Origin: Fidelibacterota bacterium
GTDB taxonomy: Bacteria > Fidelibacterota > Marinisomatia > Marinisomatales > SCKK01
Assembly: GCA_004124475.1 (NCBI GenBank)
Contig: SCKK01000005.1
Span: 1-64,000, forward strand
Length of the DNA stretch: 64,000 nucleotides
Reading direction: 5' to 3'
Made by a program: the position numbers and the translations under genes
Part shown: positions 1 through 64,000 of the stretch, in pieces
Layout: each line of letters begins with the position of its first letter
How positions within the stretch are numbered: position 1 is the stretch's first letter
Notes under the pieces: generated by a model
What the model saw: only the letters and a program-made list of their open reading frames with translations
What the model was told of the DNA's origin: nothing
Database searches by the model: none

Positions 1-123
1 AAACAGGAATTGAAATTCTTTCATAAAGAAACAAAAGAATCATATTGGACGATGATAAAAACAGTTGAATATAATCTCAGAGAGACTGTTAAAAATAATA
101 TTCCTGGTAGTCATTTTTGCTAA
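1..123 (+). CDS. C-terminal fragment of an unidentified protein (5' end outside window)
   Basis: The frame is open from base 1 to a TAA at 121-123, giving 40 residues rich in Lys, Glu and aromatic residues and ending IPGSHFC. The segment looks helical and has no recognisable motif. I cannot name the family from this much sequence. It could also be a chance open frame, because only 40 codons are visible. Confidence 0.4.
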   Translation, partial: KQELKFFHKETKESYWTMIKTVEYNLRETVKNNIPGSHFC

Positions 124-622
124 AGTGTATACGATGTCATGACACAGTTAGTGCTACTAAGAAGTGTGTACGATCTCATGGAACTTGCCAGGTAAGTACT
201 AGAAATAAAATATCTTTTATGAATGAACGCAATGCCGTATAACCATTGCATCAACACGACCGCAAGGGCTTAAAGGTTATAAGAATCTCTGTGCTCAATT
301 TCAATTCGTTGTGTTTCTCAAAGATTTGTAACATATTCCTTGCGGCGGGTTATGCAGGCCATTAGGCGACATATCACTAATTAAGAAGCGCACAAATTGA
401 AGGTTACATCAAAATGCTAAGAAAATTGGATATTGTCGTGATCCTTGTAAAGGATTGGCCGGAAATGATTATTGAGGACGCCTATCTTTTCAATGTCACC
501 ACTGGTGGAGTATGGGGCATGACTATAATAGATGAAGGCAATTATTACAATTGCTCACATCATGTAAGATGTAATTATAATTTTAGAAAAATCTCTTACT
601 AACCCAACCTGTGGAGGAAACT
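124..622. other. Spacer with direct repeat and attC-like inverted repeats
   Basis: No convincing gene is seen. A 19-bp direct repeat with few mismatches lies at 123-141 and 162-180 (AAGTGTATACGATGTCATG versus AAGTGTGTACGATCTCATG). Nested inverted repeats occur further right: ATAACC 239-244 with GGTTAT 348-353, and CCGCAAGG 260-267 with CCTTGCGG 338-345. A 62-codon open frame at 414-602 has no ribosome binding site and no recognisable domain, and is not supported as a gene. Confidence 0.4.
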
Positions 623-1270
623 ATGAAGATAAAATATTTGGTAGTAATATGTGCCTGGTTCCCCTGTCAATTCCTTTTTGCAGATAAAGGAAAGGATGTA
701 GCAATAGAAATCGTCATCCAAAATCAGGTAAGGCAGACCCTAGACAACGTTGTGTTGGATTATCTGATTCCAAATGGGCTAGGACTGAACCTACATAGAA
801 AGGATTGGACTGCATCTATTTTGTATGGATATAACAGCTACTTCTTTCAAAAACCCGCAATAAACGTTGGTGTCTTTAAGGAAACCAATACGATATTAGG
901 TAATATAGGAATTCTAACAAGTTTAAACCCAGTCGTTGGAATAGAACATTATTTTTATGACAGTGTCCATAATAAGGATCTGCAAAAGGTACTCAAACAA
1001 TCCTTCAATTATCTTATGACGGAGATTGGTATTCTGGGTCGGAAATACACACTCCATCGAATGGTGGGCCTTGAAGGATCAATTCGGTTAGGAATCATTT
1101 ATGAATTGAGTGGATTAGCGGATATAACTAAGTATGGACGAACTCCACTAAAGCTATGGATTAACATCGGAAGTTTGCGACCAGGGATTTCATGGGATTA
1201 CATTGTACACGACTCGATGGAAGGTTGGGACGTGGATAATATCAAACTAATTGTTGAATATATATTATAA
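623..1270 (+). CDS. Small secreted or outer-membrane hypothetical protein
   Basis: The start is taken at ATG 623 because GGAGGAA at 612-618 is a strong ribosome binding site; the open frame begins earlier at a GTG (611) that overlaps this site. The protein has 215 residues. Residues 1-20 form a signal peptide (basic start, hydrophobic core, cleavage near FADKG). The mature part shows alternating hydrophobic and aromatic residues and many glycines, as in small beta-barrel or periplasmic beta proteins. The family is not recognised. It stands alone, facing the convergent permease gene at 1672-2424, and is not part of a visible operon. Confidence 0.7.
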   Translation: MKIKYLVVICAWFPCQFLFADKGKDVAIEIVIQNQVRQTLDNVVLDYLIPNGLGLNLHRKDWTASILYGYNSYFFQKPAINVGVFKETNTILGNIGILTSLNPVVGIEHYFYDSVHNKDLQKVLKQSFNYLMTEIGILGRKYTLHRMVGLEGSIRLGIIYELSGLADITKYGRTPLKLWINIGSLRPGISWDYIVHDSMEGWDVDNIKLIVEYIL

Positions 1271-1671
1271 GGTATCCCACATTTTTTTAAATAGATTATA
1301 ATAGCTTCAATTGGAGACAGAATTAGACATTACGCACTCTAACCCCCACCTTTATGTTTAATTCAAGAGTTTTCTGATTCTTAGTTCAACTCATTCTCTT
1401 TTCAGGTTGTAGTACATTCCTTTTTCACTTTACCCTGTGGAATAGGGTTCCCTTTGGGAATTCCACAGGGCGAACACAAACTTTAAGCTACCCACTAAAA
1501 TAAATACAAAATAAAATGCCTGCCAAACCTGAGTAAGCTCAATGTACAAGGAAATCCTCCTTCCTTGTACTTTTCATAAGTTCCTCTTGAATGACCTTTA
1601 CAAGATACTGGAAAACGAGAAAAAATAAATGTCTTCCTTGCTTTCCTTCCTTCGTTCGTTGTCCTTATCTA
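1271..1671. other. Convergent intergenic region with two perfect inverted repeats
   Basis: The region lies between convergent genes. It holds an inverted repeat with 11-bp arms (CCCTGTGGAAT / ATTCCACAGGG, 1433-1470) and a second hairpin with 10-bp arms (1544-1570). Around 1630-1660 there is a low-complexity CTTCC/GTTC stretch. No coding potential is evident. Confidence 0.6.
1544..1574 (+). terminator. Hairpin with short T-run, possible terminator
   Basis: GTACAAGGAA and TTCCTTGTAC form a perfect 10-bp stem with a 7-nt loop, followed by CTTTT on the plus strand. It lies 274 bp after the nearest plus-strand gene, so its use as that gene's terminator is uncertain. It could equally be a mobile or REP-like palindrome. 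Confidence 0.35.
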
Positions 1672-2424
1672 TTAAACACCAAACCAAAGTATAATGGCAA
1701 ATAAAATAATAGTTACAGTTACCACTTTTTTCACCCACTTATGACCTTTTAGGGTTGTCAGTCTCACTCCTACCTGACCACCTATAAATGTACCGACACC
1801 TAAAATTAATCCAAGAGTCCAATTAACCATTCCCTTACTTGCAAAAATGCTCAGAGATAAAATCGTGAAAACCAAAACGCAACCTACTTTTACAGCATTT
1901 CCTTTAACCAAATCAAGACCCAAAAAGCTGGTAGCAGTCAGAATTAAAAAACCGACACCAGCTTGAACAAAACCACCATAGATACCCACCATAAAAAAAC
2001 CAAGTGTCAATCCAATCACCGAGGACATGGAATCATTTTTATGCAACGAAGTTTCTTTGGCGCTCGTTTTTAACAGAGTCCAAAGAGAAATCACGATCAT
2101 TAAAAAAGCGAGGATTCTTCGAAATGCATCATCTCCGACTTCCAATGCTCCCCAAGTCCCCAGAGCAGCTCCCATGGTTGCGGGGATAGCGGTCCACAAT
2201 GCTAATCTCCATTCTAACACTTTGTGACGCTGAAAACCCCAAACCGCACCAAAATTTTGAATAACAATACCGACACGATTTGTGCCATTAGCAACTGTAG
2301 GAGGTAAACCGAGGAAAATTAGTATAGGTAATGTCAAAAAGGATCCACCGCCGGCAACTACATTTATTACTCCGGCAATCAATCCCACTGCAAATAAAAT
2401 TAATAAGGCGTAATCCCCTATCAT
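1672..2424 (-). CDS. TauE/SafE (TSUP) family membrane permease
   Basis: This is a 250-residue integral membrane protein with about seven to eight hydrophobic helices. The N-terminal stretch carries the glycine-rich motif GVINVVAGGGSFLTLP. A second half (around residues 135-175) repeats the pattern with GGFVQAGVGF. Both are hallmarks of the TauE/SafE (TSUP, DUF81) family, which moves sulfur-containing or organic anions across the inner membrane. The specific substrate cannot be read from sequence. Length is typical for the family. It lies downstream of rplS on the same strand (81-bp gap), but nothing ties its function to translation. Confidence 0.85.
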   Translation of the reverse strand: MIGDYALLILFAVGLIAGVINVVAGGGSFLTLPILIFLGLPPTVANGTNRVGIVIQNFGAVWGFQRHKVLEWRLALWTAIPATMGAALGTWGALEVGDDAFRRILAFLMIVISLWTLLKTSAKETSLHKNDSMSSVIGLTLGFFMVGIYGGFVQAGVGFLILTATSFLGLDLVKGNAVKVGCVLVFTILSLSIFASKGMVNWTLGLILGVGTFIGGQVGVRLTTLKGHKWVKKVVTVTIILFAIILWFGV

Positions 2425-2505
2425 ACTATTGATAGAATCACGTGGCTGAATAATGTAATTGTCTGATTTTTCTGATGTACCAGAAAAAGTTAAAGTTCGT
2501 AGATA

Positions 2506-2847
2506 TTATCGTCTCTCTTTAATCCTGGCGGCTTTCCCTCTCAATTTTCTTAAATAATATATTTTTGCTCTACGGACTTTCCCTTTACGGATAACATCGA
2601 TGCTTTCAATACTGGGTGAGTGAAGGGGAAAAATCCTTTCCACACCAATTCCGGAAGAAATCTTCCTCACTGTAAATGTTGAATTTATTCCAGTTCCTTT
2701 TCTGGAAAGAACCACCCCTTCAAATCGTTGTATTCGCTGTCTATCGCCTTCGACAACTTTCACATTTACTTTAACAGTATCCCCAGCTCGAAAATCCGGT
2801 ATATCTTTCCGCAAATACTCCTGAGTTAAATCTTGTGCTTCAATCAT
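2506..2847 (-). CDS. rplS: 50S ribosomal protein L19
   Basis: The 113-residue protein has standard L19 features: the N-terminal [13 protein letters not shown], the conserved [19 protein letters not shown] segment, the [10 protein letters not shown] motif and a basic C terminus with [18 protein letters not shown]19 sits at the interface of the 30S and 50S subunits. Its start overlaps the end of trmD by 8 bp, so the two are probably translationally coupled. It is the last gene of the ffh-rpsP-khpA-trmD-rplS group. Confidence 0.97.
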
Positions 2848-3571
2848 GACTGTTTTCCCCTATTTTCGATATTTCTTTTTCATACGCTTCCCATATATCC
2901 GGGCGCCTAAGCTGCGTTCTTTTTTCTCTTTGTTTGTTCCGCCAGGCTTCAATTTTTGCATGGTGTCCACTTAAAAGTATTTCCGGAACTTTCATTCCCC
3001 TTAATTCCGCAGGTCTCGTATAATGCGGATGATCCAACAGTTTATGTGAAAAGGAATCTGTGGTTGCCGATTTATGATCCCCCAATACTCCGGGAATCAG
3101 GCGAACAGAAGCATCTAAAATCATCATTGTGGGTAATTCACCATTTGTTAATATAAAATCACCTATGGATATTTCATCCGTCACTAAATATTTCCTTACA
3201 CGCTCATCTATACCTTTGTAGTGCCCACAGATAAATATGAGACCCCCACATTCAGACAGTTCCCAGGCTTTTTCTTGCGTAAAAGGTTCACCCTGTGGTG
3301 AAGGGAAAATTGTTCTCAGCTCCCCTTTTCCCTCGTAAACAGACTTCACATTATCCACGGCTTTAAAGATAGGTTCTGGCATCATCACCATTCCAGTTCC
3401 ACCACCAAATGGATAATCGTCCACCTGCTTGAATTTCCCACGAGCATAGTTACGAAGATCCAAAATATGGTATTTCACCAACCCCTTATTGGCTGCCCGA
3501 TTGAGTATACTCGTGGAGACGATAGCTTCTACCATCTCTGGGAAGGGTGTAATAATGAAAATTTGATTCAT
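2840..3571 (-). CDS. trmD: tRNA (guanine-N1-)-methyltransferase TrmD
   Basis: This 243-residue SPOUT-class enzyme transfers a methyl group from SAM to N1 of G37 in tRNAs, preventing +1 frameshifting. Family motifs seen are the N-terminal IITPFPEM, the [12 protein letters not shown] loop, [15 protein letters not shown], and the SAM-binding knot region [14 protein letters not shown]. The C-terminal tRNA-binding helical domain includes [13 protein letters not shown]. Length is typical. It overlaps rplS by 8 bp and lies 93 bp downstream of khpA. The usual rimM gene is not present in that gap. Confidence 0.97.
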
Positions 3572-3664
3572 TACGCCTTTAATCCTCTGGACAGGAGTTG
3601 GGTAATAATGAATTTACCTGGTTCTGTAAGAAGCTAAACTAACCGATCCAGGGTCAATTTATCT

Positions 3665-3898
3665 TTACTCTACTATTTCAAGGAGAGCTCTTTTCCCTCC
3701 CTCCTTGGCGCTGATGGCTGACATTATTGTCCGGATTGCCTGGGCTGTTCTGCCGTGTTTTCCTATGACCTTACCCAAATCACCATCGCCAACCCTCAGT
3801 TCGTATATGATAGTTCTTTCACTCTCTACTGGGCTTATACTTACTTCATCAGGTTTATCTACAAGCTCTTTTACTATACGTTCTAAGAATTCTTTCAT
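3665..3898 (-). CDS. khpA: KH-domain RNA-binding protein (KhpA/YlqC family)
   Basis: The start is taken at ATG 3898, preceded by AGGAGG at proper spacing; an upstream in-frame GTG at 3907 lies just after this site. The 77-residue protein is almost entirely one KH domain, with the diagnostic GKVIGKHGRTAQAIRTIM helix-turn-helix motif. KhpA proteins bind RNA broadly and are linked to ribosome assembly and cell-size control in other bacteria. Its place between rpsP and trmD is the standard gene order. Confidence 0.93.
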   Translation of the reverse strand: MKEFLERIVKELVDKPDEVSISPVESERTIIYELRVGDGDLGKVIGKHGRTAQAIRTIMSAISAKEGGKRALLEIVE

Positions 3899-4082
3899 GT
3901 TTACCACCTCCTACTTATGCTTTAACCAGGCTATCTTCCATATTGAATTCATATCCCATATTAGCATATTACAGTACCATATGGAACAACTTACTTGTTA
4001 GAAGATTCCTCTTCATTCTCATCATCGGCTGAGTCATCATCCATATTCTCATTTTCATCAGTATGACCTTTCTCACCAGCAT

Positions 4083-4940
4083 TTAAACTGCTCTGTTCAT
4101 TTTCTTCTTTTGTCTCTTTTTAACTACTTTCGAGTCACCCTTGTTTTTATCTGGAGTTGTATCATTTAATTCATCGGTAGATTCAACTTCGGTCACATCC
4201 TCCACATTTGCCTTTGCTTCTTCATCTGATTCCATTTCGTGTTCACCTTCATGAACTTTAGATTTCTTGTCTTGTTCATCCTCAAATTTATCTAACTCCT
4301 TCTTTTCCACAGCCTCCGAAACTTCCTTACTTGGTTCAGTATCCTCAACTACCTCAGGTTCCACCTCTTTCTTAGGCTTTTCTGCCGATTTGCTTTCTAC
4401 ACCCTCAGATTCATCATCGTTTTCTTCGGAAACTTTTTCTGAGTCAACTACGGGCTCTTTCAATTCTTCATCAGAATCCAGCTCGGTTGTCACCGTCTTT
4501 GCTTCAATTTGTTTCTCTGCTACTACAGTTTCAGAAAGATCTGCTTCTGATATAGCTTGTGTTTTCACTGATTCTTCTGCCAACTTCAGTTTTTCAGATT
4601 CCTTTTGTTTTTCGCGCTCTTCTCTGTCTAATAACCACTTCTGAAGCTCAAGATCTATCGTATGTTCATCAAGCCCCTGGCGAATCATGTGCCATTTGTA
4701 TGCCAGACCAGCCTTCTTCAGCAGGTTCTTTACAGTGAACGTAGGTTGGGCGCCTAGCTCAAGCCAGTGAATTATTCGATCCTCTTTAAGAGAAAAATTT
4801 TTCTTATTTTTTATTGGGTCATACCAGCCCACTTCTTCTATTGGGGCGCCGTCACGCCTTTTTCTCGAATCTATAACGACCACCCTGAAAAATGGTCTAT
4901 TCCTTCTTCCAATCCGTTTCAGTCTGATTTTCGTTGCCAC
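4083..4940 (-). CDS. rpsP: 30S ribosomal protein S16 with long acidic C-terminal extension
   Basis: Residues 1 to about 85 are a normal S16: IRLKRIGRRNRPFFRVVVID, EEVGWYDP, and the GAQPTFTVKNLLKKAG motif. The remaining roughly 195 residues are a low-complexity tail rich in Glu, Lys, Ser, Val and Asp, predicted disordered. S16 of many bacteria is only 80-90 residues; FCB-group members often carry tails, but this one is unusually long and acidic. The annotated frame ends in a basic stretch (KKRQKKKMNRAV) after an A5 run at 4117-4121. A one-base slip there would continue an acidic tail (KETKEENEQSS...) to a TAA at 3991-3993. Either the gene is recently frameshifted, the base count is wrong, or slippage occurs. 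Confidence 0.93.
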   Translation of the reverse strand: MATKIRLKRIGRRNRPFFRVVVIDSRKRRDGAPIEEVGWYDPIKNKKNFSLKEDRIIHWLELGAQPTFTVKNLLKKAGLAYKWHMIRQGLDEHTIDLELQKWLLDREEREKQKESEKLKLAEESVKTQAISEADLSETVVAEKQIEAKTVTTELDSDEELKEPVVDSEKVSEENDDESEGVESKSAEKPKKEVEPEVVEDTEPSKEVSEAVEKKELDKFEDEQDKKSKVHEGEHEMESDEEAKANVEDVTEVESTDELNDTTPDKNKGDSKVVKKRQKKKMNRAV

Positions 4941-4950
4941 TTATTACTCC

Positions 4951-6282
4951 TTAGTTTATCATTCTAAAATAGCGATTCATCATACGATTATTTTTATTAA
5001 TCTTCGATACATTTTTCATCATCATTTTCAATTGGTTGTACTGCTTTAATAATGAATTTACCTCCTGCACAGATCGTCCACTCCCCATTGCTATCCGTTT
5101 TCTTCTACTCCCATTAATTATCCCTGGGTTTTGTCGTTCCTGATGTGTCATAGAATTGATAATAGCTTCTGTCCAAATTAACTGATTATCATCCATTACC
5201 AACCCCCTTGTTATTTGCTTCATGCCCGGTATTAAGCTCATAACCTCTTCCATAGATCCCAATTTTCTCATCTGTTTTAATTGGTCTTGAAAATCCTCAA
5301 GAGTGAATTCCTGTTTTCTCAGTTTCTCTGTTATTCTAAGGGATTGCTCCTTATCCAATAAACTCTCGGCTTTTTCCACCAACGTTACTATGTCACCCAT
5401 TCCAAGAATTCGGCTCGCCATCCTATCAGGATGGAACAACTCCAATCCACCAATTTTTTCACTGGTACCAATAAATTTGATTGGTTTTTTTGTAATAGCG
5501 GTGAGTGAAACCGCTGCTCCGCCTCTGGCATCACCATCCATCTTTGTAAGAATAATTCCAGTAATATCCAAGGCTGAGGAAAACACAGATGCGGAATTAA
5601 CAGCATCTTGACCCGTCATTCCGTCCACCACGAATAAAATCTCCTGAGGTTTGGTCATTTCAGAAATTTGCACGATTTCTTCCATCATCTCGCCATCCAC
5701 ATGGAGACGTCCTGCAGTGTCCAATATGACTGCATCACATTTTGTAGATTCCGCTTCATCAATTCCATTCAAACAGATTTTTACAGGATCGTTGTATTCT
5801 TCCACCCAAACCGGTATATCAATCTGCTCTCCAAATTTTACCAACTGTTCTACAGCCGCAGGACGGTAAATATCCGCTGCAACCATTAACATCTTTTTCC
5901 CCTGAGCCCTAAGATAATAAGCTAATTTAGCAGCGGTTGTAGTTTTCCCGGAACCTTGAAGTCCCGCTAATAAAATTATTGTGGGGGGCTTGGACACAAA
6001 TTGAATTTTTTCTGTCTGTTTTCCCAGAAGATCCGTCAATTCATTATGTATTATCTTAATAAATTGCTGTCCTGGTGTTACCGATCTTAAAACAGGGGAA
6101 CCCTTGGCGTTTTCAATCACAGAATTAACAAAATCTCTCGCCACTTTATAATTGACATCTGCTTCCAACAAAGCGCGACGGATTTCCCGACCGGTATCGG
6201 TGATGTTTTTCTCCGTAATTTTCCCCAAACCACGAAGTTGGCGAAATATTAAATTGAACCTATCTTGCAATTGTTCGAACAT
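4951..6282 (-). CDS. ffh: Signal recognition particle GTPase Ffh (SRP54)
   Basis: The 443-residue protein has the full N-G-M layout. The N domain is a four-helix bundle (1-90). The G domain has P-loop GLQGSGKTTTAAKLA near residue 107, DTAGRLHVD, TKMDGDARGGAAVS and the GTSEKIGGLELF closing motif. The methionine-rich M domain includes the signal-sequence-binding finger loop and the MGSGRSVQEVN helix that contacts 4.5S RNA. It targets membrane proteins co-translationally to FtsY/SecYEG. The tail ends in many Met and Asn residues. It is the first gene of the rpsP-khpA-trmD-rplS operon, 10 bp upstream of rpsP. Confidence 0.97.
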   Translation of the reverse strand: MFEQLQDRFNLIFRQLRGLGKITEKNITDTGREIRRALLEADVNYKVARDFVNSVIENAKGSPVLRSVTPGQQFIKIIHNELTDLLGKQTEKIQFVSKPPTIILLAGLQGSGKTTTAAKLAYYLRAQGKKMLMVAADIYRPAAVEQLVKFGEQIDIPVWVEEYNDPVKICLNGIDEAESTKCDAVILDTAGRLHVDGEMMEEIVQISEMTKPQEILFVVDGMTGQDAVNSASVFSSALDITGIILTKMDGDARGGAAVSLTAITKKPIKFIGTSEKIGGLELFHPDRMASRILGMGDIVTLVEKAESLLDKEQSLRITEKLRKQEFTLEDFQDQLKQMRKLGSMEEVMSLIPGMKQITRGLVMDDNQLIWTEAIINSMTHQERQNPGIINGSRRKRIAMGSGRSVQEVNSLLKQYNQLKMMMKNVSKINKNNRMMNRYFRMIN

Positions 6283-6462
6283 AGTCTTATTTACATTTAT
6301 TTTAGCGGAGAAATTTAGCAGGGAAACTAAAAGATTTGCAAAAGATATTTATACGAGAAATTATTAGGTTAATAATGCCAATTTATAGAGCACTAATAGA
6401 TAACATATAATACCTATCGAAGTCCTCCCTACTTCCTTTTCATCTCCTCACACACTAATTCT

Positions 6463-8721
6463 TTACAATCCAGCAATCAGATTCAATGCCGATCCAGCTT
6501 TAAACCAATCTATTTGAGATGAAGAGTATGTATGATTCAATTGTGTTGTCGTATTAAAACCATCAGAGTTACTGACGACCAATTCCAATGGATGACCAGG
6601 CGTAAAATCTTTCAGCCCTCGAATGGAAATCCGACTGTCTTCTTTAATCAAGTTGTAATCATCGGGATTAGAGAAAGTCAGGGCTAAAATTCCCTGCTTT
6701 TTTAGATTCGTCTCATGTATTCTGGCAAAACTTTTTACGATGATTGCCACACACCCGAGGTGCCGAGGTTCCATGGCAGCATGTTCTCGGCTGGACCCTT
6801 CACCATAATTCTCGTCCCCAAACACAACCCAACTGTGCCCTCTAGATTGATATTCCCTCGCAATGATGTTGTATCGAATCCCATGTTCTCCTGTAAAAAT
6901 ATTAGTCCCTACACCAATTTCGTCTGTAAAAGCATTTACTGCACCAATAAAAAGGTTATTCGAAATATTATCAATATGTCCCCTAAAACGGAGCCATGGA
7001 CCAGCGGGAGAAATATGGTCGGTAGTACATTTCCCTTTGGCTTTCATTAATACCGGAAAATCTTCCAAATTCTTCCCATTCCAAGCTGGAAATGGCTTCA
7101 AAAGTTGTATTCGCTCACTTTTCGGTGAAACTTTTACCACAATTTTTGACTTATCTTCCGGCGGAGATACAAATCCATCCTTACCTGTTTCGAATCCATT
7201 AGCAGGTAATTCATCTCCTACCGGCGCTTTCAACTTGACCAATTTTCCTTCCTCGTTTGGTAAAAAATCACTTACAGGATTATACGATAAGCGTCCGCCA
7301 AACGCCATAGCAGTGACGATTTCCGGTGAGCCCATAAAAGCAAGTGTGGAAGCATTCCCGTCATTTCTTCTGGCAAAGTTCCGGTTGAAGGAGGTTACGA
7401 TAGTATTTTTCTTCCCCTCTGTCTTATCCAGTCGCTTCCATTGACCTATGCAAGGTCCACAGGCATTTGCCAAAACCAACCCTCCCACATCCGTTAAATC
7501 CTTGAGTTGTCCATCCCTTTCAATTGTTGCTCTTACCTGTTCCGAGCCTGGAGTTACCAATAAGGGTATTTTTGTTTTTAACCCCAGTGCCTTCGCCTGT
7601 CTTGCCACGTGTGCGGACCGTTCTATATCCTCATAAGAAGAATTTGTACAACTTCCAATCAAAGCTACGCTTATTTCATCGGGGTAGCTTTCTTTCTCAA
7701 CTGCTGCAGCCATTTCTGAAATTGGTCTTGCCAGGTCCGGTGTATAAGGTCCAACCAAATGAGGATCCAACTCAGAAAGGTTGATTTCTATAATCTCATC
7801 GTAAAAATCCTCCGGATTCTGAAGTACTTCCGGATCAGCAACCAGATTATCAGCCACTGATTCCGCCAATTCTGCTACTTTCTCCCTGCCCGTAGCTTTA
7901 AGATAAGCTGACATCCTGTGATCGAAAGGAAATATAGAAGTGGTAGCGCCCAATTCAGCACCCATATTTGTAATCGTCCCCTTTCCCGTACAGCTTATGG
8001 ATTCTGTCCCTTCACCAAAATATTCTACGATTTTTCCTGTTCCACCTTTCACCGTAAGAATTCCAGCTAATTTTAATATGACGTCCTTTGGAGCAGTCCA
8101 TCCGGAGAGAGAACCTGTAAGTTTAACTCCAATTAATCCAGGCCAGGATAGATTCCACGGTATACCGATCATGACATCTACAGCATCCGCCCCACCGACG
8201 CCTATGGCAAGCATCCCCAGCCCACCTCCGTTTGGAGTATGTGAATCTGTTCCGATCATCATTCCACCCGGGAATGCATACTGTTCCAAAACAACTTGAT
8301 GAATAATTCCCGACCCGGGTTTCCAAAAGCCAATACCATACTTTTGGCAAACGGTCAGCAGAAAATTATAAATCTCGCTGTTCTCAGATTTCGCATGGTT
8401 CAGATCATCCTCAGCACCCACTTCCGCCCTGATAAGGTGATCACAATGGACAGTTGTAGGTACGGCGGTATACTCTCTCCCAGCCATCATGAATTGAAGG
8501 AGCGCCATCTGGGCAGTTGCATCTTGCATAGCAACACGATCCGGCTTAAAATTCACATAAGATTTGAAAGGGACTGGAGGTTTCTCCAACTTATCAAAGA
8601 GATGCACATATAATATTTTTTCTGCAAATGTGAGAGGACGTCCCATCAGTTTTCTGCCAGATTCCACCTTACGAGAAAAATCCGAATAAAATTTAAAAAT
8701 TATTTCTTTATCCCTTAACAT
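6463..8721 (-). CDS. acnA: Aconitate hydratase (mitochondrial-type)
   Basis: This 752-residue aconitase converts citrate to isocitrate in the TCA cycle using a [4Fe-4S] cluster. Cluster cysteines are visible in [10 protein letters not shown] (near residue 355) and [10 protein letters not shown] (near 421). Other family motifs are [19 protein letters not shown] and, in the swivel domain, [17 protein letters not shown] near residue 645. The length and the [10 protein letters not shown]-terminal motif match the eukaryotic mitochondrial-like subgroup rather than the longer AcnA/IRP1 or AcnB forms, so the symbol acnA is approximate. It is transcribed alone, separated from ffh by 180 bp and divergent from porU. 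Confidence 0.93.
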
Positions 8722-9029
8722 CCATTTACTCCCTCAATTATTATCATCCATATTTTTAAAAATACTTATGGAACCAGTAAATTTTCCTCACGTTAAACGG
8801 TTCAAACCTCAGTCGGAAATTACGAGGATCATATCCAAATCTCAACTTTTATAGCAAAAGAATTAATCATAAAAACATATTATCCAAAAATCATGACTTC
8901 CTCAAAGTAATCCCACGGTGATAGATATATAATGGCACTAGCGTCCAGGAGAAATGTCTACCTATCGACAGACAGGGAGTATTTTCCCGGAGGGACTCCT
9001 GCAGAGGAGCAATACCTGCCCCGTAACTT
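8722..9029. other. Divergent intergenic region between aconitase and porU
   Basis: This 308-bp spacer must hold the promoters for both divergent genes, but no clear -35/-10 pair is evident. Near the porU side (8940-9020) lies a GC-richer patch with short inverted repeats (for example TCCTGCAGAGGA), resembling the palindromic repeats seen elsewhere in the window. Confidence 0.4.
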
Positions 9030-12000
9030 ATGCTTTACTCCTTAAAAAATAATATCATTTTCCTATTCATTACTGTCTTTTGCATTACACTTTTTGGACA
9101 GGATTGGGATGTAGTTGTAAACGACCAAAATTCAATAACCCTGTCACTTAAATTTCCACCCTTTTACAGTACGGAAGAACTTGAAGAAATAACTTTTTCC
9201 ATGGGAATTCCTACTCGCTCTTTCCCTCCGCTACAAATTCAATTATTGGAAACAGAATTAATAGATGCTTCACTAATAAAATCTGTCAAATTTGACCCAC
9301 CGGGGAATCCGGTAAATTGGATCTCTTTGGACCAATTTCGGGATCTGCAAATTGGAACAATAAAAATATCTCCTATTTATAAAGATGGGCAACAACATTC
9401 TTTAATTAAAAAAATCCGAGTTACGATCCATTTTCCCGAAGGTAAGTCAGTTCCTGTTAAAATTGGAAAGGCAGAAAACAGCCTGTACAGAAACCGGGTG
9501 ATCAACTGGGAAATTGCTAAAAACTGGGTTTCAAAACCTGTTCGGTGGGAAAGAAAAGCAGTTCTGACTCTCCCCGATGGTGACTGGTACCGAATTGTCA
9601 TTACATCTGATGGAATATATCGATTCACCTATGAAGATCTCACGTCTGCCGGCATAAACATGAACACTTTAGATCCTAAAACAGTCACACTTTATACCCA
9701 TCCCAGCGGTGGAAGGCCCATGCCCTCAACCGTTGGAATAGACATTCCTGAAAATCTCGTAGAAGTAGCGATGGAAATTACTGGAGATGAAGATGACACT
9801 TTTAACGAAGAAGATGAAATTATTTTTTATGGTCGAGGACCACGGGGATTCGACCCACTGGGTAGTTCCAATGTCTCTTTTACACAAAATCCATATACCA
9901 ATATAAATTATTATTGGCTTTTAATTCCAACAGACCCCAACACTGTGGGTGAACGAATAAACATAAACGGAATCGAATATTTTAATCCTGAACTCCTTGA
10001 TTTTGGACTCGATTTTGTTCATCACGAGGTTGATCTGGAAAATCCGTATCAGACAGGATTATTCTGGGTAGGCGCAGGCATCACCCGTAATCAATCAATT
10101 TCCATCGCATTCAATCTTCATCACCCAAAAAGTAATATTGAAGCAAAGATAAATATGACTCTGTTTGGTGGAACCACAAGTTCTACTGATTCTCAACCCC
10201 GGCATAAAATAAAAATATATCAAGGAAGTGTGAATGATACATTATTAGTTTCCCAATCGTGGTCGGGATTATCTGTAAAAGATTTTACAAAAAACCTTAA
10301 AACATCGCTTTTAGTCAATGGACCGAATTTCATTATATTTCAAAATAACAGTAATAATGAATCCTCAAAAATTTTCCTGGATCGGAATACAGTGAAATAT
10401 GGACGCAAACTTGTCTGGGAAGGGTCTCCTTTTGAATTTTGGGCACCCCCTTATATGCCAGATGCTCGATTTGAAATTTCTAATAGTGATATAGACCTAA
10501 AAGTGTGGGATATCTCAGACTTTATTCATCCCATAGAAATTCCTACTGAATATAGTGAATCAGGAGGCTTAACTCATTTTGAGACATCATTATCAGATAT
10601 TGAGCTAAAACGATTTATCATATTTACTCCCGAAAGTATTTCCGACTCCCCATCTATTGAGCATAGATCGGGGCAAAAATTTAACAGTTTGAGAAAAGAA
10701 ATATATCCTATTGATCATATTATCGTTTCTCCGGAAGAATTTTTGACGCCCGCTGGAAAACTCCAAAATCATCGAACCAATTCGATTGTGGCTTCCCTAC
10801 AAGCTATATACGACGAATTCTCTGGCGGGGTTGTTGATCCTCTTGCCATCAGATATTTTCTAAAGTGGACGAAAGAAAATTGGCGAACACCGGGTGAAGA
10901 ATCATTTCCAAGTTTCGTATTGTTACTTGGGGATGGAGACTACGACTACCGGAATATCACAGGGAATTCTCAAATGCGTGTTCCAACATATCAATTATCA
11001 ACGAGAAACATCTCCTCTTCTGACGATAGATTTACATTTTTTGATGGGCAGACTCCGGAAATGGCAATAGGGCGTTTTACCGCCGTTACTCTGTCACATG
11101 CAGAAAATATGATTGATAAAACCATCGCCTATGAAAAAAATCCTGAAATGGGTCTCTGGCGTAGAAAGGTAACCTTAATTGCAGACGATTTTAGAAGACC
11201 ATTTTTTAGCAGTATAGAATTATCACACACAACCAATAGTGAAGAAATATACATGAGGATACCACGATCTATTGATGTTGGAAAAATTTATATGGAAGAT
11301 TTTCCCATTGTGAATGACGGGTCTCAATATGGTGTAAAAAAACCCGATGCCACTGAAGCTCTTTTCAATGTTCTCGAGCAAGGGACAGTTTTGTTGAACT
11401 ACATCGGTCATGGATCACCCTATCAATGGGCACAAGAAGGTCTTCTTTCTTCTACCCGGGGAGATTTAGCCAATATTAACTCAGGCATGAAAATTCCGAT
11501 CTGGGTCGCTGCGACCTGTAGTTGGGGACATTACGACTTAGTTGAAGGAAGTGCAATGTCCGAAGAATTACTGAGACTCCCCTTCAATGGGGCCATTGCG
11601 GTAATCTCTACCAATGATGTCATCACATTTTCTGCAAATAAATCTTTTATTCTCAAACTATTCTCGAGTTTTTTCCCCAATGGACAAGTGACTACAGATC
11701 CAATCGGAGCTGTTTTTCAATCCATAAAAACAAGTGATTCCGCCAGTCGTTTATTTCATCTCTTTGGAGACCCTGGTTTGAAGCTAGCTCTTCCCGCCAA
11801 TACGGCTGTTGTAGATACAGTTTCACCTGACACATTAAAAGCCTTAACTACAGGATCTTACACGGGTAAAACCGTAAATGCCGGTAAATTGAATGGGGAT
11901 GGATATATTATCCTTTATGATGCGGATAGAACCATCACACAGACAGGTTATTCACAAGAGGTTACTCATATTTTGACAGGTAATACTCTTTTCCGTGGAT

Positions 12001-12827
12001 TTGTAAATCTATCCGAGGGGAAATATGAAGGAAATTTTATCATTCCTAAAGATATTAATTTTTCAACTTCGGATGGACGGATAGCTGTCTATCTCTACGG
12101 AGATTCCGGTAATGGTTTGTGGGAAGGACTCGGTGTGAAAGAAGGATTGATTCTTGCTGGGGGTACCACAAATACTCAAGATAATAAGGGACCTGTGATC
12201 ACCTTTATGCTGGAAGATAGAATGTTACAATGGGGAGACCACATTCCTGAAAACAGTGAACTCACCCTGAGATTATCCGATCCTTTGGGTATTAATGTCA
12301 CCAGTGAAGTAGGTCATGCCATACGATTATGGATAGATGAAGATGAAACAAATGCTACTGATTTAACCCATCTCTTTGTCTACGACGCTCAAAGTTATAA
12401 AACCGGAACGATTTCTCTATCCATGGATAACATTTCATCAGGAGAGACGATCCTCACCGTCGAAGGGTGGGACAACGCCAATAATCCATCCCGGACAACT
12501 ATCGCACTTAACTTAACAACTTCTGATGATCTCCAGTTAAAAAACGTTTTTAACTACCCCAACCCATTTAGCAAGAAAACTCAATTCGGATTTGAAGTTA
12601 CACAGGAGGCCCAAGTGACTATTAAAATCTTTACAATTGCCGGTCAACTTGTATCCGAACTAAGACCTATGGAATCATATTTAGGCTATTCTCATATCAA
12701 TTGGGATGGACGTGATGATTTTGGTGATCTCATTGCCAATGGAGTTTACCTTTATCAGATTAAGGCTGAATCCGTCGAGACAGGGAAAAAAGTCACTAAG
12801 ATCCAGAAACTTGCAAAATATAGGTGA
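9030..12827 (+). CDS. porU: Type IX secretion system sortase PorU (gingipain-type C25 peptidase)
   Basis: The 1265-residue protein has an N-terminal signal peptide (cleavage near FGQ, residue 25) and a beta-rich N-terminal region. A gingipain-like C25 domain spans about residues 555-920, and a C-terminal sorting/FlgD-like domain from about 1170 begins NVFNYPNPFSKKTQFGF. The catalytic dyad is visible: His in NYIGHGSPYQW near 793 and Cys in AATCSWGHYD near 829. The motifs LLLGDGDYDYRN and HLFGDPGLKL are typical. PorU removes the C-terminal signal of type IX cargo at the cell surface and joins the cargo to lipopolysaccharide. It lies immediately before maf and the dcw cluster. Several cargo proteins are encoded from 45 kb onward. 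Confidence 0.9.
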   Translation: MLYSLKNNIIFLFITVFCITLFGQDWDVVVNDQNSITLSLKFPPFYSTEELEEITFSMGIPTRSFPPLQIQLLETELIDASLIKSVKFDPPGNPVNWISLDQFRDLQIGTIKISPIYKDGQQHSLIKKIRVTIHFPEGKSVPVKIGKAENSLYRNRVINWEIAKNWVSKPVRWERKAVLTLPDGDWYRIVITSDGIYRFTYEDLTSAGINMNTLDPKTVTLYTHPSGGRPMPSTVGIDIPENLVEVAMEITGDEDDTFNEEDEIIFYGRGPRGFDPLGSSNVSFTQNPYTNINYYWLLIPTDPNTVGERININGIEYFNPELLDFGLDFVHHEVDLENPYQTGLFWVGAGITRNQSISIAFNLHHPKSNIEAKINMTLFGGTTSSTDSQPRHKIKIYQGSVNDTLLVSQSWSGLSVKDFTKNLKTSLLVNGPNFIIFQNNSNNESSKIFLDRNTVKYGRKLVWEGSPFEFWAPPYMPDARFEISNSDIDLKVWDISDFIHPIEIPTEYSESGGLTHFETSLSDIELKRFIIFTPESISDSPSIEHRSGQKFNSLRKEIYPIDHIIVSPEEFLTPAGKLQNHRTNSIVASLQAIYDEFSGGVVDPLAIRYFLKWTKENWRTPGEESFPSFVLLLGDGDYDYRNITGNSQMRVPTYQLSTRNISSSDDRFTFFDGQTPEMAIGRFTAVTLSHAENMIDKTIAYEKNPEMGLWRRKVTLIADDFRRPFFSSIELSHTTNSEEIYMRIPRSIDVGKIYMEDFPIVNDGSQYGVKKPDATEALFNVLEQGTVLLNYIGHGSPYQWAQEGLLSSTRGDLANINSGMKIPIWVAATCSWGHYDLVEGSAMSEELLRLPFNGAIAVISTNDVITFSANKSFILKLFSSFFPNGQVTTDPIGAVFQSIKTSDSASRLFHLFGDPGLKLALPANTAVVDTVSPDTLKALTTGSYTGKTVNAGKLNGDGYIILYDADRTITQTGYSQEVTHILTGNTLFRGFVNLSEGKYEGNFIIPKDINFSTSDGRIAVYLYGDSGNGLWEGLGVKEGLILAGGTTNTQDNKGPVITFMLEDRMLQWGDHIPENSELTLRLSDPLGINVTSEVGHAIRLWIDEDETNATDLTHLFVYDAQSYKTGTISLSMDNISSGETILTVEGWDNANNPSRTTIALNLTTSDDLQLKNVFNYPNPFSKKTQFGFEVTQEAQVTIKIFTIAGQLVSELRPMESYLGYSHINWDGRDDFGDLIANGVYLYQIKAESVETGKKVTKIQKLAKYR

Positions 12828-12833
12828 TACACT

Positions 12834-13454
12834 TTGGACCCCGTATTTATACTTGCTTCCAAATCACCTCGTCGTAAAATGCTATTAGAAAAACTGAAGA
12901 TTCCATTTCGAGTTGTCCCCAGTAACATTCAGGAAGATTATAATGACAACAAGACTCCCGAAGAGACCGTTCAATTTATTTCCTATAAAAAAGCCAAATT
13001 TGTTGCAGAAAATTATCCAAAGAACGCTGTGATTGGCACTGACACAATTGTCGTTTTAAGAGATGAAATACTAGGTAAACCAAAAGATAACCGTGACGCT
13101 ATAAAAATGCTTACCAAACTTTCCGGAAGGTCACATACGGTTTATACAGGTGTTTCTATTGTAAGAAAGGATCCCCAAGCCTTTCAGAAATTCTACGAAA
13201 AGACAGAAGTAACATTTTTCCCTCTATCAACAAATACGGTCGAATTTTATGTAAATAACTATCATACTTTGGATAAAGCAGGGGCTTATGGAATACAAGA
13301 CTGGTCAGCCTGTTTTGTCGAATCCATCCAAGGGTGTTACTATAATGTGGTCGGATTTCCATTAGCCCGGTTTTTTCATATAATCAATACAGACAGTTTT
13401 AGAAAAACATTCGGAATTTACAATTGGCTTGGAAAGGAAGAACAGAGTCCTTAA
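12834..13454 (+). CDS. maf: Maf-like nucleoside triphosphate pyrophosphatase
   Basis: The 206-residue protein starts at TTG 12834, 6 bp after porU. It shows the Maf/HAM1-superfamily signature ILASKSPRRKMLLEKL at the N terminus, then VIGTDTIVVL and LGKPKDNRDAIKML, and GAYGIQDWSACFVESIQGCYYNVVGFPL at the C terminus (read in parts). Maf enzymes hydrolyse non-canonical or modified nucleotides such as dTTP/UTP or m7GTP and can affect septum formation. The C-terminal motif is of the YhdE (dTTP/UTP) type. Its position just before the division cluster fits a house-cleaning role tied to cell division. Confidence 0.93.
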   Translation: MDPVFILASKSPRRKMLLEKLKIPFRVVPSNIQEDYNDNKTPEETVQFISYKKAKFVAENYPKNAVIGTDTIVVLRDEILGKPKDNRDAIKMLTKLSGRSHTVYTGVSIVRKDPQAFQKFYEKTEVTFFPLSTNTVEFYVNNYHTLDKAGAYGIQDWSACFVESIQGCYYNVVGFPLARFFHIINTDSFRKTFGIYNWLGKEEQSP

Positions 13455-13481
13455 AATTCCTATCTTTGTAGAGGAAAAAAC

Positions 13482-14303
13482 GTGCCCACAACGACATTTC
13501 ACGAAGAATTAAAACAACTTAGAACTCAACAAAAAATTGAGCTGTCCGAAATTTCAAACAGGACAAAGATCAATATTAAATTTTTAGAGGCGATTGAATC
13601 CGGTGATTTCTCATTTCTACCTCATGTTTATGTAAGGTTATTTCTTCGGGCATACGTAGTGGAAATCGGAGCAGATCCAGACAACGCCTTGAATCAATAC
13701 GAACTCTTTTTATCTAATTCGGGAGAAAAACTGCCTGAACGGTTAGAAATCGATACTAAGGAATTACTTGAAATTCCCCTGCCGGAACAAGACGATGAGG
13801 AAGAGTTACCTCAAAAAACACCTTTCCAATCGAGGACAGATTGGATAAAAGCCGGACTGCTTGTAGGATTACTTTTATTTGCCATTTTTATCATTCAGAA
13901 AATTACAACAAATCAGGAAACTATATCCCATAGCGAAATCACTCTTATTCCGATACAAACCCCGATCACAGACAAATTTTTATTTCTCGATTACTCAAGT
14001 GATAAAAGAACAGAAACACTTGAAGTTAATTATCCTTACCAATTTTCTCTCAAAGCATCTTCGCCGGTCTGGTACCAATATATATTAGACCAATCTCCTC
14101 CCACATCGTCAGATCTTGTAAAGGGAGGAGAAATTATCATGGACTTCGAGTCTGCGATGAAGCTTCGGTTGAACCATACGCAGAATGTAGATTTTCAAAT
14201 CAATGGACAACCAGTTTCTCTAACGTCCAGCAACTTTCCTATTGACCTCGCCTTTGATTCCGGCACAGGGCAGGTCAACATCATACAATACTCACCCAAA
14301 TAA
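13482..14303 (+). CDS. RodZ-like helix-turn-helix membrane protein
   Basis: The 273-residue protein starts at GTG 13482 after a GAGGA site. Residues 1-75 are an XRE-type helix-turn-helix of the RodZ kind (LKQLRTQQKIELSEISNRT, YVRLFLRAY). A single membrane helix lies at about 125-145 (IKAGLLVGLLLFAIFIIQKI). The periplasmic part ends in a DUF4115-like beta domain. In other bacteria RodZ links MreB to the envelope and sets rod shape. Its place directly upstream of mraZ supports a shape or division role, but no mreB is in the window. Confidence 0.82.
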   Translation: MPTTTFHEELKQLRTQQKIELSEISNRTKINIKFLEAIESGDFSFLPHVYVRLFLRAYVVEIGADPDNALNQYELFLSNSGEKLPERLEIDTKELLEIPLPEQDDEEELPQKTPFQSRTDWIKAGLLVGLLLFAIFIIQKITTNQETISHSEITLIPIQTPITDKFLFLDYSSDKRTETLEVNYPYQFSLKASSPVWYQYILDQSPPTSSDLVKGGEIIMDFESAMKLRLNHTQNVDFQINGQPVSLTSSNFPIDLAFDSGTGQVNIIQYSPK

Positions 14304-14327
14304 ATTAGCGATATACGTTTTTGATTA

Positions 14328-14351
14328 GAGTGTCTTAGCACACTCATTTTT
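14328..14351 (+). terminator. Intrinsic terminator after the rodZ-like gene
   Basis: GAGTGT (14328-14333) and ACACTC (14340-14345) form a 6-bp stem with a 6-nt loop, followed by ATTTTT. It lies 25 bp past the rodZ-like stop codon and before the mraZ promoter. It probably separates the porU-maf-rodZ unit from the dcw cluster. Confidence 0.6.
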
Positions 14352-14412
14352 GTCCTAAACAGACTTACCCTCTTTTTTTCTTAAAAATCCCAACATTAAA
14401 TTCCAATTTTCC

Positions 14413-14457
14413 TTGACTTTTGTGGGTTAGTGAGTTAATGTTGTGGGTAGTAGTGGG
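14413..14457 (+). promoter_or_regulatory. dcw promoter with MraZ-box-like GTGGG repeats
   Basis: A TTGACT (14413-14418) and TTAATG (14435-14440) pair spaced by 16 bp is a plausible promoter. Overlapping it are GTGGG at 14422, 14443 and 14453, plus a weaker GTGAG at 14430. MraZ represses its own operon by binding a small set of G-rich direct repeats spaced about 10 bp in other bacteria. The 10-bp spacing of the last two copies fits. Inferred, not proven. Confidence 0.55.
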
Positions 14458-14483
14458 GAATAATCCCAACTTTTTTTCCAAAC

Positions 14484-14945
14484 ATGGTATCAGAAAACAC
14501 ATTCACAGGGGAATATTCTTATTCCATAGATGACAAAGGACGGGTCAATATACCCGCTAAATTTCGGTCAGCTCTATCACCCGATAACGAAAATATTTTT
14601 GTCATTACACGTGGTTTTGATCCTTGTGTTGTAGCCTACCCGCTCGTTGAATGGCAGAAAGTGGAAGATGGATTGAGAAACCTCTCTTCAGCCACAAAAG
14701 TATATAGGGCTTTTATCAGGTCAACTGTACGATATGCCACTTCTGTGAATTATGACAAACAGGGTCGAATTCAAATCACCCCTATCTTAAGGGAATGGGC
14801 TGGTTTAGAGAAAGATGTACTGATTATTGGAATGGTAAACAAAATTGAAATTTGGAATCCTGTTAAGCTCGAAGAGTTCGAAAAAACTTCAGGAGAAATC
14901 GAACCGGAAAAATTTGAAGACTTAGCAGATAAAATTATTCTTTAG
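14484..14945 (+). CDS. mraZ: Transcriptional regulator / division cluster protein MraZ
   Basis: The 153-residue protein contains two SpoVT-AbrB-like MraZ halves. The first has FTGEYSYSIDDKGRVNIPAKFR, read in two pieces around the DKGR turn. The second repeats the pattern as VNYDKQGRIQITPILREWAG. MraZ forms a ring that binds DNA and represses the dcw operon. It is the first gene of the cluster, with GTGGG repeats just upstream. No clear Shine-Dalgarno sequence precedes ATG 14484. rsmH follows after 3 bp. Confidence 0.95.
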   Translation: MVSENTFTGEYSYSIDDKGRVNIPAKFRSALSPDNENIFVITRGFDPCVVAYPLVEWQKVEDGLRNLSSATKVYRAFIRSTVRYATSVNYDKQGRIQITPILREWAGLEKDVLIIGMVNKIEIWNPVKLEEFEKTSGEIEPEKFEDLADKIIL

Positions 14946-14948
14946 GAT

Positions 14949-15914
14949 TTGAAGAAAAATTGGCAGCAACAAAACATATATCATTCACCTGTATTATTGT
15001 CAGAAGTAATACACTTTTTGAATATAACAAAGGAAGGTACCTACCTCGACGGGACAATCGGACCTGGCGGTCATGCCAGGGCAATCCTCTCCAGGCTTTC
15101 TTCAGAGGGGATCTTTTTCGGGCTTGATAGAGATGAGGAGGCAATTCGTTTTTGCAAATCTACTTTGCCTGCCTCCTCGATCTGTCATCTCATTTGTGAT
15201 ACATACCATAACTTTCCATTATACCTTGCAAAATATAAGATAAAAGCTGTAGACGGTATGTTTTTAGACCTTGGACTATCATCTCTCCAATTAGATTCGC
15301 CAAATAGAGGATTTTCTTATCGAACTGACGGACCACTAGATATGCGATTTGGAACCGATATTAAAATCACGGCTCGAACTATTATCAATGAATGGGACAA
15401 AACAGATCTAAAAAAAATATTTCAAAATTATGGTGAAGAAAGATACTCCGGACGAATTGCTACTGCCATTGTGAAAATTAGAAAAAACAGACAGGTTCAA
15501 ACTACTAGTGATTTGAAAGAAATAATTTCAACTGCCATTCCCAAAATAAAAATAACAAAAACACTCTCAAGAATATTCCAGGCTCTCCGCCTAACAGTAA
15601 ATCGAGAACTGGAATCATTAGAATTATTCTTAGATACATTTATCGAATTCCTAAAACCTGGTGGTAGTATTGTGGTAATTTCCTATCACTCTCTTGAGGA
15701 TAGACAGGTTAAACAAAAATTTAAGGAATTGGAAAGGGGTTGCGTCTGTCCACCGACAATTCCTATTTGTCAATGTGGGAAAAAACCTTCTTTGAAAATT
15801 CTAAATAAAAAACCTGTAATACCGACACAAGACGAAATCACCCGGAACAAAAGAGCCCGGAGTGCAAAACTACGAGCTGGTGAGAAAATATCACAATGGG
15901 AAGAACCAAAATAA
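14949..15914 (+). CDS. rsmH: 16S rRNA (cytosine(1402)-N4)-methyltransferase RsmH
   Basis: The 321-residue protein starts at TTG 14949. SAM-binding motifs include HSPVLLSEVI, YLDGTIGPGGHA, GLDRDEEAIRF and DGMFLDLGLSSLQLD. The NRGFSYRTDGPLDMRF motif, the FQALRLTVNRELESL helix and the C-terminal VISYHSLEDRQVKQKF are diagnostic. It methylates N4 of C1402 in the ribosomal P site. It overlaps ftsL by 19 bp, the usual tight arrangement. Confidence 0.97.
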   Translation: MKKNWQQQNIYHSPVLLSEVIHFLNITKEGTYLDGTIGPGGHARAILSRLSSEGIFFGLDRDEEAIRFCKSTLPASSICHLICDTYHNFPLYLAKYKIKAVDGMFLDLGLSSLQLDSPNRGFSYRTDGPLDMRFGTDIKITARTIINEWDKTDLKKIFQNYGEERYSGRIATAIVKIRKNRQVQTTSDLKEIISTAIPKIKITKTLSRIFQALRLTVNRELESLELFLDTFIEFLKPGGSIVVISYHSLEDRQVKQKFKELERGCVCPPTIPICQCGKKPSLKILNKKPVIPTQDEITRNKRARSAKLRAGEKISQWEEPK

Positions 15915-16240
15915 AGCGTAAACGCAAATCAAGAAAACAACAGGAATTTGTCAATTCACTTTTGTTTTTTGTGGTAACTCTTCTCTCGATTTCAAGTTTA
16001 CTGACATATTTGTGGGTTTACAACGAAGTCAATATTACGGACAGGGAAATCAGCGGATTAAAAAGAATCCAAGATAACATTGCGGTTGAAAATCGTGAAA
16101 TTAGAAGCAAAATCGGGAGATTGAGCCGCATAGATAGAATTACAGAGATTGCTCGGAAAGAATTGCAGATGGTTACTCCTGAGCCGGAATCGTTGGTTGT
16201 TTTTGTGGATAAGGAGATTCTCCGTAGAAGAACTAAATAG
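15896..16240 (+). CDS. ftsL: FtsL-like septum protein
   Basis: The 114-residue bitopic membrane protein has a very basic cytoplasmic start (KIKRKRKSRKQQ) and one membrane helix at about 20-40 (LLFFVVTLLSISSLLTYLWV). A periplasmic leucine/isoleucine-heptad coiled coil (48-90) ends in RIDRITEIARKELQM, the typical FtsL/DivIC signature. It recruits FtsI/FtsW with FtsB to the divisome. Sequence conservation in this family is poor, so the call rests on layout and on its position between rsmH and ftsI. Confidence 0.85.
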   Translation: MGRTKIKRKRKSRKQQEFVNSLLFFVVTLLSISSLLTYLWVYNEVNITDREISGLKRIQDNIAVENREIRSKIGRLSRIDRITEIARKELQMVTPEPESLVVFVDKEILRRRTK

Positions 16241-16241
16241 C

Positions 16242-18239
16242 ATGACAAAATCCTTCACTAAATTTCGGCCCAGAATTTTATTTATATCAAGTATCGTAAT
16301 CCTGTTATGGTCCGGTTTGACCATGAGGTTCTTTTACATTCAAGTTATAAGAAGCGCTGATCTCCGTGAAATGGGGTTAAAGCAGGGTCAGAATAAAGTT
16401 ATTCTTCCTTCGGTTCGTGGGTCTATAAAAGATCGAAATTTTAAATCCTTTGCAGAGAATGTCATTCATTATTCTTTTGGGATAAATCCAAATTTGGTCG
16501 AAAACGAACAGATAATTCTCGATGCAATTGTAAAAATTACCGGGAAGTCGAGAGAATATTATCATTCTAAATTCTCCAGTACTCGGTCTTTTGAATTTCT
16601 TGAGAGAAATTTGAAGAACAGCATCAGTAATTCTTTACTTGCCATAAAAGATAATGGGTTTGTTATCAATAAGCATGGTTACAGGATCTACCCTCAAGAA
16701 AGAGTAGGTTCTCAGATAATTGGCTTTACCGATGTGGACAACAATGGTTTGTCGGGGATTGAACTTGAATTGGACAAACACCTTAAAGGACGGGATGGAT
16801 GGATAATTTTACAAACAGATGGAAGAGGACGATCCAGGCAAAATTCCGGAAACCCGAGACAAAGCCCGGTTGATGGAAGCACTGTAATTCTTACGATCGA
16901 CATCGAATATCAATCGATTCTAAGAGATGAAATATCAAATCGGGTGGAAAAAACCGGGGCGATTGGAGGAATGGGGATTATCATAGAACCCTTCTCAGGT
17001 AAAATCCTCGCCATGACATCCTCGCCCGATTTTGATCCGAATAATCGACATTTATACAAAACGGTGGCATATAGGAATCGCGTCATCACAGACCAGTTTG
17101 AACCAGGTTCAACTTTTAAAATTGTTCCAGCGGTGGCTGCCTTAACATTGAACTGTGTCAGCCTTAACGAAGAATTTAATTGCGGATTTGGGCAGTATAA
17201 CTTTCGTGGTCATGTTTTCAATGATTGGAAGGAATTCGGATTATTAACATTTCCTCAAATCATTGAAAACTCCAGTAATGTGGGTATTATTAAAATTGCT
17301 GAAGCGGTTGGGGCCAATAAACTACACCAATTTGTTCGGAAATTTGGATTCGGCTCTTTAACCGGGATCCAAATTTCAGGTGAATCTAAAGGTGTAAGTA
17401 AATCTGTCTCAGAATGGAGTGCAATTACTCTCGCTGAAATCTCTCTTGGTCACGAGGTGTCCGTAACTACACTTCAATTAGCCTATGCATATGGTGCAAT
17501 TGCCAACGGTGGATTTTTAATGAAACCGTTGTTAGTAGAAGAAATTATTCATCCATCCGGACGTAATATTTACAAATGTTCCCCTCAAATTGTTCGACAA
17601 ATTGCTCCTAAGAAAGTCATGGATGAAATGTCCAAAATGTTGGTCCGTGTGGTAAACACCGGTACGGGAACTTGGGCAAAAATAAAAGGCTGGAATGTAG
17701 CGGGGAAAACCGGAACCGCACAGAAATTTATCGACGGAGAATATTCGAAAACCCTATTCATTGCCTCTTTTGCAGGTTTTTTCCCCGCCCATAACCCGCA
17801 ATTGGTTGGCGTCATTATTCTTGAGGAACCCAAGATTGGTTATCATTGGGGAAGTATAGGAGCTGCACCCGTTTTCAAAAATGTAATGAAAAGAATAATA
17901 CAAATGGATGATGGGATTTTGGTTTACAAACCCAAATTGGGCAAAGAGAAAATTGCGGATGATCTCCATCCATCCACATTCGTTGCTCTTAACGAAATTG
18001 ATCTAGAAGAAAAGACCCCCGTCTTGATGACCTCAGTATATGTAGACAACAGTATTTCATCAGAAAATTCAGTCGTTGTCCCAAATGTCAGGGGAATGAG
18101 CATGCGTAAAGCTATAATGGTTATAAGAAATGCCGGTTTAAGACCAAAAATCTCAGGATCAGGCGCCGTTAGATATCAAAACCCCGGACCGGGAACAGTG
18201 ACTGATTTATACTCGTTTTGTATATTGGAGTTAAAATAA
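16242..18239 (+). CDS. ftsI: Peptidoglycan transpeptidase FtsI (class B PBP) with PASTA domain
   Basis: The start is set at ATG 16242, one base after the ftsL stop; an open frame extends upstream into ftsL but lacks support. The 665-residue protein has one N-terminal membrane helix and a PBP dimerisation domain. The transpeptidase domain has SxxK in GSTFKI (near 288), SSN (near 343) and KTGT (near 489). A C-terminal PASTA domain (about 611-665, [18 protein letters not shown]) follows. It cross-links septal peptidoglycan with FtsW. The PASTA domain is like that of Spo0VD/PBP2x and several FCB-group FtsI proteins. The stop overlaps murE by one base. Confidence 0.95.
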
Positions 18240-19702
18240 TGGAAAGGTTAAATGAACTATTGAATGGCGTAGATGTCCTCTCCCGAAAGCCTTACGATGT
18301 TCCTGTACAGACCGTCTGTATAGATTCAAGACATGTTTGGCCTGGTACTATTTTTGTGGCAATACCCGGATTCAAACAAAATGGTACCGAATTTATTTCT
18401 GATGCCGTCAACAAAGGCGCGGCAGTCATCGTTTCAAATGGAATTGGAAAAAGGGGTAAACCATCAATCAAAACACCCTTTATTAGGGTACGGAATCCCA
18501 GAAAAGCCGTGTCTCGAATGGCGGCAAATTTGTTTCAACATCCATCCAAACAGCTAACCGTTATCGGAATTACAGGCACCAATGGAAAGACTACCACAGC
18601 GCTGCTGTTATATTCAATCCTGAAAACCTACGGAATCAATACAGGAGTCATCGGTACCCTTGGCGCTATGGCTCAGGGTATGGAGGCAAATACCTCCCTG
18701 ACCACTCCCGATAGTATTGAACTGCAAAGATTATTGAGATTGTTTGTCGAAGGCGGAGTCACACATGTCGTTATGGAAGTTTCTTCTCATGCTTTGGAAC
18801 TTAATCGGGTAGCAGATGTGGATTTTGATATGGCTATCTTTACCAACCTCAGCCAGGATCACCTCGACTTTCATAAATCGATGGACAATTATTTTAAGGC
18901 AAAAGCAAAACTGTTTTCCCTGCTTCATTCCGATGGTGTGGCAATTCTCAATTTTGATGATGACAGGTATGATTCCCTGAAACCAATAATTTCTGCAAAG
19001 ACTTTCTCATACTCCACAAAAGGTGGCGCTGATTTTGGATATCAGAAATGGGGAATGTCCATTTCCGGTATAACAGGTATCATAACTCTGGGGAAAGAAA
19101 CGGTCCAAATAAACTCCCCATTAATTGGTATTCACAATCTGGAAAATATATTATCGGCTGTATCTGCTGCCAGAGCCATGGAAATTCCCATCAATGCGAT
19201 AGAAAATGGAATTGCCCAATGTGATAATGTACCGGGCCGTGTTGAAAAATTTAAAACAAACAATGGCGCTACTGTGATTATTGATTATGCCCATACACCG
19301 GATGCTTATGAAAAACTGTTCTTATCTTTAAGATCATTAATGTTAAAAAACAGGCGTCTCTATATTATTTTCGGATGTGGGGGTGAAAGAGACCGTGATA
19401 AAAGACACCTCATGGCAAAAGTTGCAGAAACATATGCCGACAAAATCTATGTGACACCGGATAATCCCAGGACTGAATCTGTAGATGATATAAATAACGA
19501 TATCATAAAAGGGTTTTCAAAAAATATTCACACGATTTATTCAAACAGAAGAGAAGCAATTCATAAAGCAGTATCCAAATTGGAGCCAAACGATATTTTA
19601 GCAGTGGTTGGAAAAGGAAGAGTCAATTACCAAATCATTGGAACGGAAAAAATCCCCCATTCCGATATTGATACTGTCTTAAACGCATTAAATGAGATCT
19701 AA
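18239..19702 (+). CDS. murE: UDP-MurNAc-tripeptide synthetase MurE (meso-DAP type)
   Basis: ATG 18239 overlaps the ftsI stop (TAATG) and is preceded by TTGGAG; an upstream TTG at 18218 is less likely. The 487-residue Mur ligase has the N-terminal substrate domain ([19 protein letters not shown]), ATP-binding [14 protein letters not shown] near 112, and the C-terminal domain. The motif DNPR near residue 407 marks enzymes adding meso-diaminopimelate rather than lysine. This predicts DAP-type, Gram-negative-like peptidoglycan. Confidence 0.97.
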
Positions 19703-19838
19703 ATTAAGCGATTCTGCCTATACCATCGACAATAATGTTCGCGCTAACTGGGTTAGTGTGCCTCAACACGAATTGTGAACAACTTACGAACACAAATAGG
19801 CTGTTTGTGTTACCCCGAAACTTTGGGGCTTAATTTAG
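19703..19838. repeat. Palindrome-rich spacer between murE and murF
   Basis: This is the only sizeable gap inside the mur genes. It contains AACACAAA/TTTGTGTT arms around 19790-19811 and a CCCCGAAACTTTGGGG palindrome at 19813-19828. The latter belongs to a dispersed family with core CCCGAANNTTCGGG also found at 28293, 31905 and 43968. It looks like an inserted repeat element and not a promoter. Confidence 0.55.
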
Positions 19839-21182
19839 ATGAGAATTGATTTGCCAAACCCTGAGGAGTTCAAAGTAATCTTGGAGCAGGTTTCAAAACA
19901 GACTATTAAAATGGCGCCAACAGGTATTACTCTTGATTCAAGAGAAGCAAAAAAGGGTGATCTTTATATTGCCATCAAAGGGGAAAATGTGGATGGACAT
20001 CAGTTTATCCAAGCAGCGTCAAAAAATGGATGCGTTGCGGCAATAGTAAAAAGAAAAGATGCTCAAGCCCGTTTGAAACAGATTCAAGTGACAGATCCGG
20101 CTGAAACTATTGCCCAGGTTGCAAAAAAGTGGCGATCTAACTTCTCACTCCCGGTGTTAGGAATTACCGGTAGCAATGGAAAAACAACCACAAAAGATTT
20201 ATTAATTCAAATTTTCTCTGCGAACTACTCCGTACACGGCACTCGCGGGAATTATAACACCCACCTCGGACTACCCCTTACCTTACTCGAGCTTACCTCC
20301 CTCCACAACTTCTCCATCCTTGAGATGGGAGCCAACGAAAAAGGCGATATTGGTTATCTCTGTAACCTTGGCAAACCCCTCTTTGGTTTGATAACCAATA
20401 TCGCCGCTACCCACCTTAAAGGATTCGGTTCACTGGAAAACGTAGTAAGAACAAAAGAAGAATTATTTTTATCCCTCCCTGAAAATGGGATTGCATTTGT
20501 GAATCATGATGATGAATGGATTCGGTCTATGTCCACCATTTGTAAAAAGATTACATTTGGTTTTTCGCTCAACTGCGATTTTACAGCTGACCTTTATAGG
20601 GATGAATCCGGACTACTTACTCTTACAATCAACGGAGAAGAAATTGCTCTTCATTCATACAACGAAACATTTGCAAAAAATGTAGTTGCAGCCTCTTCCG
20701 TCTCCATCACCTTGGGAATCTCGTGGGAAACCTTTCAGGAGACAGTTTTCAACTTTTCACCCAGTAGCGGCAGATGTGTTGTTAAAGAAATTCGTGGAGT
20801 AACAATTATTGATGACACTTACAATGCCAACCTATCCTCGACTCTCTCTGCACTTGATCTCCTCTACTCTCTCCCCACAAAAGGTGACAGAATTGTTATT
20901 TTTGGGGATATGCTTGAACTTGGAGATGAATCGGAAGCCCATCATTATCAGGTTGGTGTAAAGTGTGTGGAATTAGGGGTTGATCACTTGCTTTGTTTCG
21001 GAACTGAGACAAAAGCAATGGTGGAAGCCGCTGACAGCCATATTGATGTACGACACTATTCTTCTAAAAATAGCCTCTCGAAAGACTTAATGAACATGAT
21101 AAAAAAAGGGGATGTTCTTTTATTCAAAGGTTCCAGAGGAATGACTATGGAAACCACTATTCAGGAGGTTTTTGAGGAGTAA
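19839..21182 (+). CDS. murF: UDP-MurNAc-pentapeptide synthetase MurF
   Basis: The 447-residue Mur ligase adds D-Ala-D-Ala to the UDP-MurNAc tripeptide. It has the MurF N-terminal domain (GITLDSREAKKGDLYIAIKG), ATP-binding LGITGSNGKTTTKDLL near 110, GNYNTHLGLPLTLL, and the C-terminal VTIIDDTYNANLSS motif followed by IVIFGDMLELGDES, both diagnostic for MurF. Length is normal. Its stop overlaps the mraY start (TAATG), showing coupling. Confidence 0.97.
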   Translation: MRIDLPNPEEFKVILEQVSKQTIKMAPTGITLDSREAKKGDLYIAIKGENVDGHQFIQAASKNGCVAAIVKRKDAQARLKQIQVTDPAETIAQVAKKWRSNFSLPVLGITGSNGKTTTKDLLIQIFSANYSVHGTRGNYNTHLGLPLTLLELTSLHNFSILEMGANEKGDIGYLCNLGKPLFGLITNIAATHLKGFGSLENVVRTKEELFLSLPENGIAFVNHDDEWIRSMSTICKKITFGFSLNCDFTADLYRDESGLLTLTINGEEIALHSYNETFAKNVVAASSVSITLGISWETFQETVFNFSPSSGRCVVKEIRGVTIIDDTYNANLSSTLSALDLLYSLPTKGDRIVIFGDMLELGDESEAHHYQVGVKCVELGVDHLLCFGTETKAMVEAADSHIDVRHYSSKNSLSKDLMNMIKKGDVLLFKGSRGMTMETTIQEVFEE

Positions 21183-22285
21183 TGTTGTACCACCTCCTAT
21201 ACCCTCTTAAAAATTATGTTTCCGGACTGAATATATTTCAATATATCACCTTTCGATCAGCAAGTGCGGCAATTACTGCTTTACTTATCAGTTTTATTAT
21301 TGGACCGAGAATCATCTCATTTCTGAAAAAAAAGCAAATATTGGAAGAAATTCGGGGGGATGGACCGGAATCCCATCAATACAAGAAGGGCACGCCGACT
21401 ATGGGGGGAATCATTATTCTTGGAGCGGCGATTCTCCCCACTCTTCTGTGGGCTAATCTGACCAATACCTATATCCTGATAATTTTAGTCGCTACACTCT
21501 GGATGGGAATCATGGGTTTCATAGATGACTACCTAAAAAATATTAAAAAAATGAGGAAGGGGCTCATCGCCCGATACAAATTCACCGGACAGATTTTATT
21601 GGGACTTCTCGTTGGTATCTGGATTTTTCTCTCTCCGGAATTCTCTAATTTTAGATCTGTTACCTCTGTTCCCTTTTTTAAAAACCTGGAAATCGATTTT
21701 GGTATAGCATATATAGGCTGGGTTGTTTTGGTAATAACTGCAAGTTCCAACGCAGTTAATCTCACCGATGGATTGGATGGACTTGCGGCGGGGCTGCTAG
21801 CAATTTGTGCCGTCGTATTCGCAGCTATCGCATATATTTCGGGACGTGTTGATTTCAGTAATTATTTGAATATCATTTACCTTCCCGGTGCGGGTGAACT
21901 TACCATATTTGCTGCTTCTATGGCTGGTGCATGTCTGGGATTTCTATGGTTCAATGCCCCTCCTGCTCAAATCTTTATGGGAGATACCGGATCACTCGCC
22001 ACCGGTGCAGCAATCGGAACGATGGCGATCCTCCTGAAAAAAGAATTACTGCTGATTATCATCGGGGGAGTTTTTGTGTGGGAAGCTCTATCAGTGATGT
22101 TACAACTTGCGTATTTCAGATACTCCAAGATAAAGACCGGATCAGGCAGAAGATTATTTAACATGGCGCCTGTTCATCATCATTACGAACTGAAAGGATG
22201 GAAAGAATCTCAGATAGTCATCCGGTTCTGGATCATAGGAATTCTTTTTGCTCTCATGTCACTTAGCACCTTTAAAATTCGATAA
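21182..22285 (+). CDS. mraY: Phospho-MurNAc-pentapeptide translocase MraY
   Basis: The 367-residue protein with about ten membrane helices makes lipid I from UDP-MurNAc-pentapeptide and undecaprenyl phosphate. Signature segments are KKGTPTMGGIIIL, the MGFIDDYLK aspartates, NAVNLTDGLDGLAAG, FLWFNAPPAQIFMGDTGSLA (read in parts) and MAPVHHHYELKGW, which carries the catalytic-site histidines. Length matches the family. murD follows directly with no gap. Confidence 0.98.
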   Translation: MLYHLLYPLKNYVSGLNIFQYITFRSASAAITALLISFIIGPRIISFLKKKQILEEIRGDGPESHQYKKGTPTMGGIIILGAAILPTLLWANLTNTYILIILVATLWMGIMGFIDDYLKNIKKMRKGLIARYKFTGQILLGLLVGIWIFLSPEFSNFRSVTSVPFFKNLEIDFGIAYIGWVVLVITASSNAVNLTDGLDGLAAGLLAICAVVFAAIAYISGRVDFSNYLNIIYLPGAGELTIFAASMAGACLGFLWFNAPPAQIFMGDTGSLATGAAIGTMAILLKKELLLIIIGGVFVWEALSVMLQLAYFRYSKIKTGSGRRLFNMAPVHHHYELKGWKESQIVIRFWIIGILFALMSLSTFKIR

Positions 22286-23668
22286 ATGGACATCGGAATT
22301 AGAAATCAGATTGACCTGAAGGATCGGAAAGTAACCGTCATTGGCGCTGAACGGAGCGGTATTGCTGCTTCCAGGTTGTTGATTAGTTTGGGAGCCTACG
22401 TTTTCTTGAGCGAAAAAAAATCAACATGTGGTTCATACAAAGACATTACCGGATTGGAATCACAGGGAGTAGTAACTGAATTCGGGGGGCATACCAAAAG
22501 AATCTATGACTGTGACCTAATAGTTGTCAGTCCGGGGGTACCACAGGACGCAAAGATTCTTATTAATGCGGCAGATAAAGGCATTCCTATTGTGGGCGAA
22601 ATTGAATTAGCAAGCTGGTTCACCAACCGTCCTATCGTCGCCGTGACAGGATCCAATGGAAAAACCACTACAACTACCATCCTATCTGAAATGTGTAAAC
22701 AAGGGTCATATAAAACATTTCTCGCTGGAAATATAGGGATTCCATTCTCCAACATTATTTTGGAGAACCTGGAAAATGAACCCAAAAATGCTGTTTATGT
22801 TCTGGAAATCAGTAGTTTCCAGATGGAATATATTCTCCATTTCAAACCACAAATTGCCGTGCTGCTGAATCTGACTGCAGACCACCTTGACCGGTATAAA
22901 TCCATACGCGATTATGCCATTGCAAAGATGAGAATCATTGAGAACATGACACAGGAGGACTATATTGTTTTTAATGACGATGATCCTGTTTTATGCGAGT
23001 GGATAGAGTCACCTGCACAAAAAGTCCCATTTTCGTTAAAGAAAAATCCATCTGCCTACTTCAGCGTAAATGAAACCAAAATATATAATGATAAAGAAGA
23101 AATCCTGATATATCTCAAGGATGTATCTTTGCCCGGAAAACACAATCTTTCCAATTTTCTTGCAGCTGCCACCGCCAGTAAAATTTTAGACATTCCACAA
23201 AACGGAATTCAACAGGTAATAAAAACATTTCGCGGAGTCCCCCACCGTATCGAGTTTGTCCGCACGCTCGATGGTTCAGATTATTTTAACGATTCCAAGG
23301 CAACAAATATGGAATCGGTAAAGGTTGCCCTCGATTCATTTGAACGACCCATTATCTTAATCTTAGGTGGCAGAGAAAAAGGTGCGGATTTCAAAGACCT
23401 CATCATGAACGCAAAAGATAAGGTAAAGTTAACTATAACCTTGGGAGAGGCGGCTGTAAAAATTGAAAAAGCCCTTTCCTCTCAATTCCTTTGTATTCAA
23501 GTAAATTCTATGGAAGAAGCAGTTAAAACTGCAAGAATAAATAGCGAACCCGGAGATATTATACTTCTTTCCCCCGGTTGTGCCAGTTTCGATATGTTCG
23601 CTGATTTCGAAAATCGAGGAGAGGTTTTTAAAGTAGCGGTTCACCAATTGGATAAGGATAAGTCATAA
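22286..23668 (+). CDS. murD: UDP-MurNAc-L-Ala:D-Glu ligase MurD
   Basis: The 460-residue Mur ligase has an N-terminal Rossmann-like domain (VTVIGAERSGIAASRLL), the ATP-binding VAVTGSNGKTTTTTIL near residue 121, the central motif LLNLTADHLDRYKS, and the C-terminal YFNDSKATNMESV with LILGGREKGADF, both typical of MurD. It adds D-glutamate to UDP-MurNAc-L-Ala. The stop overlaps the ftsW start by one base. Confidence 0.97.
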   Translation: MDIGIRNQIDLKDRKVTVIGAERSGIAASRLLISLGAYVFLSEKKSTCGSYKDITGLESQGVVTEFGGHTKRIYDCDLIVVSPGVPQDAKILINAADKGIPIVGEIELASWFTNRPIVAVTGSNGKTTTTTILSEMCKQGSYKTFLAGNIGIPFSNIILENLENEPKNAVYVLEISSFQMEYILHFKPQIAVLLNLTADHLDRYKSIRDYAIAKMRIIENMTQEDYIVFNDDDPVLCEWIESPAQKVPFSLKKNPSAYFSVNETKIYNDKEEILIYLKDVSLPGKHNLSNFLAAATASKILDIPQNGIQQVIKTFRGVPHRIEFVRTLDGSDYFNDSKATNMESVKVALDSFERPIILILGGREKGADFKDLIMNAKDKVKLTITLGEAAVKIEKALSSQFLCIQVNSMEEAVKTARINSEPGDIILLSPGCASFDMFADFENRGEVFKVAVHQLDKDKS

Positions 23669-24810
23669 TGTCAATCCTTATATCAGCAAAAAAATATGAC
23701 AAGACATTACTATCCATTGTCATGATATTGTTAATCATCGGAACTGTTATGATATTCAGTTCCAGCACCAATATATCCATGGATAAATATGGCAACGGGA
23801 CCTATTACTTTAGGCGACACCTTATCCGACTGGGTTTAGGTTTAACTGGTATGGTGGCGGCTATGATGATTGATTACCGGATTCTTAAGAAAATAGCCGC
23901 TCCTTTTATGATTGTGACTATAATCTTGTTGGTGTTAACCAAAGCTGTATATTTGGTGGAAGGAAACCACTCCCCAGCCCGATGGCTCTACTACGGATCA
24001 TTCGCCTTACAGACCTCGGATTTGGCGAGATTCGCATCTATCATCTACCTCGCGACATACATCGATAGAAAACGAGACCGGATAAAGGACTTTACCTACG
24101 GTTTCCTTCCACCAGTTGTTATTACCGGACTGATCATGGCTCTGGTCGTGATTCAACCGGACTTCAGTACTGCAGCAGTCATTGGACTGATCACCATTGT
24201 CATGCTTTTCATGGGTGGTGCAAAGATTTCTCACCTCATTGCAACTGCAAGTGTTTCCGTCGCTGTGATGATACCCGTACTGATGGCAGCCCACTATCGA
24301 ATAGAACGGATAAAAGCATATTTTGACGCCAGTTCCAATTTCCTTGGAACAAATTACCAGGTCCAGCAATCACTTGTCAGCCTCGGAAATGGCGGTGTAA
24401 CCGGTGTTGGCTTGGGCGAAAGTCTGGGAAAAAATCTTTTTCTCCCCGCCCCCCACACGGATTTTATCCTGTCTATTATGGGTGAAGAATTTGGCTTTAT
24501 CGGGATATTCCTGATTCTTACCCTGTTCCTTGCCATTTTTCAGCGTACTATCAAAATCTCCAAGGAATGCACCGACGTGTTTGGGATCATGCTGGGAATG
24601 GCGCTTTCTATCCAGTTGATTATATATGCATTCATCAATGCTGCGGTTGTTACCGGTGTGGTTCCCACCACAGGTCTCCCCATCCCTTTTATCAGTTTTG
24701 GAGGAACCAACCTGATGGTCAACCTGATTTGTATTGGGATAATATTAAATATTTCGATGGCAAAACGAACCGTTAAACACAGGAAAGGAGCACGAATTCT
24801 TTTTGGATAA
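23668..24810 (+). CDS. ftsW: Septal peptidoglycan glycosyltransferase FtsW (SEDS family)
   Basis: The 380-residue protein with about ten membrane helices has SEDS motifs: MIFSSSTNIS in the first loop, the RRHLIRLG segment, QPDFSTAAV, and the extracytoplasmic LGNGGVTGVGLGES. VVPTTGLPIPFISFGGTNLM near the C terminus (read in parts) is the family signature. FtsW polymerises lipid II at the septum together with FtsI. It overlaps murG by 8 bp. Confidence 0.97.
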   Translation: MSILISAKKYDKTLLSIVMILLIIGTVMIFSSSTNISMDKYGNGTYYFRRHLIRLGLGLTGMVAAMMIDYRILKKIAAPFMIVTIILLVLTKAVYLVEGNHSPARWLYYGSFALQTSDLARFASIIYLATYIDRKRDRIKDFTYGFLPPVVITGLIMALVVIQPDFSTAAVIGLITIVMLFMGGAKISHLIATASVSVAVMIPVLMAAHYRIERIKAYFDASSNFLGTNYQVQQSLVSLGNGGVTGVGLGESLGKNLFLPAPHTDFILSIMGEEFGFIGIFLILTLFLAIFQRTIKISKECTDVFGIMLGMALSIQLIIYAFINAAVVTGVVPTTGLPIPFISFGGTNLMVNLICIGIILNISMAKRTVKHRKGARILFG

Positions 24811-25917
24811 ACAGAAATTAAAAGTTATCATATCCGGTGGAGGAACAGGTGGACATTTATTCCCTGCATTCGCTATTGCAGACGAATTGAAAAAGAAATT
24901 AGCGAAGTGCCAGATCCACTTTGTCGGATCCAAGTTCGGAATGGAAGCGAAATACTATCTTAAAAGAGATGAATCTTATACACTCCTGAATATCCGAGGA
25001 TTTGCAAGAGGACAATCAATAAAAAATTTGCTGAGGAACCTCCTGTTCCCCTTAAGATTTGTGAGTTCCTATCTGCATTCACGCCGGCTATTGACAAAGT
25101 TTGCGCCTGATGTAGTCGTCGGCACAGGGGGATATGCCAGTGGTCTCCCCCTTCTTGCTGCCATCCACAAGGATATTCCAACCGTGATTCATGAGCAAAA
25201 TTCTTACCCCGGCTTTACTACCCGATGGCTTGCAAATCGTGTTAATACAGTCTGTATCAGTTACGAAAGCACACAAAATTTCCTTAAAAAAAAAGTCTGG
25301 TGCTTACCGGGAATCCCATTCGGGAGGAATTATTGACCATGAATAGAACTATAGCCCTTAAAAATTTTGGACTTGAGCCTGACAGACCTGTGGTTGCCAT
25401 ACTGGGAGGCAGTCAGGGGTCAACAGCCATCAATGGTGCAGTTTCAGCGGCATTAGGTGACTTGACTACAAAATTAAAGGTCCAGGTTCTCTGGCAAACC
25501 GGAAGGAAGGATTTTGAAGAATTATCTCACCTGAAGGAAAGTTATCCCGGCGTGAAAATCCTTTCATTTGTTGAAAATATGGGAGCTTTCTATTCTGCGG
25601 CAGATCTTATTATTTCCCGGGCAGGTGCAATGGCATTGGCAGAAATTACATTCTGTGGCAAGCCTTCCATTTTAATCCCTTTTCCTAGGGCAACAGCCGA
25701 TCATCAAACCAAAAATGCAGAAGGCCTTGTACAAGCTGGCGCTGCTATTCACCTGCCGGAAAATGAACTTTCACCTACAAGACTGGTGGATGAAGTAAAA
25801 AAAATTCTTGCTACCAAACAGACACATGAAGAGATGGGATTGAATGCTAAAAGTATATCTTTTAAAAATTCGTCAGAAAAAATCGTTCAACAGATTTTGT
25901 TAGCAACAGAACGATGA
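24803..25917 (+). CDS. murG: Lipid II synthase MurG, interrupted by a one-base slip in an A9 run
   Basis: Start at TTG 24803, preceded by AAAGGAG inside ftsW. The first frame (24803-25336) carries the N-terminal GT-B domain with ISGGGTGGHLFPAFAIA and VVGTGGYASGLPLL. It then runs out of frame after FLKKK. The second frame carries LTGNPIREELL, ILGGSQGSTAING, the UDP-GlcNAc site ISRAGAMALAEITFCGKPSI and PFPRATADHQTKNAEGL. The switch falls at nine A's, 25286-25294; one extra A joins the halves as LKKKSLVLTGNP. MurG is essential, so either the base count is wrong or slippage at the A-run rescues it. Confidence 0.9.
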
Positions 25918-27305
25918 TATTTGGAAAAATAAAAAAAATCCATTTTGTGGGTATTGGCGGAATCGGTATGAGCGGAATTGCTGAGCTGTTACTGAACCTC
26001 GGTTTTCAGGTATCGGGCTCTGATATATCCCTTACTGAGATCACGAATAAACTAAGACAGAAAGGGGCAATTATCCACTCCGGACATGATAGCAATTTTA
26101 TAAACGACTGTGATGTGCTGGTTTATTCATCAGCTGTCAATCTTGATAATCCGGAATTACAATCGGCAAAACGAAGAGGCATTCCGGTTATCAGGCGGGC
26201 AGAAATGTTAGGAGAACTCCTGAAACTTAAGACAAAAAGTATCGCTGTTGCCGGCACCCACGGGAAAACTACCACAACTTCCATGATTGGAAGGATTTTA
26301 ACGGAAGCAAATCTTGATCCCACCATTGTTGTGGGTGGAGTTGTGAAAAGCTTGGATGTTAATGCTCTACTCGGATCGGGAGAGGTCATTGTGGTGGAGG
26401 CAGACGAGTTTGACCGCAGTTTCCTTCAACTCCAACCAACTCACGCCATCATCACAACGATCGACAGAGACCACATGGAATGCTATGAAGGTGAGGACGA
26501 TTTGTTGGCAGCCTTCACACAATTTGCCAATGCTGTTCCCTTTTACGGTACCGTAATTGCCTGCCGGGATGACAAATTAGTACAAAGGATTATTCCCAAC
26601 ATCAGCAGACCGAAGATCACATACGGATTCAGTCCTGGAGCTGATCTTGTGGCGGAACACATCACTTATCACGAAATCCACACGGAATTTTATGTAAGGC
26701 AGAACGGGAACATACTCGGACAAATTCATCTTCAGGTTCCGGGAGATCACAATATTAAAAACGCATTGGCTTCTATTGCCCTCTGCATGGAAATGAACAT
26801 AGAATTCGGAACAATTCAGAAGGGTTTGGCACGGTTTACCGGGGTAAGGCGGCGGTTCGACGTTAAAGGGATTTTCAACGACATCATGGTTGTGGATGAC
26901 TATGCCCATCATCCCACAGAAGTAGCTGCCACAGTGGAAGGGATCAAAAAGGGGTGGGGCCGGCGGCTTGTGTGTGTTTTCCAGCCTCATCTCTATTCCA
27001 GAACACAGGAATTCTTTAAAGAGTTTGCCCATTCATTCAAGAAATGTGATCTCTTGGTGGTGACTGATATCTATCCCGCCCGCGAAGACCCCATAGAGGG
27101 TGTAACAGGAAATTTGATTGTGAATGCTGCAAAGATGATGGGAAACGATCAAGCCTATTGGATAGAAGACAAAGAAAATATCGTCGAATTTCTTACAAAT
27201 GAAGTAATGCCTGGAGATATGGTAATCACCATGGGCGCCGGGGATATATGGAAATATTGTGACCAATTTGTTGATGAACTTTTAAAGTTGGAAGTGGCGG
27301 TTTAA
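25914..27305 (+). CDS. murC: UDP-MurNAc:L-alanine ligase MurC
   Basis: The 463-residue Mur ligase has the N-terminal glycine-rich HFVGIGGIGMSGIAELL, the ATP site VAGTHGKTTTTSMIG near residue 113, VVEADEFDRSFLQL, the DRDHMECY metal/substrate motif and the C-terminal VVDDYAHHPTEVAATV and FQPHLYSRT. These identify MurC, which adds the first amino acid to UDP-MurNAc. It overlaps murG by 4 bp (ATGA) and is followed by murB after one base. Confidence 0.98.
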   Translation: MIFGKIKKIHFVGIGGIGMSGIAELLLNLGFQVSGSDISLTEITNKLRQKGAIIHSGHDSNFINDCDVLVYSSAVNLDNPELQSAKRRGIPVIRRAEMLGELLKLKTKSIAVAGTHGKTTTTSMIGRILTEANLDPTIVVGGVVKSLDVNALLGSGEVIVVEADEFDRSFLQLQPTHAIITTIDRDHMECYEGEDDLLAAFTQFANAVPFYGTVIACRDDKLVQRIIPNISRPKITYGFSPGADLVAEHITYHEIHTEFYVRQNGNILGQIHLQVPGDHNIKNALASIALCMEMNIEFGTIQKGLARFTGVRRRFDVKGIFNDIMVVDDYAHHPTEVAATVEGIKKGWGRRLVCVFQPHLYSRTQEFFKEFAHSFKKCDLLVVTDIYPAREDPIEGVTGNLIVNAAKMMGNDQAYWIEDKENIVEFLTNEVMPGDMVITMGAGDIWKYCDQFVDELLKLEVAV

Positions 27306-27306
27306 T

Positions 27307-28227
27307 GTGGAAATTCTGGGAGAATTGTCAAAAGTGATTCAAGGTAAATTATTAGTAAACGAACCTATGACAAAGCATACATCCTTCGGAATCGGAGGCC
27401 CTGCCAAGGCTTTTCTCTACCCTGACAATGAAGAAGATTTGGCTAATACCTTGAAATTTTCTGCTATACACAATATCCCCGTATATTTTATTGGATCCGG
27501 TTCGAATCTGCTCGTCAGCGACGAGGGATTTGATGGGTTTGTCATTTCCCTCCAAAAAACGTTCAAGGTGATTCGGATAGATAGTACACATGTATTTGTT
27601 CAGACCGGTACCATGATGGGTCATTTCATCAAAGAGTGTATAAAGAATAATTTAACCGGTGTAGAAAGTCTGATTGGTGTTCCCGGTACTTTGGGTGGAG
27701 CTATAAAAATGAACGCCGGGGCATATGGAAGGGAAATTTCAAATTATCTAACCCTGCTCAATATTGTAACCATAAAAGGAGAAAAGAAGCAATACAGGAA
27801 AGGAGAAATTGAATTCGGTTATCGGTATTCATCCATCCCCAACAATGAAATTATCACCTCTGCGGAATTTGAGTTTATGATTGGAGCATCAGAAGAAATC
27901 AATAGACTGAAGGCAAAAGCAAGTCAGAGTCGGAAGCTATCTCAACCACTTCGATTTCGGTCCGCAGGGAGCGTGTTTAAGAATCCATCCAAAGACCAAC
28001 CTGCGGGATATCTCATTGAACAGGCAGGCTTAAAAGGGACACGACGTGGCGATGCGGAAATATCGACAAAACACGCCAATTTCTTCATCAACAAGGGGAA
28101 TGCTACAGCAAAGGATATTGTGGAATTGGTTCGTCTTGCCCGGAGTAAGGTAAAAGAAAAATTTTCTGTAAATCTACAGTTAGAAATTGATACACTGGGA
28201 TTTCCTCCGAATTATTTAGATGCATAA
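27307..28227 (+). CDS. murB: UDP-N-acetylenolpyruvoylglucosamine reductase MurB
   Basis: The 306-residue FAD enzyme starts at GTG 27307. FAD-binding segments seen are TKHTSFGIGGPAKAFLYP, FIGSGSNLLVSDEGFDG and GVESLIGVPGTLGGAIKMNAGAYG (read in parts). The catalytic region has RFRSAGSVFKNP, with the serine that protonates the intermediate, and the C-terminal LQLEIDTLG supplies the glutamate. It reduces UDP-GlcNAc-enolpyruvate to UDP-MurNAc. Length and layout match the shorter (Bacillus-like) type. Confidence 0.97.
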   Translation: MEILGELSKVIQGKLLVNEPMTKHTSFGIGGPAKAFLYPDNEEDLANTLKFSAIHNIPVYFIGSGSNLLVSDEGFDGFVISLQKTFKVIRIDSTHVFVQTGTMMGHFIKECIKNNLTGVESLIGVPGTLGGAIKMNAGAYGREISNYLTLLNIVTIKGEKKQYRKGEIEFGYRYSSIPNNEIITSAEFEFMIGASEEINRLKAKASQSRKLSQPLRFRSAGSVFKNPSKDQPAGYLIEQAGLKGTRRGDAEISTKHANFFINKGNATAKDIVELVRLARSKVKEKFSVNLQLEIDTLGFPPNYLDA

Positions 28228-28292
28228 GGATATTTCAATGAGACTGGAACGAAAAAACTATTTAGTGTTTGAACAAAAAGTATTTCTCAATT

Positions 28293-28306
28293 CCCGAAAG
28301 TTCGGG
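28293..28306. repeat. CCCGAAAGTTCGGG palindrome in the murB-ftsQ gap
   Basis: This palindrome with 6-bp arms lies in the 173-bp gap between murB and ftsQ. It is one copy of the CCCGAANNTTCGGG family found four times in this window. A short open frame (28220-28414) runs across it but looks like repeat-derived noise. Confidence 0.55.
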
Positions 28307-28400
28307 GTTCGAGTTCATAAGGATAATTTTTATCATCCACTGTTTTCGTTCAGGCTATATAAACACGGATTTCCACAGATTCATTCTAAGAAATTAAAAA

Positions 28401-29177
28401 ATGAAAAAAAGTAAAAAAAGAAGTAACTGGTTAACCCAAATTAAGCGTGGGATTATTGGGCTGCTTAGTGTGGGGGGTCTTACGAGCCTAATCACCTTCG
28501 CATTGATTTGGGCAGATAAAACAGATCACTTTGAATTGTCGAGAATTATATTGACCGGACAATCATATTTGGATAGAAATGAAGTAATAAAATATGCCGA
28601 TTTACCCCGATACCCCATCCTAACCAAAATTGACTTAACGGCAATACAGACAAAACTTGAGAGTCATCCTTATATAAAAGCAGCAAGAGTCAGCCGTAAT
28701 TTTCCTCAGACACTACGAATCGATATCATCGAGCGAAACCCAATTTCCTATATCAATCATTCGCCCCTCTACCTAGTAGACATCGACGGCTACATCCTCC
28801 CTGCTAAAAATGGTACAATAGAATTTGATGTTCCCATGCTCACTGGATTTAATCCAGCCGATGAACTTTATCCCATCGGAGAAAAATGCTTATCCCAAAA
28901 AATAAACGAAGCGGTGGGTCTATTAAATCGTATAAAGACCCAGTTCCCATCATTCTATGAGGATATTTCTGAAGTAATTATCAATCCCAAGGATGAATAT
29001 GAACTGTATCTATCAAAAAAACCGACCAAAATCTACCTTGGATCAGAAGACATCTCTCGTCAATTGACTATACTACAGGAATTCGTCAAATCAATCCGGG
29101 GGGTTCGATCAATTTATGATTACCAGTATGTCGATCTTCGATACTGGAAACAAGTTGTGGTAAAAGAAAGGGTTTAA
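28401..29177 (+). CDS. ftsQ: Cell division protein FtsQ (POTRA domain)
   Basis: The 258-residue bitopic protein has a basic cytoplasmic start, a membrane helix at about 18-37 (IIGLLSVGGLTSLITFALIW), and a POTRA domain (FELSRIILTGQSYLDRNEVI through HPYIKAARVSRNFPQTLRIDIIERNP, read in parts). A beta domain with the YLVDIDGYILP signature follows. FtsQ links the early and late divisome. It lies between murB and ftsA; the frequent neighbour ddl (D-Ala-D-Ala ligase) is absent here. Confidence 0.93.
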   Translation: MKKSKKRSNWLTQIKRGIIGLLSVGGLTSLITFALIWADKTDHFELSRIILTGQSYLDRNEVIKYADLPRYPILTKIDLTAIQTKLESHPYIKAARVSRNFPQTLRIDIIERNPISYINHSPLYLVDIDGYILPAKNGTIEFDVPMLTGFNPADELYPIGEKCLSQKINEAVGLLNRIKTQFPSFYEDISEVIINPKDEYELYLSKKPTKIYLGSEDISRQLTILQEFVKSIRGVRSIYDYQYVDLRYWKQVVVKERV

Positions 29178-29186
29178 GAAGAAAAC

Positions 29187-30443
29187 ATGGGAAAGGAAAA
29201 AGGAATTGGTGTAGGGCTCGATATAGGTTCCACAAAAATCTGTTGTATTATTGCCGAGCACGATGACCGTGACCACGAAATGAAGCTCCTTGGATCTGGG
29301 CTTTCTCCATCCAGGGGAGTGAAAAAAGGAATTGTGGTAAACATTGAACAAACTATTGAGTCCATCGAGAAGGCTGTACAATCAGCGGAAAAAATGGCAA
29401 ACATAAAGGTGAATCACGCTTTTGTGGGGATTTCCGGAGAACACATTCGGGGAATAAATACACAAGGAGCGATTGCAGTATCTAAGAACGGCCATCATTT
29501 ATCTACAGTCCACGAAATTTCAAATGCGGATATAAACCGGGTACTGGAAATGGCAAAAGCAGTTTCTCTCCCCATGGACAGGGATATCCTACACATTTTA
29601 CCGCAGGAATACGTAGTGGACGATCAGGGAGGAATCAAAGACCCATCCGGTATGGTAGGAAGACGGCTTGAAGCAAAAGTACACCTCATCACCGGTACTT
29701 TATCGGCAGCCAAAAACATCAAGAAATGTGTTGAGGAAGCAGGATTGTCAGTGGATGCGATGATCTACCAACCCCTTGCTTCTTCTGCGGCCACCCTGGA
29801 ATATCACGAAAAAGAATTAGGTGTTGTTCTGGTAGACATCGGCGGTGGGACAACGGATGTGTCGGTCTTCTTTGATGGCGCAGTTCGTCACTCTGCTGTC
29901 ATCAGCCTTGGAGGGTGTAACATCACTAATGACATCGCTATGATGCTTCAGATTTCCATAGATGACGCCGAAGAAATAAAATTAAAGTATGGATCAGCCA
30001 AGGCTTCTATGGCATCCACCGACCTGGAGTTCGAACTTCCATACGGGGTTGGTGAGACAGCAAGACGGGTTTCCGAACACGAGGTTTCCCGCTATGTTGA
30101 GGCAAGGATGACAGAGATATTTCAGATGGTAAAGCGGGAAGCAAGTCGAGCCGATACTCAAAATCCCATGAACTTTGGCATTGTTCTAACGGGAGGTGGA
30201 GCTTTGTTAAGAAATATAGTGAGCCTTGCGGAAGAAATCTTAGGTGGTCCTGTGAAAATCGGAATTCCCAAAGGGGTAAGTTCCGTGGTAGATGTAACAT
30301 CAAGCCCAATCTATTCCACTGCCATCGGTTTGATTCAATATCGATCTTCCATTGTCAGGGAGATCAATCTGGGAGATGAGGTTGAGCCCGTCGTTTCCAC
30401 TGCCGTCAGACGAGTAAAAGATTGGTTCAGTGAGTTATTTTAA
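29187..30443 (+). CDS. ftsA: Cell division actin-like protein FtsA
   Basis: The 418-residue actin-fold ATPase has GVGLDIGSTKICCIIAE at the phosphate-1 site, the 1C domain with VGISGEHIRGINTQGAI, phosphate-2 LVDIGGGTTDVSVF and adenosine motif IVLTGGGALLRNI. The C-terminal end RRVKDWFSELF is the amphipathic helix that tethers Z-rings to the membrane. It follows ftsQ by 9 bp and precedes ftsZ by 229 bp. Confidence 0.98.
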   Translation: MGKEKGIGVGLDIGSTKICCIIAEHDDRDHEMKLLGSGLSPSRGVKKGIVVNIEQTIESIEKAVQSAEKMANIKVNHAFVGISGEHIRGINTQGAIAVSKNGHHLSTVHEISNADINRVLEMAKAVSLPMDRDILHILPQEYVVDDQGGIKDPSGMVGRRLEAKVHLITGTLSAAKNIKKCVEEAGLSVDAMIYQPLASSAATLEYHEKELGVVLVDIGGGTTDVSVFFDGAVRHSAVISLGGCNITNDIAMMLQISIDDAEEIKLKYGSAKASMASTDLEFELPYGVGETARRVSEHEVSRYVEARMTEIFQMVKREASRADTQNPMNFGIVLTGGGALLRNIVSLAEEILGGPVKIGIPKGVSSVVDVTSSPIYSTAIGLIQYRSSIVREINLGDEVEPVVSTAVRRVKDWFSELF

Positions 30444-30672
30444 AATTAAATTGCCACTATCGACAAAACTTTAAATCATAATTAAAGGGGAAAAATGGCC
30501 ATTAATCCAATAATAATAGAGTCATACAAAACTTTACTGAACTTAAAAAGTTTTGTAACGGTAAGGTTTAATTGCATTTGTGAGAAAAACATCATGAAAA
30601 TTGGCAAAGAATCAATTCAATGCCATCAAAATCAACCTGGCGGGAACTTAGAAAATATAAGGAGGGACGGCA
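30444..30672 (+). promoter_or_regulatory. ftsA-ftsZ leader with a perfect 10-bp hairpin
   Basis: The 229-bp gap holds ACAAAACTTT (30526-30535) and AAAGTTTTGT (30547-30556), a perfect 10-bp stem with an 11-nt loop. A related ACAAAACTTT without partner lies near 30463. A strong AGGAGG precedes ftsZ. A 64-codon frame (30495-30689) with a fair ribosome binding site overlaps the ftsZ start; I see no domain in it. The hairpin could act as an attenuator or mRNA stabiliser setting the FtsZ:FtsA ratio; this is inference. Confidence 0.45.
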
Positions 30673-31851
30673 ATGTTATTCGAGTTTAACAGCTTAGCAA
30701 ATCAGAAAGCAAAGATAAAAGTCATCGGAGTTGGAGGTGCTGGCGGTAATGCCATAAACCGTATGATCTCATCCGGACTGGAAGGTGTGGATTTCGTAGC
30801 CATAAATACCGATGCACAGGATTTGGACTGTAACAAGGCGGAGATAAAAATCCAGATCGGAAAAAATTTAACCAAAGGTCTCGGAGCCGGTGCAAAGGCT
30901 GATATCGGTAGGACTGCCATGGAATCCGAGAAGGACGCAGTGGCACAAATATTGGATGGAGCGGATATGGTTTTTGTCACGGCAGGGATGGGCGGTGGTA
31001 CTGGTACGGGTGCTGCTCCCATTATTTCTCAAATCGCCCGGGAATTGGATGCACTTACTGTTGGCATAGTAACAAAGCCGTTCAATTTTGAGGGACCGAA
31101 AAGGAGAAACAGGGCCATGGCGGGAATTGAGGAGATGCAGAAAAATTGCGATACTCTCATTGCTATTCCGAATCAGAAGCTCCTTACACTTGTAGATAAA
31201 TCCACTACCGTTATTGACGCATTCCGGATCGCCGATGCTATTCTACTCCAGGCGACTCGAGGCATCTCTGATTTAATCAGTGTACACGGGCTGATAAATC
31301 TCGATTTCGCTGATGTGGATACCGTTATGCGGAATATGGGCGATGCCATTATGGGCACCGGTGTTGCAACAGGTGAAGAGCGGGCAGTATTGGCAGCTCA
31401 ACAAGCTATCTCCAGTCCCTTATTAGAGGATGTGAACATCCACGGGGCTCAAGGTGTATTGGTAAATATCACTGGAGGCGAAAATCTCACACTGATGGAA
31501 GTGGATGAAGCAAGCTCAATCATTTTTGAAGAGGCAGGAGACGAAGCAAATATCATCTTTGGGGCTGTCATCGATCCCAATCTGGACGAAGAGATTCGTG
31601 TCACCGTCATCGCTACGGGATTTAACCAGCGTGCTTGGGTCGATGAACCGGTAAACCCCTTCACGGAAGAAAGAAAATCCCGGGTTAAGATAGAAGCCTA
31701 TAAAGTACACAATACATTGAACAGTCCCACTTACGCTATAAAAAAGGATGAGGATGAACGGGAATCATTAAGTCCAACTCCCAGTCCACTGATATTTGAC
31801 GATATGAATGATCCGGATATTCCGGCTTTTATTCGGCAGAGGAGTCAATGA
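30673..31851 (+). CDS. ftsZ: Cell division tubulin-like GTPase FtsZ
   Basis: The 392-residue protein is preceded by AGGAGGG. The GTP-binding domain has IKVIGVGGAGGNAINRM, the tubulin signature GGGTGTGAAP near residue 106 and NFEGPKRRNRAM. The catalytic T7 loop reads NLDFADVDTVM. After a flexible linker (about 320-375), the conserved C-terminal peptide DPDIPAFIRQRS binds FtsA and other partners. It is the last gene of the dcw cluster. Confidence 0.99.
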   Translation: MLFEFNSLANQKAKIKVIGVGGAGGNAINRMISSGLEGVDFVAINTDAQDLDCNKAEIKIQIGKNLTKGLGAGAKADIGRTAMESEKDAVAQILDGADMVFVTAGMGGGTGTGAAPIISQIARELDALTVGIVTKPFNFEGPKRRNRAMAGIEEMQKNCDTLIAIPNQKLLTLVDKSTTVIDAFRIADAILLQATRGISDLISVHGLINLDFADVDTVMRNMGDAIMGTGVATGEERAVLAAQQAISSPLLEDVNIHGAQGVLVNITGGENLTLMEVDEASSIIFEEAGDEANIIFGAVIDPNLDEEIRVTVIATGFNQRAWVDEPVNPFTEERKSRVKIEAYKVHNTLNSPTYAIKKDEDERESLSPTPSPLIFDDMNDPDIPAFIRQRSQ

Positions 31852-32210
31852 AACGGGAAACTTGAAACGTGATGCGTGATGCGTTAAACGCTTGTCCCAT
31901 AATTCCGAAACTTCGGGAGAGCGTGACGGTGTGAATAGTGTATAGTTATCCTTCAATCATCCCTGTGAAAACCAGCGAAGGAGATGTTTCACTGGGGTCA
32001 ATAGAAAATCACGCCAACTCTGGAGGAGACCCTTTGGTTCTGGCGGACAATTAGTAAAGTGAAAATAACCGCAGAATTCTATGGAGAAAATCCAAAGAGA
32101 AGTGAGATTGTACTTATAGGATTTTTTTAAGTATAGATGAGTCTACTCAAATCTATCTGTCAGCAGGGACGATGGACAGATTCGGATACGACTCATAGAT
32201 AAAAATGATA
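31852..32210. other. ftsZ-rpmB convergent spacer with short repeats and a nested hairpin
   Basis: This gap of about 360 bp has no gene. It contains a 7-mer tandem (CGTGATG repeated near 31868-31884) and a palindrome of the CCCGAANNTTCGGG family at 31905-31917. A nested inverted repeat spans 32137-32196 (ATGAGTC/GACTCAT outside, ATCTGTC/GACAGAT inside). The last lies just past the rpmB stop on the minus strand, so it may end rpmB transcripts. Confidence 0.5.
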
Positions 32211-32402
32211 TCAGGCGGCTTTTATGACTTTGCCTGACCGAATGCACGCCGTGCAGACCCGAATTCGCTTTACGGTGCCATTTATTTTTGCTTTTACCCG
32301 CTGGAGGTTAGGTAACCACCGACGCCGGGTTTTGTTATGAGCATGACTCACATTATTCCCTGATTTGGGTTTCTTTCCACATATTTCACATATACGTGCC
32401 AT
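32211..32402 (-). CDS. rpmB: 50S ribosomal protein L28
   Basis: The 63-residue protein reads [12 protein letters not shown] at the N terminus, then [18 protein letters not shown], and [14 protein letters not shown] at the C terminus. The two CxxC pairs make this the zinc-binding form of L28. It is a single gene here without its frequent partner rpmG. Convergent with ftsZ. Confidence 0.97.
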
Positions 32403-32684
32403 GTTTTACCTTATTAATAAATAATGTTAATTCAAATCAACAAATGCAGCGGCGAAGTTACTGTTTAAAAAGGAGAAGTCAAAAATATCTTTCTTATCGG
32501 TTCATTGAGTAAAATAATCATGGAATTGAGGTAAGAAGGCAGTTGCAGGAAGTAGCGGCAGAGGAATGGGGAGGGAAAGTGTAAAAGTGTTAGATTGTTC
32601 AAGTGTTAAAGTGCTCAAGTGTTAGAGTGTTCAAGTAGTTGGGATTTTTCGTAAATTGTTTAGTGAGTTGTCACAGAAATTAGG
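32403..32684. repeat. Spacer with 16-bp tandem repeat
   Basis: A tandem repeat of period 16 bp occupies 32584-32631 (three copies, consensus CAAGTGTTAGAGTGTT) with a partial fourth copy. It lies between rpmB and the 3' end of the integrase remnant. No gene is visible in the rest of the gap. Confidence 0.65.
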
Positions 32685-32734
32685 TTAATCGAGGGGGCTT
32701 TTGACGCCCATGGGGCCTTTATTCATCACGTGGG

Positions 32735-33066
32735 TATACCCCGTTAGAATCAACTACTCAGATATGATTTCAACCGATTCTTAAGATATCTTTTTCCCAT
32801 TCCGGATTTCAGATATTTCTCACGAGCTTTTGCATCATTCCGGTGCAAACAGGCCTCATAATAGATAAGCTCTAATGGTCGTCTATTTTTAGTTGATGGA
32901 TTAAGCCCCTGATTGTGTTCGAGTAGTCTTTTTTTCAAATCATTTGTATATCCTGTATACCAATTGCCGTCTTTTCGGCTTCTCAATAGATAGACATAAA
33001 ATAATTTCATTGATTAGTCCTTTCTTGATATACCATAAATGACTTTTGGGATTCTAACGGGGTATA
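32735..33066 (-). mobile_element. 324-bp single-gene element with terminal inverted repeats and TATA duplication
   Basis: The ends are CCCCGTTAGAATC (32739-32751) and GATTCTAACGGGG (33050-33062), perfect 13-bp inverted repeats. Each end is flanked by TATA (32735-32738 and 33063-33066). Deleting the element and one TATA rejoins intI codons as ATC TAT ACC CAC GTG (I-Y-T-H-V), the expected IntI sequence, so insertion into a TATA target is directly demonstrated. The only gene inside is a GIY-YIG endonuclease, whose stop codon lies in the left repeat. No transposase is present. I do not recognise a named element with these ends. Confidence 0.88.
32750..33010 (-). CDS. GIY-YIG nuclease domain protein (UPF0213/YhbQ-like)
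   Basis: The 86-residue protein is a single GIY-YIG domain. It shows the VYLL strand (6-9), [18 protein letters not shown] (18-35) with the expected arginine at 28, and an [18 protein letters not shown] helix that usually supplies the acidic metal ligand. The family is the small stand-alone YhbQ/UPF0213 type, often annotated 'GIY-YIG nuclease'. It fills nearly all of a 324-bp element bounded by inverted repeats, so it may itself promote the element's movement by cutting DNA; that is inference. The ATG is 39 bp inside the right repeat. Confidence 0.9.
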
Positions 33067-33769
33067 GATCATCGTAGTTCGTAAGTCCTTATGACCAAGA
33101 AGATCCTGAACAGTTCGGATGTCATAACCATTCTCCAGCAAGTGTGTAGCAAAGGAGTGTCGAAGGGTATGGCAACTCCCCAGTTTGGTGACGTCTGCAT
33201 TAATTATGGCTCGTTTTACAGCTCGTTGCAGTACGCTTTCCGAAATATGATGTCTTCGTTCCATGTCTGATCTAGGATCAATGGACCGTTTTTTTGCAGG
33301 AAAGATATACTGCCAGATCCATTCCCTTTCGGCATTGGTGTATTTTCGAGCCAGTGCATAGGGCAGGTAGACACGACCAAAGCCTTCACTGAGGTCCTTG
33401 TTATGAATGGCCTTCACTCTTTGAAGGTGAGCTTGTAGAGGGTCAATCAAAGTATCGGGGAACATAGTTGCTCGATCCTTGTTGCCCTTACCATCTCGCA
33501 CAATAATTTGCCTGGAATGAAAATCCAGATCCTTAACCCGCAAACGAACGCATTCCATGAGCCGTAATCCAGAGCCATAAAGTAGACCTGCCATAAGGAA
33601 GGGAGTCCCTTCCAGGAACGATAGGATGAGCTTAGTCTCTTCCTTAGTGAAGACAACAGGGAGTTTTTCAGGTTTACTGGCTCGTTCTATATCAAGATAT
33701 CCCTCGATGGGTTTACGCAACACTTCACGATAGAGAAACAGGATAGCGCTGAGGGCTTGGTTTTGTGTT

Positions 33770-33797
33770 CCTGCCCGACTGATTTCGGTCAGGCGGG
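33770..33797. repeat. 28-nt hairpin inserted in intI
   Basis: On the plus strand it reads CCTGCCCGACTG, ATTT, CGGTCAGGCGGG: a 12-bp stem (one mismatch, a few G-T pairs) with a 4-nt loop. Removing exactly these 28 bases rejoins intI as GCT TCA ACA CAA (A-S-T-Q), matching the usual VAASTQNQAL of IntI proteins. It is therefore an inserted palindrome and not native sequence. No target duplication is seen. Confidence 0.85.
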
Positions 33798-33997
33798 GAA
33801 GCAGCTACCTGCTTATCTCTTGCCAAATGAGTCAGATATTGGGCAATAGCATCCCTTCCCAATTCGGAAGGATGTCTTTTATCGTGAAACAGTATGAAGC
33901 GTTTGATCCAATCGACATAGGCTTGTTCAGTACGGATACTGTAATGCTTGGTGCGAATTTTATCTCGAACCTGGTCGAGTAGCTTGGACGGGCTCAC

Positions 33998-34182
33998 TTT
34001 AAGTTCTTAATATTCCTCTTGCTTGTAACGTTCAGTATAGTTAAACTTTTATTACTTAGTTAATGAGGGTCCGAAATTACGGAATAATATAACGGGGCAA
34101 AAAGAGTATTTAGCCGTATAAAAACAACGTAGTGTGGAAAACAGACGTGATAAATCACGTCAAATAGGTAGTCTAGTTGAAG
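33998..34182 (+). other. Putative attI recombination region
   Basis: The stretch lies between the intI start and the first cassette, where attI is always found. It contains an inverted repeat GACGTGAT/ATCACGTC (34144-34161) and ends with G at 34182, followed by TTAGCC, fitting the G^TT crossover. A TATACT box on the minus strand near 34033-34038 could serve intI. No clear cassette promoter could be picked on the plus strand. Confidence 0.55.
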
Positions 34183-34215
34183 TTAGCCGTGTTATAAATA
34201 AATTGCGAGGTATTG

Positions 34216-35364
34216 ATGTATAAATATGATTTTGCTATATCCTTTGCTGGAGAAGAAAGAAAAATTGCTGAATCTTTAGCATTGAAACTTATAGAAAAAG
34301 GTATCAGAGTCTTTTACGATAATTTCGAATTACATAAACTTTGGGGAGAGGACCTTGCAGAAAAACTTTATAGAATCTATTCTGAAGAATCAAAGTACTG
34401 CATAATATTGGTTTCAGAAAAATACTTAGAAAAAATGTGGACAACACATGAAAGGAAAAGTGCACTTCAGAAACAAATAACCCAAAAGGGTAGATACATT
34501 TTGCCAATAAGGATAGATGAAGTTTCTCTACCTGGACTTCCTGATACAATAGGTTATATAAATTTTAAAGAGCATACTATTGTTCAGATTGTAGAACTTG
34601 CTCAACTTAAATTGGGATTGCCTGGCTCTGACACTAAAGAAATTGTTACTAATCCAAAAACTATTGAAAGAGAAGAAATAATAGAATTAACTGATCCAAG
34701 ATTAGATCGTCATCAATCCTTTTCAAACAGTTTATTTATAGATCAAGATACGAGACCATTTTATCAACTTCAAAGCTTATCGAAAACAGTTGTCTCTATC
34801 AATGATGATACATTTAAAGAAACATTCATAAATCCTGAGAGAAGATATTCTGAATCATTATTTTATTCGCAAAGCCCTATTACACATTTTGAAGGTTATA
34901 CTAAAAAATTAGTTTATCCCAATCCTGATAGACTTATTGATGCAGTAACTTGTTACTATGATGGACATGTTGTTACAGAGGGTTACTTTGAAGAAAATGT
35001 ATTGAATCCCAACTTTTTTATTTATGCAATTCAACGGCACTTACAATTATCAAAAGAAATTTTGGAACAGTATGTTAGTGAAATCAATTTTTTAATAAGA
35101 TTTAATAATCTAAATAATATAAAGTGGCAAATATATAGAGGTAATCATTTTAGTAAATCATTGGATTATTGTGGCTATCATAAAGAAATAATTATTCCAA
35201 TACAAATGAACGAAATACATGGTCGGGATAAATGGAACAAGAAAATGGCTGTTGCAGAGTTAGCCTTAATAAGGATAGCAAGAATCTTTGGTTTAGACCA
35301 CTTACCACAAAGTTATTGGGATAATGAAGAATTATTAGTTTATGCAAAAATCGGTGAAAGATAA
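34216..35364 (+). CDS. TIR-domain protein (integron cassette 1), probable defence effector
   Basis: ATG 34216 is chosen because GCGAGG precedes it; a TTG lies one codon earlier. The 382-residue protein starts with a TIR domain (about 1-135): YDFAISFAGEER, VFYDNFELHKLWGEDL, YCIILVSEKYL and WTTHERKSAL. The last supplies the expected catalytic glutamate (E79) of NAD-cleaving TIR enzymes. The C-terminal 230 residues match nothing I know; they include ITHFEGYTKKLVYPNPDRL and a helical end, and could sense a phage or cell signal. Bacterial TIR proteins commonly deplete NAD+ during infection. It sits alone in its cassette and is AT-rich relative to its neighbours, consistent with transfer. Confidence 0.85.
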   Translation: MYKYDFAISFAGEERKIAESLALKLIEKGIRVFYDNFELHKLWGEDLAEKLYRIYSEESKYCIILVSEKYLEKMWTTHERKSALQKQITQKGRYILPIRIDEVSLPGLPDTIGYINFKEHTIVQIVELAQLKLGLPGSDTKEIVTNPKTIEREEIIELTDPRLDRHQSFSNSLFIDQDTRPFYQLQSLSKTVVSINDDTFKETFINPERRYSESLFYSQSPITHFEGYTKKLVYPNPDRLIDAVTCYYDGHVVTEGYFEENVLNPNFFIYAIQRHLQLSKEILEQYVSEINFLIRFNNLNNIKWQIYRGNHFSKSLDYCGYHKEIIIPIQMNEIHGRDKWNKKMAVAELALIRIARIFGLDHLPQSYWDNEELLVYAKIGER

Positions 35365-35373
35365 TAATAAATC

Positions 35374-35506
35374 GGCTAACACCTAGTGAACCAGACGTGA
35401 AATACTTGTGGCGTGAATTCAGTGTTTGGAAGTTTTACGATCGCAAATTTGAAAAGGGAAAGTCCTGTGGTGAAAAGTTTCACACCGGTTACTTTTTCCG
35501 TTAGGC
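35374..35506 (+). other. attC1 recombination site of cassette 1
   Basis: It begins with GGCTAAC (R'' box) 9 bp after the TIR gene stop and ends with GTTAGGC (R' box, crossover after G35500). Arms pair imperfectly: GTGAACCAG near the left end with CCGGTTAC near the right end, leaving unpaired bases as usual in attC. Length is 133 bp, similar to the long Vibrio-type sites. An inner GTGAAA/TTTCAC hairpin lies at about 35471-35484. Confidence 0.75.
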
Positions 35507-35531
35507 AGCAAATTTTTATAGGGTGATAAAA

Positions 35532-36419
35532 ATGAGTATTAATTCTATAGCGTTGAAATCTATAATATTGAAAACAACAGCATTTGTTAGTATAGCTACC
35601 CAATTGGGAGGACAATCATATATGGAAAAATCACTATCTAATAATGTAATCCAGGTATCAGCTCCAATAACAACAGATACATCTGGTAAAATGGGGATTG
35701 TGGCTCAAAGCTCAGTATTAAGGGTAATATGTCAAAGCACAAAAATGGGAGGTACAGGATTTTTGCACAAAAGTGGTGTTGTTATTACCGCTGCACATGT
35801 AGTTTTAAATTGTGACAATAATGACCTCTTATTAGTAACATCATCTGGTGATCAGATAGGCGTTAATTCAGTGTCAAAGGATGAGAATAAAGATTTAGCC
35901 ATTTTATGGCCCGAAAAGCCATTACAGGGTCCAACATTACAAATTAGTAGTTCAAGTAGTATTGAGGTTGGGTCACAAATCACCACTTGGGGGTTTCCTT
36001 CTGGGTATAACAGCCTTTCACCATTATTAACAGTTGGATATCTTTCAGGAATAGACCAAATAAAAACACCTAGTGGTGTATTGATAAATCGCTGGGTTGT
36101 TAATGCCGCATTTAATAGCGGCAATTCTGGTGGCCCCGTACTAGATTTGGAGGATGGTTCGGTAATTGGTGTAGTATCAAGTAAGCTTGCTCCTATTCCG
36201 CCATATATTGAAAGTGCTTTAGAAGCATTGTCAAAGCAAACGTCTGGATTCGTATATACAAAAACTTTACCAGATGGCAGTACTGAGCAGATCTCTGAAG
36301 GAAAGATTATAGCTGAAGTATTGCTCTATTTAAGAAGCCAGACTCAATTGGTTTTAGGCCATGCGGTAACTTCAATAGATTTAATTTCATTTCTTAACGA
36401 CAATAAAATTGATCCATAA
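35532..36419 (+). CDS. Trypsin-like serine protease (integron cassette 2)
   Basis: ATG 35532 is preceded by AGGGTG; a GTG at 35523 is less likely. The 295-residue protein is a chymotrypsin-fold (S1/DegP-like) protease. The triad is intact: H89 in TAAHVV, D121 in NKDLAIL and S199 in SGNSGGPVL. The N terminus has a hydrophobic stretch (11-22) that is weak as a signal peptide. There is no PDZ domain, so it is not a normal DegP/HtrA. The C-terminal 80 residues are helical and of unknown role. In defence systems trypsin-like proteases act as effectors or activators; here that is only suggested by the cassette setting and the neighbouring TIR gene. Confidence 0.85.
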   Translation: MSINSIALKSIILKTTAFVSIATQLGGQSYMEKSLSNNVIQVSAPITTDTSGKMGIVAQSSVLRVICQSTKMGGTGFLHKSGVVITAAHVVLNCDNNDLLLVTSSGDQIGVNSVSKDENKDLAILWPEKPLQGPTLQISSSSSIEVGSQITTWGFPSGYNSLSPLLTVGYLSGIDQIKTPSGVLINRWVVNAAFNSGNSGGPVLDLEDGSVIGVVSSKLAPIPPYIESALEALSKQTSGFVYTKTLPDGSTEQISEGKIIAEVLLYLRSQTQLVLGHAVTSIDLISFLNDNKIDP

Positions 36420-36425
36420 TTTGCT

Positions 36426-36549
36426 GCCTAACACACGCTGTTACGGACGCCAAACTCGAATAGCTTGATTTTGAATATTAAGGGAACGAAATGAAATTTA
36501 GATTAAGAAAAATGTTAGTTACAAGCGCTGCAGAGCTTGACCGTTAGCA
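36426..36549 (+). other. attC2 recombination site of cassette 2
   Basis: It begins with GCCTAAC (R'') 6 bp after the protease stop and ends with GTTAGCA (R', crossover after G36543). The left sequence is complementary to the start of its own cassette over 15 bases. Inner arms GCTGTTAC and GTTACAAGCGC pair partly. Length is 124 bp. No further cassette gene follows before the minus-strand gene at 36682. Confidence 0.75.
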
Positions 36550-36681
36550 GTACTTTGGTATAAGTAGGGTCTGCCGAAAAACGGGTTTTCTTTTGTTATA
36601 TATTAAATTCTCTAATTGATTTGGCTTGTACACGATAAGCCGTACTAACGAACAATTCGGGACAGAAAGAAAATAGTCCAG

Positions 36682-38061
36682 CTATTCTTTTCTACTCTTA
36701 AAACTGGTGATGGATATTCCGGTTGAAAGAGAAATCCCTTTCATACTATGAAACCAGATACCATTTCTGAATTGGAGAGCAAAGTCAAACATAATGGGGC
36801 CTTTGTGAATTCCAAATCCTAGTCCGAGTTCTTTTAGAAACCTCCCACCCCAACTGTAACCGATTCTCAACGGTAGTCCGGGAAATCTTGTAATCTTAAT
36901 CCCGATAGACCATTTCCATCGCTTCTGTACGAAGAGTCTATCCTGAAAACCTGCAACAAGATCGCTAATCACCAGGAAGTCGGGATCAACTTGTTTTGAT
37001 ACACCAATTCTAAATAGTGCAGGATATCGAATGACGAATTGTCGAGGTTCACCGGAAGCTGTCGTATCTCTCACAACTTTCTTACTGGACGAAATAATTG
37101 AACTGACTTCTCTATCGATCATATCCATGTAGTTGAGGCTATCGATGGTAAATTCATACACCATAGCGCTGCCCTCAGTTACCTCTTCCCCTCCCCAGCT
37201 AAACAATCCATTTTCTTGATCTACTCCCAAAAGATCTTTAGTAAAAGATGGACGATTCCACCTGATCTTTCCAAGCGCATTGATCAGTGAAAAGCCTACT
37301 TTCCATCCATTAAACTCTTTGGTGGAAAATCCTAAGTCCATACCAAATCCACCACCACCAATCCCCTGACGGATAAAGTACCTTCCATTCCCATAAAAGA
37401 CAGTAGTATCTGTTGTTATAAGAGAAAAGCTTGAATCGGGGTCAATGCCCAGGTAAAAGAGTCCCTGCAGATATTTAAAGGTAATTCCTAATGCAAACTT
37501 TTCATAAGGTACGGCAAATGAAAAGCCATACTCCGCTAATCCTAATAATTCATACTTCAATGTCAGATCAAATTCCTTTCCTATGGGGTCATTCCCCTCA
37601 AGGATAAAATGAAATAAATCTTTGGGTATTCCAATATCCCATACGATTATCAAATCGCTTGTAAACGCCATATTCCCAGAAGCAAAGTTCAATGCAGGGA
37701 GCGACATATGAGTATCGACCGTCAGGCGTAGTGCATCTCCAATCTCATTGAAAATTTCCTTTTTCTTTTCCTGATTGTTTCGTTCCAGGTCTGCTCCGCT
37801 CAAACCAGCCCAGTTTTCCAGCGAAAAGTAATTGTTGACTATCCCCAAATTGATCGTACTTAACTGCCACATAAATGGCTTGTCATGTTGAAAGGCAAGG
37901 TTTGCCGGATTTACACCCACAGCGTAAATACCATCCGCCAAAGTGGTATAGGCACCGCTTAACGCTACCATCCTCGGATCGCGTTTTGCCTGACCCAATA
38001 AAAATGATCCTTCCATTAAAAGGACGAGCAGTCCAAGCGCTATTGTTCTAAACACTTTCAA
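36682..38061 (-). CDS. Outer-membrane beta-barrel protein, DUF5723-like (PorV/FadL-like fold)
   Basis: The frame opens at 38124 inside the upstream gene. I prefer TTG 38061, just past that gene's stop, because it places a normal signal peptide at the N terminus (MKVFRTIALGLLVLL... ending near LLGQ). The remaining roughly 435 residues start with DPRMVALSGAYTTLADGIYAVGVNPANLAF, read in parts, a pattern shared by PorV, PorQ and DUF5723 barrels. They continue with amphipathic strands to a C-terminal STGISITSFKS. It is probably an outer-membrane porin or transporter. It is directly downstream of the large lipoprotein gene, so the two may form a complex. Confidence 0.72.
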   Translation of the reverse strand: MKVFRTIALGLLVLLMEGSFLLGQAKRDPRMVALSGAYTTLADGIYAVGVNPANLAFQHDKPFMWQLSTINLGIVNNYFSLENWAGLSGADLERNNQEKKKEIFNEIGDALRLTVDTHMSLPALNFASGNMAFTSDLIIVWDIGIPKDLFHFILEGNDPIGKEFDLTLKYELLGLAEYGFSFAVPYEKFALGITFKYLQGLFYLGIDPDSSFSLITTDTTVFYGNGRYFIRQGIGGGGFGMDLGFSTKEFNGWKVGFSLINALGKIRWNRPSFTKDLLGVDQENGLFSWGGEEVTEGSAMVYEFTIDSLNYMDMIDREVSSIISSSKKVVRDTTASGEPRQFVIRYPALFRIGVSKQVDPDFLVISDLVAGFQDRLFVQKRWKWSIGIKITRFPGLPLRIGYSWGGRFLKELGLGFGIHKGPIMFDFALQFRNGIWFHSMKGISLSTGISITSFKSRKE

Positions 38062-38062
38062 C

Positions 38063-41014
38063 TTATTTACGCAGCTTTTTAAATTTATTATCCAGTTTCT
38101 CATCCACCGTATGTTGATGTACATTAGGTAGTTCGTTAAATTTCCCGGCTTCTTCTCCCCAATTCACAACTCCAAGTATCCTTGTCCCTGACACTACCTC
38201 AAATGTCCAGCCACTTTGATCACATAAGTTTCCAGCTTCATTACAAACACGGAGCCAAAGAGCCTCCGCTGGAGTGTCGGGCGTCCAGACAAGTGAATCG
38301 ACATTGGCTACTGTACCTGATATTGCAAACCAATGTCCATCATTCGTTACATCAGGATCCGGTACCAATGATGTGAATACTTTAATATTCTCACTTTTGA
38401 CCTTGTTACCCAGGGATCTCCATCGAATAATCACATCCTCCCCGACCGTTAAGGTCTCTCCTCCGTTAGGATTGGTGATGATAATCTCGTCTTTCACTTC
38501 CTCGAACAGCCCTGTACTTACCATAGTAAAGGTTAAATAAGCCAGAGCCCTAAGCGTATCTCTCATGGAGAAAAATACCGTGTTACCGTCGGTACCAAAG
38601 AAATGGATCCTTGACGTGATGAAGTGTTCACCAAGACTTGTAAGCAGTTTTACATCATTGGAGTCCAAACCGCTTACTACTGTCGTATCCCCTTTATCTT
38701 TAACCATCCCCGGTGTAAATACGGAATCCGCCGATGTATAAAACGCTGCAGGTGAGGGAAGTACAACCTTGAACAAAGTATCAACAAATGAAATGACGGT
38801 ATCAACCTCACTATTCGCCGCATCCCTTATCAGATAGGCAACATCCTCAACGCAATCAGTAGAATCAGTCATAACCGAGAAAATGTACATATTAGGATTT
38901 GAAGGGGTAAGTGTAGAACATGATGTCACGATATAGAGAATGTCAGTCCCCGGCCAGCCCAACGAATCTCTTACCATCGCAAGCGTAGAATCTTCTCGAT
39001 CTAATGGAAAGAGATCCTTATCTGACAATAGGATGGTTAACTCTCCTCCCACAGGCAGCCCATTGATGATGCGGGTGGTCATAGTTGCCCCTTTCAAGGA
39101 ATTTCTCATCTGGCTACGGGTGTCATGGGGCATTTCATCCATGGGTGTGGATGTATTAGGAATGAATGTCATGGGCTCCATCGTCACTTCAAAGGGAGCA
39201 ATAAGTTTATATTCTCCCCAGATAGCCGCACCCACATCAATATCTCCTTTCCCCTTGATTCCTGCAGTCGCATCAACAATGATTTCGGTGGGGTTAAGTG
39301 CAAGCAAGTCAACAATCGTTCCTGTTTCTCCTTTGGGAAGAAAATAGGATGAATCCGGAGTTGCACTGCTCGCAATTTTATATAAATCAACCTTTGTACC
39401 ATCTTTGTTCAGTCTTAATACGGTCTTTGCGGTATCACCAGGTGAGTCTGGGTTTTCCAATTCAGCATTTAAAATTACTGTTACCGTGTCGCCCATTTTA
39501 CCTACCCCTTTCAGGTCAAGATTCAGAAACAGGGGCAACCTGATTTGATTGAACATCGTAAACTCGAGAATAACTTCTCTAAAGGACATCCCCGTAAATC
39601 CTGTGGGAATACCGGCTATTTCCTGACTCTGGGTAGGAAATGGGCAATCTATATCCGCACTAAGGTTTGAGAAATGGAGAGCACTTACATTCACGCCAAT
39701 ATCAAAGGACCATGCAGGCTCGGAACCGTCCAGAAAAATATCAACAGTATCTGCAACAGTCTTTGCTGTCACATCTATAAAAATCGAGTCTAAGGGTAAG
39801 TCCGGATTTGGATTGGAAAACGTCCAACCATCAATTTTCTTTATATTAGTAACTGGAAGATTTCCTCTCGAAAGGTTAGCATTAAAACTCAAAGTGTCAT
39901 TAGTTGGTGAGACAAAATTCCCAAATTTCATGGTAAAATCGATATCAAACGGGAAAGTACTCATAACATCAGATATTCCGATAAGATTCACACCTTGATC
40001 AGTCCCATTAAAAAATTCTCCACCATAAACACCGATAACCTTACATTCCTCCGCACTCACTCCGGCATCACCAAAGGCAACCGGATCTACATCCGGCGCA
40101 AGGGGAGTTTCAGCAATGACCACCACCACCTTTTGAAGATTAGCAATACCGATGCCTATGGTTATTTCAGCATTCACATTAGAATTGGCTGGAATGGTAA
40201 TCAAAGTAGTATCATTGACTCGTTCAAGGGTAAATCCGAAAGCAATTTCAATGACCTCGCCCAATGATTTTCCCACTAATGATGCAGTATCCGCAAAAGT
40301 ACTGTCTGCAGGTACATTTGATGTTCCATGGAAGGCTAATGTGTCATTGGAAGAATTCAGAAAAGCAAAACTGGAATCTATTAACAGGGGTAGGTCCTCA
40401 TTCACAACCCTGAAAAGAAAAAAATTGTCATCACTTGTTTCACCAATAATAATACCCTCTACAGATTGAATGAATGACAAACTTCCAAACACTTCCTGGG
40501 AATCGTAAATGGTTTCAATAATGCTGGTGTCTCCGATTGCCGCTTCCACAATAGAGGCAATGATATTCCACGATTCACCGGTTATTACCTGGTCCGAATC
40601 AGATGGGATAGAGACTAACTGACCTGTATTCTCATTAATGATAGTACCGTCCATAAATGTGCCTACTGGTATGGGAATCGTCAATGGGAGTGTAAACCCA
40701 GAGAAAAATGATGATGCATTGGGTGGGGTTATAGAAAGAGAATTTGTAATACTGATGTCGAGGGGGATTTTCAGATAGTCAGGACCGATAGAATCTTTTG
40801 GTAGTTCTCCTGAAAATTGAACCTGAATTGAATCACCGGCGGAATGGATGGTCGAATCATTTACAATTTCGGCAAGAGCGTAACTTCGGTCCATTAAGGG
40901 TATGTTGAGATTGATATTCCAGGTTGGAATCTCAAAATCAGAGGGATTTTGAAAATCGCAACTGGAAAGTAGCCAAAAAATCACGACAATTACGGCTGTG
41001 GTTATTCGTTTCAT
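38063..41014 (-). CDS. Very large surface/periplasmic lipoprotein of unknown function
   Basis: ATG 41014 is chosen over TTG 41020 because it gives MKRITTAVIVVIFWLLSSCDF, a lipobox with Cys at about 19. The 983-residue protein is Ser/Thr/Asp-rich and beta-rich, with repeated patterns such as NLPVTNIKK and DVTAK. Near the C terminus is a PNGGETLTVGEDVIIRWRS segment resembling the Kre9/Knh1 (Ser-Thr-rich, cell-wall-anchored) domain, with its closing CDQSGWTFEV. I do not know the family. No type IX sorting domain is present. The adjacent barrel gene (36682-38061) starts at its stop codon. Confidence 0.7.
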   Translation of the reverse strand: MKRITTAVIVVIFWLLSSCDFQNPSDFEIPTWNINLNIPLMDRSYALAEIVNDSTIHSAGDSIQVQFSGELPKDSIGPDYLKIPLDISITNSLSITPPNASSFFSGFTLPLTIPIPVGTFMDGTIINENTGQLVSIPSDSDQVITGESWNIIASIVEAAIGDTSIIETIYDSQEVFGSLSFIQSVEGIIIGETSDDNFFLFRVVNEDLPLLIDSSFAFLNSSNDTLAFHGTSNVPADSTFADTASLVGKSLGEVIEIAFGFTLERVNDTTLITIPANSNVNAEITIGIGIANLQKVVVVIAETPLAPDVDPVAFGDAGVSAEECKVIGVYGGEFFNGTDQGVNLIGISDVMSTFPFDIDFTMKFGNFVSPTNDTLSFNANLSRGNLPVTNIKKIDGWTFSNPNPDLPLDSIFIDVTAKTVADTVDIFLDGSEPAWSFDIGVNVSALHFSNLSADIDCPFPTQSQEIAGIPTGFTGMSFREVILEFTMFNQIRLPLFLNLDLKGVGKMGDTVTVILNAELENPDSPGDTAKTVLRLNKDGTKVDLYKIASSATPDSSYFLPKGETGTIVDLLALNPTEIIVDATAGIKGKGDIDVGAAIWGEYKLIAPFEVTMEPMTFIPNTSTPMDEMPHDTRSQMRNSLKGATMTTRIINGLPVGGELTILLSDKDLFPLDREDSTLAMVRDSLGWPGTDILYIVTSCSTLTPSNPNMYIFSVMTDSTDCVEDVAYLIRDAANSEVDTVISFVDTLFKVVLPSPAAFYTSADSVFTPGMVKDKGDTTVVSGLDSNDVKLLTSLGEHFITSRIHFFGTDGNTVFFSMRDTLRALAYLTFTMVSTGLFEEVKDEIIITNPNGGETLTVGEDVIIRWRSLGNKVKSENIKVFTSLVPDPDVTNDGHWFAISGTVANVDSLVWTPDTPAEALWLRVCNEAGNLCDQSGWTFEVVSGTRILGVVNWGEEAGKFNELPNVHQHTVDEKLDNKFKKLRK

Positions 41015-41376
41015 TGGCAATAAGGATGGAAACTATTGTAGACTTTCACAAATATGTAAAAGTATTTTGCAAGTTAACCGTCACAGACACTTATGACTTT
41101 CAACAAATATCACTTAATTAGGAACACTTCGTATGAATTCATAACAAATAAGAGTGTCTGTGACGGTGTAGAGTATCCGTCAGCTGACGGACAAGTAATT
41201 CTGTTTAGTTGTTTCATTTCCACTGTGAGCACTTTAACCCCGTATCCCAACACGTCGGGACTATGCTCCTTACGGGGCAGGCACTTGAACACATAAACAC
41301 TTTCTTCGGAGGAATCCCTACGGGAAACACGGTAACACATTCATCTTTAATGATCTGTTTTTTACGAAAATATACT
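41015..41376. other. Spacer built from several palindromic repeats
   Basis: No gene is seen. From left to right it holds an 89-bp unit with 14-bp terminal inverted repeats (41078-41166) and a perfect 16-bp palindrome (TCCGTCAGCTGACGGA, 41176-41191). It also has CCCCGTA/TACGGGG arms (41238-41277) and a TCCCTACGGGA palindrome near 41319. It looks like a landing site for small repeat elements. Confidence 0.6.
41078..41166. repeat. 89-bp MITE-like unit with 14-bp terminal inverted repeats
   Basis: CCGTCACAGACACT (41078-41091) and AGTGTCTGTGACGG (41153-41166) are perfect 14-bp inverted repeats around a 61-bp AT-rich centre. There is no coding capacity. A second palindrome sharing the CCGTCA end motif lies 10 bp downstream. 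It could be a miniature inverted-repeat element; no clear target duplication was seen. Confidence 0.55.
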
Positions 41377-42630
41377 CTAAGTCCCTTGTTCCCATGAATT
41401 TAAGTAATCTTTCTGTTCCTTGGTAAGAATATCAATTTCGATACCCATGGTCTTTAATTTCAAACTTGCAACAAGTTCGTCAATATCTTGAGGAACCTTA
41501 TGAACTGCTACAGATAATCCATTTTTTACAGAATATTCAGACATAAGCGCCTGTAGTGAAAAACTCATATCCATGACTGATGCGGGATGACCTTCCGCTG
41601 CGACTAAATTGATGAGACGACCCTCCCCTAACAGATAAATTCGACGACCATCTGCCATAACATATTCATCCACATAATTTCTGACATTTCGATTTACTTC
41701 ATTTGCCAGCATGTCTAAAGCTTCCAAATCAATTTCCACATTAAAATGTCCCGAATTGGCAACGATTGCCCCATCTTTCATCTTCTCGAAATGGCTGATA
41801 TTTAAGACCCTGGTATTTCCAGTCACAGTACAAAACACGTCTCCCATTGATGCAGCCTCATTCATAGTCATCACCTGGAATCCATCCATGGTTGCTTCCA
41901 GCGCCCTCAAAGGATCTATCTCTGTCACTATAACATGAGCGCCTAAACCTCTTGCCCTGTTTGCAAGCCCACGACCGCACATACCGTAGCCACCTATCAC
42001 AAAGGTTGTACCTGCAATCAATATATCAGTAGCTCGGATAATTCCATCAAGCGTGGATTGCCCAGTTCCATACCTGTTGTCAAAAAAATGTTTAGTATTT
42101 GCATCATTAACAGCAATAACTGGAATTTTCAGACTCCCTGCCTTCTGCATTGCTTTTAACCGGATTACACCTGTCGTTGTCTCTTCCATGCTGCATTTCA
42201 CGTTACCGATATAATCCTTATAGTCGGAATGTAAGGTGCTGATCAAATCAGCTCCGTCATCCAACGTGATATGAGGTTTATGTTCCAGCGCTGCCTGGAT
42301 ATGTTCATAATAAGTGTCTCTATCCTCTCCGTTGACGGCATAAACCCGAATGTCAAAATCTGCAACTAAAGATGCCGCAATTGAATCCTGTGTTGAGAGT
42401 GGATTTGATGCACACAATACTACATCAGCCCCCCCTGCCTTCAAAGTTCGCATGAGGTTCGCTGTCTCCGATGTCACATGAAGACAGGCTGAAAGTCTTA
42501 TCCCATTGAGGGGTTTTTCTTCAGCAAACTGTTCACGAATAGAAGTCAACACAGGCATATTCCTGTCAGCCCATAAAATTTTTCGTTTCCCTGACTCAGC
42601 CTGATTTATATTACTTACATGATAATCCAT
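41377..42630 (-). CDS. ahcY: Adenosylhomocysteinase (S-adenosylhomocysteine hydrolase)
   Basis: This 417-residue NAD-dependent enzyme splits S-adenosylhomocysteine into adenosine and homocysteine, removing the product inhibitor of methyltransferases. Motifs visible are SACLHVTSETANLMRTLKAGG, CASNPLSTQD, VNDANTKHFFDNRYGTGQST (read in parts), the NAD-binding VIGGYGMCGRGLA and VANSGHFNVEID. Its 417 residues match the shorter archaeal/thermophile-type enzyme rather than the 470-residue eukaryotic form. It starts 5 bp after metK, so the two form a SAM-cycle operon. Confidence 0.95.
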   Translation of the reverse strand: MDYHVSNINQAESGKRKILWADRNMPVLTSIREQFAEEKPLNGIRLSACLHVTSETANLMRTLKAGGADVVLCASNPLSTQDSIAASLVADFDIRVYAVNGEDRDTYYEHIQAALEHKPHITLDDGADLISTLHSDYKDYIGNVKCSMEETTTGVIRLKAMQKAGSLKIPVIAVNDANTKHFFDNRYGTGQSTLDGIIRATDILIAGTTFVIGGYGMCGRGLANRARGLGAHVIVTEIDPLRALEATMDGFQVMTMNEAASMGDVFCTVTGNTRVLNISHFEKMKDGAIVANSGHFNVEIDLEALDMLANEVNRNVRNYVDEYVMADGRRIYLLGEGRLINLVAAEGHPASVMDMSFSLQALMSEYSVKNGLSVAVHKVPQDIDELVASLKLKTMGIEIDILTKEQKDYLNSWEQGT

Positions 42631-42635
42631 TTTTT

Positions 42636-43826
42636 TTATTTTATCCTATCATTCATATAACTTTTTAACGTTTCCACTTTCTCTAATCCTTCCCAAGTGA
42701 AATCTTTATCATCTCTGCCGAAGTGTCCATAAGCAGATGTCTTATAGTAGCGCGGTTTTTTCAAATCAAGATATTCAATTATTTCCGCAGGTTTGAGAGG
42801 GAATTCCTTGATGACAATTTCAGTCAGTTTTTCGTCATCGAAAATTCCTGTACCAAAGGTATCTACAGAAACGGATGTGGGGTCTGCTACGCCAATGCTA
42901 TAAGATAGTTGTAGTTCACATTTTTCTGCCAGCCCGGATGCTACAATATTTTTTGCTATATATCGAGCCATGTATGTCGCGGATCGATCTACCTTTGAAG
43001 GATCCTTTCCGGAAAAAGAACCTCCCCCATGTCGAGCATATCCGCCATAGGTATCCACAATGATTTTTCTGCCTGTTAAACCAGTGTCGGCTTCCGGACC
43101 CCCATGAACAAATCGACCGGTACCATTTACAAAAAATACTTCATCGTATAAAAGACCTGACTTGTTTAAAACAGGCTTTATGACATTTTCGATAATTTCC
43201 TTTTCCACAAAGGTGTGTTCATTATCCTCGTTTCCTAATTTTTCTAACATATCATCGTGCTGAGTTGCAATTACTACTTTTGTGACTTTCACCGGAGTAT
43301 CGTCATGATATTCAACAGATACCTGAGATTTGCCATCTGGTCTTAGCCAGGGTAATGTGCTGTCTTTTCTTAATTCTGCAAGACGATGAGTCAGCTTATG
43401 TGCCAATTGGATGGGGATTGGCATGAATTCAGGCGTCTCTTTACAGGCAAATCCAAACATGAGTCCCTGGTCTCCAGCCCCCTGTTCATGACTATTTGTG
43501 GTATCAACTCCTTGCGCAATCTCCGGGCTTTGCCTATGGATGGAGGTAATGACCTTTACTTCCTCATTGTCCATGCCAAAAACCACATCTGTGTATCCTA
43601 TGTCAGTTAATGTTTCTTTAACAATCCGTTCTACTTCTACAAATCCTTTTGTTGTAATCTCACCCGATACCACGACCAATCCCGTTGTAGCCAATGTTTC
43701 ACAAGCAACCCTGGAATCTGGGTCCTGACGCAGTAATTCGTCCAAAATGGCGTCAGAGATGCGGTCGCATACTTTATCCGGATGACCTTCCGTAACAGAC
43801 TCTGATGTGAAAATCCTTTTTTTCAT
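42636..43826 (-). CDS. metK: S-adenosylmethionine synthetase
   Basis: The 396-residue protein has MetK signatures: [20 protein letters not shown] at the N terminus, [12 protein letters not shown], and [17 protein letters not shown], with the flexible-loop and ATP-binding residues. It makes SAM from methionine and ATP. Length is normal. It leads a two-gene operon with ahcY. I found no SAM riboswitch in the 169-bp upstream gap. Confidence 0.98.
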
Positions 43827-43961
43827 TGCTTATCAATACCTTAGTTCTGATTAGTAAAATTAGGAGTGAAGTTAAACTTTTTGCCCGACGAAAAACAACA
43901 GAATATTAGAGAATGAATTGAAGGGGTCATTATATTATTCGAGTGACTATTCAGTCTAAGA

Positions 43962-43987
43962 CTACGTCCCGAAGCTTCGGGACGTAG
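43962..43987. terminator. Perfect 26-bp palindrome between divergently placed gene ends
   Basis: A perfect 26-bp palindrome centred on CCCGAAGCTTCGGG lies 8 bp past the stop of the TPR gene (minus strand) and about 135 bp upstream of metK. Its position fits a hairpin terminator, but there is no T-run. It is also the longest member of the CCCGAANNTTCGGG family. Confidence 0.5.
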
Positions 43988-43995
43988 CTATGTTC

Positions 43996-44949
43996 TTATT
44001 CGAGCGATAACATACCGGGTTCAGGGAAATCCAAAAAGTTGTCAATACGGATCCTTTTGAAAATCCTTCTCGCATGTTGTTCTTCCACTCTTTGATTCGC
44101 CAATTCAACATCATTAAGTGACCCCATGACACTAAACCCTGAGATACAGATCAGAGAAATCAGTGGTACAAATTTAGGAATGATTTGTGAACTACCACCG
44201 CCCAATTGAAGTCCTAAACCCAGTATTGAAACCCATTGTCCCGCTGCTGAATACCAATCCTGGTGATAAGCCCGACCTCCACCTGGGATGATTGAAAATA
44301 CCACAGTGAGCGTTTTATTTCGTTTAGGAAGTTCATCGGCAGCATCACAGGCTCTCATCAACCGGGCTAAATTTCTGTCATAATCTTTTACTTTAAATAA
44401 TGTTCTGGCTCTCCTGAATTTTTCTTTAGCCTCCTCCCAACGATGTTCTCCAAGCAATGCATAACCTTTGAACACAAGTAAATAAGGATCACTTGTATTT
44501 TCAGTGCGAGAATAAACCATTTGATATTCACTCTGCAACAAATGGAGATAGGTGATTTTGTATCCTGATGACATATATTCCGAAGATTGCGGTTCAATAT
44601 TGCGTTGTACCTCGTGATAATAATTCAGAGCAAGTGCAACGTTTCCTTGATATTCATAGCATAGTGCAATCTTATAATAAACATCCGGGAGCAGATCATC
44701 CATTGGATACAGAAAAATATATCGAAAATAAGCAAGTATTGCTCTTTCATAATATTCCTCATCAAATAAAAAACCACAAAAACCAAGTAACTCTTTCTTT
44801 TGATATGTGGTATGTTTTATCCACTCCTCCTCAATATCCCTCACAGAACGATGTGTTTTTTGAGCCAAACTTAGAGATTGAAAAAATAAAGAAAATAGAA
44901 GAAATAACGTAGTAATACGGAAACTACCTATTCCTGTATTTAATCTCAT
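43996..44949 (-). CDS. Secreted/membrane TPR protein, possible DUF5683-like C terminus
   Basis: ATG 44949 is chosen over TTG 44982 because AGGA precedes it and it gives a clean signal peptide (MRLNTGIGSFRITTLFLLF..., cleavage near LAQ). The 317-residue protein has several TPR-like helical pairs at about 45-190 (YYERAILAYFRYIFLYP, VYYKIALCYEYQGNVALALN). Two to three hydrophobic helices follow (about 210-290, beginning VVFSIIPGGGRAYHQDW). The GGGRAYHQDW/WYSA pattern is like DUF5683 membrane proteins. It may scaffold envelope complexes; function unknown. Confidence 0.7.
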   Translation of the reverse strand: MRLNTGIGSFRITTLFLLFSLFFQSLSLAQKTHRSVRDIEEEWIKHTTYQKKELLGFCGFLFDEEYYERAILAYFRYIFLYPMDDLLPDVYYKIALCYEYQGNVALALNYYHEVQRNIEPQSSEYMSSGYKITYLHLLQSEYQMVYSRTENTSDPYLLVFKGYALLGEHRWEEAKEKFRRARTLFKVKDYDRNLARLMRACDAADELPKRNKTLTVVFSIIPGGGRAYHQDWYSAAGQWVSILGLGLQLGGGSSQIIPKFVPLISLICISGFSVMGSLNDVELANQRVEEQHARRIFKRIRIDNFLDFPEPGMLSLE

Positions 44950-45029
44950 AACAAGTCCTGAATAAAAGTTGGAATTTTTCAAATTATGTAAAAAATAGTA
45001 GAGGTTTGATAAAACAAAACCTCAGTTTG

Positions 45030-45929
45030 CTATTGCAATAATAGCATTTTCTTCTGATCAAAGAATTTATCTGTTTTTAAAGTGTAAATATAAATTCCTG
45101 AAGCTACTTTATCACCGTATTGGTTTCGTCCATCCCATTGTACCTTATGATACCCTGTAGGCATGGTTCGATTTACAATAGTAGCAACCTTCTGCCCGAG
45201 CAAATTATAGATGTTGAGTTCCACAAACGAATTGTCTACGAGTTGGAAATTAATTGTCGTGATTGGGTTGAACGGATTGGGGTAATTTTGGCTAAGGGCA
45301 AACACTTCAGGTATACCTGATTTATCTTCGGTCACCACAAGGAAATCAGTCGAAAAAGTGACAGGATTGTCCACATCGGGGAAACTACAAGCGACATTCT
45401 GTACATCCATACCGGATAACTTAACGCCTCCTTCTCCCCCAAGAGAAAATTGTATCTCATTCCCCAAAGCGCCGGTGATAACAAAATTCACTTCTATTAA
45501 AATCCCTTCTTCCCCTGGTTGTGTGGCATCGCCGGATAAACTAAATCCAAAAACAAGTGCAGATCCCCAATCAGTCTCTGTAAACGCTATTGTCCAACCC
45601 TGAATTTTATCTCCCACAACAACACTGGCTCCAGCTTCAGAATCTAGTGTTAACGCATTATCTGAATTGTCAAAAATTTCAAACTGAAATGCTCTTAGCG
45701 GTTCATTATCATATAACAAAACAGGTAAAGTTAATGTGGATGCGTCACCACTAATATCAGAAAATCCCAGACAGGCACACAGTCCGGTTGAAATTGAATC
45801 CCCATAAGTAGCGCTTGTTGTGTCAAGGTCGGTGTACCAGGCCGTATCCTGAGGACAGTCCAGCGCATTTGCAAACGAAATCGCTAAGACAATAATTAAG
45901 TTGATAGTTAATACACGCATATTTGTCAT
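45030..45929 (-). CDS. Secreted protein with type IX sorting domain, cohesin-like body
   Basis: The 299-residue protein has a signal peptide (cleavage near ANA, residue 22). The body of about 180 residues reads LTLPVLLYDNEPLRAFQFEI and EEGILIEVNFVITGALGNEI (in parts), a pattern like cohesin-type beta sandwiches. Its final 80 residues are a type A sorting domain: SQNYPNPFNPITTINF, LNIYNLLGQKVATIV, GIYIYTLKTD, KKMLLLQ. It is thus a predicted type IX cargo, cleaved and surface-attached by PorU. The nearby paired gene is unknown. Confidence 0.82.
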   Translation of the reverse strand: MTNMRVLTINLIIVLAISFANALDCPQDTAWYTDLDTTSATYGDSISTGLCACLGFSDISGDASTLTLPVLLYDNEPLRAFQFEIFDNSDNALTLDSEAGASVVVGDKIQGWTIAFTETDWGSALVFGFSLSGDATQPGEEGILIEVNFVITGALGNEIQFSLGGEGGVKLSGMDVQNVACSFPDVDNPVTFSTDFLVVTEDKSGIPEVFALSQNYPNPFNPITTINFQLVDNSFVELNIYNLLGQKVATIVNRTMPTGYHKVQWDGRNQYGDKVASGIYIYTLKTDKFFDQKKMLLLQ

Positions 45930-46437
45930 TATACCTATTTGTTGAAATCTACAACTATCTAATATGTCCTAAAACTATTTTTTCCTTTTCACTTGAGAGG
46001 ATCAGTAAAATTTACCTTAGTTTTCTTTATTATCGGGGCATATCCGAAACAGTATCCCACCAATGCTCAATATTACCCTTTTTATTACTCTCTTTTAGTC
46101 GAAAGATGTGCCACGCACTTTTAAAGTGCGTGGCACTTTCTCAATAATAATTATTGAGGCAAATCAGATTGTGGAGAAGTGAGGATTTTTTGAAAATTGA
46201 TTATTTCTTTGTATTATAAAAGTAACCTTGAAGGTTCATTGAGTAATTTACCCGCCAAATGTTTCTAAGATAGAGAAAATATTTTCCCCCGGATTTTTGA
46301 ATAACTCTGATCCATCATAAATAATAATTGCTACTCCTTGTTTCTTTACTTTTACCTCTAACAATACAAGATCTTCAGTCCCGCTGATTGATGGTTTATA
46401 ATCCCCATGTAAAAAAAAATAGATATTGTACGGTAGT
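45930..46437. other. Intergenic region with a strong palindrome
   Basis: No gene is seen in this 508-bp gap. A palindrome with 13-14-bp arms (GTGCCACGCACTTT and its partner, 46108-46136) is followed by a second, CTCAATAATAATTATTGAG (46140-46158). It lies downstream of the subtilase gene (minus strand) and upstream of 45929. It could end subtilase transcripts, or it could be a dispersed repeat. Confidence 0.5.
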
Positions 46438-49400
46438 CTACTTTAAATACATCACTTTTTGGATGTGTAAATCTTCCTCAATTTTAATCCGGATGAAGTA
46501 AATCCCTCCAGCCACTTTTTCTCCAATAGTATTGGTAGCATCCCAGCGAATTTGATGGTAACCGGCTGACTGAGTGACGTTCAGCAGTGTTGTAATCTTT
46601 TGTCCCAGTAAATTAAATACATCGATTGAAATCTGTGTTTCATGTGGTAAAGAGTATTCAATCATCGTAACCGGATTAAATGGGTTGGGATAGTTATCTT
46701 TTACATGGAACCCCTCTGGGATCGATAGCGCCAGACCATCCACGGATGCGGTACTATCTGAACTGTTGCCAGTCCGAAGTAGATTACCACGATACATATT
46801 CCAGTAATCACCTTCAATTCCCTGGCTCTTGACATCAATCACGTACAATGAGTTGCCAATCCCAACAGCAATCTCCGGATCACCATCACCATCTATATCT
46901 GTGACAGTGAAAGATCCCTCAGTGGTTCCGCTTAAAGTAACTGGAAAATTAGGATACATATCGCCTTCAAAGGTTAAAGCATATACTTTCCCCCCTAAAT
47001 CGACAGCAATAATTTCCGGATGACCGTCCCCATCCAAATCATAAAAAACAGGTGCGCTTTTTACGGAACTTGCAGCAGTGAAGGGCCATCCCGGCAAATC
47101 GTTTCCATTCCTATCAATACCGTATATATTTCTATCAACGCTTCCAAAAAAGATTTCTGGCTCTCCATCTCCATCTATATCCTCAACCACAGGTGATCCT
47201 CTTAAATCACTGCCAGTACCGTAAACAAAAACCTGTGCTCCTTTATAATCGATTGCGTAAAAATTATTGTCATCCGATCCTACTAAGATCTCCAACTTTC
47301 CATCTCCATCCAAGTCAACTAAAGCTGGATCTGAGTTAATTCTTCCACCCGTTGTAAAAGGGAATCCGGTGAGAATCGCCCCCTCTAAATCATATGCATA
47401 CACACTATTAGACCAAGTTCCTACAACAATTTCATTCGATCCATCGCCATTAATATCCCCAATCGCTGGAGCTGTCATCAACGATTCATTCACATTAATA
47501 GGAAATGATTCATAATCTGTTCCATCATGGTGAATCACATATAAATAGTTTGCGAAATCGCCGAAAATGATCTCCAAATCACCATCACCATCAAGGTCAG
47601 AAAGGGCAGGTGTCGACACTATAGATCCATTTGCCATATATTCTAATTCCACATTTCCGTCTTCATCCAAGATGTAAAGAATCTTATCCTTCGAACAGAA
47701 AACTATCTCCAAATCTCCATCTTTATCCAAGTCAGCAATTGCCGGTGCTGATCTTACTTGATCCCCAGTTTGAAATGTCCACCGAAGGGAACCATCATTA
47801 TTGAGGGCATAAAGGTTTTTGTCATTGGACCCTATCAGTAATTCTAACTGGCCATCACCGTCTAAGTCCACAATAGCGGGAGATGATAAGATGCTGTTTG
47901 ATGTGACGAACGGGAATCCTGATTGAACCAGCGAAACTTCAATGTCAAAGGTCTCCTCTGTTTCATAATTTTCATTCGCCGTGATCGTAATGGTCACATG
48001 TATATCCCCCGGAACTGCGGTTGAAGCGATGCTGAACTCCAAGCTATCCAATATATTGACACCTGATCCACCAGAGATAATATCGGGAAATGTGGCGGTG
48101 TCATCAATAATTGTAATATCTGGATGATTGGAAGATAACACAGCAATGACATTTGTAGCTTCCGCCCACCCTTCTTCGTTCAAAATCACTACCCGCATTT
48201 TTGCCGTCTCACCCGGATTTAAAACACCGTCATCATCATCAACCATCTGTATCGAGTGAGATTCAATCGAGAGGTCAGGAAACGCTCCGCTTGCAATCGC
48301 CGCAAAGATATCCACTCGACCGGAACCAAGTCTTCCTTGTAAATACGACTCCTGATTTACCTCGTAGATAACCGGGTTTGCCGTTTCTATGAGCCTGGAT
48401 TCAACCCACTCCCGGGTTTGATCCGGGAAAAAAGACCATAACAATCCATAACTACTTGCCACAACCGGACTTGCCATGGAGGTACCACGCCACGATTGAT
48501 AACCTTCGGATATGTTTAAATAGACTGTACTCAGAATACTTTCCCCCGGCGCCGATAGATCCACACTCTCATGATACGTAGCCCAGTGATTCCACTGGTT
48601 ATTCGGTCCAAGGGCGGTAACAGAAACCACGTGATTATAACTTGAAGGGTAATGAGCGGAATCTGCCTCGTTTCCGGCATTATCCCCATTGCCAGCAGCA
48701 GCTACGATAATAACATTGTAATTATTATAGACACTATTTATGATACTCTGCTCGCTCACACTTGATCCATATCCTCCCCAACTGCAGTTTATGATGTCAG
48801 CGCCCGCTTTGGCAGCGTAGAGTATCCCCTGATACCCTCCAACTATGAGGTCATCGGGATCATCGTCTTCCATCGTTTTAACCGGCATATGCTTCACAGA
48901 CCAACCTGTACTTGCCATACCGATTTCATTGTTTGTTACTGCCGCCGAAATGCCTGCAACATGGGTACCGTGCATATGGAGTCCAGAAGTACCCTGACCC
49001 GGAGGTCCGACTGGATCATTATCCTGATCACTCCCAGAAGTCGTTCCTGCAATATCCCATCCGATTAAATCGTCCACATATCCATTACCATCATCATCTA
49101 CATTGTTCAGATCCCCAGGATCCAACTGCCAGTTTCCATCGATATATTCAATGGTATGTCCATCTTCATCATAATCTTCTCTCAGGTTCTGCCATAAATT
49201 ATTAATCAGATCAGGATGGTCCCAGTCACATCCGGAATCCACAATTCCGATAACAATGGATGAATCTCCAGGCGTTTCTCCACCTGAAATATCCCACATG
49301 TCCCACGCCTCCGGTGAACGAATCGCGGGTAAATACCATTGTTGAGAGTATTTCAGATCGTCGGGAGTATAAGTCAGTCTGTGGATAGGAACTCGCTCAG

Positions 49401-49770
49401 CAAATTGAATATGATCATCCCGTTGAAATACCTCAACTATAGTCAGTATATCTTCTCTCACAGCGGGAAGATGAATATCATAAAACCTGTTCAGGAAAAT
49501 ATCCCCATCCCTGTCAAACTCCGTCGCTGTTGGCAACCACTGGACTATTTCTCGAACCTGATATTCAGATAATAAATTATCGAATGATGTCATGCTGGTA
49601 AATATGACCTTATTAGTTTTATTTAAACCAATAGTATTTAGATCATTTCTGAAATAAACTCGAATAATATCGGAATGATAAATACCATCCAACGACTCGG
49701 TTAAAATGACCGCAGGTAAAATTGTTGCCATAATCCACAAACTTCTGAACGAACTGATTTTCTTTTTCAA
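46438..49770 (-). CDS. Subtilisin-like (S8) protease with FG-GAP repeats and type IX sorting domain
   Basis: The 1110-residue secreted protein has a signal peptide, an N-terminal prodomain, and an S8 catalytic domain. The triad is visible in VIGIVDSGCDWDHPDL (near 178), HMHGTHVAGISAA (near 268) and GTSMASPVVASSYG (near 431). From about 620 to 975 are about seven copies of an FG-GAP/VCBS-like repeat (pattern PAIxDLDGDGxLEIxxG, Asp-rich and calcium-binding). The end (about 1030-1110) is a type A sorting domain with NYPNPFNPVTMIEYSLP and KVMYLK. It is a predicted surface or released protease acting on external protein. Confidence 0.93.
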   Translation of the reverse strand: MKKKISSFRSLWIMATILPAVILTESLDGIYHSDIIRVYFRNDLNTIGLNKTNKVIFTSMTSFDNLLSEYQVREIVQWLPTATEFDRDGDIFLNRFYDIHLPAVREDILTIVEVFQRDDHIQFAERVPIHRLTYTPDDLKYSQQWYLPAIRSPEAWDMWDISGGETPGDSSIVIGIVDSGCDWDHPDLINNLWQNLREDYDEDGHTIEYIDGNWQLDPGDLNNVDDDGNGYVDDLIGWDIAGTTSGSDQDNDPVGPPGQGTSGLHMHGTHVAGISAAVTNNEIGMASTGWSVKHMPVKTMEDDDPDDLIVGGYQGILYAAKAGADIINCSWGGYGSSVSEQSIINSVYNNYNVIIVAAAGNGDNAGNEADSAHYPSSYNHVVSVTALGPNNQWNHWATYHESVDLSAPGESILSTVYLNISEGYQSWRGTSMASPVVASSYGLLWSFFPDQTREWVESRLIETANPVIYEVNQESYLQGRLGSGRVDIFAAIASGAFPDLSIESHSIQMVDDDDGVLNPGETAKMRVVILNEEGWAEATNVIAVLSSNHPDITIIDDTATFPDIISGGSGVNILDSLEFSIASTAVPGDIHVTITITANENYETEETFDIEVSLVQSGFPFVTSNSILSSPAIVDLDGDGQLELLIGSNDKNLYALNNDGSLRWTFQTGDQVRSAPAIADLDKDGDLEIVFCSKDKILYILDEDGNVELEYMANGSIVSTPALSDLDGDGDLEIIFGDFANYLYVIHHDGTDYESFPINVNESLMTAPAIGDINGDGSNEIVVGTWSNSVYAYDLEGAILTGFPFTTGGRINSDPALVDLDGDGKLEILVGSDDNNFYAIDYKGAQVFVYGTGSDLRGSPVVEDIDGDGEPEIFFGSVDRNIYGIDRNGNDLPGWPFTAASSVKSAPVFYDLDGDGHPEIIAVDLGGKVYALTFEGDMYPNFPVTLSGTTEGSFTVTDIDGDGDPEIAVGIGNSLYVIDVKSQGIEGDYWNMYRGNLLRTGNSSDSTASVDGLALSIPEGFHVKDNYPNPFNPVTMIEYSLPHETQISIDVFNLLGQKITTLLNVTQSAGYHQIRWDATNTIGEKVAGGIYFIRIKIEEDLHIQKVMYLK

Positions 49771-50251
49771 CTTTTTTTCCCTTTAACCACTTTTCAAATC
49801 TTAACTAACATTTCTCACATTATTAGTGGATACATAACCTCTTATTTATCTTACGGAAACAATATCTTTACTACTTTGTTTGGTTCTCATAAGGTTAAAC
49901 CACTTTTTACTATTCCCATAAAACAACTCCATAGGAGTGGTATGTCTATAGTACGTATTTTCTGGTTGATTATAACCCCGTAGGGGTGATATATATCGTT
50001 TTCAATGAGGTTGTGTACAGATTTACTCGAAATATACCACCCCTATGGGGTTAATTTATTTTTTATTCCCAAACTATAAACATATCATCCCTACGGGATT
50101 AACCTGTTATCCAATGATTCTCCAAGATTATTATCAAGAAGTAAGAAATGTTAGTCTTAATATTAAATATACCTCATCACTGGTCTTTTTAATCAATTCA
50201 GATGATTTTTCTTAAAAATATTTGGCAAACATTTGGGTAACTTATTTCTTG
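49771..50251. other. Intergenic region carrying a palindromic repeat array
   Basis: This 481-bp gap holds the cluster at 49924-50103 (listed separately). The flanks are AT-rich and have no gene. Confidence 0.6.
49924..50103. repeat. Array of four CCCGTAGGGG-type palindromes in two opposing pairs
   Basis: Four copies share a consensus CCCCGTAGGGGTGATATRT. Copies near 49927 and 49974 point right, while copies near 50033 and 50092 point left. Within each pair the spacing is about 48-59 bp and similar sequence follows the palindrome (for example TGGTATGTCTATAG versus TGATATGTTTATAG). The whole forms a large imperfect inverted repeat. Repeats with this core are common between genes in Bacteroidota-like genomes, possibly moved by REP-associated transposases; none is encoded here. 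Confidence 0.65.
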
Positions 50252-53194
50252 TCACTTCAACAAAATCATCTTTTTTGTCATCGTGAAACCATCCGCTGAG
50301 AGACGGTAAATATAGATACCTGTAGCCAGATCACTCCCATCCAGAGGATATTGATATCGCCCAGCAGGCAACCATTCACTCACCAACTCCCGGACAATCC
50401 GACCCTTAAGGTCATAAATTTCCAAAGACACATGAGTATCTTTGGGTAATTCAAAAGGAATAAAAGTAATGGGGTTAAACGGATTGGGATAATTCTGTTT
50501 CAGTGAAAACATCGACGGTAATTGTGACAGTTGCATAGGAGTGATAGAGGCTACCGCATCCACCACCGCCCGAATCATAAGGTCGCCATTGTAGCCCAAA
50601 TCGCTGATAGGTGCCCAGGGACTACCCGGAATCTGGAAGTAACTATTTCCCTCAACGGGTGCGTCTGTGTCTAATCCTAATTGGGTTGAAATTCCAGATT
50701 CACCCCACACAACATAAAAACTTCCGCCATCTACACTGATATTTCCCGCCGATACATCCTTTTCATTCCACCCTTCTATGATGGAAGTGAAGAGCAAATC
50801 GGTTCCCAATTGGGTACCAGGCATTCCATTTTCACCATCATCTTTAAACAGTTTTACCCAGGTCAGACCGCCTGCTCCTGTTGCATAATATTTCACTTTT
50901 AAAATTTGGATAGGATAGTCGTCCGGTGTAAATCTTACGGCATAAAATCCACCGTCTCCCAATAGGGTGACGCCGGTTTCCGCTGTGCCGTCATCATAAG
51001 AAATTTCGTAAACTGTTGTAGCCTGCGGCATGACTTCCACTTCGTCTGAAAATGGACTTTCCGCTTCATCTTCATTTCCGTAATTGTAAACAGCCGTGAC
51101 TACATACCAATATGTGGTCCCATTCATCACAAATGGATCATCAAACTTGTTATCAGGCCAAGCAGAGCCGTACGAGAGAGGATCACCATAATCCTGACCC
51201 ACTGTGTGACGATAAATATTGTAAACTACGCTTACCTCTCCTGAAGCTGCTATTATTGCACGAATTCCCCACTCACCATCGGGAAAATTATATGCTTGAG
51301 CATTGGATTGCCATGTACTCCACCCACCTAAGTCAGCGTAACTGTTGGTGGATGGAACGGCACTTTCATCTAAGGCAGCATATATTGTATCTAAAGGAGA
51401 ACCGAAACTTCCAACATCAAATCCAATAACAAAGTCACTCGTGAATTCCCAACCATCAGGGGAAAGATCATATTCGTTCCACGTACCTGCCGAAAGTATT
51501 ATATCTTTCTGAAAGTCAGGTGTAGCATTAATTAAACCACCCGTCGCCGAATAACCTTTTATCGTTGTTTGACTCCCGTAGTTGTTACTATACCCAAAAA
51601 TTTTCACTGATGTAACCTCCGCACCAAAAGGGGTATCGAAATATTCTCCAACCACAAAAGTGCCGGACTGTGCATAAATCCCATTGGTAAAGATAGAACC
51701 ACTTCCATCATCGTTATCGTAGACAATTTCCCCGCCTTCGCTACCTCCGATTGGATCCCATGTTAAGGACACAAGTTGGTCTCCCGCTACAGCTACTAAA
51801 TTTGCCGGGAAAGGATATTGGGGTTCTTCGGCTGTATAGGCAACATGCCATAAATCTCCTCCTATGCTGACTAAGGATTGGGCATTAAATCCCGTTGTGT
51901 CTTCTCCATCATTGGTAAAAACTCCTGCAACATCAATATTGTCAATCCACACACCAGTTAATTCCGTATTATCGGTGGTAGAATAGTTCGGATCAGAAGC
52001 AAATGCAAACCGGATCATTACCTCTTCTCCATGATAAGATGAGGGAATAGGAACGGTTGTGGATGTCCATGTGGGATTTGTTTCAGGACCTCCCCATCCG
52101 GGAATATCACACCCTTCGTCGAATTCGAAACCAAAACTATAGGTTACATCAGTGTTGTACTGCGGACTTGAAGGGGTCAGCACCTCCCACGATGCTCCTC
52201 CATCATTGGAGATTCGGACATTAAAGGCATCCCAGCCATCAAAATTGGTAGGTCCGCTACAGGCTGGACAATTAAACGTACAAATTTTTTCTATGGCTCG
52301 CCTTTGCATAAAAGTTAGATTCATTTCACCACTATTTGGTAAGGTGACAGGGGGCGTATCCAAAACTTGATACCAATGATCAAGATATCCTCCATTGGTT
52401 CCAAGATCCGGATCAGCCATCCGCCACGATTGTCCTCCATAGGCATTCACCGTGGACTGATGCCACATGGCTGGTGTGGCTGTCTGATCCTCTGAAACCC
52501 AGTTTCCCATGATTCCATCCTCAAAGTCTTCAAAAAACACCTCAGCTCCATCTACATGAACCACAAAATCATCAATCCACAGTCCTTCAGCCTCTGCGTG
52601 AATTGCATCACGATCGGAATGAAAAAACCAGCGAAATTGAATGGTCATCCCCGCATAATTATCCAAATCGATTGGAGTGTTATACCTTTCATTGAAGGAT
52701 GCCCACATATCCGGAGTATCCACATAGACGAAATTGGTATCGTGAACGCCATATGGATTTGAGATATAATACCAGTTGACTCCGCTATCCGGAGAAACCT
52801 GTACACCCCAGTAATCAACATTGGGGAATTCATCATAATCGATTATCGCTCCTCTGACCATAAAATCAGCATCCACTTGATTGCCTGAGGGTAATACGAT
52901 CTCCGGTGAATAAACGAAATTTTCCATGTTCGGGTTATATGTTCCTTCATCGTTCTGGCAAATTAGAGAATAATCACCTACATAAACGGTGGATGGTGTT
53001 ACTTGTAAGGTTTGATATCCCCCCGAATAGTCCGTATTGTCTCGAGAAATTGCAGGGTGCAACTTGATGACTTTTTCACTGAACTCAGACTTGTTTAATA
53101 AGTCAACCGATATTTCTCCCCTGACCCCAAAAAGTTCAGTGGAAGAAAAAAAGATAAACACAAACATCATAATAAAATGGTTAGCTATTTTCAC
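50252..53194 (-). CDS. Large secreted protein with MAM/jelly-roll-like domains, FN3 and type IX sorting domain
   Basis: The 980-residue protein has a signal peptide (cleavage near FGVRG). Two similar regions (about 90-235 and 240-440) carry GVQVSPDSGVNWYYIS, GLWIDDFVVHVDGAEVFFEDFEDG (read in parts) and VRISNDGGASWEVL, WIDNIDVAG. These patterns are shared by MAM-like or immune-inhibitor-A-type beta sandwiches. A fibronectin-like stretch (NLVAVAGDQLVSLTWDP) and another beta domain follow. The C terminus is a type A sorting domain (NYPNPFNPITFIPFELP, KKMILLK). No catalytic motif is recognised, so it is probably an adhesin or binding protein. Confidence 0.8.
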   Translation of the reverse strand: MKIANHFIMMFVFIFFSSTELFGVRGEISVDLLNKSEFSEKVIKLHPAISRDNTDYSGGYQTLQVTPSTVYVGDYSLICQNDEGTYNPNMENFVYSPEIVLPSGNQVDADFMVRGAIIDYDEFPNVDYWGVQVSPDSGVNWYYISNPYGVHDTNFVYVDTPDMWASFNERYNTPIDLDNYAGMTIQFRWFFHSDRDAIHAEAEGLWIDDFVVHVDGAEVFFEDFEDGIMGNWVSEDQTATPAMWHQSTVNAYGGQSWRMADPDLGTNGGYLDHWYQVLDTPPVTLPNSGEMNLTFMQRRAIEKICTFNCPACSGPTNFDGWDAFNVRISNDGGASWEVLTPSSPQYNTDVTYSFGFEFDEGCDIPGWGGPETNPTWTSTTVPIPSSYHGEEVMIRFAFASDPNYSTTDNTELTGVWIDNIDVAGVFTNDGEDTTGFNAQSLVSIGGDLWHVAYTAEEPQYPFPANLVAVAGDQLVSLTWDPIGGSEGGEIVYDNDDGSGSIFTNGIYAQSGTFVVGEYFDTPFGAEVTSVKIFGYSNNYGSQTTIKGYSATGGLINATPDFQKDIILSAGTWNEYDLSPDGWEFTSDFVIGFDVGSFGSPLDTIYAALDESAVPSTNSYADLGGWSTWQSNAQAYNFPDGEWGIRAIIAASGEVSVVYNIYRHTVGQDYGDPLSYGSAWPDNKFDDPFVMNGTTYWYVVTAVYNYGNEDEAESPFSDEVEVMPQATTVYEISYDDGTAETGVTLLGDGGFYAVRFTPDDYPIQILKVKYYATGAGGLTWVKLFKDDGENGMPGTQLGTDLLFTSIIEGWNEKDVSAGNISVDGGSFYVVWGESGISTQLGLDTDAPVEGNSYFQIPGSPWAPISDLGYNGDLMIRAVVDAVASITPMQLSQLPSMFSLKQNYPNPFNPITFIPFELPKDTHVSLEIYDLKGRIVRELVSEWLPAGRYQYPLDGSDLATGIYIYRLSADGFTMTKKMILLK

Positions 53195-53266
53195 GATTTT
53201 TTCTCCAATTTACTTTTAAATCTAACCCAACCGGGAGTAATTATTCTTGATCTGGCTCACCTTAGA

Positions 53267-54439
53267 TTAAAACTGAATCTGTAATGATAACTGATGAACA
53301 AAATCTAATAATCCAAAGTTTACAAGAGCATAATCAAATTGCAGGAAACCGTAATGAATTCCTGCCCCAAAAGCGAGTCCTTCTAAAGATAATTTACCAT
53401 TTTCGTTATATACGGGATACTCAACATAAGCATTCTGTTGATCATCGTCCTGGTATTCTGCAAAGGTATAACGTCTCCATCCATTATATTTTTTTCCCAT
53501 CCGAACCGATAGAATTTTTCTCCATTCGTATTCCATTCCTACACTTAACCTCATTGTATGATCCAGTGGATCACTGGCATTTGCGAGGAAACTTAATCTA
53601 TGATCCCGACTTATGCGGGTCTCATTTATACCGCCAAGAAGGTCTGTCCGGATGCCCATTCGGAAAGTCAGTGGGAGTGGCCATTTTTCCGTACTATAAC
53701 GGCTACCACCTTCAATTTCAAGTCCTGTTGTCGTGTTTTCTAAGGGTATCTCCAAGTCAGGACCGTCAAGTTTCATCTCACCACCAAAATTTGTTATGGA
53801 CATCCCTAAAATAGTGGCTGCCACTCCAGTAATAAAATAAGAACCGATATCAAAAGCAAAAGTCTGGGCAACTTCCCTGTATATCTGTTCCCTGATATAC
53901 TTAATAGTTACTCCCAGACTGAGAAAATCGGTCATATTCCTGGCATAAGAAATCCCAAGTACCAAATCAGACACGATAAAATATTCCCCGAGACCCTCAT
54001 CAAATTCTACGGTCGTTACCTCCATCTCTCCGGAATTGAGATAGATGAGGCTAATCCCCACATAGTTAGATCCATTCAAAGGTTGTACATAACCAATATA
54101 GAAATGTGAGATATCAGCATAAAGACGCGAATGACTGACTGCAAGACTATTTCGTCCCACTGATGCCATCCCTGCCGGGTTCCAAGCCATGGTCGTGGCA
54201 TCATTTGCCAAAGCCACGAAAGCACCACCCACAGATGCTGCTCTGGCACCCACATCTAATTTCAGAAATGTACCGATGGTTGTGGCAACTTTAGTCACGT
54301 CCTGGCTTTGTAAGGGACTGGACAACATAAGAAATAATAATAAACCCATGCCTCTCATTTTATCAAATATTACGTCTGAAACCTGATGGATTGAACCTTT
54401 ACAAACAGATGGAATTTTTCTCTTTCTATCCCTCATCAT
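53267..54439 (-). CDS. PorV/PorQ-like outer-membrane barrel protein
   Basis: The 390-residue protein overlaps the end of the upstream gene by 4 bp (ATGA). It carries the PorV/PorQ signature TFLKLDVGARAASVGGAFVALANDATTMAWNPAGM (read in parts), followed by barrel strands to a C-terminal LSLQIQF. PorV shuttles type IX cargo to the PorU complex at the outer membrane. A signal peptide is visible only from the internal Met near residue 28 (MRGMGLLLFLMLSS), so the true start may be 54358. It is the third gene of the receptor/surface-protein/PorV-like operon. Confidence 0.82.
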   Translation of the reverse strand: MMRDRKRKIPSVCKGSIHQVSDVIFDKMRGMGLLLFLMLSSPLQSQDVTKVATTIGTFLKLDVGARAASVGGAFVALANDATTMAWNPAGMASVGRNSLAVSHSRLYADISHFYIGYVQPLNGSNYVGISLIYLNSGEMEVTTVEFDEGLGEYFIVSDLVLGISYARNMTDFLSLGVTIKYIREQIYREVAQTFAFDIGSYFITGVAATILGMSITNFGGEMKLDGPDLEIPLENTTTGLEIEGGSRYSTEKWPLPLTFRMGIRTDLLGGINETRISRDHRLSFLANASDPLDHTMRLSVGMEYEWRKILSVRMGKKYNGWRRYTFAEYQDDDQQNAYVEYPVYNENGKLSLEGLAFGAGIHYGFLQFDYALVNFGLLDFVHQLSLQIQF

Positions 54440-57400
54440 CTAATAATTGCAAATTTTCCAATGTGTTTTAAATCTTCGGCTTCCACCACATATAGATAGA
54501 GACCAGGGCCTACCAATTGTCGGTTGTAAGTGGTCAAATCCCACGACTCCGAATCATCGTAAGGATTGTCGTGTTCTAGAATTTGCACTCTATCCCCCGC
54601 CAGTGTAAAAATGGTTATCGAGCATTTACTTGGCAAACCACGAAATTCTATTTTTTTCGAATAAACCAGTTTTTCCCATTCAGCTGTAACGATATAGGGA
54701 TTAGGCACTACCCGGACAGAATTCTTCAGGTCCTTTTTGGTTATTTTAACCGACCGTTTCAAATCCTCTGTAGAAAATGTCCAAGTGTCACCATCGAAAT
54801 AAGGCGTTTTGATTGAAATGACTGCGGTGTATTCATTTGACCACGGTAATTCATCCGGTTTACCACTCCAATCAAGTTGGACGTTTGTAAATGTATTTTT
54901 TTCCAAGGACGGATCAGTAAAGTCGACACCTGTCTCCATCAATTGAAGTGCTTCTCCCCGTGTCCATAATCCATCGTTATCACCAGTATCCCCACTAAAA
55001 GGAAGACCATCAATACCTAAATCATTCACCCCTATTTTTACCTTTTCACCTGTCCTATCATTATAAATCGAAAATGGGAGGGCTACTTTTCCATACGTCG
55101 GAAAAGGAGAGGGGATGAAATTGGAACTGTCTTTTCCCATTTCTCCAAATACAATACGGTATTCACCAAATAAATTCACCGCTCCAGGACTTTGACTTGT
55201 CCCAAATACAATATCAAGTGTATCAAGTCCAAATCTTGTACTGAAAGTAATCGGCTCATTCCATTCCACATCCTTCACATAATTTGCATTATTAATAGGA
55301 TAATTATTGAGTTGAATTCGAACTCCATCAAAGAATGGAGACCAGATATCTTTTGCCTCACCTAAAAAATTGATGTTTACTGAGGAGTCGATAATGGTTT
55401 CTCCCTGACTAAGGTTGATAACCGAGAAATAAGGATTGTCTATTTCAGGTGAGTTTGTATCTTCCGGGTCGGTGTGTTCAGCATGTATCGTGATGCTGTA
55501 TTCATCCCCTGTTATACTTTCCAAGTCCACAACTTCAAAGGTGAAATCTCCATTCCCCAAATTTTCCTCACCTGCAACAACAACTAATGAATCTATCCCA
55601 GGAATATCTATAGGCAATGGATGGGGAATCACTTTCACAAAGTTGACAAAAGTTTCGTTGTTACCCTTTGAATTTTCCAGACTGGGTAATGGATCCCAGC
55701 AATCGGGATTATTATCAGAATCAAGTTCACAATCCACAATCCCAATATCATAGGCAGTTACGGCATACGTGTATTCTACTCCGTTCCTTACATCCGTGTC
55801 AATATAAGTATGTTGTAGCCCTGTATTGTCCCCAAGACTAAACCAAGGTGCAAGCGGGTCAGAACCTGAAAATTCTGTCCCGTTATATCTGTTTTGGTCT
55901 TCTTCTTCCGTGAGATCGAATTGGGCGATGGGCTTGTACCCTACCAACACACCATCGGTGTCATAAATAGGATCACCCCAGTGCCTCCCGCCATCGGTAC
56001 TTTTGTAAATTTTATATCCCTGGAAATCAGCATATCCTGTAACGATATCGGTAGAAATTTCAGCTTTATCATCCCAATACAATTTCACTTTTTTATCAGA
56101 AGGAACTGCCGTCACAGTTGGAGCTGATGGCGAACTAAATCCTTGATACCGAAGGTCGTACATAATCTGAGCCATCTCGGCGTTTTTCTCAAGATCATCA
56201 ATATCCTGACCCATCAAATAACAAAAGGAAAAATAAAGGGTATCCCCCGCAGCAAAATCAAAAGGTCCTGAACTCATAATAAACACGCAGTCAAGGCCAT
56301 CAGGGTATTGGTTTATCAACCCTTCAATGGAATCGAAATGGGGATTGGTTATCCCGTTCGGATCAGGGTGAAAATACCAATCCTGCTGAAGGGGGTTAAC
56401 CGTTGTATTCCCACTCATTACTTTGAACTGTACTGCTTCTTTACCAAACTTAGCCCTTATTTCGGGATTATTTTCACTGCTTCCTGCAACTGGAGTCTGG
56501 CCATCGCCTGCATACGGTCCTGTATCTCCCTCTTTTGATGCCACACCCGGGCGGGTGTACCAGTCAAACCAGTGCCAATCCGTCATCCCAAGCTGTTCCC
56601 CGGGAATTACATCTATATCATCATTAGTGTCCCCATCATTATTTAAATCCAGATATTCGGATGAAAGTGGACTATCCAGAAATTTCAGTCCGGAATAGGC
56701 AAGACCTGTAGCACCACTGCTGTTATCGTCTAAATCATAAATATATCCGATATCATATTCCTGAATGTACCCCATCATATCGTCGCTGTTGGTTCTGCCT
56801 GAAAAACTTCCATCAGCCGTTTGACTGTAGGAGTCCACATCAAAATAGAATCCCCCGTAGCACCCGCTATAATCAAACCCCTTCTTACCATTCAAACCGT
56901 TATCAATGGCGTCTCGTACTCCATCAATTGCAGGAAAATCGAGTTTATGACTCTCATTCACTACCTTCATCGTCACAAAAATGATGTCTTCAGCGTACGC
57001 TGCACCGTATGAGTGGGCTGTCGCGTAAACCCTAATACCTAATGGATATCCTTGACGTGGATCAACATCCATAAAACCCCATCTGTCATCGAAGACAAAA
57101 TAGACATCAGTATCTGAAACAAAGCGATTCGGTACTTCCTTTAAATAATTAGGAGACTCCGGATTTGTCTCAACCGCCCACCAGCCAGGCCACTCACGAA
57201 TGTCTTCTCCCGTTTCGTCATCCACACCTGTAATGGGCCATGTTTCAGGTATGGTATTCGTTGCCATTAAACTATATGTATCATCCTCCCGGGTGTAGAT
57301 ACCGCCATATATGTCCCCGGAGGTGACTTCCCCCGAGTGATACTTACCCAAAGATCCCCTTGCAGCTTCCCAATTTACTCGAGAAAGATCGGGTGATCGG

Positions 57401-58029
57401 TCAAACCACGATTCCTGCGTCGTCCCTCCCCAATAGACCGTATCGCCAGGATTGTCATGCTCAGGACGGTATGCCCATTCAAACCGTACCAGGACTTTTC
57501 TCTCAGAAATAGGGGTCTCAGAAAAAAGATACAAATGGTTTAAATCCGGGTTATAAGTCCAACCCCCATCCACAGACAGTTCACTAAAGGAATCAAATCT
57601 AGGGGATGAATTACCTTGATCGGAAGGATCTACATCATCCAGGAATAGATAATTAATATCACCAATACCCATAGTAAGATATAAATTCTCTCCAGCCTGA
57701 ATCCATTCCCTTGAACTGATATATCTTTCACCGGGTACACCAAAAATAAAAGAGAGATTTGGTATATACATATAATCTCCCCAAAGTCCCGCAGGAGAAT
57801 GATCCCAGTCAATAAAATTCCCATAATTTGCAATGGCAGACTGGAGTTTCCCCTGGTCAAGGTAACCACGTGCCCTATCCCAGGGTATTCGATTTGACTC
57901 AGTATTAAATCGAGTTAGGGCAGTTGGTACATTCTTACTTAATTCTTTTCCGAACATTTTAGATGTGAGAAGAATAGTAAACCCAATGATTACAATTGAG
58001 AATAAGGATAACCTTTCCCTAATAACCAT
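54436..58029 (-). CDS. Large surface protein with C-terminal sorting-like domain, receptor operon
   Basis: The 1197-residue protein has a signal peptide (ILLTSKMFGKE). The body is Asp/Tyr/Trp-rich and has no enzyme motif that I recognise. FN3-like segments (SAPTVTAVPSDKKVKLYWDD, NGVEYTYAVTAYDIG) lie near residues 630-760. The end SVRVVPNPYIVTAEWEK, KIEFRGLPSKCSITIFTL and GLYLYVVEA is a sorting-like domain of the VVPNPY type often seen in this group. It overlaps the TonB receptor by one base and the PorV-like gene by four. It probably works as the lid or substrate-binding partner of the receptor. Confidence 0.8.
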   Translation of the reverse strand: MVIRERLSLFSIVIIGFTILLTSKMFGKELSKNVPTALTRFNTESNRIPWDRARGYLDQGKLQSAIANYGNFIDWDHSPAGLWGDYMYIPNLSFIFGVPGERYISSREWIQAGENLYLTMGIGDINYLFLDDVDPSDQGNSSPRFDSFSELSVDGGWTYNPDLNHLYLFSETPISERKVLVRFEWAYRPEHDNPGDTVYWGGTTQESWFDRSPDLSRVNWEAARGSLGKYHSGEVTSGDIYGGIYTREDDTYSLMATNTIPETWPITGVDDETGEDIREWPGWWAVETNPESPNYLKEVPNRFVSDTDVYFVFDDRWGFMDVDPRQGYPLGIRVYATAHSYGAAYAEDIIFVTMKVVNESHKLDFPAIDGVRDAIDNGLNGKKGFDYSGCYGGFYFDVDSYSQTADGSFSGRTNSDDMMGYIQEYDIGYIYDLDDNSSGATGLAYSGLKFLDSPLSSEYLDLNNDGDTNDDIDVIPGEQLGMTDWHWFDWYTRPGVASKEGDTGPYAGDGQTPVAGSSENNPEIRAKFGKEAVQFKVMSGNTTVNPLQQDWYFHPDPNGITNPHFDSIEGLINQYPDGLDCVFIMSSGPFDFAAGDTLYFSFCYLMGQDIDDLEKNAEMAQIMYDLRYQGFSSPSAPTVTAVPSDKKVKLYWDDKAEISTDIVTGYADFQGYKIYKSTDGGRHWGDPIYDTDGVLVGYKPIAQFDLTEEEDQNRYNGTEFSGSDPLAPWFSLGDNTGLQHTYIDTDVRNGVEYTYAVTAYDIGIVDCELDSDNNPDCWDPLPSLENSKGNNETFVNFVKVIPHPLPIDIPGIDSLVVVAGEENLGNGDFTFEVVDLESITGDEYSITIHAEHTDPEDTNSPEIDNPYFSVINLSQGETIIDSSVNINFLGEAKDIWSPFFDGVRIQLNNYPINNANYVKDVEWNEPITFSTRFGLDTLDIVFGTSQSPGAVNLFGEYRIVFGEMGKDSSNFIPSPFPTYGKVALPFSIYNDRTGEKVKIGVNDLGIDGLPFSGDTGDNDGLWTRGEALQLMETGVDFTDPSLEKNTFTNVQLDWSGKPDELPWSNEYTAVISIKTPYFDGDTWTFSTEDLKRSVKITKKDLKNSVRVVPNPYIVTAEWEKLVYSKKIEFRGLPSKCSITIFTLAGDRVQILEHDNPYDDSESWDLTTYNRQLVGPGLYLYVVEAEDLKHIGKFAIIR

Positions 58030-61000
58030 TAATACTCCATCTCCACAAAGAAATCTATACTTCTAAGATCGTCAAAATACCAAGGTCTATCATAATAACT
58101 GTCGGAGATTAACCCGTTTCCCACATTTTGAACGTTTCTTTCTCCAGGATCGTCTGGACTTCCGGTCCTGGGATATATGTCAATTGGGTTTTTCCGGTTA
58201 AATATATTTCTTACAATTAACCCCAGTGTAAGTTTAGCTGGTCCAAGAGTGATATATTTTCTCAGTGCAATATTTGTATTAAAAATAGAAGGCATTCGCT
58301 CAGAATTTGTCGGACCAGATCTATTTGTAGTTGATAGAATTGGTGTATAGGGAGCGCCGCTTAAATATTTTGTCGTCATGCTAAACTTTGTTCTGGAAAG
58401 AGGGTAGAAACCAAAAACATAGGGTCCCCCTTTCTCATAAATATCATAGATCAATTGAATAAGTAAATCGTGAGTTCTGTCGTAACTCTGAAGGACCTCC
58501 TTTTTAGGCATTGTCAGAGGATCGTCTTGATTTCGATAACCCTCCCACGGGTCAGCCCGGTTGGCTTTCGCTTTAGAAAATGAATACTGTATCTGCCCTC
58601 CATACGGACTACTCCGTGTCTTTCGTTTCTCTAAAATAATTTCAATACCTCGAGACGAACCATAATCATAGTTAACAAAAGTTGTATACTTTACAGGTCC
58701 CATCCTCACCACTTCCGCACCCAAAAGGCTATTATAATCCTTACTATATCCAAGTATCGTGTAAGCCCATCCCGGATAAAATTCATTTTTAATTCCAAAC
58801 TCATAGGTAGTAACTGCTTCCGGGGTAACCAACGCATTACCCATCAATAATTGTAACCCAGTAAAGAATTCTGACGAATCCGAAAGAGCATCTGAATTAA
58901 TATAGACATTCCTATATACAGGATTCTGATAATACACACCATACCCAAAAATAAATTTTGACCTGTCTGTAATAATATGTGAAAAACCGAGTCGTGGACT
59001 ATACCTGGCGAACCATTGCGAATTGATCAGCGAATCAGGGTTGATTGCAGCTTTCCTTGGATCCGGCCACGCTTTTCCCTTATAGTTTACAAGATCGATA
59101 CGAAGTCCGGCATTTAATACCAATCGATTAGGTACCTCAAATTTGTCTTGGACATATAAGCTAAATTCTTTAGGTATCTTAGGAGGATCAAATTGTCCAT
59201 ATTTCCATCTTGTAGAATCACCTTCATCTGGACCAGTGCCAAACCTTTCCACATAGCCTCCCTGGTACCAAGGTAATTGGACTTCATCAAACATCAATTC
59301 ATGAGCCTTCAAGTCGATTCCCATACGAAGCTGGTGCCGTTTTGTCAATTGCGACTGAAAATCGATCCTTATTTCATCTGTTGTCGAGCGAGATTCATGC
59401 CAGTACCGGTCATCACCGCCTTCGATAAATTCAAAAATATAAAATAGATAATAAAGTGAGTCTAAAATTTCCTGTGTAAGGGCACCAGAGGAAGAAAGGT
59501 CGAAAAGATAATCCCTGCTCGAATCTGAGTAAGATTGCCACCGCCATCCCACATATTGCTCGGGAGTCAACCACTTTTTCATGGGGTCCCCTACACTCCA
59601 TCCCGTTCTGTTATCGGTGTAGATAGGCTGATAATTCTCTTCCTCATCCACTTCACTGGGATAAGTGTAATGATCATTTGGATCATACGAATAAGCGTCT
59701 GACCCATATTTATACTCAAACCAGTTTGGCCACCCATCTCCGTCACTATCGAGATTCTTGACCTTCATTTCCCTATCCTGGATAAACCTTGCCACTCGAA
59801 TTGTATAAAATGATTTGTGACTGATCTGATGTCTCCACTCAAATGCGTGACGGTTTGATTTCATCATTAATATATTTCTGCCATCTTCATTATAGACATA
59901 CCACCATTTAAACACCTTGGCTTCATAATCTGATTGCCAATAACTGTAATTCACTTTCAACCGATCTGTGATTTTTATATCTAATCTGCCGAAGATATCC
60001 CACACATCTGAATATCCAAACGCACGCCAACCCTGCACTTTGTCATAAAAATTAACATGATTTTTTTTGTTATTTCTATTTGCGGGGTCATCCGAATCGA
60101 AAACTTTATCATCAAATTTTAATACACGGTATGCCTCCTTAGTTTGATCCCCCGAAACCCAAAACCGGATTCTATCATTCAAAAATGGTATACGAACCGG
60201 ACCTCCAAATCCCCCAGCCAATTTATTATATCCCCTGAGTTTGTCTTGGATTTGACCGAATTCACTCGTTTCATAGCGGAAAGCTCCTGAAAAGACGTTT
60301 CCTCCAGAACGGGTTACATTATTAACCAGTCCCGACATATTATCCCCATATTCAGCGTTGTAAAACCCCGTTTGAAAGTCCACTTGCTCGACAGCATATT
60401 GGTTCAAATGACTCCCTTTACCAATACCTCCGTACAAAGGATTTTCCAAGTACATTCCATCTACCATAAATCCTGTCTCGCCATGGCGACCACCACGGAC
60501 GTGTATCTCTTCAATACCCCTATCCTCAAAACCCGGTACACCCAAAGCAAAACTTTTCACTTGAACCACCCCAGATTGAAGTGTATATAACTCAGCCAAG
60601 TTACGTACTGGAAGAGATATTATTTCTTCTGCATCCAATACAACCTTCTTACCCGTTACATCCTTTTCAACTAGAGGTCTTTCTGCCGTCACAATCACTT
60701 CTTCTCCCTCAATAGCTGTAACCTCCAGGTTAAAGTTTATCCAAACAGCCTGGTCACGCACCACCCGGACATTTTCAACGGTAACAATTTTATACCCAAT
60801 CATAGAAGCCGTTACGGAGTAGACACCGATAGTAACATTAATAATGTAATAATCCCCTTCACCGTCTGTTGCTGCCCCCATGGTTGTGCCATCAATGATA
60901 ACGTTAACACCAGGTAATGGATTTCCATTTGCATGATCTATGACTTTCCCCTGGATAGTTCCAACTTCACTGGCAATCAGAAAATTTACCGTACACAAAA

Positions 61001-61040
61001 TCACCAATGAAAAAATGATAATATTTTTCAATTTTTTCAT
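58029..61040 (-). CDS. TonB-dependent outer-membrane receptor with carboxypeptidase-like N-terminal domain
   Basis: The 1003-residue protein has a signal peptide (LIASEVG), a carboxypeptidase-regulatory-like domain (about 25-110, GTIQGKVIDHANGNPLPGVNVII, read in parts), a plug (about 125-245, RPLVEKDVTGKKVVLDAEEI, HVRGGRHGETGFMVDG) and a long barrel ending FFVEMEY. These are the SusC/TonB-dependent transporter layout. It imports a substrate too large for porins using TonB energy. It leads an operon with the 1197-residue surface protein and the PorV-like barrel. The substrate is unknown; no sugar- or iron-specific gene is nearby. Confidence 0.9.
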   Translation of the reverse strand: MKKLKNIIIFSLVILCTVNFLIASEVGTIQGKVIDHANGNPLPGVNVIIDGTTMGAATDGEGDYYIINVTIGVYSVTASMIGYKIVTVENVRVVRDQAVWINFNLEVTAIEGEEVIVTAERPLVEKDVTGKKVVLDAEEIISLPVRNLAELYTLQSGVVQVKSFALGVPGFEDRGIEEIHVRGGRHGETGFMVDGMYLENPLYGGIGKGSHLNQYAVEQVDFQTGFYNAEYGDNMSGLVNNVTRSGGNVFSGAFRYETSEFGQIQDKLRGYNKLAGGFGGPVRIPFLNDRIRFWVSGDQTKEAYRVLKFDDKVFDSDDPANRNNKKNHVNFYDKVQGWRAFGYSDVWDIFGRLDIKITDRLKVNYSYWQSDYEAKVFKWWYVYNEDGRNILMMKSNRHAFEWRHQISHKSFYTIRVARFIQDREMKVKNLDSDGDGWPNWFEYKYGSDAYSYDPNDHYTYPSEVDEEENYQPIYTDNRTGWSVGDPMKKWLTPEQYVGWRWQSYSDSSRDYLFDLSSSGALTQEILDSLYYLFYIFEFIEGGDDRYWHESRSTTDEIRIDFQSQLTKRHQLRMGIDLKAHELMFDEVQLPWYQGGYVERFGTGPDEGDSTRWKYGQFDPPKIPKEFSLYVQDKFEVPNRLVLNAGLRIDLVNYKGKAWPDPRKAAINPDSLINSQWFARYSPRLGFSHIITDRSKFIFGYGVYYQNPVYRNVYINSDALSDSSEFFTGLQLLMGNALVTPEAVTTYEFGIKNEFYPGWAYTILGYSKDYNSLLGAEVVRMGPVKYTTFVNYDYGSSRGIEIILEKRKTRSSPYGGQIQYSFSKAKANRADPWEGYRNQDDPLTMPKKEVLQSYDRTHDLLIQLIYDIYEKGGPYVFGFYPLSRTKFSMTTKYLSGAPYTPILSTTNRSGPTNSERMPSIFNTNIALRKYITLGPAKLTLGLIVRNIFNRKNPIDIYPRTGSPDDPGERNVQNVGNGLISDSYYDRPWYFDDLRSIDFFVEMEY

Positions 61041-61125
61041 TTAACCGAATTGATAAATAGACGGATTAGATGAATTATTTCCATTCTAAACCAGGGTTTC
61101 TTTATTGGTTTTATGTAGCGGGATA

Positions 61126-63102
61126 CTATTTTAATACAATGAGCTTTTTTGTTTCCATGTATGACAAGATACCATTTTGTCTTACAATCAGTCGATAGAA
61201 ATAAATACCTGCAGCTCTTTGGGAGGCATCCCAAACAATTTCGTAGCTACCCGATTCCTGTTTTGTATTAACTATCTGTTCAATTTCCTTACCCAATATA
61301 TCATAAACCGTTAATTGAACGTGAGCGGAAACTGGCAATTCATACAGGATGACAGTCTGTGGGTTAAAAGGATTGGGGAAGTTTTGATCCAAATGGAATT
61401 TTTCCGGCATACTGATATTGTCTTCGATATCCGTCTCGCCAAACATCACTTCTGCAAAGAAAATACGATTTTTATAATCTTCAGGAACTACAGGTGGATC
61501 TACAGTTTCCGTTGAATAGTCAGGCATCATATATACAACAAAACATTTTTCATCCGTAGCTAAGGGTGCCAGATGGGCATCAATTTCATCAATTTCAAGA
61601 GCAATTGTATTGGTTACATTCATAGGATCACCCCAAGTAGTACCACCATCCTCAGACCGTCGTATCATTACATCATAATTAATGTTGGCTGGTGTCGTAT
61701 CACTTAATTCCGTATAAGCTAAATACATAATATTAGAGTTACCAACGCTAATGGCGGCTGAGGGAAAAATTCTCTGCCAATTACTGTTATCCCCGTGAGA
61801 AAACGAAAATGTCGTAGCTGTACTTGTAACAAAACTTATCTGCCAGCTCTCAGGGTCCGACGGGTCCATTGTGTAAAAATGGTAAAACCCTACAGATTCA
61901 TCAACAGAAGGAAATACAAAATCCCCCGCCTGAGGAACAACAGCGGCAAATAAATGTAGTCCGCCTGTAGGATCTACTTTCAGCTCAATATCATAAGCAA
62001 TAAATGCAGATTCAAACCAAGTTGTATCATAAGGAGTTGCTGTTGTATCCACGAAATACTCAGGCATTAATCCACCGTCATAGAAATGAGCGTTTAACAC
62101 TTCTAATGGAATGTAATAGTAATCTGTCATATTCATTCCAGTACCTCCTTCACCACTCCAGGTAGCGCCGTGGTCAATTGTCTTTCTTATCATGAAGGTG
62201 TGAGCGGCATCAGGTGTATCGTTGTTGAAATAGGAGGTAACAGCAGCATATCCTGTACCATCCTCGTTCACATCGACTACCGGCGAAGACGTGAAAGACC
62301 CACCGCCATCAGATACTTGGAAATCATCTTCATCAAAAAGTAGGTAAGCACCATTAAATGTGAAATATCCAGCAGCATGGAAGTCAGAATGGTAGAGCCA
62401 CGTATGGCGGACTCCAGTCCATTGAGAATAGGCGACGTTTAAAACTGGGGTATCACCGTCATGGGAAAGGGCTGGAGATCCAGTCCAGTTAGCATAAGGA
62501 TCACAAGGTAGAGGATTACATCCGTTGTTAATATCAACAGGTGGTGAAAAAAATGACCCACCACCATAAGAAAATTCGTCCCAAGAGTACAGTGGTCTAC
62601 TTGCAGGATCTGTAATAGTGCCTGTAAATTCATTCCAGATCACGTATGGATATTCATTGCCACCAACAATACTGGGATAGCGCCCAGTCGTTTCACCGGG
62701 GGAATTGATATTCAGGTTGGAATAGGTTGCAAAATCAATCCCATCCGGAGAATAAGCTGATCCAATATATCCTGATGAGGCATTCTCTCCCTGCCATTGA
62801 CGATAAGCCATAACAAAACCGTATTCTGGCTTAAAGACCAATGGGTTTGTTGAAGAAACTATCATCCCATACCCATTCTTGGATGAATCTACCAGAACTG
62901 CATTTACATTGGTATTATTGGGATAATGAATTGTAGAAGGTGTAGAAGATATCTCCCTGAAAAATTCTGAAGATTCCCTTTTTGATTCAAGATTATACTC
63001 TGCCGTTTGAGCAAAGGAATTCAATTTTACAGGCTTATTCTGTCCTGCATAAATGAAACTTATACAGACACAGAACAGGAAGAGGTTATTAATTAGTTTC
63101 AT
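61126..63102 (-). CDS. Secreted sialidase/BNR-like protein with type IX sorting domain
   Basis: ATG 63102 is chosen because AAGG precedes it and it gives a clean signal peptide (MKLINNLFLFCVCISFIYAG); the frame opens upstream at 63144. The 658-residue protein contains beta-propeller-like repeats with BNR-type Asp boxes (GATWSGEGGTGM, SEDGGTTWGDPMNV), as in sialidases and related propellers. I see no catalytic sialidase arginine triad, so enzymatic activity is unproven. The end is a type A sorting domain (NFPNPFNPQTVILYELP, KKLIVLK). It follows clpP on the same strand but is unrelated to it. Confidence 0.82.
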   Translation of the reverse strand: MKLINNLFLFCVCISFIYAGQNKPVKLNSFAQTAEYNLESKRESSEFFREISSTPSTIHYPNNTNVNAVLVDSSKNGYGMIVSSTNPLVFKPEYGFVMAYRQWQGENASSGYIGSAYSPDGIDFATYSNLNINSPGETTGRYPSIVGGNEYPYVIWNEFTGTITDPASRPLYSWDEFSYGGGSFFSPPVDINNGCNPLPCDPYANWTGSPALSHDGDTPVLNVAYSQWTGVRHTWLYHSDFHAAGYFTFNGAYLLFDEDDFQVSDGGGSFTSSPVVDVNEDGTGYAAVTSYFNNDTPDAAHTFMIRKTIDHGATWSGEGGTGMNMTDYYYIPLEVLNAHFYDGGLMPEYFVDTTATPYDTTWFESAFIAYDIELKVDPTGGLHLFAAVVPQAGDFVFPSVDESVGFYHFYTMDPSDPESWQISFVTSTATTFSFSHGDNSNWQRIFPSAAISVGNSNIMYLAYTELSDTTPANINYDVMIRRSEDGGTTWGDPMNVTNTIALEIDEIDAHLAPLATDEKCFVVYMMPDYSTETVDPPVVPEDYKNRIFFAEVMFGETDIEDNISMPEKFHLDQNFPNPFNPQTVILYELPVSAHVQLTVYDILGKEIEQIVNTKQESGSYEIVWDASQRAAGIYFYRLIVRQNGILSYMETKKLIVLK

Positions 63103-63193
63103 AGTTTTTACCTTCATTAAATATATTATGTATAAAATATCCATCTAATATGTCTGTTACACGACATTTTTCAAATTTTACACAAACTAAATA

Positions 63194-63790
63194 CTACTGT
63201 CTTTTTATTAAAATATTATCTATCAACCCGTATTTCTTAGCCTCATTTGCTGTCATAAAAAAGTTTCTGTCCGTATCTTTTTCAACTCTTTTAAGGGTCT
63301 GTCCTGTCTGTTTGGAAAGAATCATATTAATGCGGTCTTTTAGCGCAAGAATCTCCTTCGCTTGAATTTGAATATCACTGGCAGCGCCTTCTACACCTCC
63401 CCACGGTTGGTGTATCATAATACGGGCATTCGGTAATGCAGATCGTTTTCCTTTTGTCCCGGCTGCAAGCAATATTGCTCCCATGCTGGAAGCTTGGCCC
63501 ATACAGATGGTAGCAACTTCGGGTTTAATATAACAAATTGTATCATAGATACCCAAACCAGCTGTTACTGAGCCGCCTGGAGTGTTAATATAGAGGGAAA
63601 TGTCTTTGTCCGGACCATCCGCCTCCAAAAACAAAAGTTGGGCAATCACTATATTGGCAACATTATCGTCAATAGGCATACCCAAAAAAACAATTCTCTC
63701 TTTGAGTAAACGAGAATATATGTCATAAGCTCTCTCCGTTCTACCAGACTGCTCAACGACCATTGGGATAAGCTGTGATATAACATTCAT
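63194..63790 (-). CDS. clpP: ATP-dependent Clp protease proteolytic subunit ClpP
   Basis: The 198-residue serine peptidase has the Ser in [14 protein letters not shown] (near 99) and His in [11 protein letters not shown] (near 125), with [20 protein letters not shown] and [10 protein letters not shown] at the end. The Asp lies in [10 protein letters not shown]. It forms a 14-mer barrel that degrades proteins fed by ClpX/ClpA. It starts 11 bp after tig, the common tig-clpP(-clpX) arrangement; clpX does not follow here. Confidence 0.97.
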
Positions 63791-63801
63791 ATTTCTACTC
63801 C

Positions 63802-64000
63802 TTACAGATTTAAACTCATATTTCGCTGTTTCCTTAAATCCTTAGTATAGACTTTTACCTCATTCACTTTTGCCAGCGATTCAAGTAAATTAAACAGTTT
63901 TTCATCTAAAATATCGTCTCTGAGTCTTGCCCTATTGCTCGGTTTTTTGTAATAACGGCGTGCCTCTTTAGCTTCTTTACCCGCTTTTTCCAAAATACCT
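63802..64000 (-). CDS. tig: Trigger factor, C-terminal end (5' part outside window)
   Basis: About 66 residues are visible from the window edge to the stop at 63802. They read [40 protein letters not shown] and [11 protein letters not shown] in order, the usual end of trigger factor (the helical arm returning into the C-terminal domain). Trigger factor is the ribosome-bound chaperone. It sits directly upstream of clpP, the usual operon. Confidence 0.85.

Follow-up and report, generated by a model that had tools for sequence, protein, structure and literature searches.

A long acidic tail on ribosomal protein S16 in a Neomarinimicrobiota genome and the displaced reading frame at its end

At this locus the gene for ribosomal protein S16, rpsP, encodes a long acidic C-terminal tail whose annotated frame turns basic shortly before its stop codon, while the -1 frame stays open and acidic for another 42 codons. 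The arrangement raises the questions of which frame originally belonged to the tail, how the two came apart, and whether the change matters to an essential ribosomal protein. The answer that we consider probable is that an ordinary bS16 carries here the two-part extension usual in Neomarinimicrobiota, and that its tail end, being weakly constrained, lost the frame through separate, ordinary indels.

The rpsP locus and its two reading frames

The window is the whole stretch of DNA that was analysed, 64,000 nucleotides in length. It was compared with one sister species at 95% DNA identity, two genomes of the genus having been found in total. The features used below are as follows.

4083-4940, minus strand: rpsP, GTG start, 285 aa
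4704-4940, minus strand: conserved S16 core of rpsP, aa 1-79 (TIGR00002 over aa 4-79, E 4.6e-32; dN/dS against the sister 0.10; pLDDT block means 81-96)
4530-4703, minus strand: proximal extension, aa 80-137, predicted helical (helices 79-87 and 92-137; pLDDT remains high up to about aa 130; motif in relatives; alignment to 9i5v_c)
4086-4529, minus strand: distal acidic tail in the annotated frame, aa 138-285, predicted disordered (pLDDT block means 44-58; composition)
4083-4085, minus strand: stop codon TAA of the annotated rpsP frame
3994-4119, minus strand: presumed ancestral acidic tail end, 42 codons in the -1 frame (translation; codon statistics and shuffles)
3991-3993, minus strand: presumed ancestral stop codon TAA (end of the -1 frame; rpsP-khpA gap)
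4107/4108, minus strand: 1-nt length difference, the window being one base shorter than the sister (ACAAAA here, A7 in the sister; pairwise DNA alignment)
4059/4060, minus strand: 5-nt length difference, the sister being longer, with a segment that resembles the dispersed palindrome TCCCGAAGTTTCGGGA without CG
3665-3898, minus strand: khpA-like KH-domain gene downstream of rpsP (NF001748, E 5.3e-25; NF002201, 85.8 bits against a cut-off of 85)
43967-43982: palindrome TCCCGAANNTTCGGGA, with a related form at 28293 and no evident T run

The rpsP product is the sole PF00886 match in the genome by profile search (91.2 bits against a cut-off of 27) and scores 109.9 bits with TIGR00002, for which the curated cut-off is 45.3. 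The gene lies between ffh and the khpA-like gene, followed by trmD and rplS, and is a single-copy S16 in the ffh-rpsP-trmD-rplS neighbourhood. The host genome belongs to Candidatus Neomarinimicrobiota, the nearest named record being MAG B71T3L11 (JADFPG010000012.1), with 94% identity over the S16 query. No Rfam element was found in the window at the gathering score, and a scan of 3600-5100 gave no promoter or terminator at the slip on the rpsP strand.

We note that the khpA-trmD spacer (3572-3664) holds no rimM. RimM is a 30S maturation factor that is usually widespread. Neither PF01782 nor TIGR02273 gave a match over cut-off in the window's own genome, the sister or four further relatives (G019, G034, G044 and G015); PF01782 is present in 41 of 61 genomes and absent from all nine genomes of family f15. 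By these profiles the own genome and these relatives are without RimM, a loss of a 30S maturation factor. A tie between this loss and the length of the S16 tail, judged by eye, was not adopted.

The initial annotation had described an A5 run at 4117-4121 followed by a basic annotated end and an acidic -1 frame down to 3991, and the sequence bears this out. Beyond 4122 the annotated frame is out of the acidic frame and reads KRQKKKMNRAV, with its stop at 4083; the -1 frame is open and acidic over its 42 codons (40% D/E), reading KETKEENEQSSLNAGEKGHTDENENMDDDSADDENEEESSNK up to the TAA at 3991-3993. Both frames are open where they overlap, at codons 274-285. The tail had been put at about 195 extra residues, close to the 206 that we count beyond S16 position 79.

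The acidic frame is statistically part of the tail as far as 3991; near 4107 the annotated frame departs from it. When dinucleotide-preserving shuffles were made (n = 20,000), the -1 frame was open in 1.65% and both open and equally acidic in none. Scored with the codon statistics of the upstream tail, the acidic frame has a log-likelihood of +53 and +36 against the tail's two off-frames, and the annotated frame scores -34 and +8. The gap between rpsP and khpA is 184 nt, the longest in 38 loci (window and sister included; next longest 98, median 40), and it would be 92 nt if measured from 3991; because the gap is such an outlier, a former stop at 3991 appears likely. Relatives' S16 tails, in addition, mostly end in E, D or K. 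Codon statistics, relatives' tail ends and the rpsP-khpA gap taken together lend good support to the earlier proposal that the original tail used the acidic frame.

The tail in the phylum and in other bacteria

An S16 search of the own genome and 60 relatives gave a match in 54 of the 61 genomes, and a phylum search of 245 genomes a match in 194. From a subset of the matched loci we drew 85 distinct S16 sequences, 72 of them closed at a stop and 70 usable; L014 and L135 were left out for X residues, the frame flag of L014 being a masked N stretch. This comparison of tail length and frame, which the initial annotation had proposed, showed long tails that are mostly acidic; relatives with conserved basic ends that stop where the annotated frame does were not encountered. 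Beyond position 79 the closed tails measure 59-313 residues, 16 of the 70 being longer than the window's. Net charge is negative in 63 of 70 (64 of 70 when the first 35 residues are omitted), leaving seven that are not net negative, with a median of -20.5 and -28 for the window; these sequences are phylogenetically non-independent. The same scan supplied a contrast set of 61 other loci, mostly Firmicutes. In 55 of these the tail does not exceed 17 residues; in the remaining six (Bifidobacterium, Ancillula) it measures 72-108. By sequence comparison, a long acidic S16 tail is ordinary for the Neomarinimicrobiota lineage.

The tail has two parts. The proximal part is recognisably conserved, with a motif like YKWHxxxQGLDExxIxxExxKW in the order, and an AlphaFold model made with 28 sequences is highly confident up to about residue 130 and places helices at 79-87 and 92-137. 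From aa 131 on, pLDDT block means fall to 44-58, so that the residues beyond about 130 are predicted to be disordered, and this S16 has the feature of a long charged tail with predicted disorder. EEAPAEE repeats occur in other members of the order. Structural alignment of the model to Porphyromonas gingivalis bS16 (9i5v_c) covers model residues 2-138 and mainly 2-103 (Z 13.3, rmsd 5.3 Å, 117 aligned). In Bacteroidota bS16 (F. johnsoniae 7jil_u, P. gingivalis 9i5v_c) the phmmer alignment likewise extends beyond the core, across the helical segment, as far as aa 169-178. Those chains have 188-192 aa in sequence against 285 aa here, and the F. johnsoniae model, with 85 of 188 aa, lacks most of the tail.

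The initial annotation had found a disordered acidic tail on an essential ribosomal protein striking in itself; the tail is real, but it is common in the phylum and of a kind already described. In the bacterial table of PMC6821194, S16 is the ribosomal annotation with the most A/E-rich low-complexity regions (186), and the parts of that paper drawn on here describe ribosomal low-complexity regions as mostly C-terminal, with a placement by the authors at the ribosome surface, and most S16 regions as exceeding 70% A+E. On the strength of those parts, in which Neomarinimicrobiota do not figure by name, a long low-complexity S16 tail is of a kind described for bacteria generally. The present tail differs from them in that A+E makes up 27% of its 206 residues and at most 45% of any 20-residue window, under the 70% exceeded by the usual tail of that type; E, K, V, D and S are prominent, and its end is out of frame. 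A title-level search of the literature found no title on Neomarinimicrobiota S16 tails.

A further precedent is Cutibacterium acnes bS16, whose C-terminal extension, according to the portion of PMC10085706 used here, binds uS4 where h17 is short and has a flexible end that is unresolved. The likeness lies in a C-terminal extension with a flexible end, and on what that portion describes it serves as a precedent for no more than the proximal part. The idea that the tail makes up for a short 16S h17 was rejected for the present case because, unlike the situation described for C. acnes, V3 spacing in the relatives here is not short: of 12 16S loci from relatives, 10 have a spacing of 172-179 nt, nine of them at 178-179, the flanking motifs not being found in the other two. 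This test is indirect in that it used relatives' 16S; no 16S match was found in the own genome's sequence. In E. coli the V3 spacing is about 177.

Comparison with the sister species

Positions 1633-6469 align with the sister at 95.4% identity. Of the four gaps, two fall in the S16 tail end (4060, 5 nt; 4108, 1 nt), and the others, at 6359 and 6371, in the spacer upstream of ffh. The initial annotation set the frame change at the A5 run, but that run is identical in the sister; the length difference lies at 4107/4108, beside the A4 run 4108-4111. With its extra base, about 10 nt beyond the A5 run, the sister reads EENKQSGLNTGEKG in the acidic frame for about 14 codons, leaves that frame at the 5-nt difference and ends MKMRMWMMTQPMMRMKRN...MVL, a Met-rich end that gives an S16 of 325 aa. 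The acidic end ENVDDDSADDENEEESSNK is still present in the sister's DNA, out of frame, and the two length differences sum to 6 nt. An intact acidic tail is found in neither species, and the two break at different places. Polarising both indels is beyond reach with two genomes of the genus, and both could lie on one branch.

A second block, window 9040-28279 (19.25 kb), aligns at 95.5% identity, again with four gaps: a compensating 1-nt pair 16 nt apart within one ORF, 6 nt between genes, and 3 nt. The compensating pair falls in a short, strongly diverged stretch, 9970-9986, inside a 1265-aa ORF (9030-12827). Uncompensated frame-breaking indels number two, both in the 129-nt tail end; the remaining 23,050 nt of compared ORFs are free of them. 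If placed at random, both would fall in those 129 nt with a chance of about 3e-5, a flattering figure since the region was chosen for one of them.

The dN/dS value against the sister is 0.10 for the core and 0.65 for the tail, and 0.65 does not appear clearly different from the tail's off-frame values of 0.38 and 0.71; because of those values, tail residues would seem to be weakly constrained at most. The 165 tail codons carry 40 differences from the sister, with no stop and no indel. Within 3994-4059 there are two differences in 22 codons, of which, read in the acidic frame, one is synonymous and the other nonsynonymous, and the larger segment 3899-4056 has three differences. Such conservation could mean that the acidic end is still in use, a sign that we did not accept, as it is not unusual within the block (1,230 of 4,660 segments of equal size are as conserved). 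Against the sister, the rpsP-khpA spacer at 3899-3990 shows one change in 92 positions and the khpA-trmD spacer seven in 93. The former could hold a conserved leader of khpA, although other segments of the block are equally conserved.

At the 5-nt difference the sister's segment, TCCAAGTTTCGGGA, equals TCCCGAAGTTTCGGGA minus CG. The palindrome TCCCGAANNTTCGGGA occurs in 72 exact copies here and 75 in the sister, with 0 for a reversed control pattern, and 21 of the 23 inspected (one in the window, the rest spread over 20 further stretches) lie outside ORFs of at least 100 aa. It is a candidate REP-like or RNA hairpin element. Positions 28263-28319, around one palindrome, match five other sister contigs at 68-89% identity, which would make the repeat unit longer, perhaps about 57 nt. 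At window position 19763 the sister has the palindrome GTCCCGAACCTTCGGGAC between genes and the window a shorter, unrelated GTGT...ACAC sequence. Read after the fact, the sister's break may be a palindrome element inserted in the rpsP tail end.

Accounts of the frame change and of the tail

An indel, one of the causes named at the outset, is supported by these comparisons; a sequencing artefact was another. A consensus or assembly error that dropped one base beside 4108-4111, leaving the true tail in frame to 3991, would fit a single-base difference in an A-rich run, and the true product would then be an S16 with a tail acidic throughout, about 316 residues long in all, its gene separated from khpA by 92 nt. 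We regard this as unlikely, though we leave it some weight: no other uncompensated frame-breaking ORF indel occurs in 19.25 kb plus 4.86 kb aligned at 95% (about 23 kb of ORF), the window's run is no longer than A4, and the sister's separate break is one of 5 nt with changed neighbouring bases, which is no matter of homopolymer count. Far less probable is that the basic annotated end is what selection maintains, the acidic -1 frame being an accident of purine-rich DNA. GAA/GAG runs read off-frame give K and R, so that basic and acidic frames do coincide, and a few relatives are basic-rich at the end, for example L129, whose tail ends KSKSTNKSK; yet no shuffle was as open and acidic, the codon statistics and the outlying rpsP-khpA gap point the other way, and the sister's end is Met-rich instead.

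Programmed slippage, ribosomal or transcriptional, giving one basic-ended and one acidic-ended S16, had also been suggested, and the overlap of open frames at codons 274-285, the A5 and A4 runs here and an in-phase A7 run in the sister speak for it. The window's slip interval, however, has no in-phase canonical X XXY YYZ heptamer, and slippage on T AAA AAG would leave the P site mis-paired. The sister's A7 (codon 277) would send a -1 slip into a stop at 281, and its TTTAAAT (286) into one at 289; neither heptamer lies within the interval that leads to the acidic end. The RNA of 3895-4125 folds no better than shuffles (z -0.28, pseudoknots being outside the fold test), and the arrangement is not kept in the one sister genome. 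As far as consensus rules go, we reject programmed frameshifting for both genomes, and we give slippage of any kind very little credence: the sister lacks the same slip, and neither species has a canonical -1 heptamer into the acidic end. Equally improbable, in our estimate, is a switchable contingency site at which indels (A-run length, palindrome insertion) toggle acidic and basic or Met-rich ends to give ribosome surface variants in a population.

We thus favour ordinary indels in a weakly constrained tail end. The conserved proximal segment, aa 80 to about 137, is probably helical and would be followed by a fast-evolving, disordered acidic tail, in which separate small indels in the window and the sister would have broken the acidic frame. 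The breaks would be tolerated if little depends on the final 40 or so residues of such a tail. Such a view suggests that the tail end of an essential ribosomal protein is free to change. What remains of the tail might act through net charge and length, not sequence, either forming a flexible negative brush over the 30S surface or shielding the basic S16 core prior to assembly; this is a tentative proposal, made because net charge is kept without sequence conservation and because the tail is predicted to be disordered, and under it the loss of about 40 residues would therefore change little. With S16 tails of up to about 300 residues in Neomarinimicrobiota, the wider question is what such tails do on the ribosome. 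For annotation, a switch from acidic to basic near a gene end is to be expected from a one-base frame change in GAA-rich DNA and calls for caution.

Frame-broken tails number four among the 72 closed frames, namely the window, the sister, L049 and L095. In the latter two, tails with EEAPAEE-like repeats shift to K/L-rich ends, and the -1 frame spells an acidic stretch of about 104 residues in L049 and 48 in L095; by eye these breaks lie outside homopolymers, and an assembly fault is possible for both. The acidic continuation is in the same -1 phase in all four broken tails, for which the chance is 1 in 8.
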